In this document: piece by piece, positions 1 to 64,000 of the stretch
Numbering within the stretch: position 1 is the first letter of the stretch
Layout of the letters: every line of letters starts with the position of its first letter
IMG/VR virus record: IMGVR_UViG_3300031251_000004
Coordinates: 1-64,000 of that record
Length of the DNA stretch: 64,000 bases
From: a virus
Reading direction: 5' to 3' (one strand)
Translations under genes and position numbers: made by a program
The notes under the pieces: generated by a model
What the model was told of the DNA's origin: nothing
The model's input: only the letters and a program-made list of their open reading frames with translations
Database searches by the model: none

Positions 1-89
1 TATGCGAGCATGCGCGCTTCCACACGCAACCTGCTTACTTCCAACGCTTCCAACGTTGTTTGACCCGTTGTCATGACAAGCGCTTTCAT
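1..89 (-). CDS. Partial minus-strand ORF cut by window start
   Basis: The ATG at 89 overlaps the TGA of the small upstream gene (ATGA). The frame stays open to base 1, giving 29 residues that begin MKALVMTTGQ. The C-terminus lies outside the window. No family is recognised. The tight overlap suggests translational coupling with the 27-residue ORF before it. Confidence 0.5.
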   Translation of the reverse strand, partial: MKALVMTTGQTTLEALEVSRLRVEARMLA

Positions 90-169
90 CGGCTCACCAT
101 GTAGTAAACAAGAAACATCCAACCACACCACGCTAATACATGTGGGGTAATGTATGCAATCTTAGACAT
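86..169 (-). CDS. Very small predicted membrane protein (27 aa)
   Basis: This is a 27-residue ORF preceded by a strong Shine-Dalgarno (AAAGGAGA, 6 bases before ATG). It lies downstream of a conserved leader stem-loop. Residues 11-24 are hydrophobic and aromatic (VLAWCGWMFLVYYM), consistent with one membrane-spanning helix, followed by VSR. Its stop overlaps the next start. The ribosome-binding site and conserved leader argue that it is translated. The function is unknown. Confidence 0.5.
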   Translation of the reverse strand: MSKIAYITPHVLAWCGWMFLVYYMVSR

Positions 170-197
170 TGCAGTCTCCTTTGCTGAATTATCCAAC

Positions 198-229
198 AAT
201 ATCCTACACATATGACTGTATAGGATATT
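198..229 (-). promoter_or_regulatory. Conserved leader stem-loop, copy 1
   Basis: Read on the minus strand: TCTGCTAATATCC, a variable loop containing TCATA, then GGATATTGTTGG. It begins about 17 bases after the stop of the 247-750 gene and ends before the Shine-Dalgarno of the 27-residue gene. TGCTAATAT resembles an extended -10 promoter hexamer lying on the 5' arm of the stem. The same layout occurs at 1138, 2098 and, in diverged form, 2748. Confidence 0.6.
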
Positions 230-246
230 AGCAGATACGTCAGTTA

Positions 247-750
247 TTAGTAGCCTAATGCACGAGCCCAGCGACTAACACCCACCATGTCGGTTCCGAA
301 GAACTTTTTAGCGATTGACTCGGCAAAGGTATTCAATTCCTTTTTCCACGGATCCGTACCAAGTGCGATATCTGCCATAACTGGCATACACTGGTCGCCT
401 GCTTTCCGACGACCGTGGAAACATGCAAGCCTATGCACGTATGTAGCACGACGTAGGTTCCTATCGTTGCTCTGAAAGGCTTTCGTACTTGTCATCGTTG
501 ACCGCATACGGTACTTATCGCCCTTACCAGTAGTCATAAGTGATGTAATCGCCTCGTAGTCAGGCTCAGCGAAGAAGCCTTCGCCCTTACAGCCATTGCA
601 GACTTCCCACTTGTCGGGATATGTAGTCCCTTCGTATGTGAATCCCGCACGGAAGTTCTTTTTCTCACCTTTGCACCGAGTGCAAGGACGAGGCTCAGCA
701 TGTATGCTGATGTCTGGAACCATTCCTTCTTCTTCGTCGTAATCGTACAT
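247..750 (-). CDS. Zinc-finger hypothetical protein, DnaJ-like cysteine motifs
   Basis: This is a 167-residue protein with a good ribosome-binding site (GGAGG, 7 bases before ATG). Residues 23-26 (CTRC) and 51-54 (CNGC), each followed by KGE, form a pair of CxxC knuckles. They resemble a single zinc site of the DnaJ cysteine-rich domain (CxxCxGxG type). The N-terminus is acidic (YDYDEEE) and the C-terminal two thirds are basic and unassigned. A nucleic-acid or protein-binding role is an inference from the zinc knuckle only. It follows the 52-residue gene by about 15 bases. Confidence 0.6.
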   Translation of the reverse strand: MYDYDEEEGMVPDISIHAEPRPCTRCKGEKKNFRAGFTYEGTTYPDKWEVCNGCKGEGFFAEPDYEAITSLMTTGKGDKYRMRSTMTSTKAFQSNDRNLRRATYVHRLACFHGRRKAGDQCMPVMADIALGTDPWKKELNTFAESIAKKFFGTDMVGVSRWARALGY

Positions 751-765
751 GTGTGTTTCCTCCGC

Positions 766-924
766 TTATCGCTTGACTTTGCGTAGTTGTCTACGAACCA
801 GAGCACATACCACATCTTGTAGGCTAAGCCACATCATGTAGTTAGTTTCGTTCGGATTCTTCTTATACGCTTGCATACAACTATTAGCATGTTCGCGCAT
901 GATATGAATGATGTTATCTTGCAT
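766..924 (-). CDS. Small hypothetical protein (52 aa)
   Basis: The start is placed at the ATG at 924. It overlaps the upstream TAA stop as TAATG and has GGA seven bases before it, which suggests coupled translation. In-frame alternatives are an ATG at 936 and a GTG at 957. The protein is rich in Met, Asn and Gln with a basic tail (RRQLRKVKR). It is unrecognised and appears to belong to the same transcription unit as its neighbours. Confidence 0.45.
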   Translation of the reverse strand: MQDNIIHIMREHANSCMQAYKKNPNETNYMMWLSLQDVVCALVRRQLRKVKR

Positions 925-1112
925 TACAGGATCCATATTCCAAGTTTCGTCGCACACTTGACCACTTCATCGCCGAATGCAAGAATAGCATCGTTCAACT
1001 TATCGCCGACGACAATGTGTGCGTATTCAAGCACGGCATCCGATGAAAGGAAAAGACTTCCGTTGTCGGATACAACGCATTGTGCTAGTAGATATGCGCT
1101 AATGGGGTTCAT
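924..1112 (-). CDS. Small hypothetical protein (62 aa)
   Basis: It starts at the ATG at 1112, preceded by a very strong Shine-Dalgarno (CAGGAGGT, 7 bases). The second copy of the conserved leader stem-loop lies just upstream. An in-frame extension to 1340 is possible but crosses that leader, so the short form is preferred. The sequence (MNPISAYLLA..., ending KLGIWIL) has no recognised motif. Function unknown. Confidence 0.55.
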   Translation of the reverse strand: MNPISAYLLAQCVVSDNGSLFLSSDAVLEYAHIVVGDKLNDAILAFGDEVVKCATKLGIWIL

Positions 1113-1137
1113 TGTCTTACCTCCTGAATTGTCCAAC

Positions 1138-1166
1138 AATATCCCACACTTGTCATATGGGATATT
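1138..1166 (-). promoter_or_regulatory. Conserved leader stem-loop, copy 2
   Basis: It sits about 10 bases after the stop of the 1177-1506 gene and just before the Shine-Dalgarno of the 924-1112 gene. The minus strand reads GCTGACATGTCTGCTAATATCCC, loop, GGGATATTGTTGG. Relative to copy 1 the stem pair TCCTA/TAGGA is replaced by TCCCA/TGGGA. That is a compensatory change supporting a selected hairpin. Confidence 0.6.
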
Positions 1167-1176
1167 AGCAGACATG

Positions 1177-1506
1177 TCAGCCAGTTGGAATGATTGTATT
1201 GCGATCGTTCTCATATCGCGTATACTCGTACTTCGGCTCACGAAGTATACTTTGCACCTTGCCGTCCCCCTCGTAGCATTCCACGCATGTATCCGGGCGA
1301 CGATCTTCTTTGGGAGAACACATGATAGAGAACTCCACATGGCATTCCATACATGTATGCTTGTAGAGCTGAGGTGTCATGTAGGTGTCGAGCACAATGT
1401 CTGCAAGTTTGCGCAGATCGTCCCGCAATGTAAGCAGATCGACCGCCTGTGAGTCCATGAGGGCAGCGACATACCTTTTGAGTGCAATTCGTTTACCAAT
1501 ATCCAT
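1177..1506 (-). CDS. CxxC zinc-knuckle hypothetical protein
   Basis: The start is set at the ATG at 1506 because GAGGAGGT lies 8 bases upstream. The longer ORF from 1524 lacks such a site. The protein has 109 residues. Two cysteine pairs, CMEC around residues 52-55 and CVEC around 74-77, look like a single zinc ribbon. A charged C-terminus follows. A degenerate hairpin (CCTCATGTG/CATATGGGG, 1527-1550) occupies its leader in place of the conserved element. Function unknown. Confidence 0.55.
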   Translation of the reverse strand: MDIGKRIALKRYVAALMDSQAVDLLTLRDDLRKLADIVLDTYMTPQLYKHTCMECHVEFSIMCSPKEDRRPDTCVECYEGDGKVQSILREPKYEYTRYENDRNTIIPTG

Positions 1507-1526
1507 TGTCGTATACCTCCTCACAA

Positions 1527-1550
1527 CCCCATATGATTACTCACATGAGG
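1527..1550 (-). promoter_or_regulatory. Degenerate leader hairpin
   Basis: The minus strand reads CCTCATGTG, a six-base loop, then CATATGGGG. All nine positions pair if G-U is allowed. It is placed like the conserved leader stem-loops, directly before a strong Shine-Dalgarno, but it lacks the TCTGCTAATATCC prefix. Confidence 0.35.
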
Positions 1551-1613
1551 CTGTATGTAGGATATGACACTTTCTCTGGGGGCGATCAATACTTTTCCCC
1601 CTAATAAGACCAC

Positions 1614-2063
1614 TTATCGGTTAAGGCAGGACGTATCCACACAAGGGTTAGGATCGTGCGACTTGCGGTTGAACCTTCCTGCTTTGACTTCACCCTCCCA
1701 CTGTTCCCACCAATCTCCCCCATCCGATGACAGCTTGTCCACATTGACCCACCGAGAATCCCTGCCTGCGGCATGTAGTTCCTGTAGACCTACCAGAGCA
1801 CCATTCTCCACAAAGAGACAGAAGGTGCGATTGCTCTCACAATCCGTGACGACGTGTTCCATTGTCTTACTTTTCAGGGTGTTGACACTCAATTCTTTTC
1901 GCACCTTATCCCGTAAGGTATTCAAGTTAGCAATGCCCTTTTTCATTGTGGCAATCAGTTTAGTAGCGCCGGAATCTTTGATTGTTTCCAGCGTTTCGTT
2001 AGCTTCCACAATACGTTGCATAAGCGCACCTTGTAGGATAAAGAGTTCTTGACGAGTAAACAT
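1614..2063 (-). CDS. Hypothetical protein, predicted helical N-terminus
   Basis: This is a 149-residue protein with the Shine-Dalgarno AAAGGAC 6 bases before ATG. The third conserved leader stem-loop lies 35 bases upstream. Residues 1-65 are predicted to be amphipathic helix (LFILQGALMQRIVEANETLE then a Lys-rich stretch). The C-terminal half is Trp/Gly-rich (GGDWWEQWEGEVKAGRF) and may be a small compact domain. No family is recognised. Confidence 0.55.
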   Translation of the reverse strand: MFTRQELFILQGALMQRIVEANETLETIKDSGATKLIATMKKGIANLNTLRDKVRKELSVNTLKSKTMEHVVTDCESNRTFCLFVENGALVGLQELHAAGRDSRWVNVDKLSSDGGDWWEQWEGEVKAGRFNRKSHDPNPCVDTSCLNR

Positions 2064-2097
2064 GCCGTTGTCCTTTCATTGTATGAAAAACCCCAAC

Positions 2098-2129
2098 AAT
2101 ATCCCATACCTATGACAGTGTGGGATATT
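2098..2129 (-). promoter_or_regulatory. Conserved leader stem-loop, copy 3
   Basis: The minus strand reads TCTGCTAATATCCCACAC, the loop TGTCATAG, then GTATGGGATATTGTTGG. It is positioned between the stop of the 2156-2695 gene and the start of the 1614-2063 gene. It has a 12-bp stem with one wobble and the shared TCATA loop. Confidence 0.6.
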
Positions 2130-2155
2130 AGCAGAGCCGTTCTTACTTGTGTGGC

Positions 2156-2695
2156 TTAGACAGACAGTGGGATGGCAATGTGCGACACGTTCTTCTGTTT
2201 CGCGATGCTTCGCCCATCGATCTTCAAGCCAAGATCGTGCAGTTTTTTGACCATGACACTCGGGTTAGACGTGCCAAGGATGCCTTGCAACGCTTCCACT
2301 GGCACCTTTGCCGTAGCATCGAACGCGCCCAAACGAGCCTTCAAGCTCGCACTAAGAGCATCGTACTCTGCCTTTTCCGCACGCGCCGTTGCCATGTAGG
2401 TTTCGAGCACCTTGCTGAGTGCATGTCGCACCTTCTGCTCGGCTTCGTTCTTCGCGCGTTGCTGTACCGTTGCAAGTGCGTTGATTGCCCGCACACACAC
2501 GGAGCCGATCTGGTCGAATGTAAGCGTCTCGAAGCTCGTCGGCAGATGCTCACCCTTGCCGGCATCCCAGCACAAGGTGTGCAAGGTGCGCAGGCATTCG
2601 GTGATGGTAGCAATCTGCTCACCGTTCAGCACCTTTGCCGTCTTGGTGGTCTCTTGTGCGACAGCGGCGACAGTTGCGGTATTGATGGTATCCAT
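2156..2695 (-). CDS. Hypothetical protein, mainly helical (179 aa)
   Basis: The start is set at the ATG at 2695, which has the Shine-Dalgarno TAGGAGAT 8 bases upstream. The in-frame extension to 2788 crosses the leader element. The protein is Ala-rich and probably helical: residues 75-125 form a long charged helix (KNEAEQKVRHALSKV...). The C-terminal segment has alternating hydrophobic residues (LHDLGLKIDGRSIAKQ). It is unrecognised. It is the largest gene of the GC-rich block, and its codons are much richer in G and C than those of genes after 5149. Confidence 0.55.
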   Translation of the reverse strand: MDTINTATVAAVAQETTKTAKVLNGEQIATITECLRTLHTLCWDAGKGEHLPTSFETLTFDQIGSVCVRAINALATVQQRAKNEAEQKVRHALSKVLETYMATARAEKAEYDALSASLKARLGAFDATAKVPVEALQGILGTSNPSVMVKKLHDLGLKIDGRSIAKQKNVSHIAIPLSV

Positions 2696-2747
2696 GTGGG
2701 TGTATCTCCTATGTTGTGTTGTTTGACCTTCGAGCTTATTGCCCGAC

Positions 2748-2779
2748 AATGTATGCAAGACTATGATCTTACACACATT
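2748..2779 (-). promoter_or_regulatory. Conserved leader stem-loop, copy 4 (diverged)
   Basis: The minus strand reads TCTGCTAATGTGTGTAAG, the loop ATCATAG, then CTTGCATACATTGTCGG. The TCTGCTAAT prefix, the TCATA loop and the terminal ATTGTYGG are kept. Most stem bases have changed on both sides and pairing is preserved (10 of 12 pairs), the strongest evidence that structure is selected. Confidence 0.55.
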
Positions 2780-2795
2780 AGCAGACACTCAAGCC

Positions 2796-2984
2796 TTACA
2801 GGATGAAGCTCTTTTCAGTGTATTCTTTCGTCTTAGCTCGTTTCCCGCTAAGTCTCTTGGTAGCCTTGCCGCTCATTCCTACCCTATGCGTCATATGGTA
2901 GCGAATGTCCCGTATCTGCTTACTTGTGAGTGCCTTGCAGACTTCGCAAAGGCAATTGCTTGATTGTAGAATTAGACACTTCAT
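2796..2984 (-). CDS. Small basic hypothetical protein (62 aa)
   Basis: The ATG at 2984 follows directly after the TGA of the 41-residue ORF, with GGGTGGA as a plausible ribosome-binding site. Two cysteines (CLCEVC, residues 11-16) precede a strongly basic C-terminal half (KATKRLSGKRAKTKEYTEKS). Nucleic-acid binding is possible on charge alone. No family is recognised. Confidence 0.45.
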   Translation of the reverse strand: MKCLILQSSNCLCEVCKALTSKQIRDIRYHMTHRVGMSGKATKRLSGKRAKTKEYTEKSFIL

Positions 2985-3110
2985 TCATCCACCCTTGTGC
3001 AGCCATCGGCTACTTGTAAACGTATGCCGTAGTTTCTTGCTCGGGCGCACACCACCTTTCCAGTGTGCTACATGTGCTCTCTTGAAGGTTAGCCGTTTCT
3101 TCTTTGCCAC
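2985..3110 (-). CDS. Very basic 41-residue ORF with GTG start
   Basis: A GTG at 3110 is preceded by GGAG at 5 bases. Codons run to a TGA that abuts the next ATG. The protein begins VAKKKRLTFKRAHVAHW and is about one third Lys, Arg or His, with three Trp/Gly-rich turns, consistent with an RNA- or DNA-binding peptide. Upstream hairpins at 3132-3174 sit in its leader. No ATG is available in frame before the preceding TAG. Confidence 0.4.
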   Translation of the reverse strand: MAKKKRLTFKRAHVAHWKGGVRPSKKLRHTFTSSRWLHKGG

Positions 3111-3131
3111 CTTGGCTCCGATCTCTTCAGT

Positions 3132-3174
3132 GTGCGCCTAACGCACATACCGCCCTAACAGTGTTAGGAGCGGT
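3132..3174 (-). promoter_or_regulatory. Two leader hairpins upstream of the 41-aa ORF
   Basis: The first is GTGCG-TTAGG-CGCAC (3132-3146). The second is ACCGC-CCTAAC-AGT-GTTAGG-A-GCGGT (3149-3174), eleven pairs with one bulged base. They lie in the leader of the small basic gene, but their sequence is not that of the TCTGCTAATATCC family. Confidence 0.4.
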
Positions 3175-4450
3175 TTCGATCTTGCCGACGTTGTTAGCGT
3201 CTAGCCGGTATAGGCTACTTGTGATAGCCGTATGGTATAGTATTAGATTGTGGTATTATCTGCTTTCTTTGCACTCGCGCCTAGCGTTTCTTACTTCCCT
3301 ATCTCGTCGCGCTTTGGCTTACACTATCACTTTCCGCTATCAGAGCCGATAATGTAGTCTAGTTGCTTCCCTTGGGAATACAACGACAACATTGTGGCAT
3401 AAGCGGGGACCATGTAAGACAATCGCCGAACCGTAGAATAAACCTTCTAGGTGCGATATGTCGTATCGTTAGAATAGAGACTGTCTACTAGGTACACTTC
3501 CGATATTAGCGACTTTGCCTTACCTATCTTACCTACAGCGACTAGACCTTACAAGGTCATACCCCAAGGGGTATTGGTCGGCACTGTAGCGGGATAAGGC
3601 TTTCAGACTGCTTGCCAGTCTTCGCCCTGCTAAAACGGGTATTCCGTCGTATGCTCTACCTTAGGCGACATGTGGCAGACCCACACCGTTCTAAGGTTTC
3701 TAACGCTAGTGTAGGAGCTACCTACTTGTTCCGTTTCCCCGCTAGCTACTGCGGGGTGCTATCTAGAGAGAACGGCGGGCTTTGGAATTACTTTAGCCTC
3801 GCGGAAGTCTTTTTTTCTTCCTACCGTTCACTCTCGACAATTAGGGTACATTGCAGGAGGGATGCCAAGCTTTGGGCAGTGCTAACTATATGATATCATT
3901 AGGGCGCCGCTGGCACGGCTTGCACGCTACGCAACGGTTTGCGGTGTGATGATGTGTGTATTGAATGATCTCATAGAGTTAGGAGACAAGAAAGGTTTGC
4001 GGGGTAGGCTACTTTTTGCAGAGTAAGCAGGGATCGCTACCAGGGCGCCCAGCAACGGCTAGGGAAGCGTTAGGGGTGCCACGGGCAAGGCGAGCTAGCA
4101 GGATGCGTCTGGCGCCATTGTGGCGACTGGAAACGGGCATTGCGCCCAGTGGTGCCAGCACTCGAAGGGGAGCTCTGCAAGGATGTGGGATAATGTAGGG
4201 GGCGGGAGCTCCTCGAAGAAGGTAGTAGTTGCTTGGAGCATAGTGTAGGCGGAGGCAAACTGTATGCCAATGTTATGGATCGTTTCTTGAATTAGCAAAG
4301 ACCATGCCAAGGTGCTAGCATGTTTCTTGCAAGGTTCAGGTGGGAGACTTGAATACAGCAGTCGCTGAACATCCTACATACTGAACGGACAGTAAGTGTT
4401 GAACCTATGATCATATAGGTGGGGTGAGCGGTATTGTATGTGGTATGATG
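3175..4450. other. GC-rich hairpin-rich region without a convincing gene
   Basis: No reading frame here combines a ribosome-binding site with plausible protein composition on either strand. Local inverted repeats are frequent: GACCTT-AC-AAGGTC (3545-3558), TACCCC-AA-GGGGTA (3560-3573), CCCCGC-8 bases-GCGGGG (3737-3756), GGGC-ATTGC-GCCC (near 4137) and two GAGCTC-centred repeats about 4160 and 4207. Base composition is clearly richer in G and C than the rest of the window. It may encode a structured RNA or be a control region; neither is shown. Confidence 0.4.
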
Positions 4451-4454
4451 TAGC

Positions 4455-4486
4455 GCTTCGCTTGAGCGAAGCTTTTAGGCTTCGCT
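4455..4486 (+). terminator. Triple GCTTCGCT/AGCGAAGC hairpin with T-run
   Basis: GCTTCGCT-TG-AGCGAAGC is followed by TTTTAG and then a third arm, GCTTCGCT. The first two arms plus TTTT look like a rho-independent terminator on the plus strand. The second and third arms could pair instead, so the site could switch between two structures or act in both directions. No plus-strand gene is seen upstream. Confidence 0.4.
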
Positions 4487-4498
4487 CTAGTATAATAG

Positions 4499-4576
4499 TT
4501 GAGCGATCAAGTGCCGATCATGCTTAGGTCATGTATAGATCATGCTTAGGTGTAGTATGGATCATTGAGCGGTCAA
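4499..4576. repeat. Iteron-like direct repeats
   Basis: GATCATGCTTAGGT occurs at 4516-4529 and 4538-4551, a 22-bp spacing. A third partial GATCATT is at 4560. The set is flanked by TTGAGCGATCAA (4499-4510) and TTGAGCGGTCAA (4565-4576), each itself a TTGA/TCAA inverted repeat. Phased repeats of this kind are typical of protein-binding control regions. Confidence 0.45.
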
Positions 4577-4639
4577 TGTATTACATGTAGGGCGAATAGC
4601 CAGTAGTAAACGTCTCAACTACACTGTCTTACCTGAACA

Positions 4640-5010
4640 GCATGTGGGATGATAGAGGGAGATGTTTGGAATGGTATGGAGGAATTACAGTGGAAACGGG
4701 GGCATAGTTCTTGGGGGTTGTCGGGGATGGTGGGGAGGAGTAGGATAGTTGAATAGGAATAACGATGGGGAAATGTAGGGAGAGGTGGGAGCTGTTCAGG
4801 TGATGTGGTGTAGGGGAGACGGGGAGGGGATGGGAGGAATAATACATTGTGATTGAATGTATTGAAAGATAGGGGAATTGATTACATTGTGGAATAATGT
4901 AAAAGATGTAATATGTTGTAATGAATTGTAGGAAAGGCTGTAGGGTAAGAGGGGGTAATGTAGGGAAACGTCGCGTGATGTGTTGTGGTGTAGGGGGATG
5001 TAGGCGGGCT
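4640..5010 (+). other. Strongly G-rich, C-poor non-coding stretch with G-quadruplex motif
   Basis: The plus strand is dominated by G runs and TGTAGGG-like words. GGGG-AGAC-GGGG-A-GGGG-AT-GGG at 4813-4834 meets the usual intramolecular G-quadruplex pattern with loops of 4, 1 and 2. A looser set of four G runs spans 4698-4735. An open minus-strand frame across it (4629-5039) encodes only Pro/Ser/Thr/His/Tyr low-complexity sequence and is judged a by-product of the skew. Confidence 0.5.
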
Positions 5011-5023
5011 CCCCCAGCTACTA

Positions 5024-5141
5024 AAACGTCCCAAAACAATAATCAAAACATAATCAAAACGTATTATACAGCAATCTCAAACGTATTCTATACAATAGTT
5101 AAAACGTGTTCTATACCACTAATACACAATCAAAACATAAT
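5024..5141. repeat. AT-rich iteron-like repeats beside skew flip
   Basis: AAACGTATTATAC (5057-5069), AAACGTATTCTATAC (5079-5093) and AAACGTGTTCTATAC (5102-5116) repeat every 22-23 bases. A further AAACGT is at 5024. AATCAAAACATAAT flanks them at 5041-5054 and 5128-5141. The plus strand is almost free of G here, the reverse of the preceding stretch. Confidence 0.5.
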
Positions 5142-5148
5142 AACAACA

Positions 5149-5391
5149 CTACATCAACAACATCAACTTATCTAACCGCTCTTCCGTTATCTCCAATGGT
5201 AATAAATAATTCAACACAAAACTTGATTTATACCAATAAATATCATAACAATTATAATCAATAAATGTTCGCTCCTCTGACATATTCCAAGTAATACAAC
5301 TATTATTAAAAATAACTTGATATATATTTTTACCCAATTTACACACACTATTGTTAGGGTTGACTTGTATAAGTCTTTCTAATATATTCAT
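5149..5391 (-). CDS. Small hypothetical protein with DKLMLLM tail
   Basis: This is an 80-residue protein rich in Asn, Tyr and Ile. It ends ITEERLDKLMLLM. That tail resembles the ITEEEADKYR endings of the tandem pair at 8388-8965 and the DKLLLLI endings of other small proteins in this block. Its ATG overlaps the TGA of the upstream gene by 4 bases, so the two are probably co-translated. No known family is recognised. Confidence 0.6.
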   Translation of the reverse strand: MNILERLIQVNPNNSVCKLGKNIYQVIFNNSCITWNMSEERTFIDYNCYDIYWYKSSFVLNYLLPLEITEERLDKLMLLM

Positions 5392-5690
5392 CCTATACTC
5401 AACAACTTCTCTATATCAACCTTATACATCTCAAACTGGGTATTCAATAGATCTTCCGCTGCTTCTCTATATAATATATCATCATTCAATAAAAACTGAA
5501 CCATTGCAATCTTGAACTCTTTTATATTATTCGATATAATATAAACAGTTAATTCATACAGCATATGCTCTTGAATATAAGCATATTGTTCATTCTCTAT
5601 TCTATCATAATGTCTATGTGTTGATATTCCAGCTAGATCTAAATCTTTATCCATAAATCCTTTATTATAATGACATAACATTATAAACAA
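5388..5690 (-). CDS. Small helical hypothetical protein, LLI-tail family
   Basis: This is a 100-residue, mainly helical protein ending YKVDIEKLLSIG. The region ISNNIKEFKIAMVQFLL followed by a second helix can be matched loosely to the N-terminal part of other small proteins here (NDRVKTYIL at 6866, SDRIKVFIV at 9244). No Shine-Dalgarno is seen before the ATG at 5690; the leader is A/T-rich. An internal ATG at 5654 is an alternative start. Function unknown. Confidence 0.55.
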   Translation of the reverse strand: MFIMLCHYNKGFMDKDLDLAGISTHRHYDRIENEQYAYIQEHMLYELTVYIISNNIKEFKIAMVQFLLNDDILYREAAEDLLNTQFEMYKVDIEKLLSIG

Positions 5691-5769
5691 AACATATAAA
5701 AACTTTTATCAATTTCTAATTGGTACCAAAATTACGTTTGGATCTCTATTATTCTTATAAGATATTTCC

Positions 5770-6846
5770 TTATAATCCAACAGCTTTAGAAAACTCTGCC
5801 ACAGCTTTACGATATTTATTAGGGTTAAATTGTTTTAGGATATTGAACATATTACTATGATTTAGCATTTCTGATGCAGATCCGAAAGAATTTGTAATGT
5901 TATCCCATTCAACCTCTCTTTGTTCTTTAGTTTTGAGGGATTTGGTTTTGATATTATGTTTGAAGATTGGTATAAGTTTTTGTTCCATTAGATCGAAGAA
6001 CCGTTGTACTGGAATATGTCTTACCCAAGCAAGCATATAATCTCTATGAAATGAGGCTGGGACTAATGTTTTATATTGATTGAATTGATGAACTGAGTCT
6101 GTGAGATTGGTATAGAACTCTTCATCTGCTAGTACGTGTTCTTTATTAGATATACCAACAGTGGAACTTAGATCTTCATCATATTTTGTATCTCGGATCT
6201 TTTTGGATGGTAATCCTCCCATTTGATTTATCATATATTTTATAAATGACTGCATAAAATGTTGTAGTTCATGTCTCGCTAGACTTTTTACATCTTCAAT
6301 TTTATATTGTAATGTTTCTAACGTTCTCACATATTTGAGACTTTTGTCGACATCTTCTTTAATTACTATCCTACCTATAAGGATCTCATTTTTATCATTT
6401 ATATGGTTTTGGAGTCTTGGTTGCCACAACCCGCGGGAATTCACATTTTCTGCAAAGAACATTTCAGATGACTTATCGTCGTTAGCAAAGATCAATATAA
6501 TTTTGAATACAGAATTTGCTGCAGCTTTTGGAGCATATGGTATATCAGAACCTTTAATTCTAATAGATTTTCTTGATTTATCTTCGGCTGAGATATTGGC
6601 TGATAGTCTTTTACAATATCCATAGCATATTTTTATATCATCAAGCTGATCTTGACTTACTTTTTGACGTTGTTTTTTATTTAAATTTTTATAATTTTGT
6701 AATATAGTTTTATATTTTTCCGCCATAAAGAAACAATACGTGCCAACAGCAAAATCTTCTATCTCTTTGAGAGTATTTTGTGGAACTTGAAGAAGCCCGG
6801 CTTGTTTTTGAAACGCGATTGCTTTATTTAAGAGATCATGATACAT
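5770..6846 (-). CDS. HExxH zinc metalloprotease-like protein
   Basis: This is a 358-residue protein with a zincin motif RHELQH (residues 191-196; His192, Glu193 and His196). A candidate third ligand lies about 47 residues later, in HVLADEEFYTN. The N-terminal 20 residues (LLNKAIAFQKQAGLL) resemble the short amphipathic starts of the 11285 and 30203 proteins, which begin AKKFEKLA and LATKFEKQA. A role in processing a virion or host protein is inferred. Substrate and localisation are unknown. No Shine-Dalgarno is visible. Confidence 0.6.
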   Translation of the reverse strand: MYHDLLNKAIAFQKQAGLLQVPQNTLKEIEDFAVGTYCFFMAEKYKTILQNYKNLNKKQRQKVSQDQLDDIKICYGYCKRLSANISAEDKSRKSIRIKGSDIPYAPKAAANSVFKIILIFANDDKSSEMFFAENVNSRGLWQPRLQNHINDKNEILIGRIVIKEDVDKSLKYVRTLETLQYKIEDVKSLARHELQHFMQSFIKYMINQMGGLPSKKIRDTKYDEDLSSTVGISNKEHVLADEEFYTNLTDSVHQFNQYKTLVPASFHRDYMLAWVRHIPVQRFFDLMEQKLIPIFKHNIKTKSLKTKEQREVEWDNITNSFGSASEMLNHSNMFNILKQFNPNKYRKAVAEFSKAVGL

Positions 6847-6865
6847 ATAAATAAATGGTAAAATA

Positions 6866-7147
6866 TTACATCAGTAAAAGGGTTATATTATATATATCTA
6901 AAAAATCTGGGAAGTAGTTTATGATTGCTAAATAGCAGTATTCTATTTTATCATTATACTTAGATGAGAGGCATTTTAGAATATAAGTTTTGACTCTATC
7001 ATTATCATAGCAGCGTTCTAGTTCTTGTTTTGAATGTATGATATAGCAAGTTGCAGATGAAGGGTTATTATATAACGCGGTATTTGCGGAGTTCATCCAA
7101 CAGGAATTACATGGTTTTGATGGAAGGAGATCTTTGCAGGTTTTCAT
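6866..7147 (-). CDS. Small Cys-containing hypothetical protein, LLI-tail family
   Basis: The start at 7147 gives 93 residues; an in-frame ATG at 7180 would add 11. It begins MKTCKDLLPSKPCNSCW, a CxxC pair, and ends FPDFLDIYNITLLLM, matching the small-protein tails of this block. The start overlaps the upstream gene by about 40 bases, an unusually long overlap, and there is no clear Shine-Dalgarno. Function unknown. Confidence 0.5.
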   Translation of the reverse strand: MKTCKDLLPSKPCNSCWMNSANTALYNNPSSATCYIIHSKQELERCYDNDRVKTYILKCLSSKYNDKIEYCYLAIINYFPDFLDIYNITLLLM

Positions 7148-7820
7148 TATTATATTGATTGAATACTTTAATGAATGCAAGACTAATAGTAATGAGGGAT
7201 TTCTTATTAGATTTAGATAGTTTGAATATCTTTGAATGTTCTTTATTTAGGAATACCATACCGGTTGACAGATATGCTTGAGTTTCATCGATGAAAACTT
7301 TTTTTGTATAGCCTTTGATTTTTAGCCAATGATTGATTTGATTTTGAATGTTTGCTGGTATAGTTTTAACAAGCTTTGTCATAATGGTTTTATAGGATTT
7401 ATTTGTATAGAAGAGTCCGTGTGCTATTTCATGATTTAATGTATTTTTATCATTCTTTGATGCGCCGATAATGTAGAAGTTTTGGGAGGATTTTTTACAA
7501 TGCATGTAGATATTGAGCATCTCATAATCATATATATTCCGATCTGGAATGAGATTGTTATGAACATTTGGGATTATATAATCTGGAATATTGAAGCCTG
7601 ACCAATCGGATGTATATGTAAAATTACCATTGCCATATTTCTTTGAATACCAGCGGATGAAAGAAAGAATGGAGAAAGACTTATTGCGGAACTTAGTGGA
7701 TGGAGATTCATAGAACTCTTGATAGCGTAGGAAGTGCATACAGAGATCGTATTGATCTGAGAACTCTAAGTAAAATATATTTGGTTTGATTTCTTTTAGG
7801 GAATATTTTGCGGTTTTCAT
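7107..7820 (-). CDS. HExxH zinc metallopeptidase-like protein
   Basis: This is a 237-residue protein. NHEIAHGLFY (residues 129-138) carries HExxH, with His130, Glu131 and His134. FIDETQAYLSTG (177-188) gives Glu179 as the likely third zinc ligand, about 45 residues downstream, as in small zincin domains. It overlaps the upstream gene by 4 bases. Together with the 5770 protein it forms a pair of predicted metalloproteases within 1 kb. Sequence outside the active site differs, so they are at most distant relatives. Confidence 0.6.
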   Translation of the reverse strand: MKTAKYSLKEIKPNIFYLEFSDQYDLCMHFLRYQEFYESPSTKFRNKSFSILSFIRWYSKKYGNGNFTYTSDWSGFNIPDYIIPNVHNNLIPDRNIYDYEMLNIYMHCKKSSQNFYIIGASKNDKNTLNHEIAHGLFYTNKSYKTIMTKLVKTIPANIQNQINHWLKIKGYTKKVFIDETQAYLSTGMVFLNKEHSKIFKLSKSNKKSLITISLAFIKVFNQYNNENLQRSPSIKTM

Positions 7821-8083
7821 ATTAGGAGAGATATCTTGTCTAAGTATTCGCTGTATTCTGGTTTATATAGTTTTATTGCTTCTTTTAGATATATAAAATA
7901 ATTGCCTTCGAAGCCTTCTGTTTTTATGGTTGATGCAAGGGATGCTTTTATATTTTCCCAAGATTCGAATTCATTACCCCACCATTCGATCCAGCATATG
8001 GACTGATGTAATTTTACCATTGGATGAGCTGACTTGAACGAACATACATAGCAGAGAGATATATTTAGAGATTTACATAGCAT
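7817..8083 (-). CDS. Small hypothetical protein with Cys/Trp-rich N-terminus, LLI tail
   Basis: This is an 88-residue protein. The N-terminal part (LCYVCSFKSAHP, then SICWIEWWG) contains a CxxC and several Trp residues. The C-terminal part EAIKLYKPEYSEYLDKISLLI follows the AI-x(5)-P-x-[YF]...LDK-x-x-LLI pattern shared with the 8962 and 6866 proteins. There is no Shine-Dalgarno. It is transcribed divergently from the HNH gene at 8100, with only 16 bases between the two starts. Confidence 0.55.
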   Translation of the reverse strand: MLCKSLNISLCYVCSFKSAHPMVKLHQSICWIEWWGNEFESWENIKASLASTIKTEGFEGNYFIYLKEAIKLYKPEYSEYLDKISLLI

Positions 8084-8099
8084 TGTTATATTATGTTAT

Positions 8100-8396
8100 A
8101 TGAGAAAAGTTGTTATTGAGTATGTGAAAAAAGGTTTGAGAAGAATGTGGGGAAAGAGTTTGCAACGTAATGGTGCGTTGAAGAGTGCTAAGGTTGAGAG
8201 GGGGAAGTATCGGTGTGCATGTTGCGGTAAGGTATTTAGGCGGAAGGATATAGAGGTTGATCATAAGGTTGCTGTTGGGAGATTTATTGATTTTGACACA
8301 TATGTAGAAAGACTATTCTGTGATACAAAAGGGCTTCAGGTATTATGCCGATTGTGTCATAAAAACAAAACTAAAAAAGACATAAAATCATTTTAG
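8100..8396 (+). CDS. HNH endonuclease
   Basis: This is a 98-residue HNH protein: CACCGK (39-44), IEVDH (51-55, the catalytic His following Asp), then LQVLCRLCHKNKT (79-91) with the second zinc pair and the last His. The domain order is standard for small phage HNH nucleases. It is the only plus-strand gene between 5149 and 11968 and its 3' end overlaps the convergent 8388 gene by 9 bases. This fits a free-standing mobile (homing-type) nuclease inserted between minus-strand genes, although a packaging-associated HNH cannot be excluded. Confidence 0.8.
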   Translation: MRKVVIEYVKKGLRRMWGKSLQRNGALKSAKVERGKYRCACCGKVFRRKDIEVDHKVAVGRFIDFDTYVERLFCDTKGLQVLCRLCHKNKTKKDIKSF

Positions 8397-8672
8397 CATT
8401 CTATATTTATCTGCTTCCTCTTCGGTTATAGATTGGAAAATAATTCCGCCAATGGAAAAGAACGGCATATCGTTTTCAGACCTTCCGGACATAATGACAG
8501 AGCCGGTTGCAGAAGTTAACGGTCTAAGCATATCTACATAATCTTTCAATGGTATAATAAAATTAGTTTTTTGTGAATATTGAATATATTCAAGAATATC
8601 TCGCATTAAAATTCCAGCATTACTAACATCAACTGCTTTTTTTATTACATCTAAATCAACATATGTTTTCAT
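8388..8672 (-). CDS. Tandem paralogue A, ITEEEADKYR tail
   Basis: This 94-residue protein is closely related to the adjacent 8669-8965 product. Both have a YVDLD/YIDED start, a KDY motif mid-protein, DMP[FY]FSI and an ITEEEADKYR[MI]LK ending. The start overlaps the paralogue's stop by 4 bases. No known family is recognised. The conserved C-terminal strand-plus-helix suggests a small folded domain. Confidence 0.65.
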   Translation of the reverse strand: MKTYVDLDVIKKAVDVSNAGILMRDILEYIQYSQKTNFIIPLKDYVDMLRPLTSATGSVIMSGRSENDMPFFSIGGIIFQSITEEEADKYRMLK

Positions 8673-8965
8673 TTTAATATCCTGTACTTATCCGCTTCCT
8701 CTTCCGTAATCATTGTGAATGTTATTCCTGCGATAGAAAAATATGGCATATCATCTTTTGTTCTACCAAACGTAGCAGATCTAATGATATGATTAAGACT
8801 ACTACCACGATAACTATCATTGACTATTTTGATATAATCTTTAGCTGATAAAAGAAAATCATAGTCTCCAGTAATTTCAGCATAGCTAAATATAGCATAT
8901 ATTGAATATGTTTCATTTGTTTGAATTATTTTATCAATAATATCTTCATCTATATATTTTTTCAT
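8669..8965 (-). CDS. Tandem paralogue B, ITEEEADKYR tail
   Basis: This is a 98-residue tandem duplicate of the 8388-8672 product. The C-terminal 27 residues are nearly identical in pattern (DMPYFSIAGITFTMITEEEA...), while the N-terminal 60 residues have diverged. It overlaps its neighbours by 4 bases on both sides, so it belongs to one polycistronic unit. Function unknown. Confidence 0.65.
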   Translation of the reverse strand: MKKYIDEDIIDKIIQTNETYSIYAIFSYAEITGDYDFLLSAKDYIKIVNDSYRGSSLNHIIRSATFGRTKDDMPYFSIAGITFTMITEEEADKYRILK

Positions 8966-9198
8966 ATTAGCAGCAATAATTTATCTAAATCTTCTTTTAG
9001 ATGTGGAAAATCTGTATTGATTACTTCGATTGCATATTCTACCATTGGAATTCCGCTATCATTTCCAATCATATGGAAAGATGAGATCATTGCGCGCATT
9101 GTGATTTTTTGCTGTTCAATATCTTTTGCGTCGTACATAGTTTTGCATATTGATTTTTTGAAGTTTTTGATTAGTGTTTGGATTTTTGTGTTAGCCAT
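8962..9198 (-). CDS. Small helical hypothetical protein with DLDKLLLLI tail
   Basis: This is a 78-residue, fully helical-looking protein. The basic N-terminus (TLIKNFKKSICK) is followed by MVEYAIEVINTDFPHLKEDLD and the tail KLLLLI. That C-terminal block aligns by eye with the ends of the 7817 and 6866 proteins. The start lacks a Shine-Dalgarno but has TATAATC directly before ATG. Function unknown. Confidence 0.55.
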   Translation of the reverse strand: MANTKIQTLIKNFKKSICKTMYDAKDIEQQKITMRAMISSFHMIGNDSGIPMVEYAIEVINTDFPHLKEDLDKLLLLI

Positions 9199-9243
9199 GA
9201 TTATAATGTATATTCTGTTGGTGTTATTGTAAGTGGCGGAAAA

Positions 9244-9468
9244 TTAAATTAATATAAGAAGCTTTCTAAAAGATTCCTCTAAATGTTTATAATAGTAGGT
9301 TGCAACGTCAAGTAGATCAGATGCAGATTCGCTGTATTGTTTTATATAAACAATGAATACTTTAATTCTATCTGAATCCTCAGTACAATCAATAAGATCT
9401 GCTGCAAGTTTGTATAAAATAACATCATCCCATATACCTATTATTTGATTCATTATATATTTTTTCAT
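9244..9468 (-). CDS. Small helical hypothetical protein with FRKLLILI tail
   Basis: This is a 74-residue protein. DSDRIKVFIVYIKQY in the middle resembles NDRVKTYILKCL of the 6866 protein, and it ends HLEESFRKLLILI. The start overlaps the TGA of the upstream CPxC paralogue by 4 bases. It is probably a member of the same rapidly diverging family as its neighbours. Function unknown. Confidence 0.55.
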   Translation of the reverse strand: MKKYIMNQIIGIWDDVILYKLAADLIDCTEDSDRIKVFIVYIKQYSESASDLLDVATYYYKHLEESFRKLLILI

Positions 9469-10043
9469 GCCAGAAGTAGAATAGAATTGATTTTGGAAAA
9501 TATTTTTTCTTTATTGGAAAAATCAAACTTTTCAAAAGGTATATATGGTATTTTTACGGATCTAAATGTTGCTTTCTTTAGTGTGTTTCCGTTGCTTGTA
9601 AGTAAGCTAGACGCTCTAGTATTGTAGTTATTTATAATAATGTATTGAATATCGTCATATGTAAAGCCAAAATGTTCCATATATGGTTCAGATGAAAAAG
9701 AGCTTTTCGTTCTATCATAAAAAATATTAATAGATCTACTGAACGAATTTGGATATACCGCGCACCATGTGCAATCTTTTTGTAAAAAGATATTGAGATC
9801 GTATAGAGAGACAAACTGATTTGCGGAGTTTGTATATAATATATTACCATTTATAATAGAAAGAGAGAACTCAAACACATCTAGATTTGGTTCTACAAAA
9901 TAATCGCTTTTCATAGATATTGTTATTTTATTTTTTGCTACTAGTATTTTATGTGCTTGATTGGAGGAGACATCCAGGCTGTGATGGCAGAATGGACAAT
10001 TTTTATATTCATCTATGAATTGTTTTAGATTCATGTTATTCAT
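9465..10043 (-). CDS. CPxC-motif paralogue 1
   Basis: This 192-residue protein is one of three consecutive relatives. The N-terminus is FIDEYKNCPFCHHSL (CPFC, residues 16-19). An internal second pair (CTWC, about 92-95) could complete a zinc site. The C-terminus is FDFSNKEKIFSKINSILLLA. The ending FDFS-x(4)-I-x-x-KI-x-[SI]-I-x-LL recurs in the next two genes. The start overlaps the upstream stop by 8 bases; an ATG at 10034 is an alternative. Function unknown. Confidence 0.6.
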   Translation of the reverse strand: MNNMNLKQFIDEYKNCPFCHHSLDVSSNQAHKILVAKNKITISMKSDYFVEPNLDVFEFSLSIINGNILYTNSANQFVSLYDLNIFLQKDCTWCAVYPNSFSRSINIFYDRTKSSFSSEPYMEHFGFTYDDIQYIIINNYNTRASSLLTSNGNTLKKATFRSVKIPYIPFEKFDFSNKEKIFSKINSILLLA

Positions 10044-10731
10044 CTGCGAGAAGGAAAATTGAATTTATTCTGGAGGATACTTTTTTGGGATTATCAAAAC
10101 TGAAGTAATCATCATTGACTAAATTAATTCTTTTTTCTTTATAGGATTTGTTTGATCCATCAATATTAGCTTCTGCAACGGAGAAAGAGGTTTTAGATAT
10201 GTTGTAATCATTTATAATATTTATAACATTCCCTTCTTTATTTTCGAAAATATTATATAATTTATAAATCTCATGATATATATCAATATATTTGATATTG
10301 AAACTAAACTGTTCATCTTTTTCGTCTTTTGGACAATAATCATCATCGGCTGAAAAATCTCCAACTGCGAGATATTTATGTGGGAAAGTAGTATTATCAC
10401 AATAAATTTGTAAATCGAAGATGCACGAGCTATTTGTATAGTGCCCGAATATTGTATTGTTTGGTATATCTATTGTTGTGAATAGCTTTTTAATTGGAAC
10501 TAGTTTGGTAGTTGTAGGTTTAAATTCTTCTACAATGGTTTCTTGTTTAACATTTTCTAATGTAATATCAAAAGATATTTGCAATGAACCAGTTAACCCT
10601 ACATTACTAAAATCATTATTATTACCAAATATTGTATTTGATATTTTATAAGTTAATTCATTTGAGCATATTGGGCAATTGGTTCGATACTCTATTAGTT
10701 TAGAAAATGTTTCAAATTCTCGTGATGGCAT
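10036..10731 (-). CDS. CPxC-motif paralogue 2
   Basis: This 231-residue protein begins FSKLIEYRTNCPICSNELTY (CPIC, residues 19-22) and ends KKVSSRINSIFLLADE. The middle region is acidic and Asn/Tyr-rich with no recognised motif, and includes DDDYCPKDEKDE. It is longer than the flanking paralogues because of a Thr/Lys-rich insert near residue 65. It is probably a secreted-or-cytosolic zinc protein of unknown role; no signal peptide is visible. Confidence 0.6.
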   Translation of the reverse strand: MPSREFETFSKLIEYRTNCPICSNELTYKISNTIFGNNNDFSNVGLTGSLQISFDITLENVKQETIVEEFKPTTTKLVPIKKLFTTIDIPNNTIFGHYTNSSCIFDLQIYCDNTTFPHKYLAVGDFSADDDYCPKDEKDEQFSFNIKYIDIYHEIYKLYNIFENKEGNVINIINDYNISKTSFSVAEANIDGSNKSYKEKRINLVNDDYFSFDNPKKVSSRINSIFLLADE

Positions 10732-10732
10732 T

Positions 10733-11263
10733 TTATCCTAAAAGCTGTATAATTTTTAATTTTTTATCTATTGCTTTTTTTGAAGAAAAATCAAAATCAA
10801 TTACTGGTAATGTTATTAATTTAGTAAAATAGTTTACTGTTATGTGTATGGTTGACAGCGAGTTTGTAAAATCGTTATTTACTGCCATATGTACCGAATC
10901 TGGCATCATTCTGATGAAGTGGATTTTCTCAAGCATTATACTATCTATATATAGAAGATTTTTTAATAAATTACAAGTGCCGGAATAAAAAAAATGATAT
11001 TTGCGACATTGGCGACCAATAATTAATTTAGATGAGTTTTTGCAATTATTATAATTATAATTTTCCGTGATTTTATTGTTGAATAAATTTATTGAAAACT
11101 CATTAAACAATGATGCCGGTAAAAGATTTAGGTTGTTATTATCTAAGCTACCTGACAGGAACCCGGCAAATGTAATTGTTGGCTCAGTGCGTTTTTTGCA
11201 CAAGGGGCAAAATTCTATATAATTAAAAAAATCGAATAAGTTATTAAATTGTTGAACTACCAC
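10733..11263 (-). CDS. CPxC-motif paralogue 3
   Basis: This is a 176-residue protein with a GTG start at 11263. It begins NLFDFFNYIEFCPLCKKRTE (CPLC, residues 19-22) and has further cysteines around residues 75-96 (NCKN, QCRKYHF, GTCN). It ends FDFSSKKAIDKKLKIIQLLG. As in the other two members, a one-zinc N-terminal knuckle, a beta-rich middle and a helical FDFS tail are predicted. The leader has TATATACTTTTAA and no Shine-Dalgarno. Confidence 0.6.
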   Translation of the reverse strand: MVVQQFNNLFDFFNYIEFCPLCKKRTEPTITFAGFLSGSLDNNNLNLLPASLFNEFSINLFNNKITENYNYNNCKNSSKLIIGRQCRKYHFFYSGTCNLLKNLLYIDSIMLEKIHFIRMMPDSVHMAVNNDFTNSLSTIHITVNYFTKLITLPVIDFDFSSKKAIDKKLKIIQLLG

Positions 11264-11284
11264 TTAAAAGTATATATCAATAAA

Positions 11285-11968
11285 TTATACTGTTGGTACT
11301 TCGTGTTCTCTTATTCTTTCAATAAGTTTTGGTAATGGTAGGTTTTCGAAATTATATTTTGTTTTGAATGCGTCTAATGCTTTTTGTGTTTCCGGTCCTA
11401 AGATACCATCTGGTGGTTCTTTTAGTGGAAAGATATCACCAGTTGGAACTAAAATTTTATTTAGTTTAGTTTGAACGTCTTTTGGAATTGATGGATATTT
11501 TGATTTTGATGGAGTAATTTTAAGTTCTGGGACTTGAACTGTTGACTCTTGTTGTGGCGCTGGAACTGATGGTTGTTTAGCCGATTGAGCTTTTAATGAA
11601 TCTATGAATGGCATCAAATTTTTTGTGGCAAAATTTATTGTATTTTGGTTTTTTGATTTTGTTAAAACTTGATATATTTTTGTTGCCGTATCTGCTAGGT
11701 TTTGGAATGATAGTTCACCTTGAGGATATCTTAGGGAACTATATAGATTACGTGCTTCGGCAGGGAAATTGGCTTGGTCGGCAGTCCACTGATTAGTTAA
11801 CAATTTTACAAGTGCTTTTCTGGCAGGTTCTGTTGAACTTGCTGTTTGAGATGTTTTGTTGAATTTTTTATCAAATTTATTAGCTAATGTGATCGATTTA
11901 GAAAAATCGTATTCTTTATTAGCAGTAGCTAGTTTTTCAAATTTTTTAGCTTTATCAAATAAATCCAT
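11285..11968 (-). CDS. Peptidoglycan-binding-like domain protein
   Basis: The start at 11968 is chosen because AGGAGA lies 8 bases upstream. The protein has 227 residues. The N-terminus MDLFDKAKKFEKLATA is a short amphipathic helix of the type seen in virion-associated proteins of large phages. A Pro/Gln-rich linker follows around 130-150. The C-terminal DGILGPETQKALDAFKTKYN matches the PG_binding_1 signature (DGxxGPxTxxAxxxFQ). A role in the tail or virion contacting the cell wall is inferred; no catalytic domain is present. Confidence 0.65.
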   Translation of the reverse strand: MDLFDKAKKFEKLATANKEYDFSKSITLANKFDKKFNKTSQTASSTEPARKALVKLLTNQWTADQANFPAEARNLYSSLRYPQGELSFQNLADTATKIYQVLTKSKNQNTINFATKNLMPFIDSLKAQSAKQPSVPAPQQESTVQVPELKITPSKSKYPSIPKDVQTKLNKILVPTGDIFPLKEPPDGILGPETQKALDAFKTKYNFENLPLPKLIERIREHEVPTV

Positions 11969-12004
11969 AACAAAATCTCCTATTGACTCGATATGAGTCT
12001 GCAA

Positions 12005-12118
12005 TTATAATACAGTATTATTCCCAAAGAATATTATATCAGATCTAGTGAAAATTATTTATATTTTATTATGTTGACAGCTTTTAGCTAAGACTTAAAT
12101 TGTATGAGAGGCAAATAA
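12005..12118. promoter_or_regulatory. Divergent intergenic region
   Basis: This AT-rich spacer lies between divergent genes. TGTATTATAAT on the minus strand (about 12010-12020) is a -10-like element for the 11285 gene. TTGACA at 12073 on the plus strand is a good -35 match upstream of the 12119 gene; a clear -10 at 17-18 bases is not obvious (TTAAAT at about 12095). Confidence 0.35.
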
Positions 12119-13087
12119 ATGAACAACTACTCGTTTGAAAATTATATAATGCAATGTTGCAAATCTCGTGAATGGAATTTACGGAAGTTTCTAAAAAAGA
12201 AATTAATTGATGCTGGATTCAGAATTATAGAAGATGACTACTCATCTTATAGAAAGGGCAAGTATCAGCAAGTACATAACCTCTTAGCTATAAGAGGAGA
12301 GCCAAGGATATGCTTGGTAGCACACACTGATGTTTGTAGAGATCATGGTAATGATATACCAGATGTTAATCCAGTAATAAAAACAATGGAAATTGATGAT
12401 GAGCTGAAACAAATAATTCAAGATAAAGATTGTGATGTTCAAGTTGGCGGTGATGATAGGCTTGGTGTTGCAATAAACAGTTGGATAGCATTAAATACAG
12501 GATATGATTTAGGGTTGTTATTTACGACAGATGAAGAGGTAGGTGTTGTCAGCGCTGAATATGTTCATTTTCCAGAACTATTGGATTTTGATCTTTTATT
12601 ACAAGTTGATCGTGGTAATAGATCTCATCAATTAGTAAATAGTATTGGCGGAGAACAATTGTGTTCATATGTTACAGCTAATAGATTGATACAAATATCA
12701 AAAAATATAAATCATCCTCGTTATATTGTTGATGGTATGTTGACAGATGTTTTAGCACTGAAAATGAATCATATGTGTAAGGACGCTGTAAATATGACTT
12801 GTGGATACCATAATTCAATTGGTGCTCAGAGAAATGAATATATTGATATACAGGAAGCAAAAGATACAATGCAGTATGTTTCAAGTATAATTCAATACTA
12901 TGATCTGAGAGAAGATGAAAATGAATCTAATGGTATAATTGAAAAAGATGTGTGGGAAGAATCATCATACACTCGTACAGAGACTATATATTCCAATGAA
13001 TTAAGGGGACGTGCTAAGAGCATAGGATATACAGATGATGATTTATTTAGTGAGGATAGGTATAATGATGACAGAGGGTATAGGTAG
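12119..13087 (+). CDS. M20/M28-type di-zinc peptidase-like protein
   Basis: This is a 322-residue protein with the full ligand set of co-catalytic zinc peptidases: VAHTD (His69, Asp71), GGDDRLG (110-116, bridging Asp), TTDEEVG (catalytic Glu139 and ligand Glu140), VDRG (Asp164) and GYHN (His231). The family removes N-terminal residues from peptides or deacylates small molecules. The fold core is present without an obvious dimerisation insert. The last 55 residues are acidic and unrelated. AGAGG precedes ATG. It is an unusual enzyme for a phage; the substrate is unknown. Confidence 0.75.
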   Translation: MNNYSFENYIMQCCKSREWNLRKFLKKKLIDAGFRIIEDDYSSYRKGKYQQVHNLLAIRGEPRICLVAHTDVCRDHGNDIPDVNPVIKTMEIDDELKQIIQDKDCDVQVGGDDRLGVAINSWIALNTGYDLGLLFTTDEEVGVVSAEYVHFPELLDFDLLLQVDRGNRSHQLVNSIGGEQLCSYVTANRLIQISKNINHPRYIVDGMLTDVLALKMNHMCKDAVNMTCGYHNSIGAQRNEYIDIQEAKDTMQYVSSIIQYYDLREDENESNGIIEKDVWEESSYTRTETIYSNELRGRAKSIGYTDDDLFSEDRYNDDRGYR

Positions 13088-13089
13088 GA

Positions 13090-13578
13090 TCACTGGTTTG
13101 GCTCTACATCTCTAATACATGGTGGGTCGAGGTGCCAAGGATTGTAATCTCTTGTTCGTTTTTCACCAACGAATAAATCATAATAATTACAGCGATAACA
13201 ACAATGACAAAAACAGCAACGAGTAAAACATTTTTTAAGTTCTATCAATGCTGTAAGATAAACTTGATTTATTGGAAGGGTTATATCAGGAGGACCAATT
13301 TTATTACAAAGCACGGAAACTAAGCCAGATTTTGCAAAGAGTACCATATCAGCATTATTTCGATTTGTTTGATCCCAAAGATCTCGTAAGACTAAAACAC
13401 GATAACCCTTGGCAATTTGTTCAGCTGGCCAATAACCATCTGATGCCACATATCCGTCAAATTGTGCTGCAGTTAAAACTTCCGTAATAAACAATTGACG
13501 AACAAAAGTTTTTAATACCTCACTTGACAAATCATTATTGATGAATATAATAGCTGGTGGAGAAGTGATAATAGCCAT
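13090..13578 (-). CDS. Cys-rich hypothetical protein
   Basis: The ATG at 13578 gives 162 residues; a longer frame from 13668 would overlap the dUTPase start and is not preferred. The first 100 residues look like a small alpha/beta domain (AIIFINND..., GYRVLVLRDLWDQTN). A cysteine cluster follows near residue 125 (CFTRCCFCHCCYRC), possibly binding metal. It is transcribed against its neighbours. No family is recognised. Confidence 0.5.
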   Translation of the reverse strand: MAIITSPPAIIFINNDLSSEVLKTFVRQLFITEVLTAAQFDGYVASDGYWPAEQIAKGYRVLVLRDLWDQTNRNNADMVLFAKSGLVSVLCNKIGPPDITLPINQVYLTALIELKKCFTRCCFCHCCYRCNYYDLFVGEKRTRDYNPWHLDPPCIRDVEPNQ

Positions 13579-13625
13579 ATAAATATAACATATAATGCCG
13601 AATAAAATTAGAAAGGAACTAATAA

Positions 13626-14141
13626 ATGAATGATACCATAATCCCATACAAAGAATCCGTTCCAACATTTAAGTTTGCTCTACGAGAAGATTTAAAAAAC
13701 GATAAAAGGTTTCTGCCAACACGAGCAGAACCGTTTGCATTAGGATACGATGTTAGAGCAGCAACAAAAGATAAAAAAGATATTATTTTACGTGCTGGTC
13801 AATATTTTAAAATTCCACTTGGATTTAGATCTTTTTGCCCATCGGGTTGGGGCTATGAATTACATCCTAGAAGTAGTTCATTCGCTAAAAAATCAATGCA
13901 CAACTTGATTGGAATAATTGATGAAACATTTCCCCTGGAATGCCAGATTGTTGGTCAATATATTCCTGATTTAGGATCGTTAGGAAAAGATCTAACTATA
14001 AAATTTGGCGATGCTATTGGTCAAATTATTCCAGTGCGACGACAAGATGCAATAATTGAAGATATTTCAAATGAAGAGATGGATAAAATGTTTAAAGAAA
14101 GAAATGCACCGCGAACCGGTGGTATAGGAAGTACAGGATAA
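13626..14141 (+). CDS. dut: dUTPase (trimeric type)
   Basis: This 171-residue enzyme hydrolyses dUTP to dUMP and pyrophosphate, keeping uracil out of DNA and feeding ThyX. All five motifs are readable: GYDVRAA (40-46), PRSSSFAKK (81-89), GIIDETF (96-102, Phe where Tyr is usual), FGDAIGQ (127-133) and the C-terminal RTGGIGSTG (163-171). The Shine-Dalgarno AGAAAGGA precedes ATG. It is the first gene of a run of overlapping plus-strand genes extending to about 20560. Confidence 0.93.
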   Translation: MNDTIIPYKESVPTFKFALREDLKNDKRFLPTRAEPFALGYDVRAATKDKKDIILRAGQYFKIPLGFRSFCPSGWGYELHPRSSSFAKKSMHNLIGIIDETFPLECQIVGQYIPDLGSLGKDLTIKFGDAIGQIIPVRRQDAIIEDISNEEMDKMFKERNAPRTGGIGSTG

Positions 14142-14687
14142 ATGTCATATATAGAACCAACAGGATGGATTCAAACATATACTGGAAAACAATTCTTTCC
14201 ATTGAATCCACAATTAGAAGATATATGTATAGAAGATATTGCACATAGTCTTTCTATGCTATGTAGATTTACCGGTCATTCACAGGAATTTTATTCCGTT
14301 GGTCAACATTCAATCTATGTTAGTAAGATGTGTAGTAAAGAAAACGAGTTAGCCGGGCTCTTACATGATGCAGAAGAAGCATATACTAATGATCTTGCCC
14401 GACCAATAAAACGATTGAAAGAGTTTGGGTTTTTCAGAAACGCTGGAGAAAATATTCAATCAGTAATACGATATAAATTTTCATTACCTAAAGAAGAGCC
14501 AGAAGAAATTAAATTTGTGGATCTAAAAATGCTTGCCACAGAAGCAAGAGATTTAATGTCTCCTCTACACGCAGATTGGAAACAACCAATAGAGCCATAT
14601 AATTTTCGTATAGAACCGGTACAGCCAAAAGAAGCAGAAAAAATGTTTTTAGAAAGATTTTATGAACTATACAAGAAAACAAAATAA
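14142..14687 (+). CDS. HD-domain phosphohydrolase (YfbR-like)
   Basis: This is a 181-residue protein. FTGHSQEFYSVGQHSIYVSK places His56 as the first metal ligand. LLHDAEEAYTNDLARPIK (73-90) supplies the HD dyad (75-76) and the distal Asp. This arrangement is typical of the YfbR-type 5'-deoxynucleotidases and the small HD enzymes of phages, which dephosphorylate dNMPs or dNTPs. It directly abuts dut, implying a role in dNTP pool control. Which nucleotide it prefers cannot be read from sequence. Confidence 0.82.
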   Translation: MSYIEPTGWIQTYTGKQFFPLNPQLEDICIEDIAHSLSMLCRFTGHSQEFYSVGQHSIYVSKMCSKENELAGLLHDAEEAYTNDLARPIKRLKEFGFFRNAGENIQSVIRYKFSLPKEEPEEIKFVDLKMLATEARDLMSPLHADWKQPIEPYNFRIEPVQPKEAEKMFLERFYELYKKTK

Positions 14688-15010
14688 TGTCTAAAATAGT
14701 AGTTCAAGGGCGCGAACCACATGAAATAAAAGCTATGGAAGAAAAACGCAAAAAAGAAGCTGAGACGAAAAAGAAAGTTGTTGCACCAAAAGTAAAATCA
14801 TATTATGATGTTAAAGTAGAATGTATGGTTCCAATTACATTAATATATAAGGTGTTAGCTGATGATGAACAAGAAGCGTTAGAGTTATTTTCTAAAAAAA
14901 CACCAACACAAATGAAGCCAAATCTTTTATTAAAGAAAATAATAAAAGCTACGGTATATACATCAGGCAGCAGTATGATAAAATTTGTAAAAAACTATAT
15001 GGTGCGATAA
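14687..15010 (+). CDS. Hypothetical protein with Lys-rich N-terminus
   Basis: This 107-residue protein starts in a TAATG overlap with the HD gene and ends in one with the exonuclease gene. Residues 10-40 are a charged helix (KAMEEKRKKEAETKKKV), followed by a compact domain (YDVKVECMVPITLIYKVLAD). No known family is recognised. Its position between nucleotide and exonuclease genes suggests an accessory role in DNA metabolism. Confidence 0.6.
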   Translation: MSKIVVQGREPHEIKAMEEKRKKEAETKKKVVAPKVKSYYDVKVECMVPITLIYKVLADDEQEALELFSKKTPTQMKPNLLLKKIIKATVYTSGSSMIKFVKNYMVR

Positions 15011-15609
15011 TGCCTGGTATTGTATATTATTGTCTTGACATAGAAACAAATGGACTTATGTTTAAAAATAATTTCCATGAAATTACAGAGCTATCTATTC
15101 TTAGAACTGAAGATAGAATGCAACTATCTAGACAGGTGAGAGTTAATTTCCCTGAACATTCAAGTTTTGATGCACTAAAAATCACAGGTAAAACTATTGA
15201 TGATTTGAAAAAAGGTATATCAAAACAACAACTAATAAATGATGTTGAAGAGTTTTTGTCAGAAGATAATACAACACCAGAGCATAGATGTTTAGTTGGG
15301 CACAACGTAGTTAATTTTGATAGAAAATTTCTCTGGCAGCAGTGGGAAATGTTCAATAAACAATTTCCGCTATCATTGTATTTAGATACGTTAAATATGT
15401 CAAAAGATCATGCAAAGAAAATTGGCTTAGTGAAGCCATCATTAAAACTAGAAGCAGCATGTGATCTTCTTGGAGTAAAAAAACAAGACGGTAAACATAA
15501 CGCTAAATCAGATACAAGAAATGCTTATTTGCTATGGTTAAAATTAATGGAAAAAGTAGATCATTTAGAACATATAAAACGAATACCTCATATAGAAAAC
15601 AATGATTAA
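15010..15609 (+). CDS. DEDDh 3'-5' exonuclease (DnaQ-like)
   Basis: This is a 199-residue exonuclease. CLDIETNGL gives Asp10 and Glu12 (ExoI), LVGHNVVNFDRKF (96-107) gives Asp104 (ExoII), and GKHNAKSDTRNAYLL gives His163 and Asp168 (ExoIII, DEDDh type). It hydrolyses 3' ends of DNA or RNA with two metals. It could proofread in trans or trim during recombination. A second DEDDh enzyme lies at 27921-28514. Confidence 0.85.
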   Translation: MPGIVYYCLDIETNGLMFKNNFHEITELSILRTEDRMQLSRQVRVNFPEHSSFDALKITGKTIDDLKKGISKQQLINDVEEFLSEDNTTPEHRCLVGHNVVNFDRKFLWQQWEMFNKQFPLSLYLDTLNMSKDHAKKIGLVKPSLKLEAACDLLGVKKQDGKHNAKSDTRNAYLLWLKLMEKVDHLEHIKRIPHIENND

Positions 15610-16216
15610 AAATACAGATTTAGAAACACTATATAATAAAATTTCTGGTAGAATAGATCTTGTTGGAACTATGTTAGGTGATGTAGACCTATTACCAAAA
15701 ATTATAAAAAGCTGTAGACTTAAACCTTATTCAATATTTTCTGGCGACTATCAATCTAAATTAGTATTTGAAGAATATTGGGTTGATGAGTTTGGGAATT
15801 CATTAAAAATTAAAAATAAAATACCAAGAATCATAATGAATGATACTCAGATAAGTAAAAATACTAAAATTAGTACTGATTTATTTTTCGGAAACTCTAC
15901 AGATGCTATTGCGAAAAACAGTAAATGTGTTTTCATAATAAACGGAAAGTTTGATAAAAGTTGTTATTTTGTTTCTTTTTATGGTAAGGACGAATATATT
16001 AGATCGTTTTTTTTCTATGAAAAATTAGCAAGGGTGTCGCCAATTTTATTAGGATTAAATACCTTACGTGAGCTATTTAGAAATATAAATAGTGTGTTGC
16101 GTAGAGATATTGATAAAAATAAAATGGATTTGCTCATAAAATTTGACGTCTTAGATTATACTGTATGCTGGGAGCCAGCCGGATGGAAAGAACATATAAA
16201 AGGAGATTGCAGATAA
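15602..16216 (+). CDS. Hypothetical protein (204 aa)
   Basis: It overlaps the exonuclease by 8 bases. The sequence is mixed alpha/beta and Lys/Ile/Phe-rich. It has no catalytic motif I recognise; the most distinctive stretch is the C-terminal DYTVCWEPAGWKEHIKG. No membrane segment or signal peptide is evident. Its stop is followed at once by the IF-1-like gene. Confidence 0.6.
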   Translation: MIKNTDLETLYNKISGRIDLVGTMLGDVDLLPKIIKSCRLKPYSIFSGDYQSKLVFEEYWVDEFGNSLKIKNKIPRIIMNDTQISKNTKISTDLFFGNSTDAIAKNSKCVFIINGKFDKSCYFVSFYGKDEYIRSFFFYEKLARVSPILLGLNTLRELFRNINSVLRRDIDKNKMDLLIKFDVLDYTVCWEPAGWKEHIKGDCR

Positions 16217-16435
16217 ATGGCAGATAAAGATGGTGTATTAGAGTTTGAAGGTAGTGTTATAAATTTAGTTAGAGATAAAGTATTCGTTCAAATAAATGAT
16301 AATTATACAGTCATATGTACGGTTAGCGGGAAGATACGACAAAGCGGAATAAAACTTATTCCTGGGGATAAAGTACGTGTTGAGGTGAGCGTATATGATA
16401 CAAGTAAGGGTCGTGTTGTTTATAGGATGAAATGA
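16217..16435 (+). CDS. infA: Translation initiation factor IF-1-like protein
   Basis: At 72 residues it has the same length as bacterial IF-1. The C-terminal half matches the family well: VSGKIRQSGIKLIPGDKVRV, then VSVYDTSKGRVVYRMK, against the usual ISGKMRKxxIRILxGDKVxVELxPYDLxKGRIxFR. The N-terminal half keeps the OB-fold strand pattern (FEGSVINLVRDKVFVQI). IF-1 binds the 30S A site with IF-2 and IF-3 to steer start-codon selection. A strong Shine-Dalgarno (AAAGGAGA) lies in the end of the preceding gene. A generic S1-like OB protein is the alternative, but the SGK-GDKV-YD-KGR set favours IF-1. Confidence 0.88.
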   Translation: MADKDGVLEFEGSVINLVRDKVFVQINDNYTVICTVSGKIRQSGIKLIPGDKVRVEVSVYDTSKGRVVYRMK

Positions 16436-16442
16436 GGCACAT

Positions 16443-17462
16443 ATGAAATTTGAAGAAACATTAACATTCAATGATGTTCTTATTAAACCATCATACAGTG
16501 AGATACGAAGTCGTTCAGAAATAGATCTATCTGTCAACCTATCTAAGGGACTTAATTTTTCTATCCCAGTGTTTCCTGCAAATATGAAAACTATTGTAAA
16601 TTTACAAGTTGCAGAAGAATTTTATAAACTTGGTGGTATGTGCTTGCTACATAGATTTTGTTCCACAGATGAACAGTTAGATATACTGAAAACACTTCAT
16701 AATAAATACAAAGACGTATTCGATTATATCGGCGTATCAGTTGGCGTTAAAGATGAAGATTATAAAAATATAAAAATATTTTATGATCTTGGAATAAGAA
16801 TTATATGCGTTGATGTGGCACATGGTGATAGCCTAAACTGTGTAAATATGACTAATTTTATTTTTAAAAATTTCCCTGATGTATTTTTAATTGCAGGAAA
16901 TGTTGCTACCGGAAGCGGTGCGTTTAGATTATGGTTAGCCGGAGCTGATGCAGTTAAAGTAGGCGTCGGTTCAGGTAGTATATGTCTGACAAGAATTACT
17001 GCTGGCGTTGGAGTTCCGCAATTATCAGCTTTAATTGATGTACATAAAACACGAACAAATAACCCACTACTAAAAGATAAATTTATAATTGCAGATGGTG
17101 GTTGTTCAAAGGTTGGAGATTTGGTAAAAAGTTTATGTTTTTCAGATATGGTAATGAGCGGTAATATGTTTGCCGGTGCATTAGAATCACCTGGAGAAGA
17201 AATTGAAATTGATGGAAATAAATATAAACAATACGACGGAAGCTCTACGCATAAATCAGACTATATCGAAGGGGTGAAAGCAATGGTTCCAGCAAAAGGA
17301 AAGATAACTAACATTGTAAAATCGATGTTGGAAGGTATATCAAGCGGATGTTCATATGTTGGCGCGCATAATCTCCATGAACTAAAAACAAACGCCGAGT
17401 TCGTAAAAATAACAAACGCTGGTATTATAGAAAGCCATGCACATGATGTGGTGATAAGATGA
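16443..17462 (+). CDS. IMP dehydrogenase / GMP reductase family enzyme
   Basis: This 339-residue TIM barrel has no CBS insert, so it has GMP-reductase length. FNDVLIKPSYS (9-19) and a PANMKTI motif open the barrel. GAD-AVKVGVGSGSICLTR carries the catalytic Cys loop. ADGGCSKVGDL and GNMFAGALESPGE bind phosphate. TAGVGVPQLSALIDV is closer to GMP reductase (PQLSA), whereas the ending FVKITNAGIIESHAHDV is typical of IMPDH. Both reactions interconvert IMP with XMP or GMP using NAD(P). The mixed signature prevents a firm choice. Confidence 0.85.
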   Translation: MKFEETLTFNDVLIKPSYSEIRSRSEIDLSVNLSKGLNFSIPVFPANMKTIVNLQVAEEFYKLGGMCLLHRFCSTDEQLDILKTLHNKYKDVFDYIGVSVGVKDEDYKNIKIFYDLGIRIICVDVAHGDSLNCVNMTNFIFKNFPDVFLIAGNVATGSGAFRLWLAGADAVKVGVGSGSICLTRITAGVGVPQLSALIDVHKTRTNNPLLKDKFIIADGGCSKVGDLVKSLCFSDMVMSGNMFAGALESPGEEIEIDGNKYKQYDGSSTHKSDYIEGVKAMVPAKGKITNIVKSMLEGISSGCSYVGAHNLHELKTNAEFVKITNAGIIESHAHDVVIR

Positions 17463-17713
17463 TTGAATTTAGATTTGAAAATTATATAGTATCTTTTCCC
17501 AAAAGCACATTATACAGCACATATGATGACGATTATTGCTATGGTATAAAAATATATGATGGTAATGATGAATATGAATTGATTCACAATAGACAAGCCA
17601 ACTGGAGTAGAATATATATTATAAAAAATAATGTAATAAAGGATATTCCATTCAAAGAATCTACGATAGGTTTATTTCCGGAATATGTAAAAATGAAAGT
17701 TATAAATGAATAA
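17459..17713 (+). CDS. Hypothetical protein (84 aa)
   Basis: It overlaps the IMPDH/GMPR gene by 4 bases (ATGA) and the next gene by 8. The sequence is Tyr/Asp-rich and probably an all-beta fold (FRFENYIVSF, DDDYCYGIKIYDG, WSRIYIIKNN). No motif is recognised. Its position just before a putative nuclease and an adenine methylase may be relevant. Confidence 0.55.
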   Translation: MIEFRFENYIVSFPKSTLYSTYDDDYCYGIKIYDGNDEYELIHNRQANWSRIYIIKNNVIKDIPFKESTIGLFPEYVKMKVINE

Positions 17714-18281
17714 TATTATAAATATAACAGACAAGTGGATAAAAGATGCGGGAGATTTTGCAGAGCAATCTATATCTACAAACATAGGTATGTATGCTGC
17801 ACGAAATCAACCCAATATAAAAAAAGGTATTAATGACAATAAAATTGGCAAAATAGGTGAAGAGGTAGTTTATACTTATTTGAAAACAATATTCCCAAAT
17901 ATTACAACACCTGATTACGCTATATATAAAGCACGCGGGAAATCGTGGGAAAAAGATTTACGAGATATAAAATCTGATACGAAAGTTGGAGTGAAAACTC
18001 AGACAGTTGAATCAGCAAATAAGTATGGTGAATCCTGGGTATTTCAAAATCAAGATAAAGGAATACATGGGGACGGTAAAACCGAGAATAATAATTACAT
18101 TGCATTTACGTTGATCGATTTAGATAAAAAAATTGGAATTATAAGAGCTATAGTAAAAGTGTCATGGCTGCATGAGAATAAATTATTTATGCCAATGAAG
18201 CTAGCATATTTACAAAATAACAAGCAAGCAGTTTATTATAATGAATTATTGAAGTATGAGAATGATTTATGGCAACTCTAA
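17706..18281 (+). CDS. Putative PD-(D/E)xK-type nuclease
   Basis: This is a 191-residue protein. KIGKIGEEVVYTYLKTIFPN gives the typical N-terminal helix with Glu. PDYAIY follows, then DLRDI...VGVKTQT, which fits the beta-hairpin D-x(n)-(E/V)xK-xQ core of restriction-endonuclease-like folds, with Lys and Gln in VKTQ. The usual acidic residue before Lys appears to be Val, so catalysis is uncertain. The gene overlaps the downstream adenine methylase by 13 bases, the arrangement expected for a restriction-modification pair. It is a hypothesis from motif and context. Confidence 0.5.
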   Translation: MNNIINITDKWIKDAGDFAEQSISTNIGMYAARNQPNIKKGINDNKIGKIGEEVVYTYLKTIFPNITTPDYAIYKARGKSWEKDLRDIKSDTKVGVKTQTVESANKYGESWVFQNQDKGIHGDGKTENNNYIAFTLIDLDKKIGIIRAIVKVSWLHENKLFMPMKLAYLQNNKQAVYYNELLKYENDLWQL

Positions 18282-19081
18282 CACCATTCCGATACCCGGG
18301 GGCTAAAAATAAATTACTTCCAATTCTAATCAGTGAAATAGATAAAGTAATCTATACCAGTAAATGTATAGGATTTGCTGATGTATTTGTTGGCGGAGGT
18401 TCTGTTTTGTTAGGCATAGCAAACAAGTACCAAAAAATACATTTATTTGCTAATGATAAAGATTATTGGGTATATTGTTTTTGGAAAATAGTTTCAGATG
18501 AAAATACTAATAGTTTAAATAAATTATTAGATATGATGAAATCATTTCCAACGATTTCATTGTTCAATGAATTGAGACAAAACACTTCAATAGATGAGGT
18601 CGATTGTGCATATAAAGCGATTTTTTTCAATCGTACAGCGTTTTCCGGCATACTCACCAGTGGGCCAATAGGCGGTCAAGAACAAAAAAGCAAATGGACA
18701 GTAGATTGTAGATATAATTTTGATAAGCTACAAAATAAAATATTAAAATGTCATGAATTATTGGTTGGACGAACAACAGTTTCCAATGATGATTTTTATA
18801 ATTATAATATAATGAGTGATAGTAACGTTTTACTATATTGTGATCCTCCATATTTTGAAAAAGGTAATATGCTATATAGAGAAGGCATGACACCTAACGA
18901 ACATAAAAAATTATCTGATTTATTATGTAGTAGAGATGGTTGGCTTTTATCTTATGATGATCATCCAGAAATTAGAAAACTATATATCACTAAAAAAATT
19001 ATAGATCTTTCTGCTAACTACTGCATAAACGGTAAAAAAGTTGACTGGAAAAAGAAAAACGAATTAATAATAACTCCATAG
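18269..19081 (+). CDS. dam: DNA adenine-N6 methyltransferase, Dam/D12 class
   Basis: This is a 270-residue enzyme. FRYPGAKNK (7-15) and VFVGGGSV (39-46) form the AdoMet site, AND at 61-63 is the acidic loop, and DPPY (192-195) is the catalytic motif. The D12 order (X-I...IV) fits Dam-type enzymes that methylate adenine in GATC or related sites. IFFNRTAFSG (118-127) is the usual target-recognition-side motif. It may protect phage DNA from host nucleases or from the nuclease-like protein encoded just upstream. The stop codon is TAG. Confidence 0.9.
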   Translation: MATLTPFRYPGAKNKLLPILISEIDKVIYTSKCIGFADVFVGGGSVLLGIANKYQKIHLFANDKDYWVYCFWKIVSDENTNSLNKLLDMMKSFPTISLFNELRQNTSIDEVDCAYKAIFFNRTAFSGILTSGPIGGQEQKSKWTVDCRYNFDKLQNKILKCHELLVGRTTVSNDDFYNYNIMSDSNVLLYCDPPYFEKGNMLYREGMTPNEHKKLSDLLCSRDGWLLSYDDHPEIRKLYITKKIIDLSANYCINGKKVDWKKKNELIITP

Positions 19082-19088
19082 GAAAAAC

Positions 19089-19733
19089 ATGCACGAAAAT
19101 AAAGTAGAATTAATTGGAACATATGGTGGCGACGAAACTCATGCATTGAGTGCATGGACTTCAACGTCAAGAGATTTGACCGATGATAAACGTGGTAGAA
19201 TGGGCAAACTATTAAAAATGCTTGCAGAACAGCACCATCATAGTGTTTTTGAAAAAAGTATGATACATTTTTTAGTTACTACCGAAATTCCAACACATTA
19301 TCAAATCCTTAAACATAGAATAGGTGTCTCAGTTAATGGTGAATCTGCAAGATATAAAGAATTAAAAGATGACAAGTTTTATATTCCAGTTGATTGGGCA
19401 AATGACGAGCAGGTTTTACTTATACAACATTGCGAAGACTCATTAAAAAAATATCACGAATGTTTAGCAAGGTTAACGGTAGCAGGGGTACCAAGGAAAC
19501 GCGCAAAAGAAAGCGCTAGATTTTATCTACCATATGCAAATCAGCTAACCGCGGATATTTCATTTAATTTTAGATCTTTTATGCATTTCGTTGGGCTTCG
19601 TAATAGCGAGGACGCTCAATTGGAAATTAGAGAGCTTGCGCAAAAAATGTTAGAAATTATATTTAACACTGGCAATTTTACCAAATCACTCGAAGGATTT
19701 GGATGGACGGAAGCAAAAATATTTAATAGGTAA
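19089..19733 (+). CDS. thyX: Flavin-dependent thymidylate synthase
   Basis: This is a 214-residue enzyme, the usual ThyX length. The signature is KHRIGVSVNGESARY (75-89), the RHRx(7-8)S motif with Lys in place of the first Arg. FAD contacts around HHHSVFE (49-55) and SFNFRSFMHFVGLRN further on are also present. ThyX methylates dUMP to dTMP using CH2-THF and FADH2. It completes the dUTPase to dUMP to dTMP route within this operon. The following LAGLIDADG gene starts 2 bases after its stop. Confidence 0.93.
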   Translation: MHENKVELIGTYGGDETHALSAWTSTSRDLTDDKRGRMGKLLKMLAEQHHHSVFEKSMIHFLVTTEIPTHYQILKHRIGVSVNGESARYKELKDDKFYIPVDWANDEQVLLIQHCEDSLKKYHECLARLTVAGVPRKRAKESARFYLPYANQLTADISFNFRSFMHFVGLRNSEDAQLEIRELAQKMLEIIFNTGNFTKSLEGFGWTEAKIFNR

Positions 19734-19735
19734 AA

Positions 19736-20560
19736 ATGACAAGATCTTTTGATAAAGAATTACTTATGCAAGAGTACCAGGAACTTGGTAGCCTGCGTAA
19801 AATTTCTGCCAAATATTATATTGACAGAAAAACAATATTGAAATTATGTAAGTTATATAACATAGAAGTTTCACATGTAAAAGGTGCTAAGTACAAATAT
19901 TCATATAATGAAGATTTTTTCACGCAAGAAACTGAAGAGGTGTTTTATTTGGCTGGATTCATAGCGGCTGACGGCTGTGTCACAGATCTAGATAATAAAG
20001 GGCGTTCACGAATGTTAATAATTAATTTACAAACGGGAGACACAGATCATTTAGAAAAAATAAAGAAACTATTAAATTCAGACCATCCTATAAAAGATCA
20101 TCGTATTCATCGAGAAATTAATAAATATAATCTTAATCCAACATGGATGAGTTCATTTAGAGTTTGCATTTCAGAAAAATTTTTCAATGATCTTGCAAAA
20201 TTTAATATAATACCACATAAAAGTCTAACATATACATGGCCAGAGTGGTTAAAAAATCATCCAATGAAACATCATTTTATTAGGGGATATAATGATGGTG
20301 ATGGGTGTTTTAGTATGCAAAAATCTAAGCAGCTAATATTTAGTCTTGTTGGTGCTAAAAGTTTTTTGTTAGATATTCATAAATCTTTTGAGGAAGAATG
20401 TATTGGTATAAAAACTAACAAAAAACTAACACCATATAAAAATATTTATGCACTTAAATACTGTGGCAATGGTATTGTAGGTAAAATAAGTAAATATTTA
20501 TACGAGGACGCCACTATTTATTTAGATCGTAAAAAGAATACAATAAATCATTTATTATAA
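19736..20560 (+). CDS. LAGLIDADG homing endonuclease
   Basis: This 274-residue free-standing nuclease has two motifs: YLAGFIAADG (71-80) and FIRGYNDGDG (181-190). Each ends in the catalytic acidic residue, so it acts as a monomer with pseudo-twofold symmetry. An N-terminal helix-turn-helix (LGSLRKISAKYYIDRKTILK) probably helps DNA binding. It sits immediately after intact thyX and is not inside an intron or intein as far as can be seen. Mobile-element behaviour is inferred from family knowledge. Confidence 0.88.
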   Translation: MTRSFDKELLMQEYQELGSLRKISAKYYIDRKTILKLCKLYNIEVSHVKGAKYKYSYNEDFFTQETEEVFYLAGFIAADGCVTDLDNKGRSRMLIINLQTGDTDHLEKIKKLLNSDHPIKDHRIHREINKYNLNPTWMSSFRVCISEKFFNDLAKFNIIPHKSLTYTWPEWLKNHPMKHHFIRGYNDGDGCFSMQKSKQLIFSLVGAKSFLLDIHKSFEEECIGIKTNKKLTPYKNIYALKYCGNGIVGKISKYLYEDATIYLDRKKNTINHLL

Positions 20561-20586
20561 CGCTATCAAAGTTTTAGCATACATAT

Positions 20587-23500
20587 ATGATTCAATATGT
20601 AATGCGAGCGTTCAAGACAACAGTCCCAACCGGTCATATCTACTGGGCTGTATTAAATACGCCAGACCTAACTGGTGCTGAATCTGGCTATAATCCTGCT
20701 GATCTTACAAATATAGTAATAGATTACTCGTTTGAAGTTCCAATTAATGGAACTGGTGGAGCAATCCCTCCGGGGCTCGCTGGAGGAGATCTTACTGGAA
20801 CTTATCCAGATCCCAGTGTCGCCAAAATAGCAGGAACTAAGGTAGCAACCACTACCCCGGCAGATGGTCAAGTGCTAACATATGTTGCAGCTAATAGCGA
20901 CTGGGAACCCAAGCCATCAATCGCTGGAGGCGGCAATGCAGGCGGAGATCTTTCTGGAACCTATCCGAACCCAGCTGTATCAAAAATACATTCAGCAACC
21001 GTTCCAGCAGCAGGAAGCTTAACGCCCGGTAATGTACTTCAAGTAAGCGGCGCATCGGCATTAACGTATGCGCCAATAAATCTTGCCGGTGGTATAAACA
21101 CCATAACTGGACAATTACCAACTGGGAATCAAGTTCCCCAAACTGTTGGCGGAGATCTTTCTGGAACCACAGTAAGCGCAACAGTAGCAAAATTAGATGG
21201 CTACGTTCTTTCTGCTCCAAATCCACAAATAGGACAAGTTTTAGAGTTCAATGGATCTACATGGGCACCATCTACAATATCTTCATCGTTCCCACCGAGT
21301 GGTGCTGCTGGCGGTGATCTATCTGGAACTTATCCTAATCCAACTGTAGCAAAATTACAAGGAAGAGCAGTAGCGTCAACCACTCCTCAAAACGGATACG
21401 TTCTAACTTGGAATACGACCAATAGCGACTGGGAACCAGCAAGGACATTTGCTTTTGAGGTTCAACCAAATCCATCATGGAGTCAGCCAACATGGTTCAT
21501 TGATCCATCTGGCGGAAATGATGCTAATGATGGATACACCGTAAGCACGCCAGTAAAAACTTGGGCACAAATCATTTCTCGTTTTGGAACTTATTCTCCA
21601 TTACTTACACAAAATACAACATTTACATTCTTATCCAATCATACAGATAATACTGATCCAGTTATATTTACGCCTTACCTCGGCGGGACTGGCATTACTG
21701 TTATTATTACAGGTGTGCTAAATACGTCAAATCAAGTTTCAACCGGGCCGCTTTCTGGTTTAATTGCTAAAAATAGAAATACTGGAACATTACTAGCGGC
21801 TGCATTAACCAATAATCCAGTACCCGGGTGGTTCGTACATGATATAAACAATGATGGGTACTGCTGGGTATACAAAAATCCAAGCCCCAATGTTGCAACG
21901 TTATCACAACCAATGGAATCTTCAGTAAGCGCATTAGCTGCTGATAATGCTTCTCCATCAGAAATTGATAGCACTGCCACTAATGATATCTATATAGCAT
22001 ACGAACCAATACACGTAAACATTATGCAGATTACAACTCAATCTTCTGGATCAGAAGAAAGTTATATCGCCGGTAGAATTATTATACAAAACTTAGTTAT
22101 TTTTGATCCTGCTAATAGTGATGATAATAACAGCGCCATACTCGGTAATTATGTAGCACTGGCAGAAACAAGAGTGGATAGATACACTATTATTTATCAA
22201 ACTGAGTTATCAAGCGAACTACCAGTATTAAATTGTTTTATAGGAAATGCTATTATCAGTGCAACGGCGTTATTGTACGGCGGTATCTTAGGAAGAGCTA
22301 GTGACGCTGTTGTTGTAGAAATAACAGAAGGATTTTACCCTGTATTAGATGCAGATATCATATTAGCATATGATTTAACTGCATTTTGCAATCTATACGC
22401 AGGATATTACTATATTGAACAAGGAGCAAGATTACTGGCTTATCCAAGAAGTACAATAGAATCATTAGGATCATATGTTGATGGCTATTGTGCTGTGTGG
22501 GGACCTGGCAGTATAAACGTAGATTCAATTTATATTTATAATGATCTACTAACTAACACTGCACAAGGATATTTCAAGCATACCGGATCACTAACAATCA
22601 ATAGTAAATCGACTGCATACTCTTTTGATCCAAGCGGGAATGGTGCGTGGAGAAACAGAATACCAATTACTCCAACACAATTAGATGCATCACTATCTAG
22701 TGGAGGTTTTGCCGGGACAGCACTGATTCCCGGTGGGGGAATAATAACTGCTTTTGGTGGTGATCAACATGGGTATAATTATGCTCCAAGCGATGCATTA
22801 TTAGTACCAAACTGGTGTATAGATCCACAATTTGGTAACGATTCGAATGATGGTAAATCATCGATGACTCCAATTCGTACTTGGGCTGAATTAGTTAGAC
22901 GATGGGGAAGCTCTTCTCCGGTGTTCAATGTACCGGTTACTATTACATTCTTATCTGATCAATTAAATTTCAATGATCCAGTTTATCTTAATCCTGGTTT
23001 TGGTTCTGGTGGCAGTTTAACCATAGTGGGTGCACTACAGCATCAATTTAATACTAACTTATCTGGAGTCATACCCAAGAATCCAACTGCTACTGGACCT
23101 AATCCAGCCGGTTTATTGCAAGCTAATTTAACAACCGCTGCCGATGGTTATGCCGGGTATTTGCTAATCAATAATACTCAGGGCGGAGCCGTTTGCTGGA
23201 TTGACAGTATCTCAAGTGGAATGGCAGTGTTGACCAATCCGTTCGTTCCCAATTACCCAACATATAATACTTCACCTAATCAGGTCAATACCTTTACTAA
23301 CGGTGATGCGATTTCCATTTATCAGCCCACCAAAATTTATGTCAGCGGATTTACCCAAGGCATTGGCGCTGGAACTATTCTTTTCGTTCATTTGTGGTTA
23401 GTTGATCCAACTGGGACGGTCGGAAATACCGAAGTAGCTTTACCGCTTTCTTCGTCTTGTAATGAAACCAGAATGGATGTTTACACTCTATTCAATTTGG

Positions 23501-25452
23501 TTAGTACAGAAGCTACTGTCTCTGCCCTAGTTAACTCTTGGGCTAATGGTGGTGTGAGTATTTTAGGCGGTTCTATGGTGGGTGGAGCGGCTGGTACTGC
23601 TTTAGTTAATTCGGTTGGCATTAACGGATTTGTCGACGGAGATGCTGTTATTCATGGAATTACTTCCTTTGGCGATGCTCAAGGACAAGGGTTTTTTAGT
23701 AATCAAATTGGTTCCGTTTATATAGACAATTCCAGCTTAGCTATTTCCGATAATACTACATACATTATTGGAGATTTATTATTGGACAGTGATGCTGGTA
23801 CCAATTATACCTACGGCATATATGGTCAATATAAATTAAATTTGAACGAGGTTTCCTGTAGACTAACCTATATCAACCCAAGCTCTGCTACATCGTGGTT
23901 TAAGGGAACTCCTACTTTGCTAATGGATGGTCTTCCTTTTGCTAATGCTTATGATCGAACTCAAGATCCGGGAGTTTGGCATCCGGCTCGCGCCCTCACT
24001 CCAGCTAACTTGGACTTACCAGTTATTCAGGGTGGATTTGGTGGATTAGCCATAGGTGACGGTGGTTCTATTATTAGTGATGGCTATCAAACCTCGTCTA
24101 TTATCGTTCCTAGTTTGTCTTTCTTCGTAGATCCTTCTAATGTTAGCGGGCTAGCTTCCGATGGTTATGATGGTCTAACTTCATCAACTCCTATTTTGAC
24201 AATCGCCGAATTGAATCGTCGATATCGTGGTCGTACCATTAATGTTCCCACTACGGTTACCATAATGAGCAATATACTAAGTGGTGATGATCCTCTCGAT
24301 CTTTCAACCATTACCATAACTCCAAGTGGAACTTTATTGTTTGCCGGCACCCCACAAATTAAATACTCTGGCACACTAACATCTGGAACTATTGCAATAA
24401 ACCCACTAGGTAACCAACGACAAGTATTAGAAGATACTGCACTGGGTGCTACTGGATGGGATGGTTATGTAGGAGATATTATAACAAGTTTAACGGCAGA
24501 TGGATATGAGGCGTGGGTCGTCAAATTAGACGGTGTTGCTAGTGCTGATAAGGCTTTTGCTAGTAGGGCATACAACTATAATGCTGGTACGATTGGCGGT
24601 TATCATAGTGGAGATACTTATCAAATAAGCATTGGTAGCGATATGAGGTTAGGAAACATAAGCCCTAAGGCACTAACAGTTTTAAACTTCATACAGTCCT
24701 CCGGACAACTTAATTTTCAAGATTTTAATTTCGTTAGTACATCAAGTGTGTCTATCCCAACTTTCATCGACAATATTGGTATGATATTTATCAGATGTAA
24801 ATTTGGAGATCCTCTTGTATTTAGTGCCGGATCCTGCGCGACTACACTTGAGAATTGTTATGTTGGTAATTTTCCTATACCTCCATCAGGTAATTTTAGT
24901 GATCAAGGTATACAATCAGTAGCGCCAGAGGGATTCCAGTTTGAAGCCGGGGTTTACCAATCTTATCAATCGGATTTTTGTGCTTATTTAGCGCTTACCA
25001 ACGACGTTTATGTGACAGGTTGGGGTATAGAAGTTGGACCATCTAACATAATAACATTGGGTGTAGAAGGTGGTAACCAAACCGGAAACGATGGTGGTGC
25101 ACAATTTCAAGACTGTTTATCATCAGCCATAACACTTTCATCATCGAATGCTACTCTCGGTGCTTACGAGCCGCTTCAAACAATTCTCGCCTGGGGAACT
25201 GGAAACGACGGATATGGCGTGTTAGTCGGGCAAGGCGTTAATTGCTTTGTAGGACCTTCCATTGTCACAGGCGCTATGGGCGACTTCGCTTTCAATACGA
25301 CTAATAATGGTATCATTTCCACTGCTCGTGCTTGGGACGAAACCAGTGGCACTTGGACAGCCCCAATTGCTACCACATGGACAAATCTTTCTAGTAGCCT
25401 AGAAAATAACGCACACAATGTGGCAACTAATTCCGTTATTATTAGCAAATAA
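20587..25452 (+). CDS. Large tail fibre / tail spike with three beta-helix modules
   Basis: This protein has 1621 residues. Residues 1-57 form an N-terminal module (VMRAFKTTVPTGHIYWAVLN) shared with the products at 48707 and 52883. Residues 65-275 hold four GGDLSGTYPNPTV-type repeats. Three long modules follow, beginning near 300, 740 and 1180. Each opens with an FIDPSGGNDANDGYT-like segment, TW-x-x-[IL] and an NTTFTFLSN-like strand, typical of right-handed parallel beta-helix spikes. It probably mediates receptor binding or capsule contact. No glycosidase residues can be assigned by eye. No Shine-Dalgarno is seen; an ATG at 20602 is an alternative start. Confidence 0.82.
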   Translation: MIQYVMRAFKTTVPTGHIYWAVLNTPDLTGAESGYNPADLTNIVIDYSFEVPINGTGGAIPPGLAGGDLTGTYPDPSVAKIAGTKVATTTPADGQVLTYVAANSDWEPKPSIAGGGNAGGDLSGTYPNPAVSKIHSATVPAAGSLTPGNVLQVSGASALTYAPINLAGGINTITGQLPTGNQVPQTVGGDLSGTTVSATVAKLDGYVLSAPNPQIGQVLEFNGSTWAPSTISSSFPPSGAAGGDLSGTYPNPTVAKLQGRAVASTTPQNGYVLTWNTTNSDWEPARTFAFEVQPNPSWSQPTWFIDPSGGNDANDGYTVSTPVKTWAQIISRFGTYSPLLTQNTTFTFLSNHTDNTDPVIFTPYLGGTGITVIITGVLNTSNQVSTGPLSGLIAKNRNTGTLLAAALTNNPVPGWFVHDINNDGYCWVYKNPSPNVATLSQPMESSVSALAADNASPSEIDSTATNDIYIAYEPIHVNIMQITTQSSGSEESYIAGRIIIQNLVIFDPANSDDNNSAILGNYVALAETRVDRYTIIYQTELSSELPVLNCFIGNAIISATALLYGGILGRASDAVVVEITEGFYPVLDADIILAYDLTAFCNLYAGYYYIEQGARLLAYPRSTIESLGSYVDGYCAVWGPGSINVDSIYIYNDLLTNTAQGYFKHTGSLTINSKSTAYSFDPSGNGAWRNRIPITPTQLDASLSSGGFAGTALIPGGGIITAFGGDQHGYNYAPSDALLVPNWCIDPQFGNDSNDGKSSMTPIRTWAELVRRWGSSSPVFNVPVTITFLSDQLNFNDPVYLNPGFGSGGSLTIVGALQHQFNTNLSGVIPKNPTATGPNPAGLLQANLTTAADGYAGYLLINNTQGGAVCWIDSISSGMAVLTNPFVPNYPTYNTSPNQVNTFTNGDAISIYQPTKIYVSGFTQGIGAGTILFVHLWLVDPTGTVGNTEVALPLSSSCNETRMDVYTLFNLVSTEATVSALVNSWANGGVSILGGSMVGGAAGTALVNSVGINGFVDGDAVIHGITSFGDAQGQGFFSNQIGSVYIDNSSLAISDNTTYIIGDLLLDSDAGTNYTYGIYGQYKLNLNEVSCRLTYINPSSATSWFKGTPTLLMDGLPFANAYDRTQDPGVWHPARALTPANLDLPVIQGGFGGLAIGDGGSIISDGYQTSSIIVPSLSFFVDPSNVSGLASDGYDGLTSSTPILTIAELNRRYRGRTINVPTTVTIMSNILSGDDPLDLSTITITPSGTLLFAGTPQIKYSGTLTSGTIAINPLGNQRQVLEDTALGATGWDGYVGDIITSLTADGYEAWVVKLDGVASADKAFASRAYNYNAGTIGGYHSGDTYQISIGSDMRLGNISPKALTVLNFIQSSGQLNFQDFNFVSTSSVSIPTFIDNIGMIFIRCKFGDPLVFSAGSCATTLENCYVGNFPIPPSGNFSDQGIQSVAPEGFQFEAGVYQSYQSDFCAYLALTNDVYVTGWGIEVGPSNIITLGVEGGNQTGNDGGAQFQDCLSSAITLSSSNATLGAYEPLQTILAWGTGNDGYGVLVGQGVNCFVGPSIVTGAMGDFAFNTTNNGIISTARAWDETSGTWTAPIATTWTNLSSSLENNAHNVATNSVIISK

Positions 25453-25845
25453 CTATCTATACATTGGATAGTGTCGACAGCGCCAGCATAACAGTTTTGT
25501 TTCTTCAAAATTGGCACAAGCCATTGGATAGAATTCATCGCATTCACAACAGCGCATGCCATCAAGCTTGCTATGTATTGCTACGATATTATGTTCCGTT
25601 ATAAAATAAACATAGCTATCTGTAAATCTTTTATCTATTTTATATTTACGAAGGTTATCGGATGATAAGTATACACTACCATCAAGAAAATAATTACTTG
25701 GAATATATATCATATATCCATTATTGTGGATGGATATAATCTCAAATACTTTTTTTTCACAACCGGTCTCTTCGTAAACATTTACGATTTTATTATCTTT
25801 TATCTTGCATACTACTTTATCACCGGGTGAACAATGTAGTCCCAT
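25453..25845 (-). CDS. Hypothetical protein with C-terminal zinc ribbon
   Basis: This is a 130-residue protein. The first 85 residues look beta-rich (SPGDKVVCKIKDNKIVNVYE), like a small barrel. MRCCECDEFYPMACANF and LLCWRCRHYP near the C-terminus give CxxC and CxxC for one zinc. Its TAG stop abuts the stop of the convergent spike gene, with no room for a terminator. The leader CCGTATATAATATATG lacks a Shine-Dalgarno. Function unknown. Confidence 0.55.
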   Translation of the reverse strand: MGLHCSPGDKVVCKIKDNKIVNVYEETGCEKKVFEIISIHNNGYMIYIPSNYFLDGSVYLSSDNLRKYKIDKRFTDSYVYFITEHNIVAIHSKLDGMRCCECDEFYPMACANFEETKLLCWRCRHYPMYR

Positions 25846-25867
25846 ATATTATATACGGGATTATTGG

Positions 25868-26347
25868 CTATTTTGTTGGCTCGTTATAAAAATATACGCT
25901 AACGCCTTGTTCTACTAATCCGCTAATTAGTAAATCTTGCAGCTCTGGTATTGCAGAGGTTAGTAGAGTTGATACGTGAACACTTGCTTTTTCGTACTTA
26001 GCTTTTTCACTGACTTTCTTAATAGCTGTCTGTAATGCTTTCTGATCTACCTTACCAGTTTTATCTTGCACCAACATAGATATAACCCATGTATCGCTTG
26101 CCGTAGCTGTTTCGTTTAATGAACCAAGCTTAAAATTCATTTGAGTTGCATACCAATATGAATTATCTTCCTTTACCTTAGCCCACCGTTTTGCTAATAT
26201 CAAACTTAGTGGCGAAGTGAATTTTCCATCTTGACCAACAACATTAAGAATAAAACGAAGTCCTGCATTTTCTGGCGCTAAAACTGATGCGTTGACTATT
26301 TTTGTTTTACCTTGTGCTATGAACCTTTTATCTAATTTATTATCCAT
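25868..26347 (-). CDS. Macro-domain-like protein
   Basis: This is a 159-residue protein. The order of elements resembles macro domains: FILNVVGQDGKFTSPLSLI and LAKRW (compare NxxGVMGxGIAxxFKKRW), YATQMNFKLG, then TWVISMLVQD, a helix, ASVHVSTLLTS and a final LVEQGVSVYFY strand. The canonical Gly-rich ligand loop is not conserved. Macro domains bind or hydrolyse ADP-ribose conjugates. Here that could counter host ADP-ribosylation or serve NAD metabolism. The family call is by eye only. AGGAGA precedes the start. Confidence 0.5.
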   Translation of the reverse strand: MDNKLDKRFIAQGKTKIVNASVLAPENAGLRFILNVVGQDGKFTSPLSLILAKRWAKVKEDNSYWYATQMNFKLGSLNETATASDTWVISMLVQDKTGKVDQKALQTAIKKVSEKAKYEKASVHVSTLLTSAIPELQDLLISGLVEQGVSVYFYNEPTK

Positions 26348-26356
26348 TTGTGTCTC

Positions 26357-26971
26357 CTAATTTTGATATATCATCAATGTAATTTCTTTTAATTTATTTT
26401 CTAGATCTGACCTATTTATTTTATCCAACTCAAAATGAACTGATTTAAATCCAAGCTTTTCTCCGCCAACAGCATTCTCAATTCTATCATCTAAATAAAT
26501 ACAGTTTTTAAAATCAGGGTATATATCTAAAAATGTTTTATAGTATAAATAACTGGGCTTTCTGGCTCCAACTTCACAACTAAAAAACCTTATACTATTA
26601 TCATATACTTTTGATCCTAGAACTGATTTTATCAGTTCAGCGTGTTCTATACCTATATTACTAAGCAATGCAATTTTTATGTCAAAATCTAATAAATCTT
26701 CTAAAAAACCTATCATAACAGCGTCAGCTGTTATAACCATATCCCATTCTTTTAGTAAATCTTTAATTATGACAGGGGATTTTATTTTAAAATGATCTCT
26801 GAGTTCATCTGATATTTGAGTAAGCCCAAGATCGTGTAATTTTGTGGTTCTATGCAAGAAATAATTTACATCTTCTAATGGAAGATTAAGTGTTCTAGAT
26901 AGCTTATCAATAAAGTTATCAAACTTCACATTACAAATAACATTACCAAGATCAACTGCTAAATAGTTCAT
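26357..26971 (-). CDS. HAD-superfamily phosphatase (YihX-like)
   Basis: This is a 204-residue protein with the HAD motifs: I, VDLGNVI (nucleophile Asp7, with Asn10 at the position before Val); II, LLSNIG; III, GARKPSYLYYK (Lys); IV, YLDDR. The DxGN start and length match the YihX group, which dephosphorylates sugar phosphates such as glucose-1-phosphate. A helical cap lies at about 15-85. The gene overlaps the glycosyltransferase by 4 bases, so a sugar-nucleotide or glycosylation role is plausible. Confidence 0.8.
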   Translation of the reverse strand: MNYLAVDLGNVICNVKFDNFIDKLSRTLNLPLEDVNYFLHRTTKLHDLGLTQISDELRDHFKIKSPVIIKDLLKEWDMVITADAVMIGFLEDLLDFDIKIALLSNIGIEHAELIKSVLGSKVYDNSIRFFSCEVGARKPSYLYYKTFLDIYPDFKNCIYLDDRIENAVGGEKLGFKSVHFELDKINRSDLENKLKEITLMIYQN

Positions 26972-27921
26972 AATTCTCCTAAGTGCTCCGATATAAATTT
27001 AACTTTTTCATTCAATTGAATCTCTATTTTATTTGATTGGTTATAATCATTCGATATACATCCAAAATTACAATATTTATTAATCATTGATACAATAACA
27101 GTTTCTATGTCATCATATCTTGGATTACAGATATTATATTTTTGATTATAGAACGCATCTGCCGCGAATGTTGCGGTTCCATCTGATATAAAATATTTAC
27201 AGTTTTCAATGTATTCTTTAATTTGATTTTCTTCTAAAAGATTTTTTACTCTCATGTCATTAAAACGCTCTAATGTAAAAGAAGAAAATAGTAATGAGTT
27301 TTTATTTTTCAACTCATTTATAATGTTTTTATTTGATTTTGGTAATGCTAAAAAATAATCAATTTTTTTAGATCCATCGCCTAAAATAAAATTAGGGCGA
27401 ACCCATTCATAAGTATCAGAAACAATATTATTATATTTGGAATCACCGATATAAGACAAAATGAATCTTCTATTAGAATTATTCAGTAGATTTAAAATAT
27501 AACCATTCTTTCTTGGGCTGGAATCAAGAAGATGAAAATAATTTTTATGTATGCCTAAATTATATTTTATATCATTATTTATAGCATAATATAAATTGAT
27601 TGGGCTAAATTGCCATAACTTAATATTCAATTCTAATGCTATTGTTGAAGTAAAAATCTCAAAATCGGAAATTATTATGTCAGGGCTGAATCTTTTTATC
27701 TCGTTAGAATAATACGAATAATTTCCATTGAAACTAATCTCATTGATATTTGTAAAATTCAATAAACTGTCTAATGTATAATCAACATCAAGATCGCCAA
27801 GTGATTTTTTGAAGGCGGCAGTTTTTATTATGTAATTTTTATGCTGTATTGATTGTAAGAATCGTTTTAGCTGGTAAAAACTACCCAACCTATTCCCAGC
27901 AGCGTATAATATTTTTAGCAT
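26968..27921 (-). CDS. GT-B glycosyltransferase-like protein
   Basis: This is a 317-residue protein. LYAAGNRLGSFYQLKRFLQ at the N-terminus and SPDIIISDFEIFTSTIALEL (about 80-98) resemble the first Rossmann domain of MurG/GT28-type enzymes. KYFISDGTATFAADAFYNQK near 245 and PRYDDIETVIVSMINKYCNFG match the C-terminal nucleotide-sugar domain. It may glycosylate phage DNA, virion proteins or host surface sugars. The acceptor cannot be inferred. It is coupled to the HAD gene and to the upstream exonuclease by overlaps of 4 and 1 bases. Confidence 0.7.
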   Translation of the reverse strand: MLKILYAAGNRLGSFYQLKRFLQSIQHKNYIIKTAAFKKSLGDLDVDYTLDSLLNFTNINEISFNGNYSYYSNEIKRFSPDIIISDFEIFTSTIALELNIKLWQFSPINLYYAINNDIKYNLGIHKNYFHLLDSSPRKNGYILNLLNNSNRRFILSYIGDSKYNNIVSDTYEWVRPNFILGDGSKKIDYFLALPKSNKNIINELKNKNSLLFSSFTLERFNDMRVKNLLEENQIKEYIENCKYFISDGTATFAADAFYNQKYNICNPRYDDIETVIVSMINKYCNFGCISNDYNQSNKIEIQLNEKVKFISEHLGEL

Positions 27922-28514
27922 TATTTTTTAGCTAGATTTCTAATAAAATTAGCTTGTTTCAAAAACAAGTCCTTAGTCATACGAACATCTCCTGCGGCAC
28001 GATGTGCTTTCTCTTTTTTGATGCCATACTTCTGAACTAATCCATTCAAGTTATAATATTCGCTTTGTTCTGTTATTCCAATAACATCCATAAATACTTG
28101 AATTTGCATTGTATCTAATGCGTATCGTTTCGAGAACGGAAATGTTTCATTTGCATTAACTTTATTCCACATTGCAACTAACATATCTTTATCAAATCCA
28201 CATATATTATGACCGACAAGAAGCCTTTCTTCGGATGCGTGAAGATCATTCATCAGCCAGTTTTCAATTTCAGCTGTGGCTTTTTCTGCTGGGATATATG
28301 TTTCCCTACCTTCTTTTGTGTTATGCAAAAGATTCTCTAAATTATGACCATTTACTCGCAATGCATCAGGTTGAATGTTATCCGTACGGATGGGCTTAAT
28401 ACACCAAGTTTTTTGATCTTGGTTGGAAAGACGGTAAAACGATACTTCGATTATGTCATGGTCTTGTGTTAATCCGCTAGTTTCGCAATCCGTAATATAC
28501 AGTTCATATTTCAT
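27921..28514 (-). CDS. DEDDh 3'-5' exonuclease (second copy)
   Basis: This is a 197-residue enzyme. ITDCETSGL gives Asp9 and Glu11, LLVGHNICGFDKDML gives the ExoII Asp, and KAHRAAGDVRMT gives His and Asp of ExoIII. It resembles the 15010 exonuclease in layout (same LVGHN, LDT and HRAAGD/HNAKSD order), so the two may be old paralogues. A DNA or RNA trimming role is expected. It is the first gene of a coupled set with the glycosyltransferase and HAD genes. Confidence 0.85.
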   Translation of the reverse strand: MKYELYITDCETSGLTQDHDIIEVSFYRLSNQDQKTWCIKPIRTDNIQPDALRVNGHNLENLLHNTKEGRETYIPAEKATAEIENWLMNDLHASEERLLVGHNICGFDKDMLVAMWNKVNANETFPFSKRYALDTMQIQVFMDVIGITEQSEYYNLNGLVQKYGIKKEKAHRAAGDVRMTKDLFLKQANFIRNLAKK

Positions 28515-28564
28515 AACTACAATTATAGGTAGGAAAAAATTATATACAACTTAGTTATAATATA

Positions 28565-28930
28565 TTATTTTTCAAAAACTTTCTTTAATTCTTTTCTTAA
28601 TCCGGCAAGCGATTTAATCCCAGTTTTTCCCTGACAAATTAAAAAACTAAATCCGCTGGGGGTGCGTAAATATTCTTTTTCTTTTTTAGAAACTTTACTT
28701 CCTTCAAGGACGAAAACAATTTTATTATTTTCAAAAATATTCCATCGTTCATTTTTATTTGCCGACGCTATCCTCTTGACCCGAATAACTTTTTCTACTA
28801 CATACTTCTCTTCATCAAATAAATCATAATCAAATTTACTAAATGTATGTTTTACCTTTGATCCGTCATGAACATATTCAATTTCTGGAACTACTGATGA
28901 ATTAAAATCACTATAATGTTTTTGGCTCAT
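28565..28930 (-). CDS. Hypothetical protein (121 aa)
   Basis: It is Lys-rich, with a beta-rich core (VVEKVIRVKRIASA, RWNIFENNKIVFVLEG) and a helical C-terminus (SLAGLRKELKKVFEK). No family is recognised. It follows the FAD oxidoreductase by only 9 bases and the two are probably one transcription unit. Confidence 0.6.
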   Translation of the reverse strand: MSQKHYSDFNSSVVPEIEYVHDGSKVKHTFSKFDYDLFDEEKYVVEKVIRVKRIASANKNERWNIFENNKIVFVLEGSKVSKKEKEYLRTPSGFSFLICQGKTGIKSLAGLRKELKKVFEK

Positions 28931-28939
28931 TATCCTTCC

Positions 28940-30145
28940 TTACTTAGCTGCGGAATCCGCAGCTACTAATCCAGTCAATGCAGCATATAAAATACCACTT
29001 TGTCCCGATGCTTCGCCTGCGCAAAACATATTTGTTATATCTGTTTCCATATTATTTGCTACATTAATTTTTGGTATCAATGGTAAAATTGTTGGCACAT
29101 GGAAATATGCTTTATTAATTATTTCTGGTAGAAATTGACTTACTTGTTTTATTGCATCTGGCAACCAATTATATTCTGGTATAATAGAGATTTTACTTTT
29201 ATTTGTCAAGATGTGGGAAACTCTTTCCTTTATTATACGATCATTAGTTAATATAAATACTAATTGACCTAGCCTATTCGTTTCCTCAAATCCACCGTTC
29301 TCAAAATGTCTATTGCCTATTAGGTTGAATGACATATTTTCAGATTTCCATCTAACCTCATTGCTTCTAAATGAAGAAATTGCCATATCAACATGATCCT
29401 CAGGTATCACAGTTCCGTTCCAAGACATCGGTCCAAGCTCTAATTCATTACTTACTATTGAACAATTAGATTTATTAAAATCTTTCATTGATTGAGCTGT
29501 TGTTTCTATTCTTATTCCAAACTTAGAAGTATTATTATCTGTTATAATACCTAATGATTTATATAATTCACTAACCCATCTCCATCCGCTTCTTCCAGCA
29601 CAAATGATTAGTTTTTTACAATGTATTTGTTTTAATGATGAGGTAATAATAAAACCTCTTTTGTTTTTTACAACGCTCGTAATTCCTTCATCAAAACATA
29701 ATGTAATGCTTTTTTCTATATCATTTACTATTTTTTTGGATAGGGCATGTATTTCCCTTGGATATAATTGTATATAATCATTCTTGACAATTTCGAAACC
29801 GCTTTTTTTAATTCGCTTTTCCAAGTTGACTTTTGGTCCAAGATCTTTTACAACCGTTAGATCGAATATGTTTTTGATATAAGAGTTAAACCATTTGAGT
29901 GATGCATTGACTTTGCGATTGCCAGTTATAGGTGAAACTTTATCAATATCAGAAAGATATAATTTACCATCACTAGTTGGAAGAAGACCAAGAAATCCTG
30001 ACATTTGCGAACGCCTTTTGCCGGGGGCAGAGCTTTCGTCAAAAAGAATAACTTTCTTACCTTTATGCTCTTTTGCTATTTTTAATGCAGCAAATGTTCC
30101 AGCAACACCTGAACCTATAATCGCAATATCATATTTAGTTGGCAT
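28940..30145 (-). CDS. FAD-dependent oxidoreductase
   Basis: This is a 401-residue flavoprotein. AIIGSGVAGTFAALKIA (residues 8-24) is the GxGxxG dinucleotide site, followed by an acidic strand end (VILFDES). CKKLIICAGRSGWRW is the second FAD motif. MFCAGEASGQSGILYAALTG (about 374-393) is the C-terminal FAD contact. The layout fits the COG2509-like group of uncharacterised FAD-dependent dehydrogenases. A substrate cannot be assigned. GAAAGG precedes the start. Such enzymes are uncommon in phages. Confidence 0.8.
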   Translation of the reverse strand: MPTKYDIAIIGSGVAGTFAALKIAKEHKGKKVILFDESSAPGKRRSQMSGFLGLLPTSDGKLYLSDIDKVSPITGNRKVNASLKWFNSYIKNIFDLTVVKDLGPKVNLEKRIKKSGFEIVKNDYIQLYPREIHALSKKIVNDIEKSITLCFDEGITSVVKNKRGFIITSSLKQIHCKKLIICAGRSGWRWVSELYKSLGIITDNNTSKFGIRIETTAQSMKDFNKSNCSIVSNELELGPMSWNGTVIPEDHVDMAISSFRSNEVRWKSENMSFNLIGNRHFENGGFEETNRLGQLVFILTNDRIIKERVSHILTNKSKISIIPEYNWLPDAIKQVSQFLPEIINKAYFHVPTILPLIPKINVANNMETDITNMFCAGEASGQSGILYAALTGLVAADSAAK

Positions 30146-30202
30146 AGATACCTTTCAAGATATCTATATCATACTAAAATAAATTGAAAATTAAAATGTC
30201 AG

Positions 30203-30559
30203 CTATTTTACAGTAACGGTATCATTAATATTTATTTTTGCTGCTTTTAGTGCATTAGTCATAGGAGCTGATAGCTTTTGTTTTAATAGCGTATCTAGTC
30301 CTATTGCTACTTTTGGATTGGCTGGGGCTAAAACTGATTTAAATGTAGCTACCGGTCCTTTGTTCACTAATATAAAAATTGTTACAGCCGCATCATCTGG
30401 CACACCAGCTTGATTAAGCATTGGTGCTACATTAGTAGACAATTGCCATAATCTTGCATTTTCTAAAACAGTCTAAATCTCCCCCGATTGAGCAGACATA
30501 ACAGCTTGTGCTTGTTTTTCAAACTTTGTTGCCAATTTATGTAATGTATTGATATCCAT
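30203..30559 (-). CDS. Small virion-type protein interrupted by in-frame TAG
   Basis: From the ATG at 30559 (Shine-Dalgarno AGGGAT) the frame reads MDINTLHKLATKFEKQAQAV, reaches TAG at codon 29 (30475-30473) and continues open for 89 codons to TAA. Downstream sequence looks like one continuous protein (TVLENARLWQLSTNVAPML...). The N-terminus resembles the amphipathic starts of the 11285 and 5770 proteins. Readthrough, suppression, reinitiation at a TTG (30442) or a recent nonsense mutation are all possible. Other genes here use TAG as a normal stop. Confidence 0.55.
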
Positions 30560-30610
30560 TTTAATCCCTATTATAATTATAATTGATTATTGGCAGCGGT
30601 CGATGCTAAA

Positions 30611-30639
30611 AAGATGGCATATAATGTGAATGCCATCTT
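30611..30639. promoter_or_regulatory. Inverted repeat over the start of the 30630 gene
   Basis: AAGATGGCAT, a 9-base spacer, then ATGCCATCTT form a perfect 10-bp inverted repeat. Its second arm contains the ATG of the fibre gene and its spacer contains TATAATGTG-like sequence. It could hide the start codon in mRNA or be a protein-binding operator. Confidence 0.45.
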
Positions 30640-31895
30640 CAATTCTTTACCCAGCATCTCTGGACAATACCAGTACTTTGCCAACGGCTTATGACAATAT
30701 CACCCCTGTCAAGGCAGAAACTGTTAATATTTTGCGTGATGCTATTTTAGCTATTGAGCAAACCTTAGGCGTAAAACCTCAAGGCGTCTATACAACAGTT
30801 CGGGCAAGACTAGATGCGTTAGATGTAATAATTGGTTCTATAATTTCTGGTGGTGGAGGTGGCGGAGGAGGTGGCGGGTCAGTAGTATTTGCTGGCGATC
30901 TAATGGGAACATCAACCCATCAGATAGTCATTGGACTACAAAATAACCCAGTCAATCCGGTTAAGCCCATTGCGGGACAAGCATTAATATTTGACGGATA
31001 TCAATGGAATCCAAGTACAAACTTTTTAGGGTTAGAAATTATAACCGGACCAATTTTATCAACATCTGAAAATACCGGGCTAATAGAATTAGATGGTAAA
31101 TTTATAGTAAATGGTATAAACATATCGTCATCATCAACATCTGATATGGGTCAAGGTATTATTTATTATGATTCAACTTTGAACAGATTTCAAGTTTCCG
31201 AAGATGGCGGGTCATATGTAAATCTTATTGGTGGCTCTTCTGGTGGAGCTGCAAGCGGTGATTTAGATGGGTATTATCCAGATCCAGTTGTAGTTGGAAT
31301 TCAAACCATTCCAGTAAATCCAATAACACCAATCGCCGGGCAAGCACTAATATATGATGGGTATACATGGATACCTGGAACTAATTTTATAACTCAAGAT
31401 ATCTTTACCACCGGTAGCGTAACTAGCGGACCTGATTTATCAACATCTGCAACCACTGGGTTACTAACATTAGACGGTAAAATGGTTGTAAACGGTATCA
31501 ACACATCTCTTATATCTGATGCTGGTCAAGCAATAATTTACTTTGATGGTTATACAAATAATCTATTGATTTCTGAAAACGGTAATCCTTATGTAAATAT
31601 ATTTGCTGATATTCGTAATATAATAAATACGAGCTCAAACTATACAACAACTCAACAAGATTCAGTTATATTAATTACATCTGGCTCATCAATAACTATT
31701 CAATTAGTCAATAACCCAATAACCGGAACAGTTCAAACCGTAAAAGACAAGTCAGGTAATGCCGGAACGTTTAATATAACAATACAGTCTTCTGCTGGTG
31801 GAGTTTTAATAGATGGAGCAAGTACTTATATAATTTCTACCAATAATGGTAAGGCAAGTTTTATATTTGATGGTATTGGTTGGTATAGCGTATAA
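30630..31895 (+). CDS. Short tail fibre with shared N- and C-terminal domains
   Basis: This protein has 421 residues. Residues 1-70 (LPTAYDNITPVKAETVNILR...TVRARLDAL) are nearly the same as the N-terminus of the inverted fibre at 46252-48657. A Gly8 linker near residue 75 is followed by two copies of a GDLMG/GDLDGYYPDPVV repeat with ISTSENTGLIELDGKFIVNG-type segments. The C-terminal 90 residues (IDGASTYIISTNNGKASFIF) form a domain also found at the ends of the 31924 and 46252 products. It is likely a virion-attached fibre. Confidence 0.75.
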   Translation: MPSSILYPASLDNTSTLPTAYDNITPVKAETVNILRDAILAIEQTLGVKPQGVYTTVRARLDALDVIIGSIISGGGGGGGGGGSVVFAGDLMGTSTHQIVIGLQNNPVNPVKPIAGQALIFDGYQWNPSTNFLGLEIITGPILSTSENTGLIELDGKFIVNGINISSSSTSDMGQGIIYYDSTLNRFQVSEDGGSYVNLIGGSSGGAASGDLDGYYPDPVVVGIQTIPVNPITPIAGQALIYDGYTWIPGTNFITQDIFTTGSVTSGPDLSTSATTGLLTLDGKMVVNGINTSLISDAGQAIIYFDGYTNNLLISENGNPYVNIFADIRNIINTSSNYTTTQQDSVILITSGSSITIQLVNNPITGTVQTVKDKSGNAGTFNITIQSSAGGVLIDGASTYIISTNNGKASFIFDGIGWYSV

Positions 31896-31923
31896 TAATT
31901 TCACATATTCAATAGGAACATAA

Positions 31924-34900
31924 ATGTCTTTCTCTGGAAAACCAACTAATGCTAATGAACTAATTCTTTGGGATGGCACCGAGTTTTATAGTGGTAAATT
32001 AACTGGTAATAATATAGATACAGCGTCTACCACTGCTATACAAATAAACGGTGAATTGATAGGAACAGCCTTTGGCGCAAATAATGGAACTACAATACCA
32101 ACACTAACAAGTGGTAGCGGAGTTCCAAGCACAACACCAGCAAATGGTTCGCTGTATATGCGAGTTGATGGTACCGGTAGCACTGGATTATATACATATC
32201 AGAGCGGAACTTGGGTATCAGTTTCTGGAAGCGGAACATTTAGCGCTGGCGGAGATCTTTCTGGCACATCATCAAATCAAACCGTAATAGCAATTCAAGG
32301 TAATGCAGTTGAAGCCGGAGTTTTAGGCAGCACACAAGACGGTTATGTTCTAACTTGGGTCAACGCATCAAGCCAATGGCAGCCAAAACCATCTGAGGTA
32401 AGTCTATATGGTGATGTAAATGGTACATCTGCTTCATCTACGGTTGTTGCTATACAAGGAAATACTATAACATCTGGCGCTCTTACTAAGGGGCAATTTT
32501 TCGTTGCAACAAGCACAAGTAATTGGGCAGCTACAACATTATCCGGAGATGTTAACGAGAGCGCTACAACCCCTGGACAACTAACTGTAATTCAAATAAA
32601 TGGTTCAACGGTTCCAGCAGGAGGATCATTAACAACTGGTAATGTTCTACAAGTCAATGGAAGCAGTAGTCTTACTTATGCTGCGGTCAATCTTGCTGGC
32701 GGTAGTAATTATGTCACGGGCGTTCTTCCAACCGGGAATCAAGCAAACCAATCTCTTACACTAACCGGTGATATAACCGGAAGTGGTACAACTGTTGGTA
32801 CAGCTACTACATTAGCAAACACTGCCGTATCTGCTGGAAGTTATGGAAGCTCTACACAAGTAGGAACATTTACCGTTGATGCTAAGGGTCGTCTAACCGC
32901 TGCAAGCAATACTACCATCTCTGGAACTACTCCAGGTGGAGTTGCAGGCGGTGATTTATCTGGCACATATCCAAACCCAACTATCGGATCATTAGACGGT
33001 TATGCATTACCAAGCCCAACACCAGGCGTTCTAGAAGAAGTAGGTGGTAGTCTTGTATGGAGTACAGTCAATCTTGCTTCGAGCACATATGTAAGCGGCA
33101 TTTTGCCAACTGCTAATCAAGCCGCCCAAACAATGGGTGGAGATGTTTCAGGCACAACCGCAAGTGCAACCGTAATCAAGGTTGATGGAGTTTCTTATCC
33201 GGCAAGCCCAAGCACTAATACAGTACCAGTTGTTACTGCAAGTAATACTGTTACATATCAGCAAATTGCTGACGCTCAAGTTAGTGCAACTGCTGCTATC
33301 GCTGGTACAAAAATAAGCCCTAATTTTGGAACTCAAAATGTAACTACATCTGGTAATATAACAACAACAAGTACCGGATCTATTACATCAAATACAACTG
33401 TAACAGCAGTTAGTGGAGTTATTACTCCATCAGTTGATACATCTGGTGCATCTACACTAACACTTGGAACAACCAATGCTACCAAGGTACAAATTGGTAC
33501 AAGTGGTAACACAACCGAAATACTTGGTAACTTACAAGTTGATGGCGCTGAAACAATTATTGGTACTAGCATATTCCAACAAGCTGCAACATTTGATGGA
33601 AACGTAACGGTTGCTGATGGTTATAGTTTTACAGTGATCGGTGCTACTGGCGGAACATTCTCTATAAACGGAGATGGAGCATCCACATTATCAACTAGTT
33701 CAGGCGCATTGACTATTGATGGTTATGCTAGCACACTTATACAAGCAAACGGATCTACTCAAATAGATGTTAGCACTAATGGAGTACAACTATTCTCTGG
33801 ATCACAATCACTTGGCGGAGGAGTTGGAGTACTCGGATTTACTAATGCAACAACGGATCCAACAACTAATCCATCAAACGGCGCAATACTTTATTCATCA
33901 GGTGGCGTACTAAATATACGACAATCTAATGGTACCACATTCCCAATTACATCAGGTGCGACTGCATTTACTGCTGGTGGAGATTTATCTGGAACAGCAA
34001 CAAGCCAACAAGTAATATCATTGACTGGTACTACCGGAACAGTTAGTACGGCGTCGTCCACAAGTACAATTCAATTCAATACGGCTTCCACATCACCAAC
34101 ATTTAATCAAGCAAATAATACGGCTGCTTCTGGAACTGGAACAGCACTAACAGTACAAGCACAAAACGCTACAGGAAGTACAAGCACTGGTGGTGCATTA
34201 CATCTAACATCAGGTACTGGTACAACTGTTGCTGGAAACGTTCTTATTCAAACTGGTGGTACAACACAATTAACTGTATCACCAACTGCTGTTACATTCG
34301 CATCATTGTCTGGCGGAGGATCACAGGCATTCGTTACCGTTAGCACAAGCGGAGTAATATCAACAACTGCTATATCTGCTGGTGGTGATCTAAATGGAAA
34401 CTATCCAAATCCATATGTCTCATCATTGAGTGGATCTGGTGGTACAGGAAATCTTGTAACGATCAATTCAGGATTCTTAGAATGGGCATCAACGGTCGGT
34501 GCTTGTGTATTATCACAGGCAACCACTTCAACTGGTGGTAGCGGTACACTAACTGTAAGAGCAAGAGATTCATCTGCTTCTGGTCACGTTGGTGCAGATC
34601 TTAACTTGTGCGCTGGATACGGTCCATCAGGTATTGGAACACTAAGACTACAAACTGGTTCATCCGCTGGTTCATCGCCATCAATTGGCGGTAGCAACGA
34701 TCAAGTAGTAATTACAACAACATCAATTGCATTGACTCCAAGTCTTTTGAACTGGACTGGTGGTACTGGTGATTTACAATCCAACGGATCAACAATTATT
34801 CAAATAAGCACTGGTACTGCAACAGTAACAGGTGCATTGAATCAATCAAGTGGTGCGTTCTCATTAGCTGGTAATGGTGCATCATCAATAACAACTACTT

Positions 34901-37089
34901 CGGCTCACGCATTGACAATAACAGCTGGTGCAGCATCTACATGGTCAAGTTCTGGCGCATTAACAATTACATCTGGTGGAACTTCAACCTGGTCAACAAG
35001 TTCAGGAACTTTATATGTGGATGCAGCACAATATCTAAACCTTGGTGAAACTACAGCCCTTGCAATCAACATGGCTCAGCCAGGAATACTTACCACGGTA
35101 AACGGAACATTGACTGTCGAGCAAGGTACTACACTAAATAGCAGTCTAACTCAATCAAACGGTGCAGTTTCATTATCTGGTAATGCGGCATCAAGTTTTA
35201 CAACTTCAAGCGGCGGACTAACACTAACTGGTGCAGCAGCAAGTACATGGTCAACAAGCGCTGGACTATTAACAATAAATGGTCACACCGGTATAGCATT
35301 ACAAGATGCCGGGTCAACGTATCTAACATTAACGACTAATCAACTACAATGGGCTCAGAGCGCGTTTACACCAGTAATCAATCAAGCTGCCGCAGTAAAT
35401 AATGGAACATCATTTACTATTAGCTCTCAAAATGCCGGTGGAAGTGGTTATAACGGTGGTGATTTAATCCTAACATCTGGTGCTAAAACTGGTAGCGGAT
35501 ATGATGGATATATCTATTTAGAAGCTGGCGGTAATATAGAAGCATTTATTATGTCTGCCGATGCAACATCTGCTGGCGGACTTGGAATTGGTACTACACC
35601 CGGAAGTGATCCAACAATTACTCGTGGTTCTGGTATTCCAACCACAACTCAACCAAATGGAAGCCTTTTCTTACGAACTGATGGTGACGCATCATCAACC
35701 ATCTATATTAGAGAAGCTGGTACATGGAGCATAATATCCGGAGCAGGCGGTACTCCAGGCGGTAGTGCTGGTGGAGATCTTAGTGGAACTTATCCTAACC
35801 CAACAGTTGCTAAGGTTGATGGAGTTGTATATCCAGCAAGCCCAAGCACAAATACTGTTCCGGTTGTAACAGCCAGTAATACTGTTACATATCAGCAAAT
35901 TGCTAATGCCCAAGTTTCGGCTACAGCTAATATCGCAGTTAGCAAACTAGCTGCTGGTACGGCTGCACAACTATTACTAAATAACTCTACACCTACTCCA
36001 ACTTGGACAACAGTTAGCGGAGATGCAACGATCTCGGCTACCGGTAGTGTTACAGTTATATCTTTGGACGGTTATACATTACCAAGTCCAACGCCTGGAG
36101 TTTTGCAAGAAGTTGGCGGTAATCTTGTATGGAGTACGGTAAATCTAGCATCATCAACTTATGTGTCTGGCGTTCTTCCAACTGCAAATCAAGCAGCACA
36201 ATCACTCACTCTAACAGGTGATGTAACAAGTTCAGGTGGAACAACAGCATCAGCGTCCACAACGGTTGCAAAAATACAAGGCGTTGCAATTACTGGAACA
36301 CCAGCTGCTGGCTATGTATTAGAAGCGACAAGCCCAACCGCAGCATCTTGGCAAGCTCTTACCAGTGTTACATTAAGTGGAGATGTAACCGGAACAACCG
36401 CATCAAACATTCTATCATCAATAGATGGTTATGCGCTTCCAAATCCGGGACAACATCAAGGCGTATTACAGTCTGCAAGCAACGGTGCATTATCTTGGAG
36501 CACAGTAAATCTTGCATCTAGCTCGTATGTGTCTGGTAATCTTCCCGTAGCAAACATTGCTCCAGGAACTTCTGCTCAAGTTTTGATGAGCAATGGAACA
36601 CCAGCAACAACTTGGACAACATTAAGTGGCGATGTTACAATAAGCGCGACTGGCGCTACAACTGTAAATAGTATTAGTGGCAGCTCACCTATTGCAATAT
36701 CTGCGGCAACACTAAACTTCACTGGTGGAACTGGAAACTTACAATCAAATGGAACCACGGTTGCTAGTATTACTGCTAATAAACTAATAACATCAAAAGG
36801 TATTCGAAGAAATGTAACAACAGTTAGTGGTTCAACATATACAGCACTAGCCACTGATGATATCATTGCAGCAGATCCAACCAGTAATACAATAGCAATT
36901 ACATTACCGTCTTCACCAACAACAGGTGATACGCTTGTAATTAAAGATATAACTGGTCAAGCAAATACAAATAATATAACGATTACACCAGCATCCGGCA
37001 ACATTGATGGAGCTAGTAACTTTGTTATAGATATGAATTATGCAAGTATTACAGTGGTATTTACAGGAGCTCAATGGAGCGTATTGTAA
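31924..37089 (+). CDS. Giant repetitive tail fibre (1721 aa)
   Basis: This protein has 1721 residues and is Thr/Ser/Gly/Ala-rich. GGDLSGT and LSGDVTGT repeats recur throughout. A longer unit containing YPASPSTNTVPVVTASNTVT and YQQIA-AQVSATA occurs twice, near residues 425 and 1305. STWSTSSG-type short repeats fill the centre. The C-terminus (SPTTGDTLVIKDITGQ, IDGASNFVIDMNYASITVVF) is the same domain as in the 30630 and 46252 fibres. The repeats suggest a long trimeric shaft. AGGAACATAA precedes ATG. Confidence 0.8.
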   Translation: MSFSGKPTNANELILWDGTEFYSGKLTGNNIDTASTTAIQINGELIGTAFGANNGTTIPTLTSGSGVPSTTPANGSLYMRVDGTGSTGLYTYQSGTWVSVSGSGTFSAGGDLSGTSSNQTVIAIQGNAVEAGVLGSTQDGYVLTWVNASSQWQPKPSEVSLYGDVNGTSASSTVVAIQGNTITSGALTKGQFFVATSTSNWAATTLSGDVNESATTPGQLTVIQINGSTVPAGGSLTTGNVLQVNGSSSLTYAAVNLAGGSNYVTGVLPTGNQANQSLTLTGDITGSGTTVGTATTLANTAVSAGSYGSSTQVGTFTVDAKGRLTAASNTTISGTTPGGVAGGDLSGTYPNPTIGSLDGYALPSPTPGVLEEVGGSLVWSTVNLASSTYVSGILPTANQAAQTMGGDVSGTTASATVIKVDGVSYPASPSTNTVPVVTASNTVTYQQIADAQVSATAAIAGTKISPNFGTQNVTTSGNITTTSTGSITSNTTVTAVSGVITPSVDTSGASTLTLGTTNATKVQIGTSGNTTEILGNLQVDGAETIIGTSIFQQAATFDGNVTVADGYSFTVIGATGGTFSINGDGASTLSTSSGALTIDGYASTLIQANGSTQIDVSTNGVQLFSGSQSLGGGVGVLGFTNATTDPTTNPSNGAILYSSGGVLNIRQSNGTTFPITSGATAFTAGGDLSGTATSQQVISLTGTTGTVSTASSTSTIQFNTASTSPTFNQANNTAASGTGTALTVQAQNATGSTSTGGALHLTSGTGTTVAGNVLIQTGGTTQLTVSPTAVTFASLSGGGSQAFVTVSTSGVISTTAISAGGDLNGNYPNPYVSSLSGSGGTGNLVTINSGFLEWASTVGACVLSQATTSTGGSGTLTVRARDSSASGHVGADLNLCAGYGPSGIGTLRLQTGSSAGSSPSIGGSNDQVVITTTSIALTPSLLNWTGGTGDLQSNGSTIIQISTGTATVTGALNQSSGAFSLAGNGASSITTTSAHALTITAGAASTWSSSGALTITSGGTSTWSTSSGTLYVDAAQYLNLGETTALAINMAQPGILTTVNGTLTVEQGTTLNSSLTQSNGAVSLSGNAASSFTTSSGGLTLTGAAASTWSTSAGLLTINGHTGIALQDAGSTYLTLTTNQLQWAQSAFTPVINQAAAVNNGTSFTISSQNAGGSGYNGGDLILTSGAKTGSGYDGYIYLEAGGNIEAFIMSADATSAGGLGIGTTPGSDPTITRGSGIPTTTQPNGSLFLRTDGDASSTIYIREAGTWSIISGAGGTPGGSAGGDLSGTYPNPTVAKVDGVVYPASPSTNTVPVVTASNTVTYQQIANAQVSATANIAVSKLAAGTAAQLLLNNSTPTPTWTTVSGDATISATGSVTVISLDGYTLPSPTPGVLQEVGGNLVWSTVNLASSTYVSGVLPTANQAAQSLTLTGDVTSSGGTTASASTTVAKIQGVAITGTPAAGYVLEATSPTAASWQALTSVTLSGDVTGTTASNILSSIDGYALPNPGQHQGVLQSASNGALSWSTVNLASSSYVSGNLPVANIAPGTSAQVLMSNGTPATTWTTLSGDVTISATGATTVNSISGSSPIAISAATLNFTGGTGNLQSNGTTVASITANKLITSKGIRRNVTTVSGSTYTALATDDIIAADPTSNTIAITLPSSPTTGDTLVIKDITGQANTNNITITPASGNIDGASNFVIDMNYASITVVFTGAQWSVL

Positions 37090-37134
37090 TCAATCGATTT
37101 ATACTAATGATAATATATAATAATAGGAGAATCA

Positions 37135-37554
37135 TTGTCATATAAGGAACCACGAGCACTAACTACCGACTTTGGATTAATCAAATTATCCGGAGATCTT
37201 GCTGGCACAGCCGCATCTCCAATAGTAATAAGAATTAATACACACACGGTTGCAACACAAACTCTTGGTGCATCACAAGATGGATATGTACTGACTTGGG
37301 TGAATGCAACATCATCTTGGACTGCTGAATCTGCTCCTGGTAGTTCTGGACCAACTGGAACGGCTGGCGGAGATCTTAGTGGAACTTTTCCTAACCCAAC
37401 AGTTGTAGCATTACAAACAATTCCAATTATAACAACCGCTCCAACTAACGGACAAGTACTGACATACGTTTCAGCTGATGGAAAATGGGAACCAAAAACA
37501 GTAACGGGAGCTACACCAAGTATTGCTCGCACATTTATGCTTATGGGCTGCTAA
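37135..37554 (+). CDS. Small fibre-repeat protein (TTG start)
   Basis: This is a 139-residue protein. The TTG start is supported by AGGAGA 4 bases upstream; there is no ATG nearby. It consists of two fibre repeats, GDLAGTAASPIVIRINTHTV and GGDLSGTFPNPTVVALQTIP, each followed by DGYVLTWVNATSSW or GQVLTYVSADGKW, and a short tail (IARTFMLMGC). It may be a fibre remnant or a short connector. Confidence 0.6.
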   Translation: MSYKEPRALTTDFGLIKLSGDLAGTAASPIVIRINTHTVATQTLGASQDGYVLTWVNATSSWTAESAPGSSGPTGTAGGDLSGTFPNPTVVALQTIPIITTAPTNGQVLTYVSADGKWEPKTVTGATPSIARTFMLMGC

Positions 37555-37566
37555 TAGGAAAATACA

Positions 37567-37911
37567 ATGACAGATACATTTCAAGTTTTAGGGCAACTAA
37601 ATATAACAACTACTGGAACACTACAAACATTGTATACAGTACCAGCAACAACTTCTACAACTATATCTACTTTGGCGGTATGCAATCAAAATAATAGTAC
37701 TGCTGCTTTTAGTGTAACGGTTAGAAGCGTAGCTGGTGCCAATGCCGATCTTTATTTATATGGAGGTTCGGTTGCTGGAGGTTTAGAATTATCAGGACCT
37801 AATACATTTTTGGCTACTTTGGGTATTACGCTTGCTACTGGTGATATTGTTAAGGTTCAATCAGATACAGCCAACGTTACCTTCCATCTTTTTGGCGTTC
37901 AAGTAACTTAA
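37567..37911 (+). CDS. Small beta-sandwich virion protein
   Basis: This 114-residue, all-beta protein begins FQVLGQLNITTTGTLQTLYTV, has LAVCNQNNSTAAFSVTVRSV in the middle and ends VQSDTANVTFHLFGVQVT. This pattern is common in small phage tail or decoration proteins found beside fibre genes. No enzymatic motif is present. The stop is followed by a 55-base AT-rich spacer before the glycine-rich series. Confidence 0.6.
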   Translation: MTDTFQVLGQLNITTTGTLQTLYTVPATTSTTISTLAVCNQNNSTAAFSVTVRSVAGANADLYLYGGSVAGGLELSGPNTFLATLGITLATGDIVKVQSDTANVTFHLFGVQVT

Positions 37912-37966
37912 TATCTAAAACTTTTTTCAATATACTAAAACTTTGGTATTTATTTAGGAAAAATAT

Positions 37967-40105
37967 ATGTCTCAAGGCACCGCAGTAACTGTAAATAACA
38001 TAAACCTAGTCTCTTTGAGTGGTGATATCACCGGCAACACCATTGACGGCTATGTTTCTTCTATTAGCGGTCCATCTCCAGTCATCGTTACACCTAACTC
38101 TTTACAATGGCTTAGCTCGGTTACCTCTCCTACTTTAACTCAAGCTTCTTCAGCTAATCCCGGACAAAATCTAACCATTCAAGCTCAAGGTACTGGCGGA
38201 GGTGGAGCAGGCGGCAATTTAATTCTTGCTTCTGGAACTTCATTATTTGGCAGTGCCGGCAATATCATCTTTCAATTAGGCGCTACGACAGGTTTGACTT
38301 TATTATCTACTGGAACTTTGCAGTTTCCGGCTACCGCTACAGCAACCATCAATCAAGCTGCCTCTACCGGAGGCGCTACTAATTTAAGCATTACTGCCCA
38401 ATCAGCTGGTGGCGCTGGAGACAACGGTGGAGCTTTAGTATTGACTTCAGGAGCTTCCACTACAACTGGTACTTCTGGTAATGTTATTATTAATACGGCT
38501 ACTCCAGGTGGTGGTACTGCTGGTAATATCTTATTTCAGGTTAGTGGTACTACTCAGGCTTTCGTTAATAGCTTTGGTGTTGGTATCGGATCTACTCCTG
38601 GCACTTCTCCTACTATTACTTCTGGTTCTGGCGTTCCAACTTCCACCCAACCGACTGGCTCTCTTTATCTAAATACCAGCGGTTCAACAATTACCGGTGT
38701 TTATACCCGCACTACCAGCTGGCTACCAATCAACGCCTACACAGGCTTAATAGCTCCAATTACAGCTACCACTAATACTAATACCGTTGCAGTATACACT
38801 GTCGACAGCACTTCTGGTAATGACGGAGTTATTCTTCATTTTCACACTGGTCCTACAACTTACGTAATGCCATCCCCTGCTCCCGGACGACAAATCATTA
38901 TTCGAGATATTACTGGTGCCATCGAAACTACCAATCAAACTGGCGGATATGTTACTGGCTCCGGAGCTACTAGCAACGTTATTTTTGTTGCTCCTCATGG
39001 TACCGAATCTTTTAATGGGAGTGCTGGCTATATATTAACTGGAGGTTCTACTTTTCACGTTACTAATAACTCAGCCGCCGTCACTTGCAGCACTGGTTTA
39101 TTTACCACTGAACTTGCACCCGGCATGAGCATCACATTTGGCGCTCAATCTGGTGTATCTTACGTAATCTCTTCCATCGGATCAGCAACTTCACTCACAC
39201 TTACCTCTGTGTATACAGGTACCACTAGTACTACCTCTTCTGCCACTATGAATAGTTTAGCTTACTATGCTAACTGGGGTACTCTTACTTTGACAAGTGA
39301 TGGTACTAACTGGTTCGCTACTAGCAATAAACCCATGCGTGTTTACTTAACTGCTAACGGTACTTTTATCCCTTCTCCTGGCTGTACTGCTGCTTATTTA
39401 GTTGGCTGCGGAGGTGGTGGAGGTGGTGCTGGTGGTGGTGGAACTAGTACTTCTGGTGGTGGCGGAGGCGGCGGCGCACTTCAATCGATTATGATAACCA
39501 CGCTTACTCCTAATATTGCTAGTGGTTATACCGTGGTAATTGGTGCTGGTGGGACAGGTGGAGTCGCTAACTCAGCTGGCACTACTGGTAATCCAGGAAA
39601 TAATACTTCTTTTGGTACCTTAGCATATTTTTATGGTGCCTCTGGTGGTAGCAGCAGTGGAGGTCTTTTTAATTCTCCCGGTGGTTTATTTTTTACTAAT
39701 AGTGGTACAAATATGTATTCTTCTTCTAGCGCTGCCGTTGGCACTGGATCTGCGTCTCTTGCGGCCGCAACTACTCAACTTCAAGGAAGTACATCGCCAG
39801 GATCTATTGCCATGGGTGGGTCTGGCGGAGCAAATAGTATAAGCGGTGTTGCTGGAATGATCAATACCAGTTCGAATCTAGCAACGGCTTATGTTGCTGG
39901 TACCGGAGGCGGAAGCAACGGCGGTGGCGGCGGCGGTGCTGGACCTCAAGGCAACGGTGGCAACGCTGGTGCTGCCTCAAGTGTAGGATCATCGGCTTCC
40001 GCTAATACTGGAGCTGGAGGTGGCGGTGGTGGTATTCTTGCCAGTACTGGCACCGCTGGCGGAAACGGTGGAAGTGGATATCTCTATGTATATACTTGGA
40101 TGTAA
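37967..40105 (+). CDS. Glycine-rich tail-tip adhesin, paralogue 1
   Basis: This 712-residue protein is the first of four tandem relatives. The N-terminal half has SLSGDITGNTIDGYVSSISG and stacked NLTIQAQG/LVLTSGASTTTGTSGNV repeats. A middle domain contains HFHTGPTTYVMPSPAPGRQI and IIRDITG. From about residue 490, poly-Gly tracts (GCGGGGGGAGGGG, GNGGNAGAASS) form a tip domain ending GGSGYLYVYTWM. Glycine-rich tips of this sort (Gly_rich_2 type, or polyglycine-II as in T-even gp38) bind receptors. Codon choice differs from the 31924 gene (more T- and C-ending codons). Confidence 0.75.
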   Translation: MSQGTAVTVNNINLVSLSGDITGNTIDGYVSSISGPSPVIVTPNSLQWLSSVTSPTLTQASSANPGQNLTIQAQGTGGGGAGGNLILASGTSLFGSAGNIIFQLGATTGLTLLSTGTLQFPATATATINQAASTGGATNLSITAQSAGGAGDNGGALVLTSGASTTTGTSGNVIINTATPGGGTAGNILFQVSGTTQAFVNSFGVGIGSTPGTSPTITSGSGVPTSTQPTGSLYLNTSGSTITGVYTRTTSWLPINAYTGLIAPITATTNTNTVAVYTVDSTSGNDGVILHFHTGPTTYVMPSPAPGRQIIIRDITGAIETTNQTGGYVTGSGATSNVIFVAPHGTESFNGSAGYILTGGSTFHVTNNSAAVTCSTGLFTTELAPGMSITFGAQSGVSYVISSIGSATSLTLTSVYTGTTSTTSSATMNSLAYYANWGTLTLTSDGTNWFATSNKPMRVYLTANGTFIPSPGCTAAYLVGCGGGGGGAGGGGTSTSGGGGGGGALQSIMITTLTPNIASGYTVVIGAGGTGGVANSAGTTGNPGNNTSFGTLAYFYGASGGSSSGGLFNSPGGLFFTNSGTNMYSSSSAAVGTGSASLAAATTQLQGSTSPGSIAMGGSGGANSISGVAGMINTSSNLATAYVAGTGGGSNGGGGGGAGPQGNGGNAGAASSVGSSASANTGAGGGGGGILASTGTAGGNGGSGYLYVYTWM

Positions 40106-40116
40106 AGGTCAAATAA

Positions 40117-42234
40117 ATGGCTCAAAGTAATATAATTTTATATGGTGATGTAATTGGTAATAGCGGTAGCAATACTGTTTATTCTATTACTGGTATTTCG
40201 CCAACCTCTACAGTTCCTGTTAGCGCCGCTACTTTGCAATGGTTAAATACAACAGCCTCTCCAATTTTAGGTCAATTTACTAACGCTTATACGGCAGGAC
40301 AAAATCTTACCGTTCAAGCACAAGGAAGCAGTTTTACGGCTGCCAATGGCGGTAATTTAGTTTTAGCTTCTGGTACTACTTCTTCTGGGACCGTTGGTAA
40401 TATTCAATTACAACTCGGCAATACTACTGGTCTTACACTATTAGCTACTGGAACTTTGCAATTTGGAGCAGCTGTTACAGCTGGTATTACTCAATCCTCT
40501 GCTGCTGGCACTGGAACCAATCTAAACATTACTGCCCAATCAGCTGGCGGAACTGCCAATAACGGTGGAACTTTACTTCTCACTTCTGGGGCGTCTACTA
40601 CAACTGGAACCTCTGGAAACGTTACTTTCAATACCAGCGCGCCCGGTTATGGTGGAACTATTAGTAATATTCTTTTCCAAATTAGCGGTGTCACTCAAGC
40701 TTTCGTTACTGGACTGACTACTAATTCTGGTTTGGGCATCGGATCTACTCCTGGCACTTCTCCTACTATTACTTCTGGTTCTGGTACTCCATCTACCACT
40801 CAAACAAGCGGGTCTATTTATCTAAATACTAGCGGAGGTTTATATACTCGACAGAGCAGCATTTGGTCTCAGTTTGGAGCATCTAATATTAGTCAATTAA
40901 CAGCCCCTATTTCACAATTAGTTAATACTAATACTTCTCACGCCATTTATACAGTTGATTCGATTGGTAGTTATGATGGTGTCATTTTACATAACTATAC
41001 GGCAAGTACTACTGGATATACATACGTTATGCCTGCACCTACAGCGGGACGTCAAATTGTTATTCGAGATATAACTGGAAGTATTGAAACCGCTAATACT
41101 GGCGGTTACATAACAGGAACTGGTACCGGAAGTAAAGTAATTTTTATCGCCCCTCACGGAACAGAATCTTTTAACGGAAACTCTGGTTTTACTTTATCTG
41201 GTGGCTCTACTTTTAATGTCACAAATGGATCTGCCACTGTTACCGCTACCGGATCTTCATTTACTACTCAATTAGCTCCAGGTATGAGTATTACTTTTAG
41301 TGCTCAGTCTAGTACATCCTATATAATTTCTGCGATTGGTTCCAATACTTCTTTGACACTTGCTACTAATTATACTGGTACTACTAGTACCACATCTGCT
41401 GCTACTATGAACAGCTTAGCTTACTATGCTAATTACGGTACAATCACACTATACAGCGATGGTACTAACTGGTTAGCTTCTAGTAATAAACCACTTCGTG
41501 CTTATTTAACTGGAAGTAGCGGAGCTTTCTTTATCTCTCCAGGCATTACTAACACCTTTATCACTGCTGCTGGCGGTGGCGGTGGTGGAGGCGGTGGAAC
41601 TACTACCTGTGGCGGTGGTGGTGGCGGAGGATCCATTCAATCTACCACTAATATTACTGTAGCCGCTAATACTTCTTATACCGTGGCCATTGGTGCTGGT
41701 GGAGCAGCTGGAGCTACAGGAGCCGCTGGCGGAGCCGGTGGAACTACTTCTTTTGGTACCTTAGCTTATTTTTATGGTGCTTCTGGTGGAGGATTCAATT
41801 CTACCGCTACCACTTACGCTTGTGGCGGGTATCCATTTACTAACAATGGTTCTACTAACGTCTACTCTTCCGTAGCATATGCAGGAACTGGAACAAACTC
41901 AATTAATGCCAGTACCGGTATCACTTCTAGCAATTTACTTGGACAATTATCAATGGGCGGATCTGGGGCTTACACTGGCGTTACTTCTTTTGCTGGTTTG
42001 GCAAATGCTGTCGGTAATGGTTCTTATACTGGTGGAGCAGCTGGTGGTACTTTTGGTGGCGGTGGCGGTGGAGCCGGACCTCAAGGTGCTGGTGCAGCAG
42101 GCGGAGCCTCTGGAGCTGGCGGTTCTTCTGCTAATGCTAATACGGGAGCGGGTGGCGGTGGTGGTGGCGGTAATGCCAGCACTACTGGTGGAACAGGTGG
42201 AAGCGGATATCTATATCTATTAATGTATATGTAA
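40117..42234 (+). CDS. Glycine-rich tail-tip adhesin, paralogue 2
   Basis: This 705-residue protein has the same layout as the preceding gene: NLTVQAQGSS and LLLTSGASTTTGTSGNVTFN repeats, then YVMPAPTAGRQIVIRDITG, then GESFNG/FSAQSSTSYIISAI and a poly-Gly tip (AAGGGGGGGGGTTTCGGGGG) ending GGSGYLYLLMYM. The DNA coding for GIGSTPGTSPTITSGSG is almost identical to that in paralogues 1 and 3. This points to recent duplication or gene conversion. Confidence 0.75.
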   Translation: MAQSNIILYGDVIGNSGSNTVYSITGISPTSTVPVSAATLQWLNTTASPILGQFTNAYTAGQNLTVQAQGSSFTAANGGNLVLASGTTSSGTVGNIQLQLGNTTGLTLLATGTLQFGAAVTAGITQSSAAGTGTNLNITAQSAGGTANNGGTLLLTSGASTTTGTSGNVTFNTSAPGYGGTISNILFQISGVTQAFVTGLTTNSGLGIGSTPGTSPTITSGSGTPSTTQTSGSIYLNTSGGLYTRQSSIWSQFGASNISQLTAPISQLVNTNTSHAIYTVDSIGSYDGVILHNYTASTTGYTYVMPAPTAGRQIVIRDITGSIETANTGGYITGTGTGSKVIFIAPHGTESFNGNSGFTLSGGSTFNVTNGSATVTATGSSFTTQLAPGMSITFSAQSSTSYIISAIGSNTSLTLATNYTGTTSTTSAATMNSLAYYANYGTITLYSDGTNWLASSNKPLRAYLTGSSGAFFISPGITNTFITAAGGGGGGGGGTTTCGGGGGGGSIQSTTNITVAANTSYTVAIGAGGAAGATGAAGGAGGTTSFGTLAYFYGASGGGFNSTATTYACGGYPFTNNGSTNVYSSVAYAGTGTNSINASTGITSSNLLGQLSMGGSGAYTGVTSFAGLANAVGNGSYTGGAAGGTFGGGGGGAGPQGAGAAGGASGAGGSSANANTGAGGGGGGGNASTTGGTGGSGYLYLLMYM

Positions 42235-42248
42235 TGAGGAATGAGTAA

Positions 42249-44339
42249 ATGAATATAAATGGCATAATGGTAGCTGGTGATCTTGCAGGAAGTAGCGACT
42301 CTAATCTCGTTATTTCTATTAGCGGAACATCTCCAATCAACATAACTCCTAATGCATTACAGTGGGCAATTAGTACTACTATCCCTATTTTAGGTCAAAT
42401 TGCTTCAGCCACGGCTGCTGGACAAGCTCTAACAATTCAAGCACAAGGTAGTACTGGATCTGGTACCAATGGTGGTAACTTAGTATTAGCTTCTGGAGCC
42501 TCTGCATCTGGAACTGCAGGAAGCGTCCAATTACAATCTGGTATTATCACTAATTTATCTTTAACTTCTACCGGTTCTTTGCAATTTGGTTCTACTATTA
42601 CTTCACCTACCCTTACTCAAGCAACTGCTTCGGCTGCTGGCGGCAATTTAAGCATTACTGCTCAATCAGCTGGTGGAACTACTAATAATGGAGGCTCTTT
42701 AGTTTTGACTTCTGGGTCTTCCTCTACCACCGGTATTTCTGGAAACGTCACTATCAATACAGCTACACCAGGTGGTGGTGGAACAGCAGGTAATATCCTC
42801 TTTCAGGTTAGCGGCACGACTCAAGCTTTCGTTACCACTAACGCTAGCGGAGCTGGGTTTGGCATCGGATCTACTCCTGGCACTTCTCCTACTATTACCA
42901 GTGGAACCGGAACCCCATCGTCTACCGAACCTAATGGGTCTCTTTATCTAAATGTTGCCGGATCAAGTAGTTCGGTTATTTATACTCGTCAAAATGGAAC
43001 TTGGGCTTCTGTGTCTACCGCTGGTATACAAATTATTCCTTTAACCGAAACAATTACCACTAATTCTTCTCACAGTATTTATACTGTCGATAGTACAGGT
43101 GGAGGATCTGACGGTATTATTTTACACAATTATACTGCTAGCACTACTGGATACACATATATTATGCCTGCTCCAACTGCTGGACGCCAAATTATTATTC
43201 GTGACATAACTGGTGGCATTGAAACAGCCAATACGGGTGGATATATTACTGGTACTGGAACATCCAGTAAAGTTATCTTTATTGCCCCTCATGCTGTCGA
43301 ATCATTTAATGGCAGTTCTGGATATGCTTTAAGCGGATCTGCTTTTCACTTTACCAACAACTCTGCTACTGTCACAGCTACCAGTTCTTTATTTACCACA
43401 GAATTGGCTCCCGGAATGAGCATTGTACCAGTAGGGGGTACTGCAACTACTACCGCCTCATACATAATTTCTTCCATTTCTAATGCAACTACTCTAACTC
43501 TCACTACCAATTACACTGGGAATACTAGTACCGCAGGCACCGCTACTATGAATAGCTTAGCTTACTATGCTAACTACGGTACACTAACACTCATTAGTAA
43601 TGGGACTAACTGGTTTGCTTCTAGCAATAAACCATTACGCGCTTATATAACTGGTAGTACCGGAACTTTCATTCCTTCTCCTGGAAGCACGAGCGCTACA
43701 CTTATTGGTTGCGGTGGTGGTGGTGGTGGTGCTAATAACGGAGGCGTATCCTCCTCTACTGGTGGTGGTGGTGGTGGAGCTCTACAATCCGTTATAAATA
43801 CTAGTATTACTCCAAATACCGCCTATTCAATTACTATTGGAGCGGGTGGCGGAAACGCCGGTGGAACCGGAGGTATTACATTCTTTGGTAGCTCAGCGAC
43901 TTTTAATGGAGGTTCTGGTGGTGGAGGGGGCGCGGGGGGCACCTGTGGTTCCGGTGGATATCCAGTTAGCAATGGATCAGCAACTAATATTTATAGTGAT
44001 GCTTTATCTGGTTTAGGTGTATCATCTATTGCTGCAGCCACAGCTATAACACCAACCAATATGCCAGGAATGATGGGCATGGGTGCGGGATCATTTTTAG
44101 CCGCTAATACACCCGGATTTAATAATATAATGGGTAATGGTTCTTATTCTGGTGGGACTACCAACAACGGTGGCGGTGGTGGTGCAGGACCACAAGGAAA
44201 TGGTGGTAATGGTGCTAGTGCCGGTACTGGCGGTTCAGCAGCCGCAAATAGTGGTGCTGGTGGCGGTGGAAACTATAGTACTCCCGGTTCTGCTGGTGCT
44301 GGTGGTTCAGGTTATCTTTATATTCTTATGCCAATGTAA
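42249..44339 (+). CDS. Glycine-rich tail-tip adhesin, paralogue 3
   Basis: This 696-residue protein aligns by eye with paralogues 1 and 2 throughout: NLSITAQSAGGTTNNGGSLV, the GIGSTPGTSPTITSG segment, YIMPAPTAGRQIIIRDITGG, then a poly-Gly tip with GGGGAGPQGNGGNGASAGTG, ending GGSGYLYILMPM. The greatest differences lie in the loops between Gly tracts, where receptor specificity would be expected to vary. Confidence 0.75.
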   Translation: MNINGIMVAGDLAGSSDSNLVISISGTSPINITPNALQWAISTTIPILGQIASATAAGQALTIQAQGSTGSGTNGGNLVLASGASASGTAGSVQLQSGIITNLSLTSTGSLQFGSTITSPTLTQATASAAGGNLSITAQSAGGTTNNGGSLVLTSGSSSTTGISGNVTINTATPGGGGTAGNILFQVSGTTQAFVTTNASGAGFGIGSTPGTSPTITSGTGTPSSTEPNGSLYLNVAGSSSSVIYTRQNGTWASVSTAGIQIIPLTETITTNSSHSIYTVDSTGGGSDGIILHNYTASTTGYTYIMPAPTAGRQIIIRDITGGIETANTGGYITGTGTSSKVIFIAPHAVESFNGSSGYALSGSAFHFTNNSATVTATSSLFTTELAPGMSIVPVGGTATTTASYIISSISNATTLTLTTNYTGNTSTAGTATMNSLAYYANYGTLTLISNGTNWFASSNKPLRAYITGSTGTFIPSPGSTSATLIGCGGGGGGANNGGVSSSTGGGGGGALQSVINTSITPNTAYSITIGAGGGNAGGTGGITFFGSSATFNGGSGGGGGAGGTCGSGGYPVSNGSATNIYSDALSGLGVSSIAAATAITPTNMPGMMGMGAGSFLAANTPGFNNIMGNGSYSGGTTNNGGGGGAGPQGNGGNGASAGTGGSAAANSGAGGGGNYSTPGSAGAGGSGYLYILMPM

Positions 44340-44352
44340 TTAAGGTTCAATA

Positions 44353-46248
44353 ATGTCTCTAACGATCAATCTAAATGGCGATGTAGTAGGAACTAATAAT
44401 GGCAATATAATCATCTCCATTAATAGTTCTTTTGCCCTACCTATTTCATCCCCTACTTTTCAGTGGAATAGTGGCGTTTCATCTCCCACCCTTATTCAAA
44501 CAGCCAATACAAATGTCAGCGCTGTTGGGCAAAACTTTACCATACAAGCACAAAGTACCACTGGTTCGGGATCTACGGCTGGCAATCTCAATTTAGCCGC
44601 TGGCACCGCCCCCACCGCTTCTGGTACCGGTAACGTTAATATTCAAGGTGGTGCTCCTACTTCTTTAGTTAACATCATTACCTTCAATGCTACTGACTTC
44701 GATGCGGACGGCTTGGTGGAAACGATAGGAATAGGCTCTTCTTTGGTCTCTCCTCGTATTTACCAAATTACTAGCTCAGGTGCTGGTACAAATCTTACTA
44801 TCCAAGCACAGAACGCAGCCGGTAGCAATAACAATGGTGGAAGTCTTGTTCTAAAAGGCGGCACTGCTACTGGCACTGGTACCACTGGCGGTATCGTCCC
44901 CACCGTCCAAGTTAGAACTAATACAACTAATACTATTTATACTATTGATAGCACGGGTGGTGGGAGCGATTATCATATTCTACACAATAATACTGGCACC
45001 GTTTCTTATGTCATGCCAGCTCCGACTGCCGGACGAGAATTATTCCTTCGAGATATTACTGGTTCCATTAACACATATGGCTCTATTCCCTCTAATGTTT
45101 TCTTAGTTCCTCATGCTGTTGAAAAGTTTAACACTTCTTCGGGTTATGTTATGTCTGGCACTTTCAATATCACCAATGGTAGCACTTCAGTTACAGCTAG
45201 CTCCACCAAGGCAGGTATTTTGGCAGCCGGAATGAGTGTTGTTTTTGGCACCGATACTAAGAGCTATATCATCTCTTCTTTCAACGGTACTACTGGAATT
45301 ACTTTAGCTTCATCTTATGCTGGTACTACTAATGCAACTGCTACTGGAACTATTAACAGCTTAACCTTTGCTGCCAATTATGGAGTTTTGCGTTTAGTGA
45401 GTGATGGGGCTAACTGGTATGTCCGAGGAGATGGGACGCTAACATATGTCTCATTCACGGCTAGTGGTACTTTTATCACACCTCAAGGAGTTACTTTTCT
45501 TAATGTGAGTGCATTTGGAGGTGGTGGGGGTGGAGGATCTGGTGGTGCGACTTCTACAGCCGCCAATGCTGGTGGCGGAGGTGGAGGTGGCGGGACTATT
45601 CAGTCGTCAACAGTTTTTTCTGTTATCCCCAGTACATCAAATTCTATTACTATTGGTGCTGGTGGAACTGGCGGAGCTGCCGTCACTCCTAATCAACCAG
45701 GTAATCCTGGTACTGCGGGTGGTGATACCATAATTCAGAACATAAGTTACATAAATACTTTTCTTGGTGCCTCCGGCGGGGGCGGCGGAGCGGCTTCGCC
45801 CTCTACAACGTGTTCTGGCGGATTATGTATCAGAAATGCTTCTTCTTCGGGAAATTTTTACAATACATTATCAAGTACATCAAACACCATTGCTACAGGT
45901 ACTACAAATTTTGAAGGTACAACTGGCTTTCTTTCCGTTGGTGGAGGCGGTATTGCTACAAATGGCGAAGCAGGGAGCCCTGGATGTTCTAACATCACAT
46001 TTGCACCTACTGGAACCAGTACTGGCGGAGCGGTGGGTTCTAGCGGATGCGGTGGTGGAGCAGGCGGTGGATCTGGCCCTAATGGTCCAGGTGGCAACGG
46101 TGGAACTGGTGGAACCTCTCCTGTCGCTGGTACCAGCGCGCTAGCTAATACTGGAGGAGGCGGTGGCGGTGGCGGAGGAAATAGTACTACATCTGCTATC
46201 GGCGGAAATGGTGGATCTGGATTTCTCTATTTTACTTATTCCCTATAA
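44353..46248 (+). CDS. Glycine-rich tail-tip adhesin, paralogue 4 (diverged)
   Basis: This 631-residue protein is the shortest and most diverged of the series. It lacks the GIGSTPGTSPTITSGSG segment but keeps NFTIQAQSTT, YVMPAPTAGRELFLRDITGS, FITPQGVTFLNVSAFGGGGG and a C-terminal GGNGGSGFLYFTYSL. Four poly-Gly tracts fall after residue 385. Its stop lies 3 bases from the stop of the convergent fibre gene. Confidence 0.75.
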   Translation: MSLTINLNGDVVGTNNGNIIISINSSFALPISSPTFQWNSGVSSPTLIQTANTNVSAVGQNFTIQAQSTTGSGSTAGNLNLAAGTAPTASGTGNVNIQGGAPTSLVNIITFNATDFDADGLVETIGIGSSLVSPRIYQITSSGAGTNLTIQAQNAAGSNNNGGSLVLKGGTATGTGTTGGIVPTVQVRTNTTNTIYTIDSTGGGSDYHILHNNTGTVSYVMPAPTAGRELFLRDITGSINTYGSIPSNVFLVPHAVEKFNTSSGYVMSGTFNITNGSTSVTASSTKAGILAAGMSVVFGTDTKSYIISSFNGTTGITLASSYAGTTNATATGTINSLTFAANYGVLRLVSDGANWYVRGDGTLTYVSFTASGTFITPQGVTFLNVSAFGGGGGGGSGGATSTAANAGGGGGGGGTIQSSTVFSVIPSTSNSITIGAGGTGGAAVTPNQPGNPGTAGGDTIIQNISYINTFLGASGGGGGAASPSTTCSGGLCIRNASSSGNFYNTLSSTSNTIATGTTNFEGTTGFLSVGGGGIATNGEAGSPGCSNITFAPTGTSTGGAVGSSGCGGGAGGGSGPNGPGGNGGTGGTSPVAGTSALANTGGGGGGGGGNSTTSAIGGNGGSGFLYFTYSL

Positions 46249-46251
46249 ACC

Positions 46252-48657
46252 TTACACACTAATCCACATACCACCATCCCATACAACTGTAATTCCCTCA
46301 TAATTCACAGCTATTATATACGTGGCAGCCCCATCAATCATATTGCCATTACCATCAACTGTTATATTGTATGTTGCTGCACTTCCACGCCCATCTTTAA
46401 TATCAAATGTCTGACCAATCGTTGGAATCAATGGTAATGTCACAGTTATCATACCAGTCAATACACCAGCAGATATAACAGAATCCGTTGCAACCACGCC
46501 ATAACTATTAGTAATAACTGTTACGTTTTGTACAACACCCGAGTTCCCAATTTTCTTTGCTTCCCACGCACTATCTGCATTAACCCACGTCAATACATAA
46601 CCATCTTCGCCAGCACCTAATACTTCTGGCAAAATAGGATTACCAGATAGTTTGGAAACAGTATTAGCACCAGTTGTTCCGGTAACATCACCGAGCATTG
46701 TTTGCTGTACTTGATTTGCTGTTGGCAACATTCCGGTAACATGACTGCTTCCACCAGCAAGATTTACTGCAGCATATCCCAATGATGCTACTCCAGTAAC
46801 AGTCAGCACACTTCCAGGAACAAGACTACCAGATATAGGAACAGTTGCTCCATTAATCTTTGCCACGGTTGGATTAGGATATGTATTCGACAAATCACCA
46901 CCAGCAGCACCAGTTGGTACTGCCATTACATTCATCGGTCCCCATGTCATTCCATCCCAACCCAAAAACTGATTTACTACAGGACCGGCATCATTTACAG
47001 GATTCCCTTGCAATCCGGTTACAATGGGATCTGGATATGTATTACCTAAATCTCCGGCAGCCAATCCAGTTGGTGGCAATGACGTTGGAATAGTAATTGT
47101 TGTTGGCTCCCATAGAGTATCTGTTGCACTCCACACAAGAGATTGACCATCTGTTGGTGCAATTGACTTTACAGGATATCCCTGTATACCTATTACAGTT
47201 TGGGTTGTAGTAGTACCAGATAGATCACCACCGGCAGTAAATGCTGGCGTTACACTTAACCCAGACCATTCATATCCATCATATACAAAATACTGACCAA
47301 CCGTAGGTAATGTGTTTGATACTGGAACTCCTTGTATTTGAATTACGGTTGGATCTGGGTAATAACCATCTAGATCACCTCTTGCTGGTCCGGTTGGCGT
47401 GCTGGTAAATGATATTGTTGCTGGTTGCCAGGCAATACCAGAATACTCTAATATCTGACCCGTCGTTGGAACTATTGGCGCTACCGGAATACCACGTAAT
47501 GCTGATACAGTTGATGTATTAGTAAATCCTGTAACATCACCAGACATTGCTTGATCTGCTTGATTAGCCGTTGGTAATATGCCAGTAACGGACAATGTAA
47601 GATCAACTAATCCGTATCGTAATGCACTACCACCACTAACTTGTAAAACATTACCAACTACAAGACTACCACTAACAGGAACTGCTGCTCCATTTATTTT
47701 AACTACCTGTGAGGTTGTAGCAGTTCCAATAACATCACCAAGTAGTGTTTGTGGTGCTTGATTACTTGCTGGTAATAGACCTTCAACATAATTACTACCA
47801 CCAGCGAGATTTATTGGAGCATAGTTTAGAAACGAACTACCAAATACCTGTAATACATATCCGTCAGTTAGACTGCCAGCAGCTGGAACGAATGCTCCAT
47901 TTATTCTTCCAACAGTTGGATTAGGATATGTACCAGAAAGATCCCCACCAGCAGAACCAGTTGGCGTTGAACTTGGAGAGCTTGGCGTCCACTCACCACC
48001 TATAAATGTTAGTACTTGATTTGCTGTTGGCGTTGTTGAACTGACTGGTACTGTATATATACCAATAACTATTTGATTTGTAGCTGTACCAGAAAGATCT
48101 CCGCCTGGAATAAAACTATTACCTATTAATGGAACATAAGCATATCCATCTTGTGATACTAAAAACTGATTTGAGTAGCCATCAAAGTATATGATACCTT
48201 GACCAGGATTAGACACATTTCCTAACGGTGCATCGATGGCATCAACGATTATCTTCCCATCAATTTCTAATAGCCCTGTAGTTTCTGATGCACTGTCTAT
48301 TGGACCAGATACGATACCGCCAGTTGTGGATATATTTTGCGCTAGAAAATTATTAGATCCGTTTGGAGTTGGTCCCCAGGAAGTTCCATTCCAGATTATT
48401 GTTTGTCCGGGTTCTGGAATACCAGAAGATATAATATTACCAGCGCCATTGGTATTGAATAGCACGCCCTCTAATGCATCTAGTCTAGCCCGTACCGTAG
48501 AATAAATACCCTGAGGTTTTACTCCAAGGGTGGCTTCTATAGCTAAAATTGCATCGCGCAAAATATTAACCGAACCTGCTTTTACAGGAGTAATATTATC
48601 CAATATCGTAGGTAGAGTAATGCTACTGTCTATTTGCGCGGGGAATTTAGTTGCCAT
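46252..48657 (-). CDS. Tail fibre in inverted orientation
   Basis: This 801-residue fibre lies on the minus strand between plus-strand fibre genes. The N-terminus (LPTILDNITPVKAGSVNILR...TVRARLDAL) is a close relative of the 30630 fibre. At least seven GDLSGTYPNPTV/GDLDGYYPDPTV-type repeats follow. The C-terminal 90 residues (PTIGQTFDIKDGRGSA, IDGAATYIIAVNYEGITVVW) match those of the 30630 and 31924 products. It is probably an alternative fibre. The reversed orientation could reflect a DNA inversion. Confidence 0.78.
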   Translation of the reverse strand: MATKFPAQIDSSITLPTILDNITPVKAGSVNILRDAILAIEATLGVKPQGIYSTVRARLDALEGVLFNTNGAGNIISSGIPEPGQTIIWNGTSWGPTPNGSNNFLAQNISTTGGIVSGPIDSASETTGLLEIDGKIIVDAIDAPLGNVSNPGQGIIYFDGYSNQFLVSQDGYAYVPLIGNSFIPGGDLSGTATNQIVIGIYTVPVSSTTPTANQVLTFIGGEWTPSSPSSTPTGSAGGDLSGTYPNPTVGRINGAFVPAAGSLTDGYVLQVFGSSFLNYAPINLAGGSNYVEGLLPASNQAPQTLLGDVIGTATTSQVVKINGAAVPVSGSLVVGNVLQVSGGSALRYGLVDLTLSVTGILPTANQADQAMSGDVTGFTNTSTVSALRGIPVAPIVPTTGQILEYSGIAWQPATISFTSTPTGPARGDLDGYYPDPTVIQIQGVPVSNTLPTVGQYFVYDGYEWSGLSVTPAFTAGGDLSGTTTTQTVIGIQGYPVKSIAPTDGQSLVWSATDTLWEPTTITIPTSLPPTGLAAGDLGNTYPDPIVTGLQGNPVNDAGPVVNQFLGWDGMTWGPMNVMAVPTGAAGGDLSNTYPNPTVAKINGATVPISGSLVPGSVLTVTGVASLGYAAVNLAGGSSHVTGMLPTANQVQQTMLGDVTGTTGANTVSKLSGNPILPEVLGAGEDGYVLTWVNADSAWEAKKIGNSGVVQNVTVITNSYGVVATDSVISAGVLTGMITVTLPLIPTIGQTFDIKDGRGSAATYNITVDGNGNMIDGAATYIIAVNYEGITVVWDGGMWISV

Positions 48658-48676
48658 AGGTATGCTTCAATAATAT

Positions 48677-48698
48677 GCAACAATATCGATATTATTGC
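48677..48698. repeat. 22-bp near-perfect palindrome between divergent fibre genes
   Basis: GCAACAATATCGATATTATTGC is an inverted repeat with one mismatched pair around a central ATCGAT. It lies between the start of the minus-strand fibre (48657) and the start of the plus-strand fibre (48707). It could be an operator for divergent promoters or a recombination site. No second copy was noticed at the other end of the inverted gene. Confidence 0.5.
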
Positions 48699-48706
48699 AT
48701 TTCAAT

Positions 48707-49645
48707 ATGGCAACTTCTTACATTATGCGCGCATTTAAAACTTCACTGCCGGATGGGTATGTATCTTGGGCGGTAATAAATGCTCCTGATTACACTGGTG
48801 AGTTCTCTGAATATAATCCAGCAGAACTTATCGATATCACATTAGATTATTCTATACCAACGCGTGTAAATGGAACTGCCGGTCCGGTAATTGGTTATGC
48901 CGGTGGCGATTTAGCTGGGACTTTTCCAAATCCAACTGTAATTGGATTACAAACTAACCCGATTTCACAATTACAACCAACAGCAGGACAAGTACTTGCC
49001 TGGGATCAAGTAAGCAAAACTTGGATGCCAAAAACATTGCCGGGCAATATGGCAACTCCATTACAAGTAAACTCCGCCGTTATTACAAATCATACAGGAA
49101 CATTAGCCGGTGTGTCATTTGCTCTAGCACCAAACGGATATGCGTTTCAGGTTCTTGGTGGAACTATGGTTTTAGCACCAATAAATGTTGGTGGAGGCGC
49201 GAATTATATTACAGGATATTTGCCAGTCGACAACGGCGGTAATACGATCAAATCGTATGAAATAACAGCAGTTGGAACCACAGTAAACACATCATTGACA
49301 ACATTCCAAACAGTAGGATCTTTTTCAGTTGATCCAACAAGATTTTCACCTGCAAGCACCGGTGGAACAAGAACAATAACTCTTCAAGCAATACTTTCTA
49401 CTACTGGCGTAACAATGGAGTTGCAACTATACAATCTTGGAACAGGAATGTTAGTTTCTCTTGGCGGCGGAGATGTTTTTCAATCAGCAGATTTAATACC
49501 AACGTTATATACATCACAGGATCTTACATCTCTTTTATCAAGTGAATTATCACAATACGAAGTTAGAATTAGACAGACAATTATTGGTACAGCTTTAGAT
49601 CAATCAATTTGCGAAATGTGTAAATTACAAGTAGATTGGACTTAG
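48707..49645 (+). CDS. Tail fibre with spike-type N-terminus
   Basis: The ATG at 48707 gives 312 residues; a TTG at 48695 would add four. Residues 1-50 (YIMRAFKTSLPDGYVSWAVI, YNPAELIDITLDYS) match the N-terminus of the 1621-residue spike and the C-terminal half of the 52883 product. They are therefore probably an attachment module. One GGDLAGTFPNPTVIGLQTNP repeat follows. The C-terminal domain (SYEITAVGTTVNTSLTTFQT, LYTSQDLTSLLSSELSQYEV) is a predicted beta-sandwich. Confidence 0.72.
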   Translation: MATSYIMRAFKTSLPDGYVSWAVINAPDYTGEFSEYNPAELIDITLDYSIPTRVNGTAGPVIGYAGGDLAGTFPNPTVIGLQTNPISQLQPTAGQVLAWDQVSKTWMPKTLPGNMATPLQVNSAVITNHTGTLAGVSFALAPNGYAFQVLGGTMVLAPINVGGGANYITGYLPVDNGGNTIKSYEITAVGTTVNTSLTTFQTVGSFSVDPTRFSPASTGGTRTITLQAILSTTGVTMELQLYNLGTGMLVSLGGGDVFQSADLIPTLYTSQDLTSLLSSELSQYEVRIRQTIIGTALDQSICEMCKLQVDWT

Positions 49646-49649
49646 TCTA

Positions 49650-50588
49650 ATGGTATTACAGTTTTTTCAGAATATAAATCCATCAAGCGTTACGGATGCT
49701 ATATTTAGATGGAAACAGATTATGGTTGCCCACGGTTGGACAATACCACAATCATCCGATGCAAGCACGTATAATACTGGCGATGTCATAACATCTTCCA
49801 ATTCAGGACCAGGTGGATTAGCTAATGAGCGTGCGTGGTTCGTAATAAAACAACCATCCAGTTCAAGATCGTTATGTCTCCAACGAGGATTTGGCGATAT
49901 TTATTGGAGAATAAAATACAGCGTTGGAGGATTTGGTTTTGGATCGCCATCAGCAATACATGTACCAGACGGTAATACAAATGACGAGAATATCATATTC
50001 GGAAGAGGAACAGATTCAGTACCAGTATATGGTTATTTTAGCGCAGGAATAAATACAATACAAATCGCAATAGATAGTGCTATGCCATTTGGATTCTACT
50101 TTCTAACTTATCCAAGCAGCGCTCCTTATCTTGGTAATGTGATTATGTTAGACCCACTAATAAATATACCAGTACAGGATCAAGATCCTTATATCATATA
50201 TATTGACAACACAACTTATTCCTTAAAGAATAAGGGAATAAACGGAACATTCAGCTCACATGCACGAGGATATTTTAGATATGGGACAGATGAACAATTA
50301 TTTACCAGGATACCTGCGGCTAACTATTATGGCGCAAATAAAACAGTAATACCGGCATCACTACCAGTAAATCCAATAAATGGTAATGATGATATGTTTC
50401 CGATTTTTTATATACTATCTGCATCTGCTGGTATACGAGGTGAACAATACAAAGGCATGTCATCATTTTTAAAATGGTGCGGAACAACCAGACCATGCGG
50501 AACGCTTGTTCAATTAGCATCACCTGGTGATAGGGTAATTTTTGGAGATGTTAATTTACCTTGGAATAATACAGTGGTGTCAACATGA
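49650..50588 (+). CDS. Tail-associated structural protein, tandem paralogue 1
   Basis: This 312-residue protein is the first of three consecutive relatives. The shared frame is DAIFRWKQIMVAHGWTIPQS near residue 15, LANERAWFVIKQPSSSRSLC, WRIKYS, then a C-terminal SFLKWCGTTRPCG...ASPGDRVIFGDVNLPWNNTV. It is predicted to be all-beta and has no catalytic motif. The position among fibre genes suggests a virion component; three variants may be alternative receptor-binding or baseplate parts. Confidence 0.65.
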   Translation: MVLQFFQNINPSSVTDAIFRWKQIMVAHGWTIPQSSDASTYNTGDVITSSNSGPGGLANERAWFVIKQPSSSRSLCLQRGFGDIYWRIKYSVGGFGFGSPSAIHVPDGNTNDENIIFGRGTDSVPVYGYFSAGINTIQIAIDSAMPFGFYFLTYPSSAPYLGNVIMLDPLINIPVQDQDPYIIYIDNTTYSLKNKGINGTFSSHARGYFRYGTDEQLFTRIPAANYYGANKTVIPASLPVNPINGNDDMFPIFYILSASAGIRGEQYKGMSSFLKWCGTTRPCGTLVQLASPGDRVIFGDVNLPWNNTVVST

Positions 50589-51571
50589 CAATGCAATTTC
50601 AAACTAACTATCTTCCAACTACTGGCTCGGATGCAATTTTTCAATTCAAGACTTTTCTTGTTAGCGTTATGGGCTGGACTGTAATTCAATCATCGGATGG
50701 AACAACGGTATATTCTGGTGATGGATTGTATCATTATCATCCTGGACCAAACGGATTAGCAAATGACAGAGCTTGGTTCACAATTCAAGTCGCCGGCTCA
50801 ACAAGACAATTTAGTTTCCAACACGTTGACAATGTAATTGATATATTCACAAATAAGACTTGGAGAATAAAATATAGTTATTTTGGATTTGATACACCAA
50901 ATTATCTTAGACCATTCGTTGCAACTCCACATTCATCCAGTGGCGATGATCAAGTTATCTATGGTGGTGGTACAGATACATTTCCAACATTCGGAACATT
51001 ATTTAAACAAGACGGAACATACACACAACAAATTATGGGAGACCCTGCGACTAATGCGGTATGTTTCTTTTGTCATACTAATGAAATGGTTATACCGCCA
51101 ACCGCATTTGTATTCGATGCGATGGCAACAGGAAGTTATGATCCTAGTGATATTGAACCATACATAACTTATGTATCCGGTAATACATTAAATACTTTCA
51201 GCGTAGCAGATCTGAATGACAATACCGCTCCATATTGTCCTGGCGGCTGGTTATACAAAGGATTACCAGGAGAAGGGTTTGCCAAGATTCCAGGATTAAC
51301 ATTTGCTAATTATGATAGTGGATATTCAGTTCCATATAATATTGGAAGCAACTCATATACATTCCAGGATCAGTTTTTCCCAATTGTGTACGCTCGACCA
51401 ACACTCACGCCTCCTGTGCCACCAGCTGGATATAAAGGAGTATCTTCATTAATGCAATGGTGTGGTACTCAACGCGTTAAATTAGGGGTAATAGGATTAG
51501 CTGCACCAGGAGATCATGTTATAGTAAATAACGTCGTACTGCCTTGGAATAATACAGCATTAATAACATAA
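50585..51571 (+). CDS. Tail-associated structural protein, tandem paralogue 2
   Basis: This 328-residue protein overlaps paralogue 1 by 4 bases (ATGA). It has the same landmarks: DAIFQFKTFLVSVMGWTVIQ, LANDRAWFTIQVAGSTRQFS, WRIKYS and SSLMQWCGTQRVKL...PGDHVIVNNVVLPWNNTA. The middle region, from about residue 110 to 270, is poorly conserved among the three. Confidence 0.65.
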   Translation: MTMQFQTNYLPTTGSDAIFQFKTFLVSVMGWTVIQSSDGTTVYSGDGLYHYHPGPNGLANDRAWFTIQVAGSTRQFSFQHVDNVIDIFTNKTWRIKYSYFGFDTPNYLRPFVATPHSSSGDDQVIYGGGTDTFPTFGTLFKQDGTYTQQIMGDPATNAVCFFCHTNEMVIPPTAFVFDAMATGSYDPSDIEPYITYVSGNTLNTFSVADLNDNTAPYCPGGWLYKGLPGEGFAKIPGLTFANYDSGYSVPYNIGSNSYTFQDQFFPIVYARPTLTPPVPPAGYKGVSSLMQWCGTQRVKLGVIGLAAPGDHVIVNNVVLPWNNTALIT

Positions 51572-51583
51572 CGGAGAGTTTCA

Positions 51584-52585
51584 ATGACATATCAGTTTAA
51601 TCAAAATCTTACACCAACCGACGGATGCAATGCTATTTTCTTATGGAAACAATTCATGGTTGGAGCGCCTGGATGGTCAGTTATTGCCTCTTCTGATGGC
51701 ACGACAAACGCTAATAGCGATGTTATTACATCAGGTGGTACAGGAGCTGGTGGATTACTAAATACCAGAGCATGGTTCGTTATCAAACAGCCTGCTTCAA
51801 CAAGACAGTTTTGCTTTCAGACAATAGGCGTTCACGCACCACCAGCTAGCCCAAATGCTGCAATGTGGAGGGTAAAATATTCTCCAACAGGATTCATAAA
51901 TGGTGGAGGTCCAACAATAACCCCAACGGCAAACACAAGTTCATTTACCGGAGTTGAAGACGCCGGAGTAGTCCTTGGTTCTGCAATAGGCACAGATGCC
52001 TCCCCACTTGGAGCAGCGCTATTCGGATTAGACGGCACATACAGAATGCATATGATGGCAGATGATACTGCACCAAATGGATTTTATTGGTTCTGCACAA
52101 CTATACCAACAACCAGTATATCATCAGGATTCTGTTTTGACCCACTTGCAACTGGAACATTTCCTGGTGGTGATACCGATCCTTATGTCGTATATCACGC
52201 AACAAACTCATTTGCTAAAATTCTTTCAATAACAGGTCAAACAACTGCACCGTTGAGCTTTCTAAGGAGAGGTATGACTGGTGAAACATTTGATCATTTA
52301 GCAGCCGGTATGTTCTGTGCAGACAGCGGTAATACACCACTAATAGGCGGATTACCATCTAATCCAACCAATGGAACAGACGATCTCTTGCCAATGATTT
52401 ATGCTAGACCAACATTATGGAATAGCGTTGGACAACCATCAGGCTATAAGGGGGTTGCATCACTTGTCAAATGGTGCAGCACTGCTAGAACTACGACAGA
52501 CATGCTTTCAGTTGTAACGCCTGGTGACAGGATCGTTGTTGGTAATTCCACTTTTCCATGGAATAATGTTAACCCAAGCATATAA
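51584..52585 (+). CDS. Tail-associated structural protein, tandem paralogue 3
   Basis: This is a 333-residue protein with the Shine-Dalgarno CGGAGAG. The landmarks are NAIFLWKQFMVGAPGWSVIA, LLNTRAWFVIKQPASTRQFC, WRVKYS and ASLVKWCSTARTTT...PGDRIVVGNSTFPWNNVN. Paralogues 2 and 3 share a GYKGV element near the C-terminus that is EQYKGM in paralogue 1. Confidence 0.65.
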   Translation: MTYQFNQNLTPTDGCNAIFLWKQFMVGAPGWSVIASSDGTTNANSDVITSGGTGAGGLLNTRAWFVIKQPASTRQFCFQTIGVHAPPASPNAAMWRVKYSPTGFINGGGPTITPTANTSSFTGVEDAGVVLGSAIGTDASPLGAALFGLDGTYRMHMMADDTAPNGFYWFCTTIPTTSISSGFCFDPLATGTFPGGDTDPYVVYHATNSFAKILSITGQTTAPLSFLRRGMTGETFDHLAAGMFCADSGNTPLIGGLPSNPTNGTDDLLPMIYARPTLWNSVGQPSGYKGVASLVKWCSTARTTTDMLSVVTPGDRIVVGNSTFPWNNVNPSI

Positions 52586-52594
52586 TAGGTAAAT

Positions 52595-52870
52595 ATGGTT
52601 GTTGGAAATGATTATGTAACACCATTCGCTATACTCACTTTTGCTGTATATGGATTAAAACCATATTCTGCCGAGGATTTAGTCAGTGACTTTTTTACTG
52701 AATCAACTTCAACTCAGGCGTTTTTAGCACAATCATTATTAGATTCATCATTTATCTCTATTGAATCAACGACAACACGACCGTTTTTATGTGAATTACT
52801 TTCGGAGTCATCGTTTAATTCACAAGAGTCAAGCGCCATAACACCATTTGAAGTAGGATGTTTTTCTTAG
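52595..52870 (+). CDS. Short repeat protein (PF-x-x-E-x-L repeats)
   Basis: This 91-residue protein is built of roughly 28-residue repeats: YSAEDLVSDFFTES, FLAQSLLDSSFISIES, FLCELLSESSFNSQES and then PFEVGCFS. The core is PF-x-[AC]-E-x-L-x-[DE]-x-x-F-x-x-x-E. The same unit starts the next protein. It is probably a small elongated virion part. Function unknown. Confidence 0.55.
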   Translation: MVVGNDYVTPFAILTFAVYGLKPYSAEDLVSDFFTESTSTQAFLAQSLLDSSFISIESTTTRPFLCELLSESSFNSQESSAITPFEVGCFS

Positions 52871-52882
52871 TAAGGAATACCA

Positions 52883-53233
52883 ATGGGCGCAGAATGTTTA
52901 TCCGATGGAAGTTTTACATTAGTTGAAGGGATCATATCTCCATTCAGTGCTGAATCACTAATTGATGATCAATTTACTCTTAGTTATGGAAATATGGTTC
53001 CATTCATTGGAACATTTTGGGGATGCAGTACTATAAATGGAGAACCTTGTGGCAACATTGCTACATACTATAAAATGATTGCACGAGATCCGGACTGCAC
53101 ATCGTTATCATATGTATCTTGGGTAGTATTAAATCAACCCGATATTGACGGATCTATGTATACGGGTCCAAGATGCGGTACAAGTAGCTTGCAAGATATA
53201 GCAATAGAAGCTAAATGGATTATACAACTATAA
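52883..53233 (+). CDS. Repeat protein with spike attachment module
   Basis: This is a 116-residue protein. Residues 1-45 carry two PFSAESLIDDQF-type repeats like the preceding gene. From about residue 60, YYKMIARDPDCTSLSYVSWVVLNQPD through DIAIEAKWIIQL matches the N-terminal modules of the 20587 and 48707 fibres. Its 3' end overlaps the convergent 53220 gene by 14 bases. A fibre-docking or adaptor role is inferred. Confidence 0.6.
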   Translation: MGAECLSDGSFTLVEGIISPFSAESLIDDQFTLSYGNMVPFIGTFWGCSTINGEPCGNIATYYKMIARDPDCTSLSYVSWVVLNQPDIDGSMYTGPRCGTSSLQDIAIEAKWIIQL

Positions 53234-53768
53234 GCGACATAACGGCATCAATAAATCTAATACGCTCCTGAGCGCTATCTGTACTTATATTATAGTATTT
53301 GATTGAAAACATTTCCAATAATAATTTAAGCATAGAATCGATACTAACTACCGCATCCCAATTTAATTGTTCACGAACACCATCACTTTTTAGTGTTGCT
53401 TTTGATGGTCGAACGAAGAATATGGTTGCGTCTTTTAGGGCTGTTATGTATTGCTCGAACTCTGGTCGTTTGACGAGTTCGTTTACTATTGTTGAATGTT
53501 GAGCCGAATAGGCAACTGCGTCAAGAAGCGACCTATCAGCCACAAATGATGTTAGTTTAGATTCTTCTAGTAATTGACGGTTGAACACCTCTGTTTGATA
53601 TGAGTTAACTGTTTCAATATCGGAACGCAGTGAATCAATTTGAAGTTCTCGTTCGCTTAGCACTTGTCTAGCACATTCAGGAAGTATAGGTAATTTATAC
53701 TTTTCTGATGTATAACGAGTTAGAGTTGTTTTGCCTGTTGATTGGGCACCAACATAATAAACTTTCAT
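53220..53768 (-). CDS. NadR-like AAA/P-loop kinase
   Basis: This 182-residue P-loop protein has GAQSTGKTTL (7-16, Walker A), then EYKLPILPECARQVL-like sequence, and FVADRSLLDAVAYSAQH matching the NadR/Ttd14 family DRS/T motif (xxDRxxxDxxxY). In NadR this domain phosphorylates nicotinamide riboside; in Ttd14 it binds GTP and phosphoinositides. Phage members are common and mostly uncharacterised. NAD salvage is possible but not demonstrated. It is the first gene of the final minus-strand block seen from the fibre side. Confidence 0.75.
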   Translation of the reverse strand: MKVYYVGAQSTGKTTLTRYTSEKYKLPILPECARQVLSERELQIDSLRSDIETVNSYQTEVFNRQLLEESKLTSFVADRSLLDAVAYSAQHSTIVNELVKRPEFEQYITALKDATIFFVRPSKATLKSDGVREQLNWDAVVSIDSMLKLLLEMFSIKYYNISTDSAQERIRFIDAVMSLIVV

Positions 53769-53787
53769 AATTTATTTTCTTTCTAAT

Positions 53788-54456
53788 TTATAATACGACG
53801 AAATCTCTATCAATTAATAATACTAATGTGGTTGCGTCTTTTGCGAACCCAAGTTTCTGAACTATATTGCCAGGATTTGATGGCGGGGTAGCAGAATATT
53901 TTCCTGGGATTACATCTAAATAATAAGTTGCCGTTGTTATCAATCCTGATTGCCCTGTTAGTTCTCCATAATACATTACTACTGCTTGTGTTAGTGATGG
54001 CTTAGATTGAACAACGCCAATTACTGGTTGAGCAAATGGTTCGAATGCATATGCCTGATCTACATAATCTGATGAAGTTAAATACACAACATCATTAACA
54101 TTAACATTTGTTGAACAAGCGTATGTTCCTGATACTGCACCAGATTGTTCGAATGGATTACCAGTTCCATTAGTTATACCATTACGATTTAAAAATCCAG
54201 TGAATACCGGATCGAATGACATTAAGTTTACATTACTCTGAAACGCTTTTATACTCTTTGTCCGAAATTTATGATATAACTCGCCTTTTATTAAGGATGA
54301 TTTTATTTCTTCCTCTGATATACCGCGTATCTTCATTAGATCAATATAAGCGCCTGGACCGACTGGATTATTGAATATATTAATCCATCTGGTAGTAATA
54401 TTTTGCACTACAAATGTAATATCAGTAGGATTTTTTCTGTAAGCAAAAACATTCAT
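53788..54456 (-). CDS. Putative virion structural protein
   Basis: This is a 222-residue protein. The N-terminal 75 residues are a compact helical region (GAYIDLMKIRGISEEEIKSS). From residue 105 (SGTYACSTNVNVNDVVYLTS) the sequence is beta-rich with VVQSKPSLTQAVVMYYGELT and ends LGFAKDATTLVLLIDRDFVV. This second part resembles beta-domain proteins of phage capsids and tails that register PVIGVV-x-K-P. There is no Shine-Dalgarno before the ATG; a repeated 16-mer lies directly upstream. Confidence 0.55.
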   Translation of the reverse strand: MNVFAYRKNPTDITFVVQNITTRWINIFNNPVGPGAYIDLMKIRGISEEEIKSSLIKGELYHKFRTKSIKAFQSNVNLMSFDPVFTGFLNRNGITNGTGNPFEQSGAVSGTYACSTNVNVNDVVYLTSSDYVDQAYAFEPFAQPVIGVVQSKPSLTQAVVMYYGELTGQSGLITTATYYLDVIPGKYSATPPSNPGNIVQKLGFAKDATTLVLLIDRDFVVL

Positions 54457-54460
54457 ATCA

Positions 54461-54476
54461 ATATAATACGAAAAAA
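54461..54476 (-). promoter_or_regulatory. Repeated 16-mer upstream of a start lacking Shine-Dalgarno, copy 1
   Basis: The minus strand reads TTTTTTCGTATTATAT, ending 4 bases before the ATG of the 53788 gene. The identical 16 bases occur at 58231-58246, upstream of another gene without a Shine-Dalgarno. TATTAT is -10-like, so transcription may start at or near the ATG. Promoter activity is inferred. Confidence 0.4.
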
Positions 54477-54647
54477 TTAGCCTATTTGTATTAGTTCATT
54501 GAACTGTTGAGCAGTTAGTTCGACTGAATTAGCAATAGTTTCTAATGGCTTATCATTATTTTTTGCTACGATCGTTATTATGATTTTATTTGGAGATGAA
54601 GATTTAGATACTTCTATATAGGAATGATCTTTGAATTGAATTTTCAT
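54477..54647 (-). CDS. Small hypothetical protein (56 aa)
   Basis: It begins MKIQFKDHSYIEVSKSSSPN, contains KIIITIVAKN and ends LTAQQFNELIQIG. The ATG overlaps the stop of the methionine aminopeptidase gene (ATGA), suggesting coupled translation. It looks like a small alpha/beta domain. Function unknown. Confidence 0.6.
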   Translation of the reverse strand: MKIQFKDHSYIEVSKSSSPNKIIITIVAKNNDKPLETIANSVELTAQQFNELIQIG

Positions 54648-55471
54648 TGAAAATATATTTCTCTTTCTATTCCTTCACCATCACGATGAGTTATAATTTC
54701 TAAATGATCTGAATGCAGGAACATTGAGTGCTCACAATGGCTTCCAACCTCTGGCGTCATTACGCTCCAACCATCATCTGCTGTTTTAGTATAAAAATTA
54801 CTTGATCTAATTGTTGCTTGAGGCTCGATTGCAATCGTCATACCAGCACACGCGCGGACTCCATCATTAATTGATGAACGATTTGGTATAAATGGTTGAG
54901 CGTGAGGAGTATCATACCCGATCCCATGACCTCCATAATTAACTACAACATCGTATTTATCTTTTAGTGTTTTATAAATTGCATCACCTATACTACCAAT
55001 TTTCTTTCCTATTGATATGGATTTTATTCCAGCATATAGTGATTGCTTTGTAGCTTCTGATAGATCGGTATATTCTTTTTCAGCTGCGCCATAAAAACAA
55101 GTAATAGCACTGTCTGCAATACTACCATTATAGGTGGCGCCAAGATCGAAACTTACTTTATCGCCTTCTTGCAAGATATATTCATTTGGTATTCCGTGAA
55201 CCAACTGCTTATTTACACTAATACACACTCCACACGGAAATCCCTTATAATTTTTGAACGTAGCCGTACAACCATTTTTTTCTATGTACTCCTCAGCTAT
55301 ATTATTTAGCTCAAGCATAGTCATAGTTGTTTTTTCTTTTACCGCATTCTCCAGTAATTGCAGGGCGCCAGCAACAACTTTGCCAGCAATACGTTGTCGT
55401 TCCAGCCAAGTATTATCTTGCAATATTATAAAATCGCTAATTGAAGATTTATTATTCAATTGTAATCTCAA
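54644..55471 (-). CDS. map: Methionine aminopeptidase, type I
   Basis: This is a 275-residue enzyme. FKNYKGFPCGVCISVNKQLV and VHGIPN form the substrate pocket. FDLGATYNGSIADSAI has the two Asp ligands, YGGHGIG the His, and AIEPQ and CEHSMFL the Glu ligands, so all five metal ligands are present. It removes N-terminal Met from new proteins. The start is unclear: only TTG codons (55471, 55459) precede the conserved region. It is the second translation-linked enzyme in the window, with the IF-1-like protein. Confidence 0.9.
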   Translation of the reverse strand: MRLQLNNKSSISDFIILQDNTWLERQRIAGKVVAGALQLLENAVKEKTTMTMLELNNIAEEYIEKNGCTATFKNYKGFPCGVCISVNKQLVHGIPNEYILQEGDKVSFDLGATYNGSIADSAITCFYGAAEKEYTDLSEATKQSLYAGIKSISIGKKIGSIGDAIYKTLKDKYDVVVNYGGHGIGYDTPHAQPFIPNRSSINDGVRACAGMTIAIEPQATIRSSNFYTKTADDGWSVMTPEVGSHCEHSMFLHSDHLEIITHRDGEGIEREIYFQ

Positions 55472-55718
55472 AATTACGCCCTATTGAATTGAATATACTA
55501 TATGGAACATGATCAACTTTTTCATATTCTATGCCATCAGCATCTAATGCTTCCCTTGCTTTACAACGCATACATTGTACTTTTATACCAGGTGTAAAAC
55601 TATGTGTTGGCTGTCCTGTTTCTAAATCAGTACCAAAACTATATGAACCGCCTTGTACATAACAAGAACATCCCCCAACAGTCATCGATTTAACTATAGC
55701 TATTGTATTTTCGTGCAT
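55452..55718 (-). CDS. Small CxxC hypothetical protein
   Basis: This 88-residue protein overlaps the aminopeptidase gene by 20 bases. GGCSCYVQGGSY (residues 15-26) and VQCMRCKARE (47-56) give CxC and CxxC, plausibly one zinc site. The C-terminal half (YEKVDHVPYSIFNSIGRNFE) is of mixed structure. No family is recognised. Its placement before map suggests co-expression. Confidence 0.55.
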   Translation of the reverse strand: MHENTIAIVKSMTVGGCSCYVQGGSYSFGTDLETGQPTHSFTPGIKVQCMRCKAREALDADGIEYEKVDHVPYSIFNSIGRNFEITIE

Positions 55719-55721
55719 AAA

Positions 55722-56078
55722 TTACTCCTGATCTGCTGGTGCTTCTACTGCCGTCATTCCTTTATCATCAACCACAACTTTTGGTGCTGGCTGTTCTGAT
55801 GTTTTCTTTATACCTGAAAACTTCTTCATCACTGCTTCTGTATCCTCAGTTGAGGTAGCAGAAAAATGACGAACCTCGGTTTTTACTACTGGTTCTTTAC
55901 CTACAAGGGTTAGGTCTAGTTTTAATGTTAGGCTAACAATTGTTTGATCAAATGTTTTTACACAATTTTGAACATTCTTAAGATCTTCTCGTGTTAGCTT
56001 TATACTTTCGTTATTGACTGAAGTTGCCATGAAGTTTCTAACTGTAATTAGATTTGCAATATCTTGTAATAATTTCAT
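55722..56078 (-). CDS. Hypothetical protein with acidic Pro-rich tail (118 aa)
   Basis: The N-terminal two thirds are probably helical then beta (LLQDIANLITVRNFMATSVN, IVSLTLKLDLTLVG). The tail is flexible and Pro/Glu-rich (EQPAPKVVVDDKGMTAVEAP). No known motif is present. It is spaced 1 base from the next gene upstream, so it is part of one operon with the 56080 gene. Confidence 0.55.
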   Translation of the reverse strand: MKLLQDIANLITVRNFMATSVNNESIKLTREDLKNVQNCVKTFDQTIVSLTLKLDLTLVGKEPVVKTEVRHFSATSTEDTEAVMKKFSGIKKTSEQPAPKVVVDDKGMTAVEAPADQE

Positions 56079-56079
56079 T

Positions 56080-56355
56080 TTAGCTCTTCCTTGTTATAGT
56101 GCCATCTTCGCCAAGAAGATCACCATCTGATAGGCGGTACTTTACTGCAAAACGCAGTACTAAGTTGTTATACGTTAGATCTGCTGTTTCACTTTGAGAA
56201 ACAGCAAGTTTAGCGTTTGCTATTGCTGTTTCTCGTTTTGATTTTGCCAAATCAAGAGCTGCTTTGTCAGCGTCTTCTAAGCGCTCAGAAACTTGAACGC
56301 TTACTGGTTGAGTTGGTGCTGGTTGTGTTGATACATCTGGTGTTTGATCGGACAT
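56080..56355 (-). CDS. Small coiled-coil hypothetical protein (91 aa)
   Basis: A disordered Pro/Thr/Gln N-terminus (1-25) is followed by an Ala/Lys/Glu helix (LEDADKAALDLAKSKRETAI) likely to form a coiled coil. The C-terminus NLVLRFAVKYRLSDGDLLGE looks like a short folded end. A strong Shine-Dalgarno (AAAGGAGA) precedes it. Function unknown. Confidence 0.55.
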   Translation of the reverse strand: MSDQTPDVSTQPAPTQPVSVQVSERLEDADKAALDLAKSKRETAIANAKLAVSQSETADLTYNNLVLRFAVKYRLSDGDLLGEDGTITRKS

Positions 56356-56452
56356 AATTGTTCTCCTTTACCCGTATACTGGGCTTTCAGTAAACAATAT
56401 ATCACTGATTATTTGTCTGTCAACAATTTTTATTATTTTTATTTTAGCTATG

Positions 56453-57799
56453 TTATAGTATTTCTGAGGCTAATGTAGCAAGCGGTGAGCGCTCACCTTT
56501 TGTTAGTAAAACGCTTCCGCATATATCATAACCTTTGAATTTCTCAATAGCATGTATAAGCGCATTATTAGCAGAGTCTAATTGCATATTATCTATTTGT
56601 TTTAAATCACCTAACAGTACTACTTTGCTACCTTCGCCTATTCTTGTAATCATTGTTTTTAGTTCATGAAGGCTACTGTTTTGTACTTCGTCAATAATAA
56701 TAAATGCATTTGGTAATGAACGCCCTCGAAGATATGAAAGAGCTTCCATTTCAATAAGCCCGCGTTCCATCATTAGAGATAGGTATGGATCTACACCTTC
56801 TTTATTATTTTTATTCATTTTAGAACTTGAGTTTTTTATTAGAAAATTCAAATTATCTCTAAATGATGCTAAGAACGGTGATAGTTTTTCTGCCTTATCG
56901 CCTGGAAGGGTACCAAGATCTTTACCAACTGAAACTATTGGCTTCATTATTATTAGTTTTTCATATCGTTTTTCTTGAGATTCTAAAACGCTATGCAATC
57001 CAGCAGCAAGCGATAGTAATGTTTTACCAGTTCCACTCGGACCAGCCAATGAAACTAAGTTAACCGAGTTATCCAGCAAAAGATCTAATGCGAAGTTTTG
57101 CTCTGAACTTTTCGGAGAAATACCAAATACATTTTTATGTTTTCTAATTTCAATTATTTCTTTTTTATTAGCATGAAATCTTCCATATCCAAGCAACTCT
57201 TCTTTTGAAGACTTTAATACTAAAATATCATTAGCTCGTAATTCGTGTTTTTCTATAAAAACATCATGAACTTCTATGGAATGATTGCCAAAAAACTCAT
57301 TCATTTGTTCACCATCTATTTCGAGTTCTCTTACGCTATTATATATTTCATCAGCAGATTTGTATCTATCTTTTGTATAGTCTTCTGCTGATAGCCCGAG
57401 AGCTTTTGCGCGTATGCGCAATGCAATATCTTTGCTAATTAGTATTACTTTTTCAGTACGATTTAGTTTATTAAGTTTTAATGCGCAAGACAATATTCTA
57501 TTATCACCATATAAAAATGTTCCTAGTGATTTATCTTCCTCGGTGTTATTATCTATTTTTAATAGAATATTATTTTCTAACTTTATACCTTTTTCAATAT
57601 CTTTATTATTTGGTAATAATCCATCCAATGTTCTAATAACTGTTCTTGCATTCTTACCAGTTTCATCAAGAAACTTCTTTAGTTTATCTAACTCCTCTAA
57701 GACTGTAATTGGTATAACCACTATATTATCACTAAAAGATTTAAAACTCATAGGATCATACACGAGAACTGATGTATCAAGAATATAGATTTTTTTCAC
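56453..57799 (-). CDS. phoH: PIN-PhoH fusion ATPase/ribonuclease
   Basis: The start is placed at the GTG at 57799, which has GGAG 6 bases upstream and yields MKKIYILDTSVLVYDP, the usual start of the family; a TTG at 57817 is an alternative. The protein has 448 residues. The PIN domain (1-150) has Asp8 and Glu36-type acidic residues. PhoH has GPSGTGKT (253-260, Walker A) and AFIIIDEVQN (365-374, Walker B), with VLLGDLKQID later. PIN-PhoH proteins unwind and cut RNA. Phage copies are widespread but their role is not settled. Confidence 0.88.
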   Translation of the reverse strand: MKKIYILDTSVLVYDPMSFKSFSDNIVVIPITVLEELDKLKKFLDETGKNARTVIRTLDGLLPNNKDIEKGIKLENNILLKIDNNTEEDKSLGTFLYGDNRILSCALKLNKLNRTEKVILISKDIALRIRAKALGLSAEDYTKDRYKSADEIYNSVRELEIDGEQMNEFFGNHSIEVHDVFIEKHELRANDILVLKSSKEELLGYGRFHANKKEIIEIRKHKNVFGISPKSSEQNFALDLLLDNSVNLVSLAGPSGTGKTLLSLAAGLHSVLESQEKRYEKLIIMKPIVSVGKDLGTLPGDKAEKLSPFLASFRDNLNFLIKNSSSKMNKNNKEGVDPYLSLMMERGLIEMEALSYLRGRSLPNAFIIIDEVQNSSLHELKTMITRIGEGSKVVLLGDLKQIDNMQLDSANNALIHAIEKFKGYDICGSVLLTKGERSPLATLASEIL

Positions 57800-57852
57800 T
57801 GTTATCTCCGTTTGCAAGAAATTATTTACATAGAACTAATTTATATTGATTA

Positions 57853-58221
57853 TTACTCCTTTCCGTTATCTTGTTCAAAAACTGTCCAAAATTCAATATT
57901 CATTTCCATATATAATTTCTTGTTTGGATCAACCTGCGATAGATCCTTTTTCATTTTATATGTTGGTTTTTTCCATTCCGCAATAAGCTCTTTTTCTGCA
58001 AAAATCTTCAAGCAACCGTCGTGAGACTCAATAATAGTTATCCCATAAAACTCCAATGACTTTCGAGTTCTTATCTTATCTTCAATAGAAAGAGGCTCCT
58101 CGGATTTGTAGTTTATGTCTACTTCGAGAGCCTCTAAAATTGTCTTGATGAAACGGGATTGCTCCTGCGTTTCTATATTTTTAGTATTTTCGTTTCGTTT
58201 AAGTAAGATGGTATAACGCAT
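57853..58221 (-). CDS. Hypothetical protein (122 aa)
   Basis: The N-terminus is charged and helical and the middle region is alpha/beta (KSLEFYGITIIESHDGCLKI). The C-terminus (IAEWKKPTYKMKKDLSQVDP, LYMEMNIEFWTVFEQ) is the best-conserved-looking part. No enzyme motif is recognised. It starts without a Shine-Dalgarno, 9 bases after the second copy of the repeated 16-mer. Confidence 0.55.
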   Translation of the reverse strand: MRYTILLKRNENTKNIETQEQSRFIKTILEALEVDINYKSEEPLSIEDKIRTRKSLEFYGITIIESHDGCLKIFAEKELIAEWKKPTYKMKKDLSQVDPNKKLYMEMNIEFWTVFEQDNGKE

Positions 58222-58230
58222 ACTGTCTTA

Positions 58231-58246
58231 ATATAATACGAAAAAA
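58231..58246 (-). promoter_or_regulatory. Repeated 16-mer upstream of a start lacking Shine-Dalgarno, copy 2
   Basis: It is identical over 16 bases to 54461-54476 and sits between the nrdJ stop and the ATG at 58221. It is a candidate promoter for the downstream gene. Confidence 0.4.
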
Positions 58247-58260
58247 ATAGTAAATCTAAA

Positions 58261-60741
58261 CTAACATTTTGAAAAACCACAATCTTTACATCTAAGACAG
58301 CCTTCTTGATATATAAGAGTATTTTCTTGTTTACAAGACGGACATACCTTTTCGCTAGCAGATTTTGCGCCATCCTGAACATAAGATTTTAATACCCTTG
58401 ACATAACCATTGAGAATGAAGTTATATCTGAATATTTATCCTTTTGTAATTGCTCTACAATATATTGTACTGGAACACCGTGTCTTAATGACAACGATAT
58501 GGTTCTTGAGAACGCACCAAAATTAGCGTTCTCAAATACATTTGCAATATCTTTGATTGTCATTTGATCATCATCTTCGCCAACAATTAGGTTATATGTG
58601 GATATACCATCTACTTTACCATTCTTTTGAATCTGACCCGTTTTATGTTTATTTGGTATATCAACATATTTTGATAGCCCGCCGAATGCTTCATATGGCT
58701 GTCCGTTTAGCAAGCCAATAAACATTGTCCACTGCTCACCTTTTATTTTGGCTTTCTTAATATCGCATGGAAGGATGTCTGGTCGTTTTGGAGCCATAGC
58801 TGTGTGAATTATATTTGGACGATTTTCTTTTGATTCATTTTGTTCCATACTAACTAATACTCCAGATCTACACCCATCACGATATACTGTAAATCCTTTT
58901 GTTCCAGATTCCCATGCCTTCATATATACTTCAGATACTAATTCTTTAGTTGCTGAATTAGGAAGATTACAAGTTTTTGATATAGCATGACAAGTCCACT
59001 TTTGAGCAACTGCTTGCAAATCTACACTTGCGACCCAGTCAATTTCATTTGATGTTGCTTGCCAATAAGGAGACTTTTTAATATTAGTTTCGCCTGTAAT
59101 TTTCATCCATTTTTTTACGCCATGATGATATACATTGAATTCCTGCCACTTATCACCAAGCTGATCGGTAAAATCTACTTTAGCATTTTTATCTGATGAA
59201 TTAATTTTCTTTCTTCGTTTATATTCCAAAAGAAATGGAGGTTCAATACCCGAAGTTGTTTGAGTTAATGTTGATACGCTGCCAGCAGGAGCCGTAGTAA
59301 GTAATGCTATATTCCTTCTGCCATTCTTTTTATATATTTCATAAGTTTTTTTATCAGCTTTCCATATCTGTTCTAAAAACTCATGACCTTTTTCTTTTTC
59401 AAAAGAAAATACTGGGAATGTCCCTCGTTCTCCAGCCATAATACAGGTAGAACGATAGCATCCTATTGCTAAATGTTTATATATTTTTTCGGTTATCTCT
59501 ATTGATTCTTTAGATCCGTATTTTATATTTAGCATTGCTATACAGTCACCAACGCCAGTTATACCAGTTCCGGTTCTTCGCCCATTTATACATGCCTGTT
59601 TTACCTTATCCCATAACTCCAATTCAATTGCTTTGACATTTGCGGGTTCGGGATCTTTTTTTATTTTTGCTATTATTTTATCAATTGATTCAATTTCAAG
59701 ATCAATCATATCATCCATTAATCGCTGCGCTTTAATTGAATGATCTAAAAATAGATTAAAATCAAAATCAGCATCTTTTGTAAATGGATTATTTACATAT
59801 GATGTAAGATTTATTAACAACAATCTACAACTATCATATGCTGACAAAATCAATTCGGAGCAAGGATTTGTTGATATTGATTTATACCCCATATCATTAT
59901 ATATATCTGATGGCGTTCTTCGCAAGGAAGTATCCCAAAATAATAATCCAGGCTCAGCACTTGTATGAGCCGCATCTATAATTTCATCCCATATTTCTTT
60001 TGCATTAATATAATTAGACACTTCAGGGGTATCAGAATCAACCGGCCAACGAAGCTGATACTGTTCGTTATTTTTTACTGCTTTCATGAATTCATCTGAC
60101 AATTGCAATGATATATTTGCTCCAGTTACTTTTTTTAAATCTTTTTTTATATTTATAAATGTTCGTACTTCTGGATGATGAATAGAACAGGTTATCATGA
60201 GCGCGCCTCTTCGCCCAGACTGTCCAACCTCTCTAATTGTATTAGAGAATCTTTCCATAAACATACCAATACCATCTGTTGTTTTTGCAGCATTCGCTGT
60301 AGCAACTCCTTTTGGTCGTAATGTTGATATATTGAGACCAACGCCACCTCTTCGTTTTGATATTTGAGCGAGTTCCTGATCTGTTTTTAAAATACCCCCA
60401 TAAGAATCATATGGGCTTTCAACAACAAAACAATTAGACAAACTTTGAATTTGATATGAGTTCCCAATAGCAGACATTGGGCTTCCCTGAGGGACAATAT
60501 ACTTGAACTTATCTAGTAACGCAAATATTTCTTTTTCATCCATGGGATTGGGATATTTACTTTCTATTCTTGCAAACTCTTTTGCAAGTCGCCAATGCAT
60601 TTCAGTAGGAGTTAACTCAAGATATTCTCCTTTTTCATTTTGAAGGGCGTATTTATCTGTAAATACTTTACCTGCTAATTCATCACCATCGAAATATTCG
60701 ATACTAGCCTCTAAAACTTGTTCATACGTATATTTTTTCAT
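58261..60741 (-). CDS. nrdJ: Adenosylcobalamin-dependent (class II) ribonucleotide reductase
   Basis: The ATG at 60741 is preceded by AAGGATTAGGA; the in-frame ATG at 60759 has no such site. The protein has 826 residues. SNCFVV carries the N-terminal redox Cys. NPCSE (active-site Cys and Glu) and the TAPAGSVS loop follow. NLPNSATKEL...AWESGTKGFTVYRDG is characteristic of NrdJ. A TSCPD-type C-terminal domain and a four-Cys zinc ribbon (CPSCKQE, CLRCKDCG) end the protein. It reduces ribonucleotides without oxygen dependence but needs host B12. No separate small subunit is needed. Confidence 0.92.
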   Translation of the reverse strand: MKKYTYEQVLEASIEYFDGDELAGKVFTDKYALQNEKGEYLELTPTEMHWRLAKEFARIESKYPNPMDEKEIFALLDKFKYIVPQGSPMSAIGNSYQIQSLSNCFVVESPYDSYGGILKTDQELAQISKRRGGVGLNISTLRPKGVATANAAKTTDGIGMFMERFSNTIREVGQSGRRGALMITCSIHHPEVRTFINIKKDLKKVTGANISLQLSDEFMKAVKNNEQYQLRWPVDSDTPEVSNYINAKEIWDEIIDAAHTSAEPGLLFWDTSLRRTPSDIYNDMGYKSISTNPCSELILSAYDSCRLLLINLTSYVNNPFTKDADFDFNLFLDHSIKAQRLMDDMIDLEIESIDKIIAKIKKDPEPANVKAIELELWDKVKQACINGRRTGTGITGVGDCIAMLNIKYGSKESIEITEKIYKHLAIGCYRSTCIMAGERGTFPVFSFEKEKGHEFLEQIWKADKKTYEIYKKNGRRNIALLTTAPAGSVSTLTQTTSGIEPPFLLEYKRRKKINSSDKNAKVDFTDQLGDKWQEFNVYHHGVKKWMKITGETNIKKSPYWQATSNEIDWVASVDLQAVAQKWTCHAISKTCNLPNSATKELVSEVYMKAWESGTKGFTVYRDGCRSGVLVSMEQNESKENRPNIIHTAMAPKRPDILPCDIKKAKIKGEQWTMFIGLLNGQPYEAFGGLSKYVDIPNKHKTGQIQKNGKVDGISTYNLIVGEDDDQMTIKDIANVFENANFGAFSRTISLSLRHGVPVQYIVEQLQKDKYSDITSFSMVMSRVLKSYVQDGAKSASEKVCPSCKQENTLIYQEGCLRCKDCGFSKC

Positions 60742-60813
60742 TCCTAATCCTTCTCGCATTTAAGATAGTTCTTTACTGCGTTTTCAACAACAACGCTGAA
60801 AACTAAAATCTTT

Positions 60814-61443
60814 TTATAGTCGAATATTTTTTTTCAAAACATCCAACGCGCCGTCAATCATTTTCATACAATAAAAACGTGATAGCTTCATTTTCTTGCA
60901 AACTTTGCTTATTGACAACGGCTTATCGCCATCAACTCCGAATACAAGATTTACTATTTTCTTTTGCTCCTCATTTAAATGATCCATCGCTGAACCAATT
61001 ACTTTAGTTATTTCTAAATCTTCCGTAAGCGTCTCAGGTATATTTTTTTCTTCTTTTAGTTCTGGCATTTTCGTCTCTCTATGAGGCACATTAGCTTTTG
61101 CAAACTTCAACGGGTATCTAATAACTGTATGAGTGTTTGCGCTACGAGTTATTCTAGTTTCTATATACTTATGAGCCCACCAAAAGAAATTTCCTTTACT
61201 AGGATCATAATTATTCATTGCTCGTACTAAGACTTCTAATCCCTCTTGGTTCAAATCTTCATAATTTGAGAACCCCTTATACTTATTGGTTCGCATCGAT
61301 ATCAGGTAAAAAAACTTATCTATACATATTTGTTCGTGTTTCTTGTATTCTGCTATATCCGTCTGACTTTTTGTTTCCTCACTTTTATTTCGTAGTTGAA
61401 TTAATGTCATCATGAGATTTTGAGCTTCTTCAATAGATATCAT
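60814..61443 (-). CDS. Sigma-70 family RNA polymerase sigma factor
   Basis: The ATG at 61443 is preceded by AAAAGG at 9 bases, giving 209 residues; a longer frame to 61512 adds a hydrophobic leader that is not preferred. Region 2 is clear at 60-105 (YEDLNQEGLEVLVRAMNNYD, then FFWWAHKYIETRI). Region 4 lies at 153-205 with a helix-turn-helix (LSISKVCKKMKLSRFYCMKM). Regions 1.1 and 3 are reduced. It probably directs host RNA polymerase to a class of phage promoters. Confidence 0.85.
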   Translation of the reverse strand: MISIEEAQNLMMTLIQLRNKSEETKSQTDIAEYKKHEQICIDKFFYLISMRTNKYKGFSNYEDLNQEGLEVLVRAMNNYDPSKGNFFWWAHKYIETRITRSANTHTVIRYPLKFAKANVPHRETKMPELKEEKNIPETLTEDLEITKVIGSAMDHLNEEQKKIVNLVFGVDGDKPLSISKVCKKMKLSRFYCMKMIDGALDVLKKNIRL

Positions 61444-61573
61444 TCTTACCAGCCTTTTGATGGCATTAGCGCCAACAATTAACCAATATAAGACATAGAA
61501 AAAGAATGTCAAGGTATTGGATGACTATTTTTGTGTTTGTAGTAAAAAATATATCTTGTTAGTGATAGAAAAC

Positions 61574-61771
61574 TTACTTTGAGTATCGATCTTTTGCCCA
61601 TCCACCCCCAACCAGCGTGAAACTTGTTTGTGAAATCAAACGCTTAGGCGGCGGACTAATTTTATTATTTTCTTTACATGTAGGACACTCTTGTAATGGC
61701 TCGTCATGAACTGACTGAACTGCCTCGAACTCTTTATCGCAAATTTCACAATAATAACAATAGGTTGCCAT
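61574..61771 (-). CDS. FmdB-type zinc ribbon protein
   Basis: This 65-residue protein closely fits the FmdB family: YCYYCEICDKEFEAVQSVHD, ECPTCKE, then PPKRLISQTSFTLVGGGWAKD. Cys pairs at about 5-11 and 29-32 make one zinc ribbon. The GGGW-AKD-Y ending is characteristic. It is probably a nucleic-acid or regulatory adaptor. AAGGG precedes the ATG. Confidence 0.75.
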   Translation of the reverse strand: MATYCYYCEICDKEFEAVQSVHDEPLQECPTCKENNKISPPPKRLISQTSFTLVGGGWAKDRYSK

Positions 61772-61772
61772 T

Positions 61773-62003
61773 CTATTTTCCCTTATTCATAATCTTATTA
61801 ATTACGTCTTGCGCTATCTTATTAGCTTCATCTTCTGATATTATATTTGTTTTTACTTTGCTATCTACTTCGGTTAGTATTTTTTGAATACGTTTTAGAT
61901 TTCGCGATGGCTTTGGCGTTTTGCCTTGTTGCACATCATCGAATGCTTTTTTCAATTCTTTGATGGCGAAATCAATTACTTGTTTTTTATTATCATCTGG
62001 CAT
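61773..62003 (-). CDS. Small Lys-rich helical hypothetical protein (76 aa)
   Basis: It is highly charged and mainly helical (VIDFAIKELKKAFDDVQQGK, IISEDEANKIAQDVINKIMN) with a short Pro-containing hinge. No family is recognised. It ends 1 base before the FmdB-like gene, so it is co-transcribed with it. Confidence 0.55.
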   Translation of the reverse strand: MPDDNKKQVIDFAIKELKKAFDDVQQGKTPKPSRNLKRIQKILTEVDSKVKTNIISEDEANKIAQDVINKIMNKGK

Positions 62004-62012
62004 TTTGATTTC

Positions 62013-62330
62013 CTATATTAGGAGTAAAAACTTATTTATATGTTCTTCTACTTCAATAATTTTTATTGTTAAATAATCAATCTTGGTAAATGAAACAATA
62101 TATCGTTCGCTAAAATCTGATTTATCACTTAATTTTATTAGGTTTGCTTGTTGTCTATCTATGCTACGAATATAATCGAGCAGATCACCTTTATCATCCA
62201 TCATGGTATGAACTATTTTAGTATAATAGTTTTCTATTTTTCCATTAACAAAATTAGGATGCTTTTTATTAAAAAGAAACTTGTCTGCTACGCCGTAATA
62301 GATTTTATCGGGGTCGATTTCTTTTTCCAC
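62013..62330 (-). CDS. Hypothetical protein with HINKFLLLI tail
   Basis: This is a 105-residue protein. YYGVADKFLFNKKHPNFVNG precedes a helix and a beta-rich C-terminal segment ending IEVEEHINKFLLLI. That tail resembles the LLI tails of the small proteins at 5149-9468, 50 kb away. The ATG lies inside the upstream zinc-ribbon gene (26-base overlap). Function unknown. Confidence 0.55.
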   Translation of the reverse strand: MEKEIDPDKIYYGVADKFLFNKKHPNFVNGKIENYYTKIVHTMMDDKGDLLDYIRSIDRQQANLIKLSDKSDFSERYIVSFTKIDYLTIKIIEVEEHINKFLLLI

Positions 62331-62625
62331 GATCTAGTCCTTGTTGAATTTGTTCATACTTGGCTTCACCTATGAAATTGGAGTATACTTTTTCTGAACT
62401 ATATAATTCTTTCTGAAACTTTTGAGCGTCTTCTTTTGTTTTTGCTGTTAGCTCATGTCCTGTTAGTTCAACAATGCCCCTCCCGCCCAGACTAATTAAA
62501 TGTATTATGTTTCCTTTGGCATTACATTTGGGGCAGGTGTCTGGATCAGGCGCTTTTATTGATTGTTCTAATTCCCATTCGTGATTACATTCTGGCGATT
62601 CATGTTTAAATTCATATACTGGCAT
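62305..62625 (-). CDS. FmdB-like zinc ribbon protein with long tail
   Basis: This is a 106-residue protein. VYEFKHESPECNHEWELEQS and TCPKCNAKGN (about 31-40) give one zinc ribbon of the FmdB type. Unlike the 61574 protein, residues 50-106 form a charged helical tail (EDAQKFQKELYSSEKVYSNF, RGKRNRPR). The pair may be paralogues that act in transcription control near the sigma factor; this is a guess from position. Confidence 0.65.
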   Translation of the reverse strand: MPVYEFKHESPECNHEWELEQSIKAPDPDTCPKCNAKGNIIHLISLGGRGIVELTGHELTAKTKEDAQKFQKELYSSEKVYSNFIGEAKYEQIQQGLDRGKRNRPR

Positions 62626-62626
62626 T

Positions 62627-64000
62627 TTATTCCTTTATTTTTCCTATCCGATCTGATATATCATCAGGATCGGTTTTTGTAACACTGTTGCTATAGCTTG
62701 GATCATTTATTAACGCACAACATGCGTAATTTTTTAAGGCCTTTCCTTTACCAAGCTCTGTTCGTCTAGATTTTATAATATGCATCGTGATATCTGGTTC
62801 TTCTGGCGGGCGTTTTTCTATTTGTATTCCGAAGTTAGCATTATGCATTATCATTTTGCTGCGGCCAATACGATGTAGCCCAATCTGATTTTCCATTGCC
62901 TTCTTACCTTGCATAATATCATTTAATTGAACCGCACTCAACATAATAATTTCATGAACACGGGCGAACTCGCTTAACTGCTCACTTATTTTACCAAGTT
63001 TCAACCAGTCATCCATATTTTCATCTCTGGTATAATCCATCAATGACAAATAATCTACTACCATAACTTTTGGTTTCTTACGTGTAAGAACTATATCATT
63101 GAATATCAGCTCAATGGTTTCTATTGTGGCTCCGCGTGGTATATCAACGATCTCAAAATCAAATGGATACTGCTTTACAAACTTTAAACATTTAGTCAGT
63201 CTCTTTTGCTCATCATCGGTTAACTTTGCATCACGAATACCCTTTTGCGGTATCATACCTAATCTTGCTAATATACGTTCTTGCATATCATTGAATGGCA
63301 TTTCAAGACTTATATATAATATATCAGTACCTTCTCTGAAATCTCTTTCCATATCAATTGTATTACCTTGAAGCCACATATTCATTGCCATATTCATTAG
63401 CAACATTGACTTGCCGCCGCCTGTATCTGCACCAATCAATAACATTTCCGATGGGCGCATGCCGCCCGTTGTAAAATCAAAAAAACTATATCCTGTTGGC
63501 ATACCAATACCAAAATTAGGATCCTTTAATTTTGCTACATACCTATTCTTAAAATCATCAGCAGCGCCCTTTAATGTATTTTGTTCATATGCTTTGAGTT
63601 GATTTATATTTTTGATATTATTTAATACTGATTGAATATCACCAATACTCTTTTTTAAATCTAAATTATCTGCTTGACTTGTTAGTCCGTCTTTTAGATT
63701 ATGAATAAGCTTTTCCGAATACCTCTTCTTTAATTTTTCTAAATCGTGCTTATATTCTTTATCATCATAATTGAATGCCATTATCCTATCGAATAATTGA
63801 TCTGTGTGCTCAGCGAATGCTTTATTTTTAGCAGGATCAATACGCTCTAATATTACACGCTTAGTAGGCACATCTTTATATACACGAATATATTCAATAA
63901 CCAATTTAGCAAAACGCCAAGCGCTCGGATCAAACAACTTCTCATTGCAATCGTGCGCAAACTCCAATGCGTATTTACGATTGGTTAGAATTGTTTTTAA
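62627..64000 (-). CDS. Replicative DNA helicase, DnaB-like (5' end outside window)
   Basis: The frame is open to base 64000, so the N-terminus is missing; at least 457 residues are present. The RecA-type core shows LLIGADTGGGKSMLLMNMAM (Walker A GADTGGGKS), ILYISLEMPFNDMQERILAR, VMVVDYLSLMD (Walker B) and IIMLSAVQLND, followed by an Arg-containing RIGRSKMI. This is the DnaB/Gp4/SF4 hexameric helicase order that unwinds DNA at the fork and loads with primase. No primase is seen in the window. Confidence 0.88.
   Translation of the reverse strand, partial: LKTILTNRKYALEFAHDCNEKLFDPSAWRFAKLVIEYIRVYKDVPTKRVILERIDPAKNKAFAEHTDQLFDRIMAFNYDDKEYKHDLEKLKKRYSEKLIHNLKDGLTSQADNLDLKKSIGDIQSVLNNIKNINQLKAYEQNTLKGAADDFKNRYVAKLKDPNFGIGMPTGYSFFDFTTGGMRPSEMLLIGADTGGGKSMLLMNMAMNMWLQGNTIDMERDFREGTDILYISLEMPFNDMQERILARLGMIPQKGIRDAKLTDDEQKRLTKCLKFVKQYPFDFEIVDIPRGATIETIELIFNDIVLTRKKPKVMVVDYLSLMDYTRDENMDDWLKLGKISEQLSEFARVHEIIMLSAVQLNDIMQGKKAMENQIGLHRIGRSKMIMHNANFGIQIEKRPPEEPDITMHIIKSRRTELGKGKALKNYACCALINDPSYSNSVTKTDPDDISDRIGKIKE

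What the first reader, a model, noticed from the sequence alone, without database searches (positions are those of the whole stretch)
198..2779. Family of four structured leader elements in front of small genes
Copies at 198-229, 1138-1166, 2098-2129 and 2748-2779 share, on the minus strand, TCTGCTAATATCC, a TCATA loop and GGATATTGTTGG. Each lies right after one gene's stop and before the next gene's ribosome-binding site. Stem pairs change together (TCCTA/TAGGA versus TCCCA/TGGGA, and most of the stem in copy 4), so the fold is selected. TGCTAATAT looks like an extended -10 on the stem's 5' arm. The layout recalls the promoter-plus-stem-loop cassettes described between genes of T4-type phages, but the sequence is not one I know.
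Basis: partly seen in the sequence, partly recalled or inferred. Interest (0 to 1): 0.68.

Follow-up and report, generated by a model that had tools for sequence, protein, structure and literature searches.

The report
Phage hairpins marking early gene boundaries
A giant phage places the same kind of long, irregular RNA hairpin right after the stop codons of its small early genes; the fold is kept while the letters change, so it is a working RNA part, most likely a spot where the long phage message is cut into single-gene pieces.

Summary
The four copies are real and extend beyond the coordinates given. Each is a ~57-66 nt irregular hairpin on the minus strand: a lower helix (3-6 bp), a small internal loop, a ~6-bp helix, a C.U mismatch set in a fixed UCUG-C-U / G-U-YGG core, then a 13-15 bp helix. 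Two collinear phage records (133 kb and 406 kb) supplied 11 more clear copies, plus one found by covariance model and several divergent ones. Over 14 distinct sequences 97.8% of pair cells form a standard pair and 12 of 16 pairs show double compensatory changes (0/500 shuffles). G.U cells outnumber A.C cells 45 to 0, so the minus-strand RNA is what is selected. All copies start 2-18 nt after a stop codon. They occur only in the GC-rich early-gene block. The promoter reading fails: the -10-like letters change while pairing is kept. Most likely function: intercistronic processing and 3'-end hairpins of the T7 RNase III-site type, sitting at borders of shuffled gene cassettes. A hammerhead-like structure replaces the hairpin at one such border in the 406-kb relative. 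No cleavage was measured. Beside the elements lie a type II hammerhead candidate and a ~700-nt structured RNA with no Rfam match.

The parts
184..243 (-). Copy w1: P1 CTGA/TCAG, P2 TATCTG/TGGATA, C.U mismatch, P3 14 bp, 6-nt loop
   Evidence: 9 nt after the stop of ORF 247-750, 21 nt before ATG at 169
1124..1180 (-). Copy w2: P1 CTGA/TCAG (its 3' strand abuts the Shine-Dalgarno AGGAGG), P2 TGTCTG/TGGACA, C.U mismatch, P3 13 bp, 5-nt loop
   Evidence: 2 nt after the stop of ORF 1177-1506, 18 nt before ATG at 1112
2081..2146 (-). Copy w3: lower helix GTA.GAA/TTC.TAC, P2 GGCTCTG/TGGGGTT, C.U mismatch, P3 with one mismatch, 6-nt loop
   Evidence: 18 nt after the stop of ORF 2156-2695, 27 nt before ATG at 2063
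2733..2795 (-). Copy w4: lower helix around GCTT/AAGC, P2 TGTCTG/CGGGCA, C.U mismatch, P3 15 bp with mostly different letters, 4-nt loop
   Evidence: 8 nt after the stop of ORF 2796-2984, 45 nt before ATG at 2695
1522..1555 (-). Further intercistronic hairpin without the core (TACAGCCTCATGTGAG/...TGGGGTTGTG), just before the Shine-Dalgarno of ORF 1177-1506; counterpart in G001 at 1218
3120..3181 (-). Type II hammerhead ribozyme candidate (GAAA ... GUA^ ... CUGAAGA, stem II GAUC/GAUC), upstream of ORF 2985-3110
   Evidence: orthologues in G001 and G002 differ in the core only at N7 (A/C/G); not recognised by Rfam RF02276
3120..3838 (-). Conserved ~700-nt structured non-coding RNA ending in the hammerhead candidate
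   Evidence: 208 predicted pairs, 24 with a double compensatory change over 3 sequences; no Rfam match
2156..2695 (-). 179-aa ORF between w4 and w3, conserved in G001 and G002; no family assigned

Best explanation
The elements are intercistronic RNA hairpins in a polycistronic transcript of small phage genes. Each folds just after a stop codon into a ~25-bp irregular duplex and marks the gene border for endonucleolytic processing, most likely by the host's RNase III, as at the hairpins of the T7 early region. The cut would leave a stable hairpin at the 3' end of the upstream mRNA and a free Shine-Dalgarno on the downstream one. The C.U mismatch set in G.Y / U.G wobble pairs, or the small internal loop below, would position the enzyme. 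The borders also serve as junctions at which gene cassettes and whole stems have been swapped between related phages. Shown: fold, strand, covariation, position after stop codons, confinement to the GC-rich early-gene block, cassette rearrangement between hairpins. Inferred: polycistronic early transcription, cleavage, the enzyme, and the stabilising effect.
For: 14 distinct copies: 97.8% of cells paired, 12 of 16 pairs with double changes, 53 double-change cells versus 17 in shuffles, 0/500. The 11 copies found by sequence or by eye give 98.3% paired and 34 double-change cells versus a shuffle maximum of 17; G.U 45, A.C 0. All MFE folds give the same tiers, and sense is always more stable than antisense, by 4.1-23.6 kcal/mol. 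Each copy tested starts 2-18 nt after a stop codon on the same strand. No U-tract terminator was called at the four elements. T7 R1.1, the standard RNase III substrate, is a 60-nt hairpin with a 4/5-nt internal loop between T7 genes 1.0 and 1.1 (PMC6121014). E. coli RNase III also cuts between genes in polycistronic mRNA (PMC8708148). A good type II hammerhead candidate is intercistronic in G002 at 43929. At the border after the 179-aa gene, G000 and G001 carry the hairpin where G002 carries a hammerhead-like structure, which suggests that cleavage is what the border needs.
Against: No transcript or cleavage data. The near-invariant core (C7, U8 and G27 in 14/14, G6 in 13/14) asks for more than generic RNase III recognition and could mark a protein-binding site. 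None of the three phage records has an RNase III match (PF14622), so the enzyme would have to be the host's, and the host is unknown. In two copies the C.U mismatch is a C-G pair, so the mismatch is not essential. The hammerhead-like structure at the swapped border carries a ~47-nt insertion and may be inactive.
Confidence: 0.5

Rival explanations
1. The hairpins are bound by a specific phage or host RNA-binding protein through the UCUG-C-U / G-U-YGG core and act as operators or stabilisers for the neighbouring genes, with no cleavage.
For: The core letters stay fixed while the helix above changes freely, including a U.G wobble never replaced by U-A or C-G in 14 copies. In two copies (w2, b3) the lower helix touches the Shine-Dalgarno.
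Against: Distance to the downstream start varies from 16 to >80 nt and most copies leave the Shine-Dalgarno free. No candidate protein was identified; the neighbouring ORFs have no convincing family.
Confidence: 0.2
2. The hairpins only protect mRNA 3' ends or pause ribosomes and nucleases, as simple stable 3'-UTR structures.
For: Tight spacing after the upstream stop codon in every copy tested.
Against: Does not explain the fixed core and mismatch, nor the presence of hammerhead structures at equivalent borders.
Confidence: 0.14
3. They are mainly recombination modules (PeSL-like cassettes): homologous hairpins at gene ends let phages swap genes, and transcription or processing effects are secondary.
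For: Gene content between the conserved outer borders differs among the three phages and changes occur at hairpins; G001 has two near-identical 63-nt hairpin blocks (98.4%) in front of different genes; stems are exchanged between borders.
Against: Selection on recombination alone predicts conserved DNA sequence. Here DNA sequence changes while RNA pairing, with G.U in the sense strand only, is kept.
Confidence: 0.1
4. Promoter plus stem-loop, with TGCTAATAT as an extended -10 on the stem's 5' arm.
For: TG-C-TAATAT occurs in 4 of 14 distinct copies, and CTACTAATAT in one more.
Against: The -10-like letters change in the other 9, including loss of the final T in 5; no promoter-like match on the 5' arm of the four elements and no significant excess in the region (8 versus 4.8 +/- 2.4).
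Confidence: 0.04

Closest known systems
RNase III processing hairpins of the phage T7 early region (such as R1.1)
   Same: About 60-nt irregular hairpins with an internal loop, between genes of an early phage operon, on the transcribed strand.
   Different: Unrelated sequence; here a fixed core around a C.U mismatch recurs; cleavage by RNase III not shown; host unknown.
PeSLs (promoter-early-stem-loop cassettes) of T4-type phages (Arbiol 2010; Comeau 2014; known here only through citations and PMC4503421)
   Same: Repeated stem-loops at borders of small genes whose order is shuffled between relatives.
   Different: No conserved promoter and no terminator U-tract; different sequence; the stem covaries as RNA.
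Type II hammerhead ribozymes in phage and bacterial intergenic regions (PMC3088659)
   Same: Occupy the same kind of intercistronic position in the 406-kb relative and lie at the 3' end of the neighbouring ncRNA in all three phages.
   Different: The four elements of the finding lack the CUGANGA/GAAA core and are simple irregular hairpins.

Membership tests
T7-type RNase III processing site | Irregular hairpin of about two helical turns with an internal loop, between genes of a phage operon | tested here: met
   R1.1 described in PMC6121014
T7-type RNase III processing site | Cleaved by RNase III at a mapped position | not testable with these tools
   needs in vitro cleavage or RNA ends; no phage-encoded RNase III found, host unknown
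PeSL cassette | Early (sigma-70-type) promoter fused to the stem-loop | tested here: not met
   -10-like letters not conserved; no promoter-like match on the elements' 5' arms
PeSL cassette | Stem-loop with terminator character (U-tract) | tested here: not met
   none of the four elements scored as terminator-like; only w3 has TTTTT after the stem
PeSL cassette | Located at borders of modules shuffled between related phages | tested here: met
   gene content between conserved outer borders differs in three phages, changes coincide with hairpins
Rfam RNA families | Match above gathering score to any of 4227 families | tested here: not met
   (window) none; none or only chance-level microRNA/snoRNA matches
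Type II hammerhead ribozyme (3120-3181, neighbour) | CUGANGA and GAAA core with stems I and III closed, stem II open, NUH before the cleavage site | tested here: met
   orthologues vary in the core only at N7 and stem II covaries GATC/GATC to GCTC/GAGT
Type II hammerhead ribozyme (3120-3181, neighbour) | Match to Rfam RF02276 | tested here: not met
   no match at E <= 10
Type II hammerhead ribozyme (3120-3181, neighbour) | Self-cleavage | not testable with these tools
   needs in vitro transcription

The most novel reading that the evidence does not exclude
The phage group uses a dedicated gene-border code in which a specific hairpin (fixed C.U core, read by its own phage or host factor) and small self-cleaving ribozymes are interchangeable parts that cut one long early transcript into single-gene messages, next to a new class of large ornate RNA.
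Probability: 0.2. Interest if true: 0.75.

Novelty: new variant of a known kind. Interest (0 to 1): 0.52.

Why it matters
It gives an RNA element with strong covariation support in giant phages, where transcript processing is little studied, and a direct test: do hairpins and ribozymes at equivalent gene borders do the same job? It would also show how giant phages may reshuffle small early genes without breaking their expression.

Tried and rejected
Promoter: rejected, letters not conserved. Intrinsic terminator: rejected, no U-tract except w3. Known Rfam family: none (returning nothing at E <= 10 is itself odd and may reflect filtering). Host-genome repeat: 14 bacterial and archaeal loci matched the pattern, but nearly all lack the long stem and look like chance (L342 has 10 AT-rich pairs, not followed up). 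A looser viral scan returned too many unrelated matches to use. First covariance model R1 was too specific: it missed b4-b6 and matched antisense strands. R2, built from 14 copies, gave no antisense matches and added one core copy in G002 (29195-29236) and divergent ones. R2's match in G004 does not fold into the element. Crude gene calling on all hairpins of five genomes was inconclusive. More distant giant phages (G003, G004, LR756500, LR745206 and 13 others) show no convincing copy. The two PeSL papers could not be read.

Full report
What was checked. The window is bases 1-64000 of a 101,913-base virus record. The first 5 kb have 46-51% G+C, the rest about 28-47%.

Relatives. A pattern scan of IMG/VR found two records with true copies: a 133-kb record (G001, locus L013) and a 406-kb record (G002, locus L016). 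Both are collinear with the window over its left part, and their GC-rich blocks hold the elements. The best outside relatives by ribonucleotide reductase are uncultured giant phages (LR756500, 462 kb; LR745206, 635 kb); these and 15 further related viral records show no convincing copy.

The copies. Clear copies: G000 4; G001 5 (197, 630, 1037, 1464, 2115); G002 6 (46297, 45171, 41210, 30535, 29508, 24356). A covariance model built from them (R2) adds G002 29195-29236 (E about 1e-4) and divergent hairpins near 33236, 33147, 44424 and 41841. In G002 all are between 24 and 47 kb; nothing convincing lies in the remaining ~380 kb.

Anatomy. Independent minimum-energy folds give the same architecture in the 15 clear copies: lower helix P1 (3-6 bp: CTGA/TCAG, TTGA/TCAA, TTGAT/ATCAA, GCTT/AAGC, CCTTG/CAAGG and others, so it covaries too), a small internal loop, P2 (5-7 bp), a 1x1 C.U mismatch, P3 (mostly 13-15 bp), loop of 4-10 nt. 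In b5 and b6 the mismatch is a C-G pair. Fixed letters are the core UCUG-C-U / G-U-YGG; the U.G above the mismatch is kept in 14 of 14.

Is the fold selected? Pair counts over 14 distinct arms: 97.8% of cells paired, 12 of 16 pairs with double changes, 53 double-change cells versus 17.0 +/- 3.3, 0 of 500 shuffles reaching any measure, and slid controls far lower. Because b4-b6 were found by scans that require pairing, the count was repeated on the 11 copies found by sequence or by eye: 98.3%, 34 double-change cells, shuffle maximum 17. There are 45 G.U cells and no A.C cells, and sense folds are always more stable than antisense: RNA from the minus strand is under selection, not the DNA palindrome. 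Copies are related, so shuffle counts are not probabilities.

Position. Each copy tested starts 2-18 nt after a stop codon on its own strand; the next start is usually 16-45 nt downstream with a Shine-Dalgarno, farther in b4 and b7. Hairpins of >=18 bp number 3 in window 1-3200 and 7 in G002 28-48 kb, versus 0.0 in dinucleotide shuffles for both.

Cassettes. Conserved outer frame: ncRNA, two small ORFs, [w4/a5/b1], 179-182-aa ORF, [w3/a4/hammerhead-like], variable genes, [w1/a1/b2], a small ORF of about 27-30 aa. Between these the gene content differs and changes coincide with hairpins. The MKRRPL gene follows hairpin a3 in G001 but the hammerhead-like structure in G002. The 109-aa ORF lies between hairpin 1555 and w2 in G000; its homologue follows a2 in G001 and is followed by a remnant of the 167-aa ORF. 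G001 a2 and a3 are 98.4% identical over 63 nt.

Mechanism. Promoter and terminator readings fail. A ~60-nt irregular hairpin between early genes, on the sense strand, is the anatomy of T7 RNase III sites (PMC6121014). The alternation with hammerhead structures at gene borders points the same way: a cut between genes. This step is inferred. The strongly fixed core leaves room for a specific binding protein. That the block is expressed early is itself an inference from its many small ORFs.

Neighbouring RNA. Just upstream of the first small ORF all three phages carry a type II hammerhead candidate; its core differs only at N7 and stem II covaries. Rfam's RF02276 does not match it, so it rests on the descriptor (0.33 expected per shuffled set) and on conservation. 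It ends a ~700-nt conserved RNA with 208 predicted pairs, 24 with double changes over only three sequences. No Rfam family matches; GOLLD and ROOL are known large phage RNAs (PMC12286853). Only these phages were found to carry it.

Limits. Three genomes from one phage group, no expression data, unknown host, and no metagenome scan available.

Noticed in passing
window 3120-3838 (-); L013 about 2470-3195; G002 about 46630-47400: About 700-nt conserved structured RNA with no Rfam match, 24 double-compensated pairs over three sequences; possibly a new large phage RNA.
   Followed up: partly
window 3120-3181 (-); G001 2532; G002 46695 and 43929: Type II hammerhead ribozyme candidates, the first three orthologous at the 3' end of the large RNA, the fourth between two genes; missed by Rfam's model.
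   Followed up: partly
G002 about 45545-45660 (L029 17545-17660, -): Hammerhead-like structure interrupted by a ~47-nt insertion flanked by direct repeats of TGATGA, at a border where the other two phages have the hairpin.
   Followed up: partly
G002 44461 and 41878 (-); window 1555, G001 1218 (-): Two further intercistronic hairpin types without the core (GACAATATCTC.../...GTATTGTCGTGG; CCTCATG.../...ATGGGG before the Shine-Dalgarno).
   Followed up: partly
window 1-5000 versus 5000-20000: Sharp drop in G+C (about 49% to 31%) near 5 kb, seen at the corresponding place in both relatives; in the 406-kb phage the GC-rich block spans about 48 kb.
   Followed up: no
window 5770-11300 (-): Minus-strand genes here are C-rich on the coding strand, opposite to the skew of other gene blocks in this genome.
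   Followed up: no
window 58261-60759 (-): Ribonucleotide reductase closest (47-48%) to uncultured giant phages LR756500 and LR745206.
   Followed up: partly
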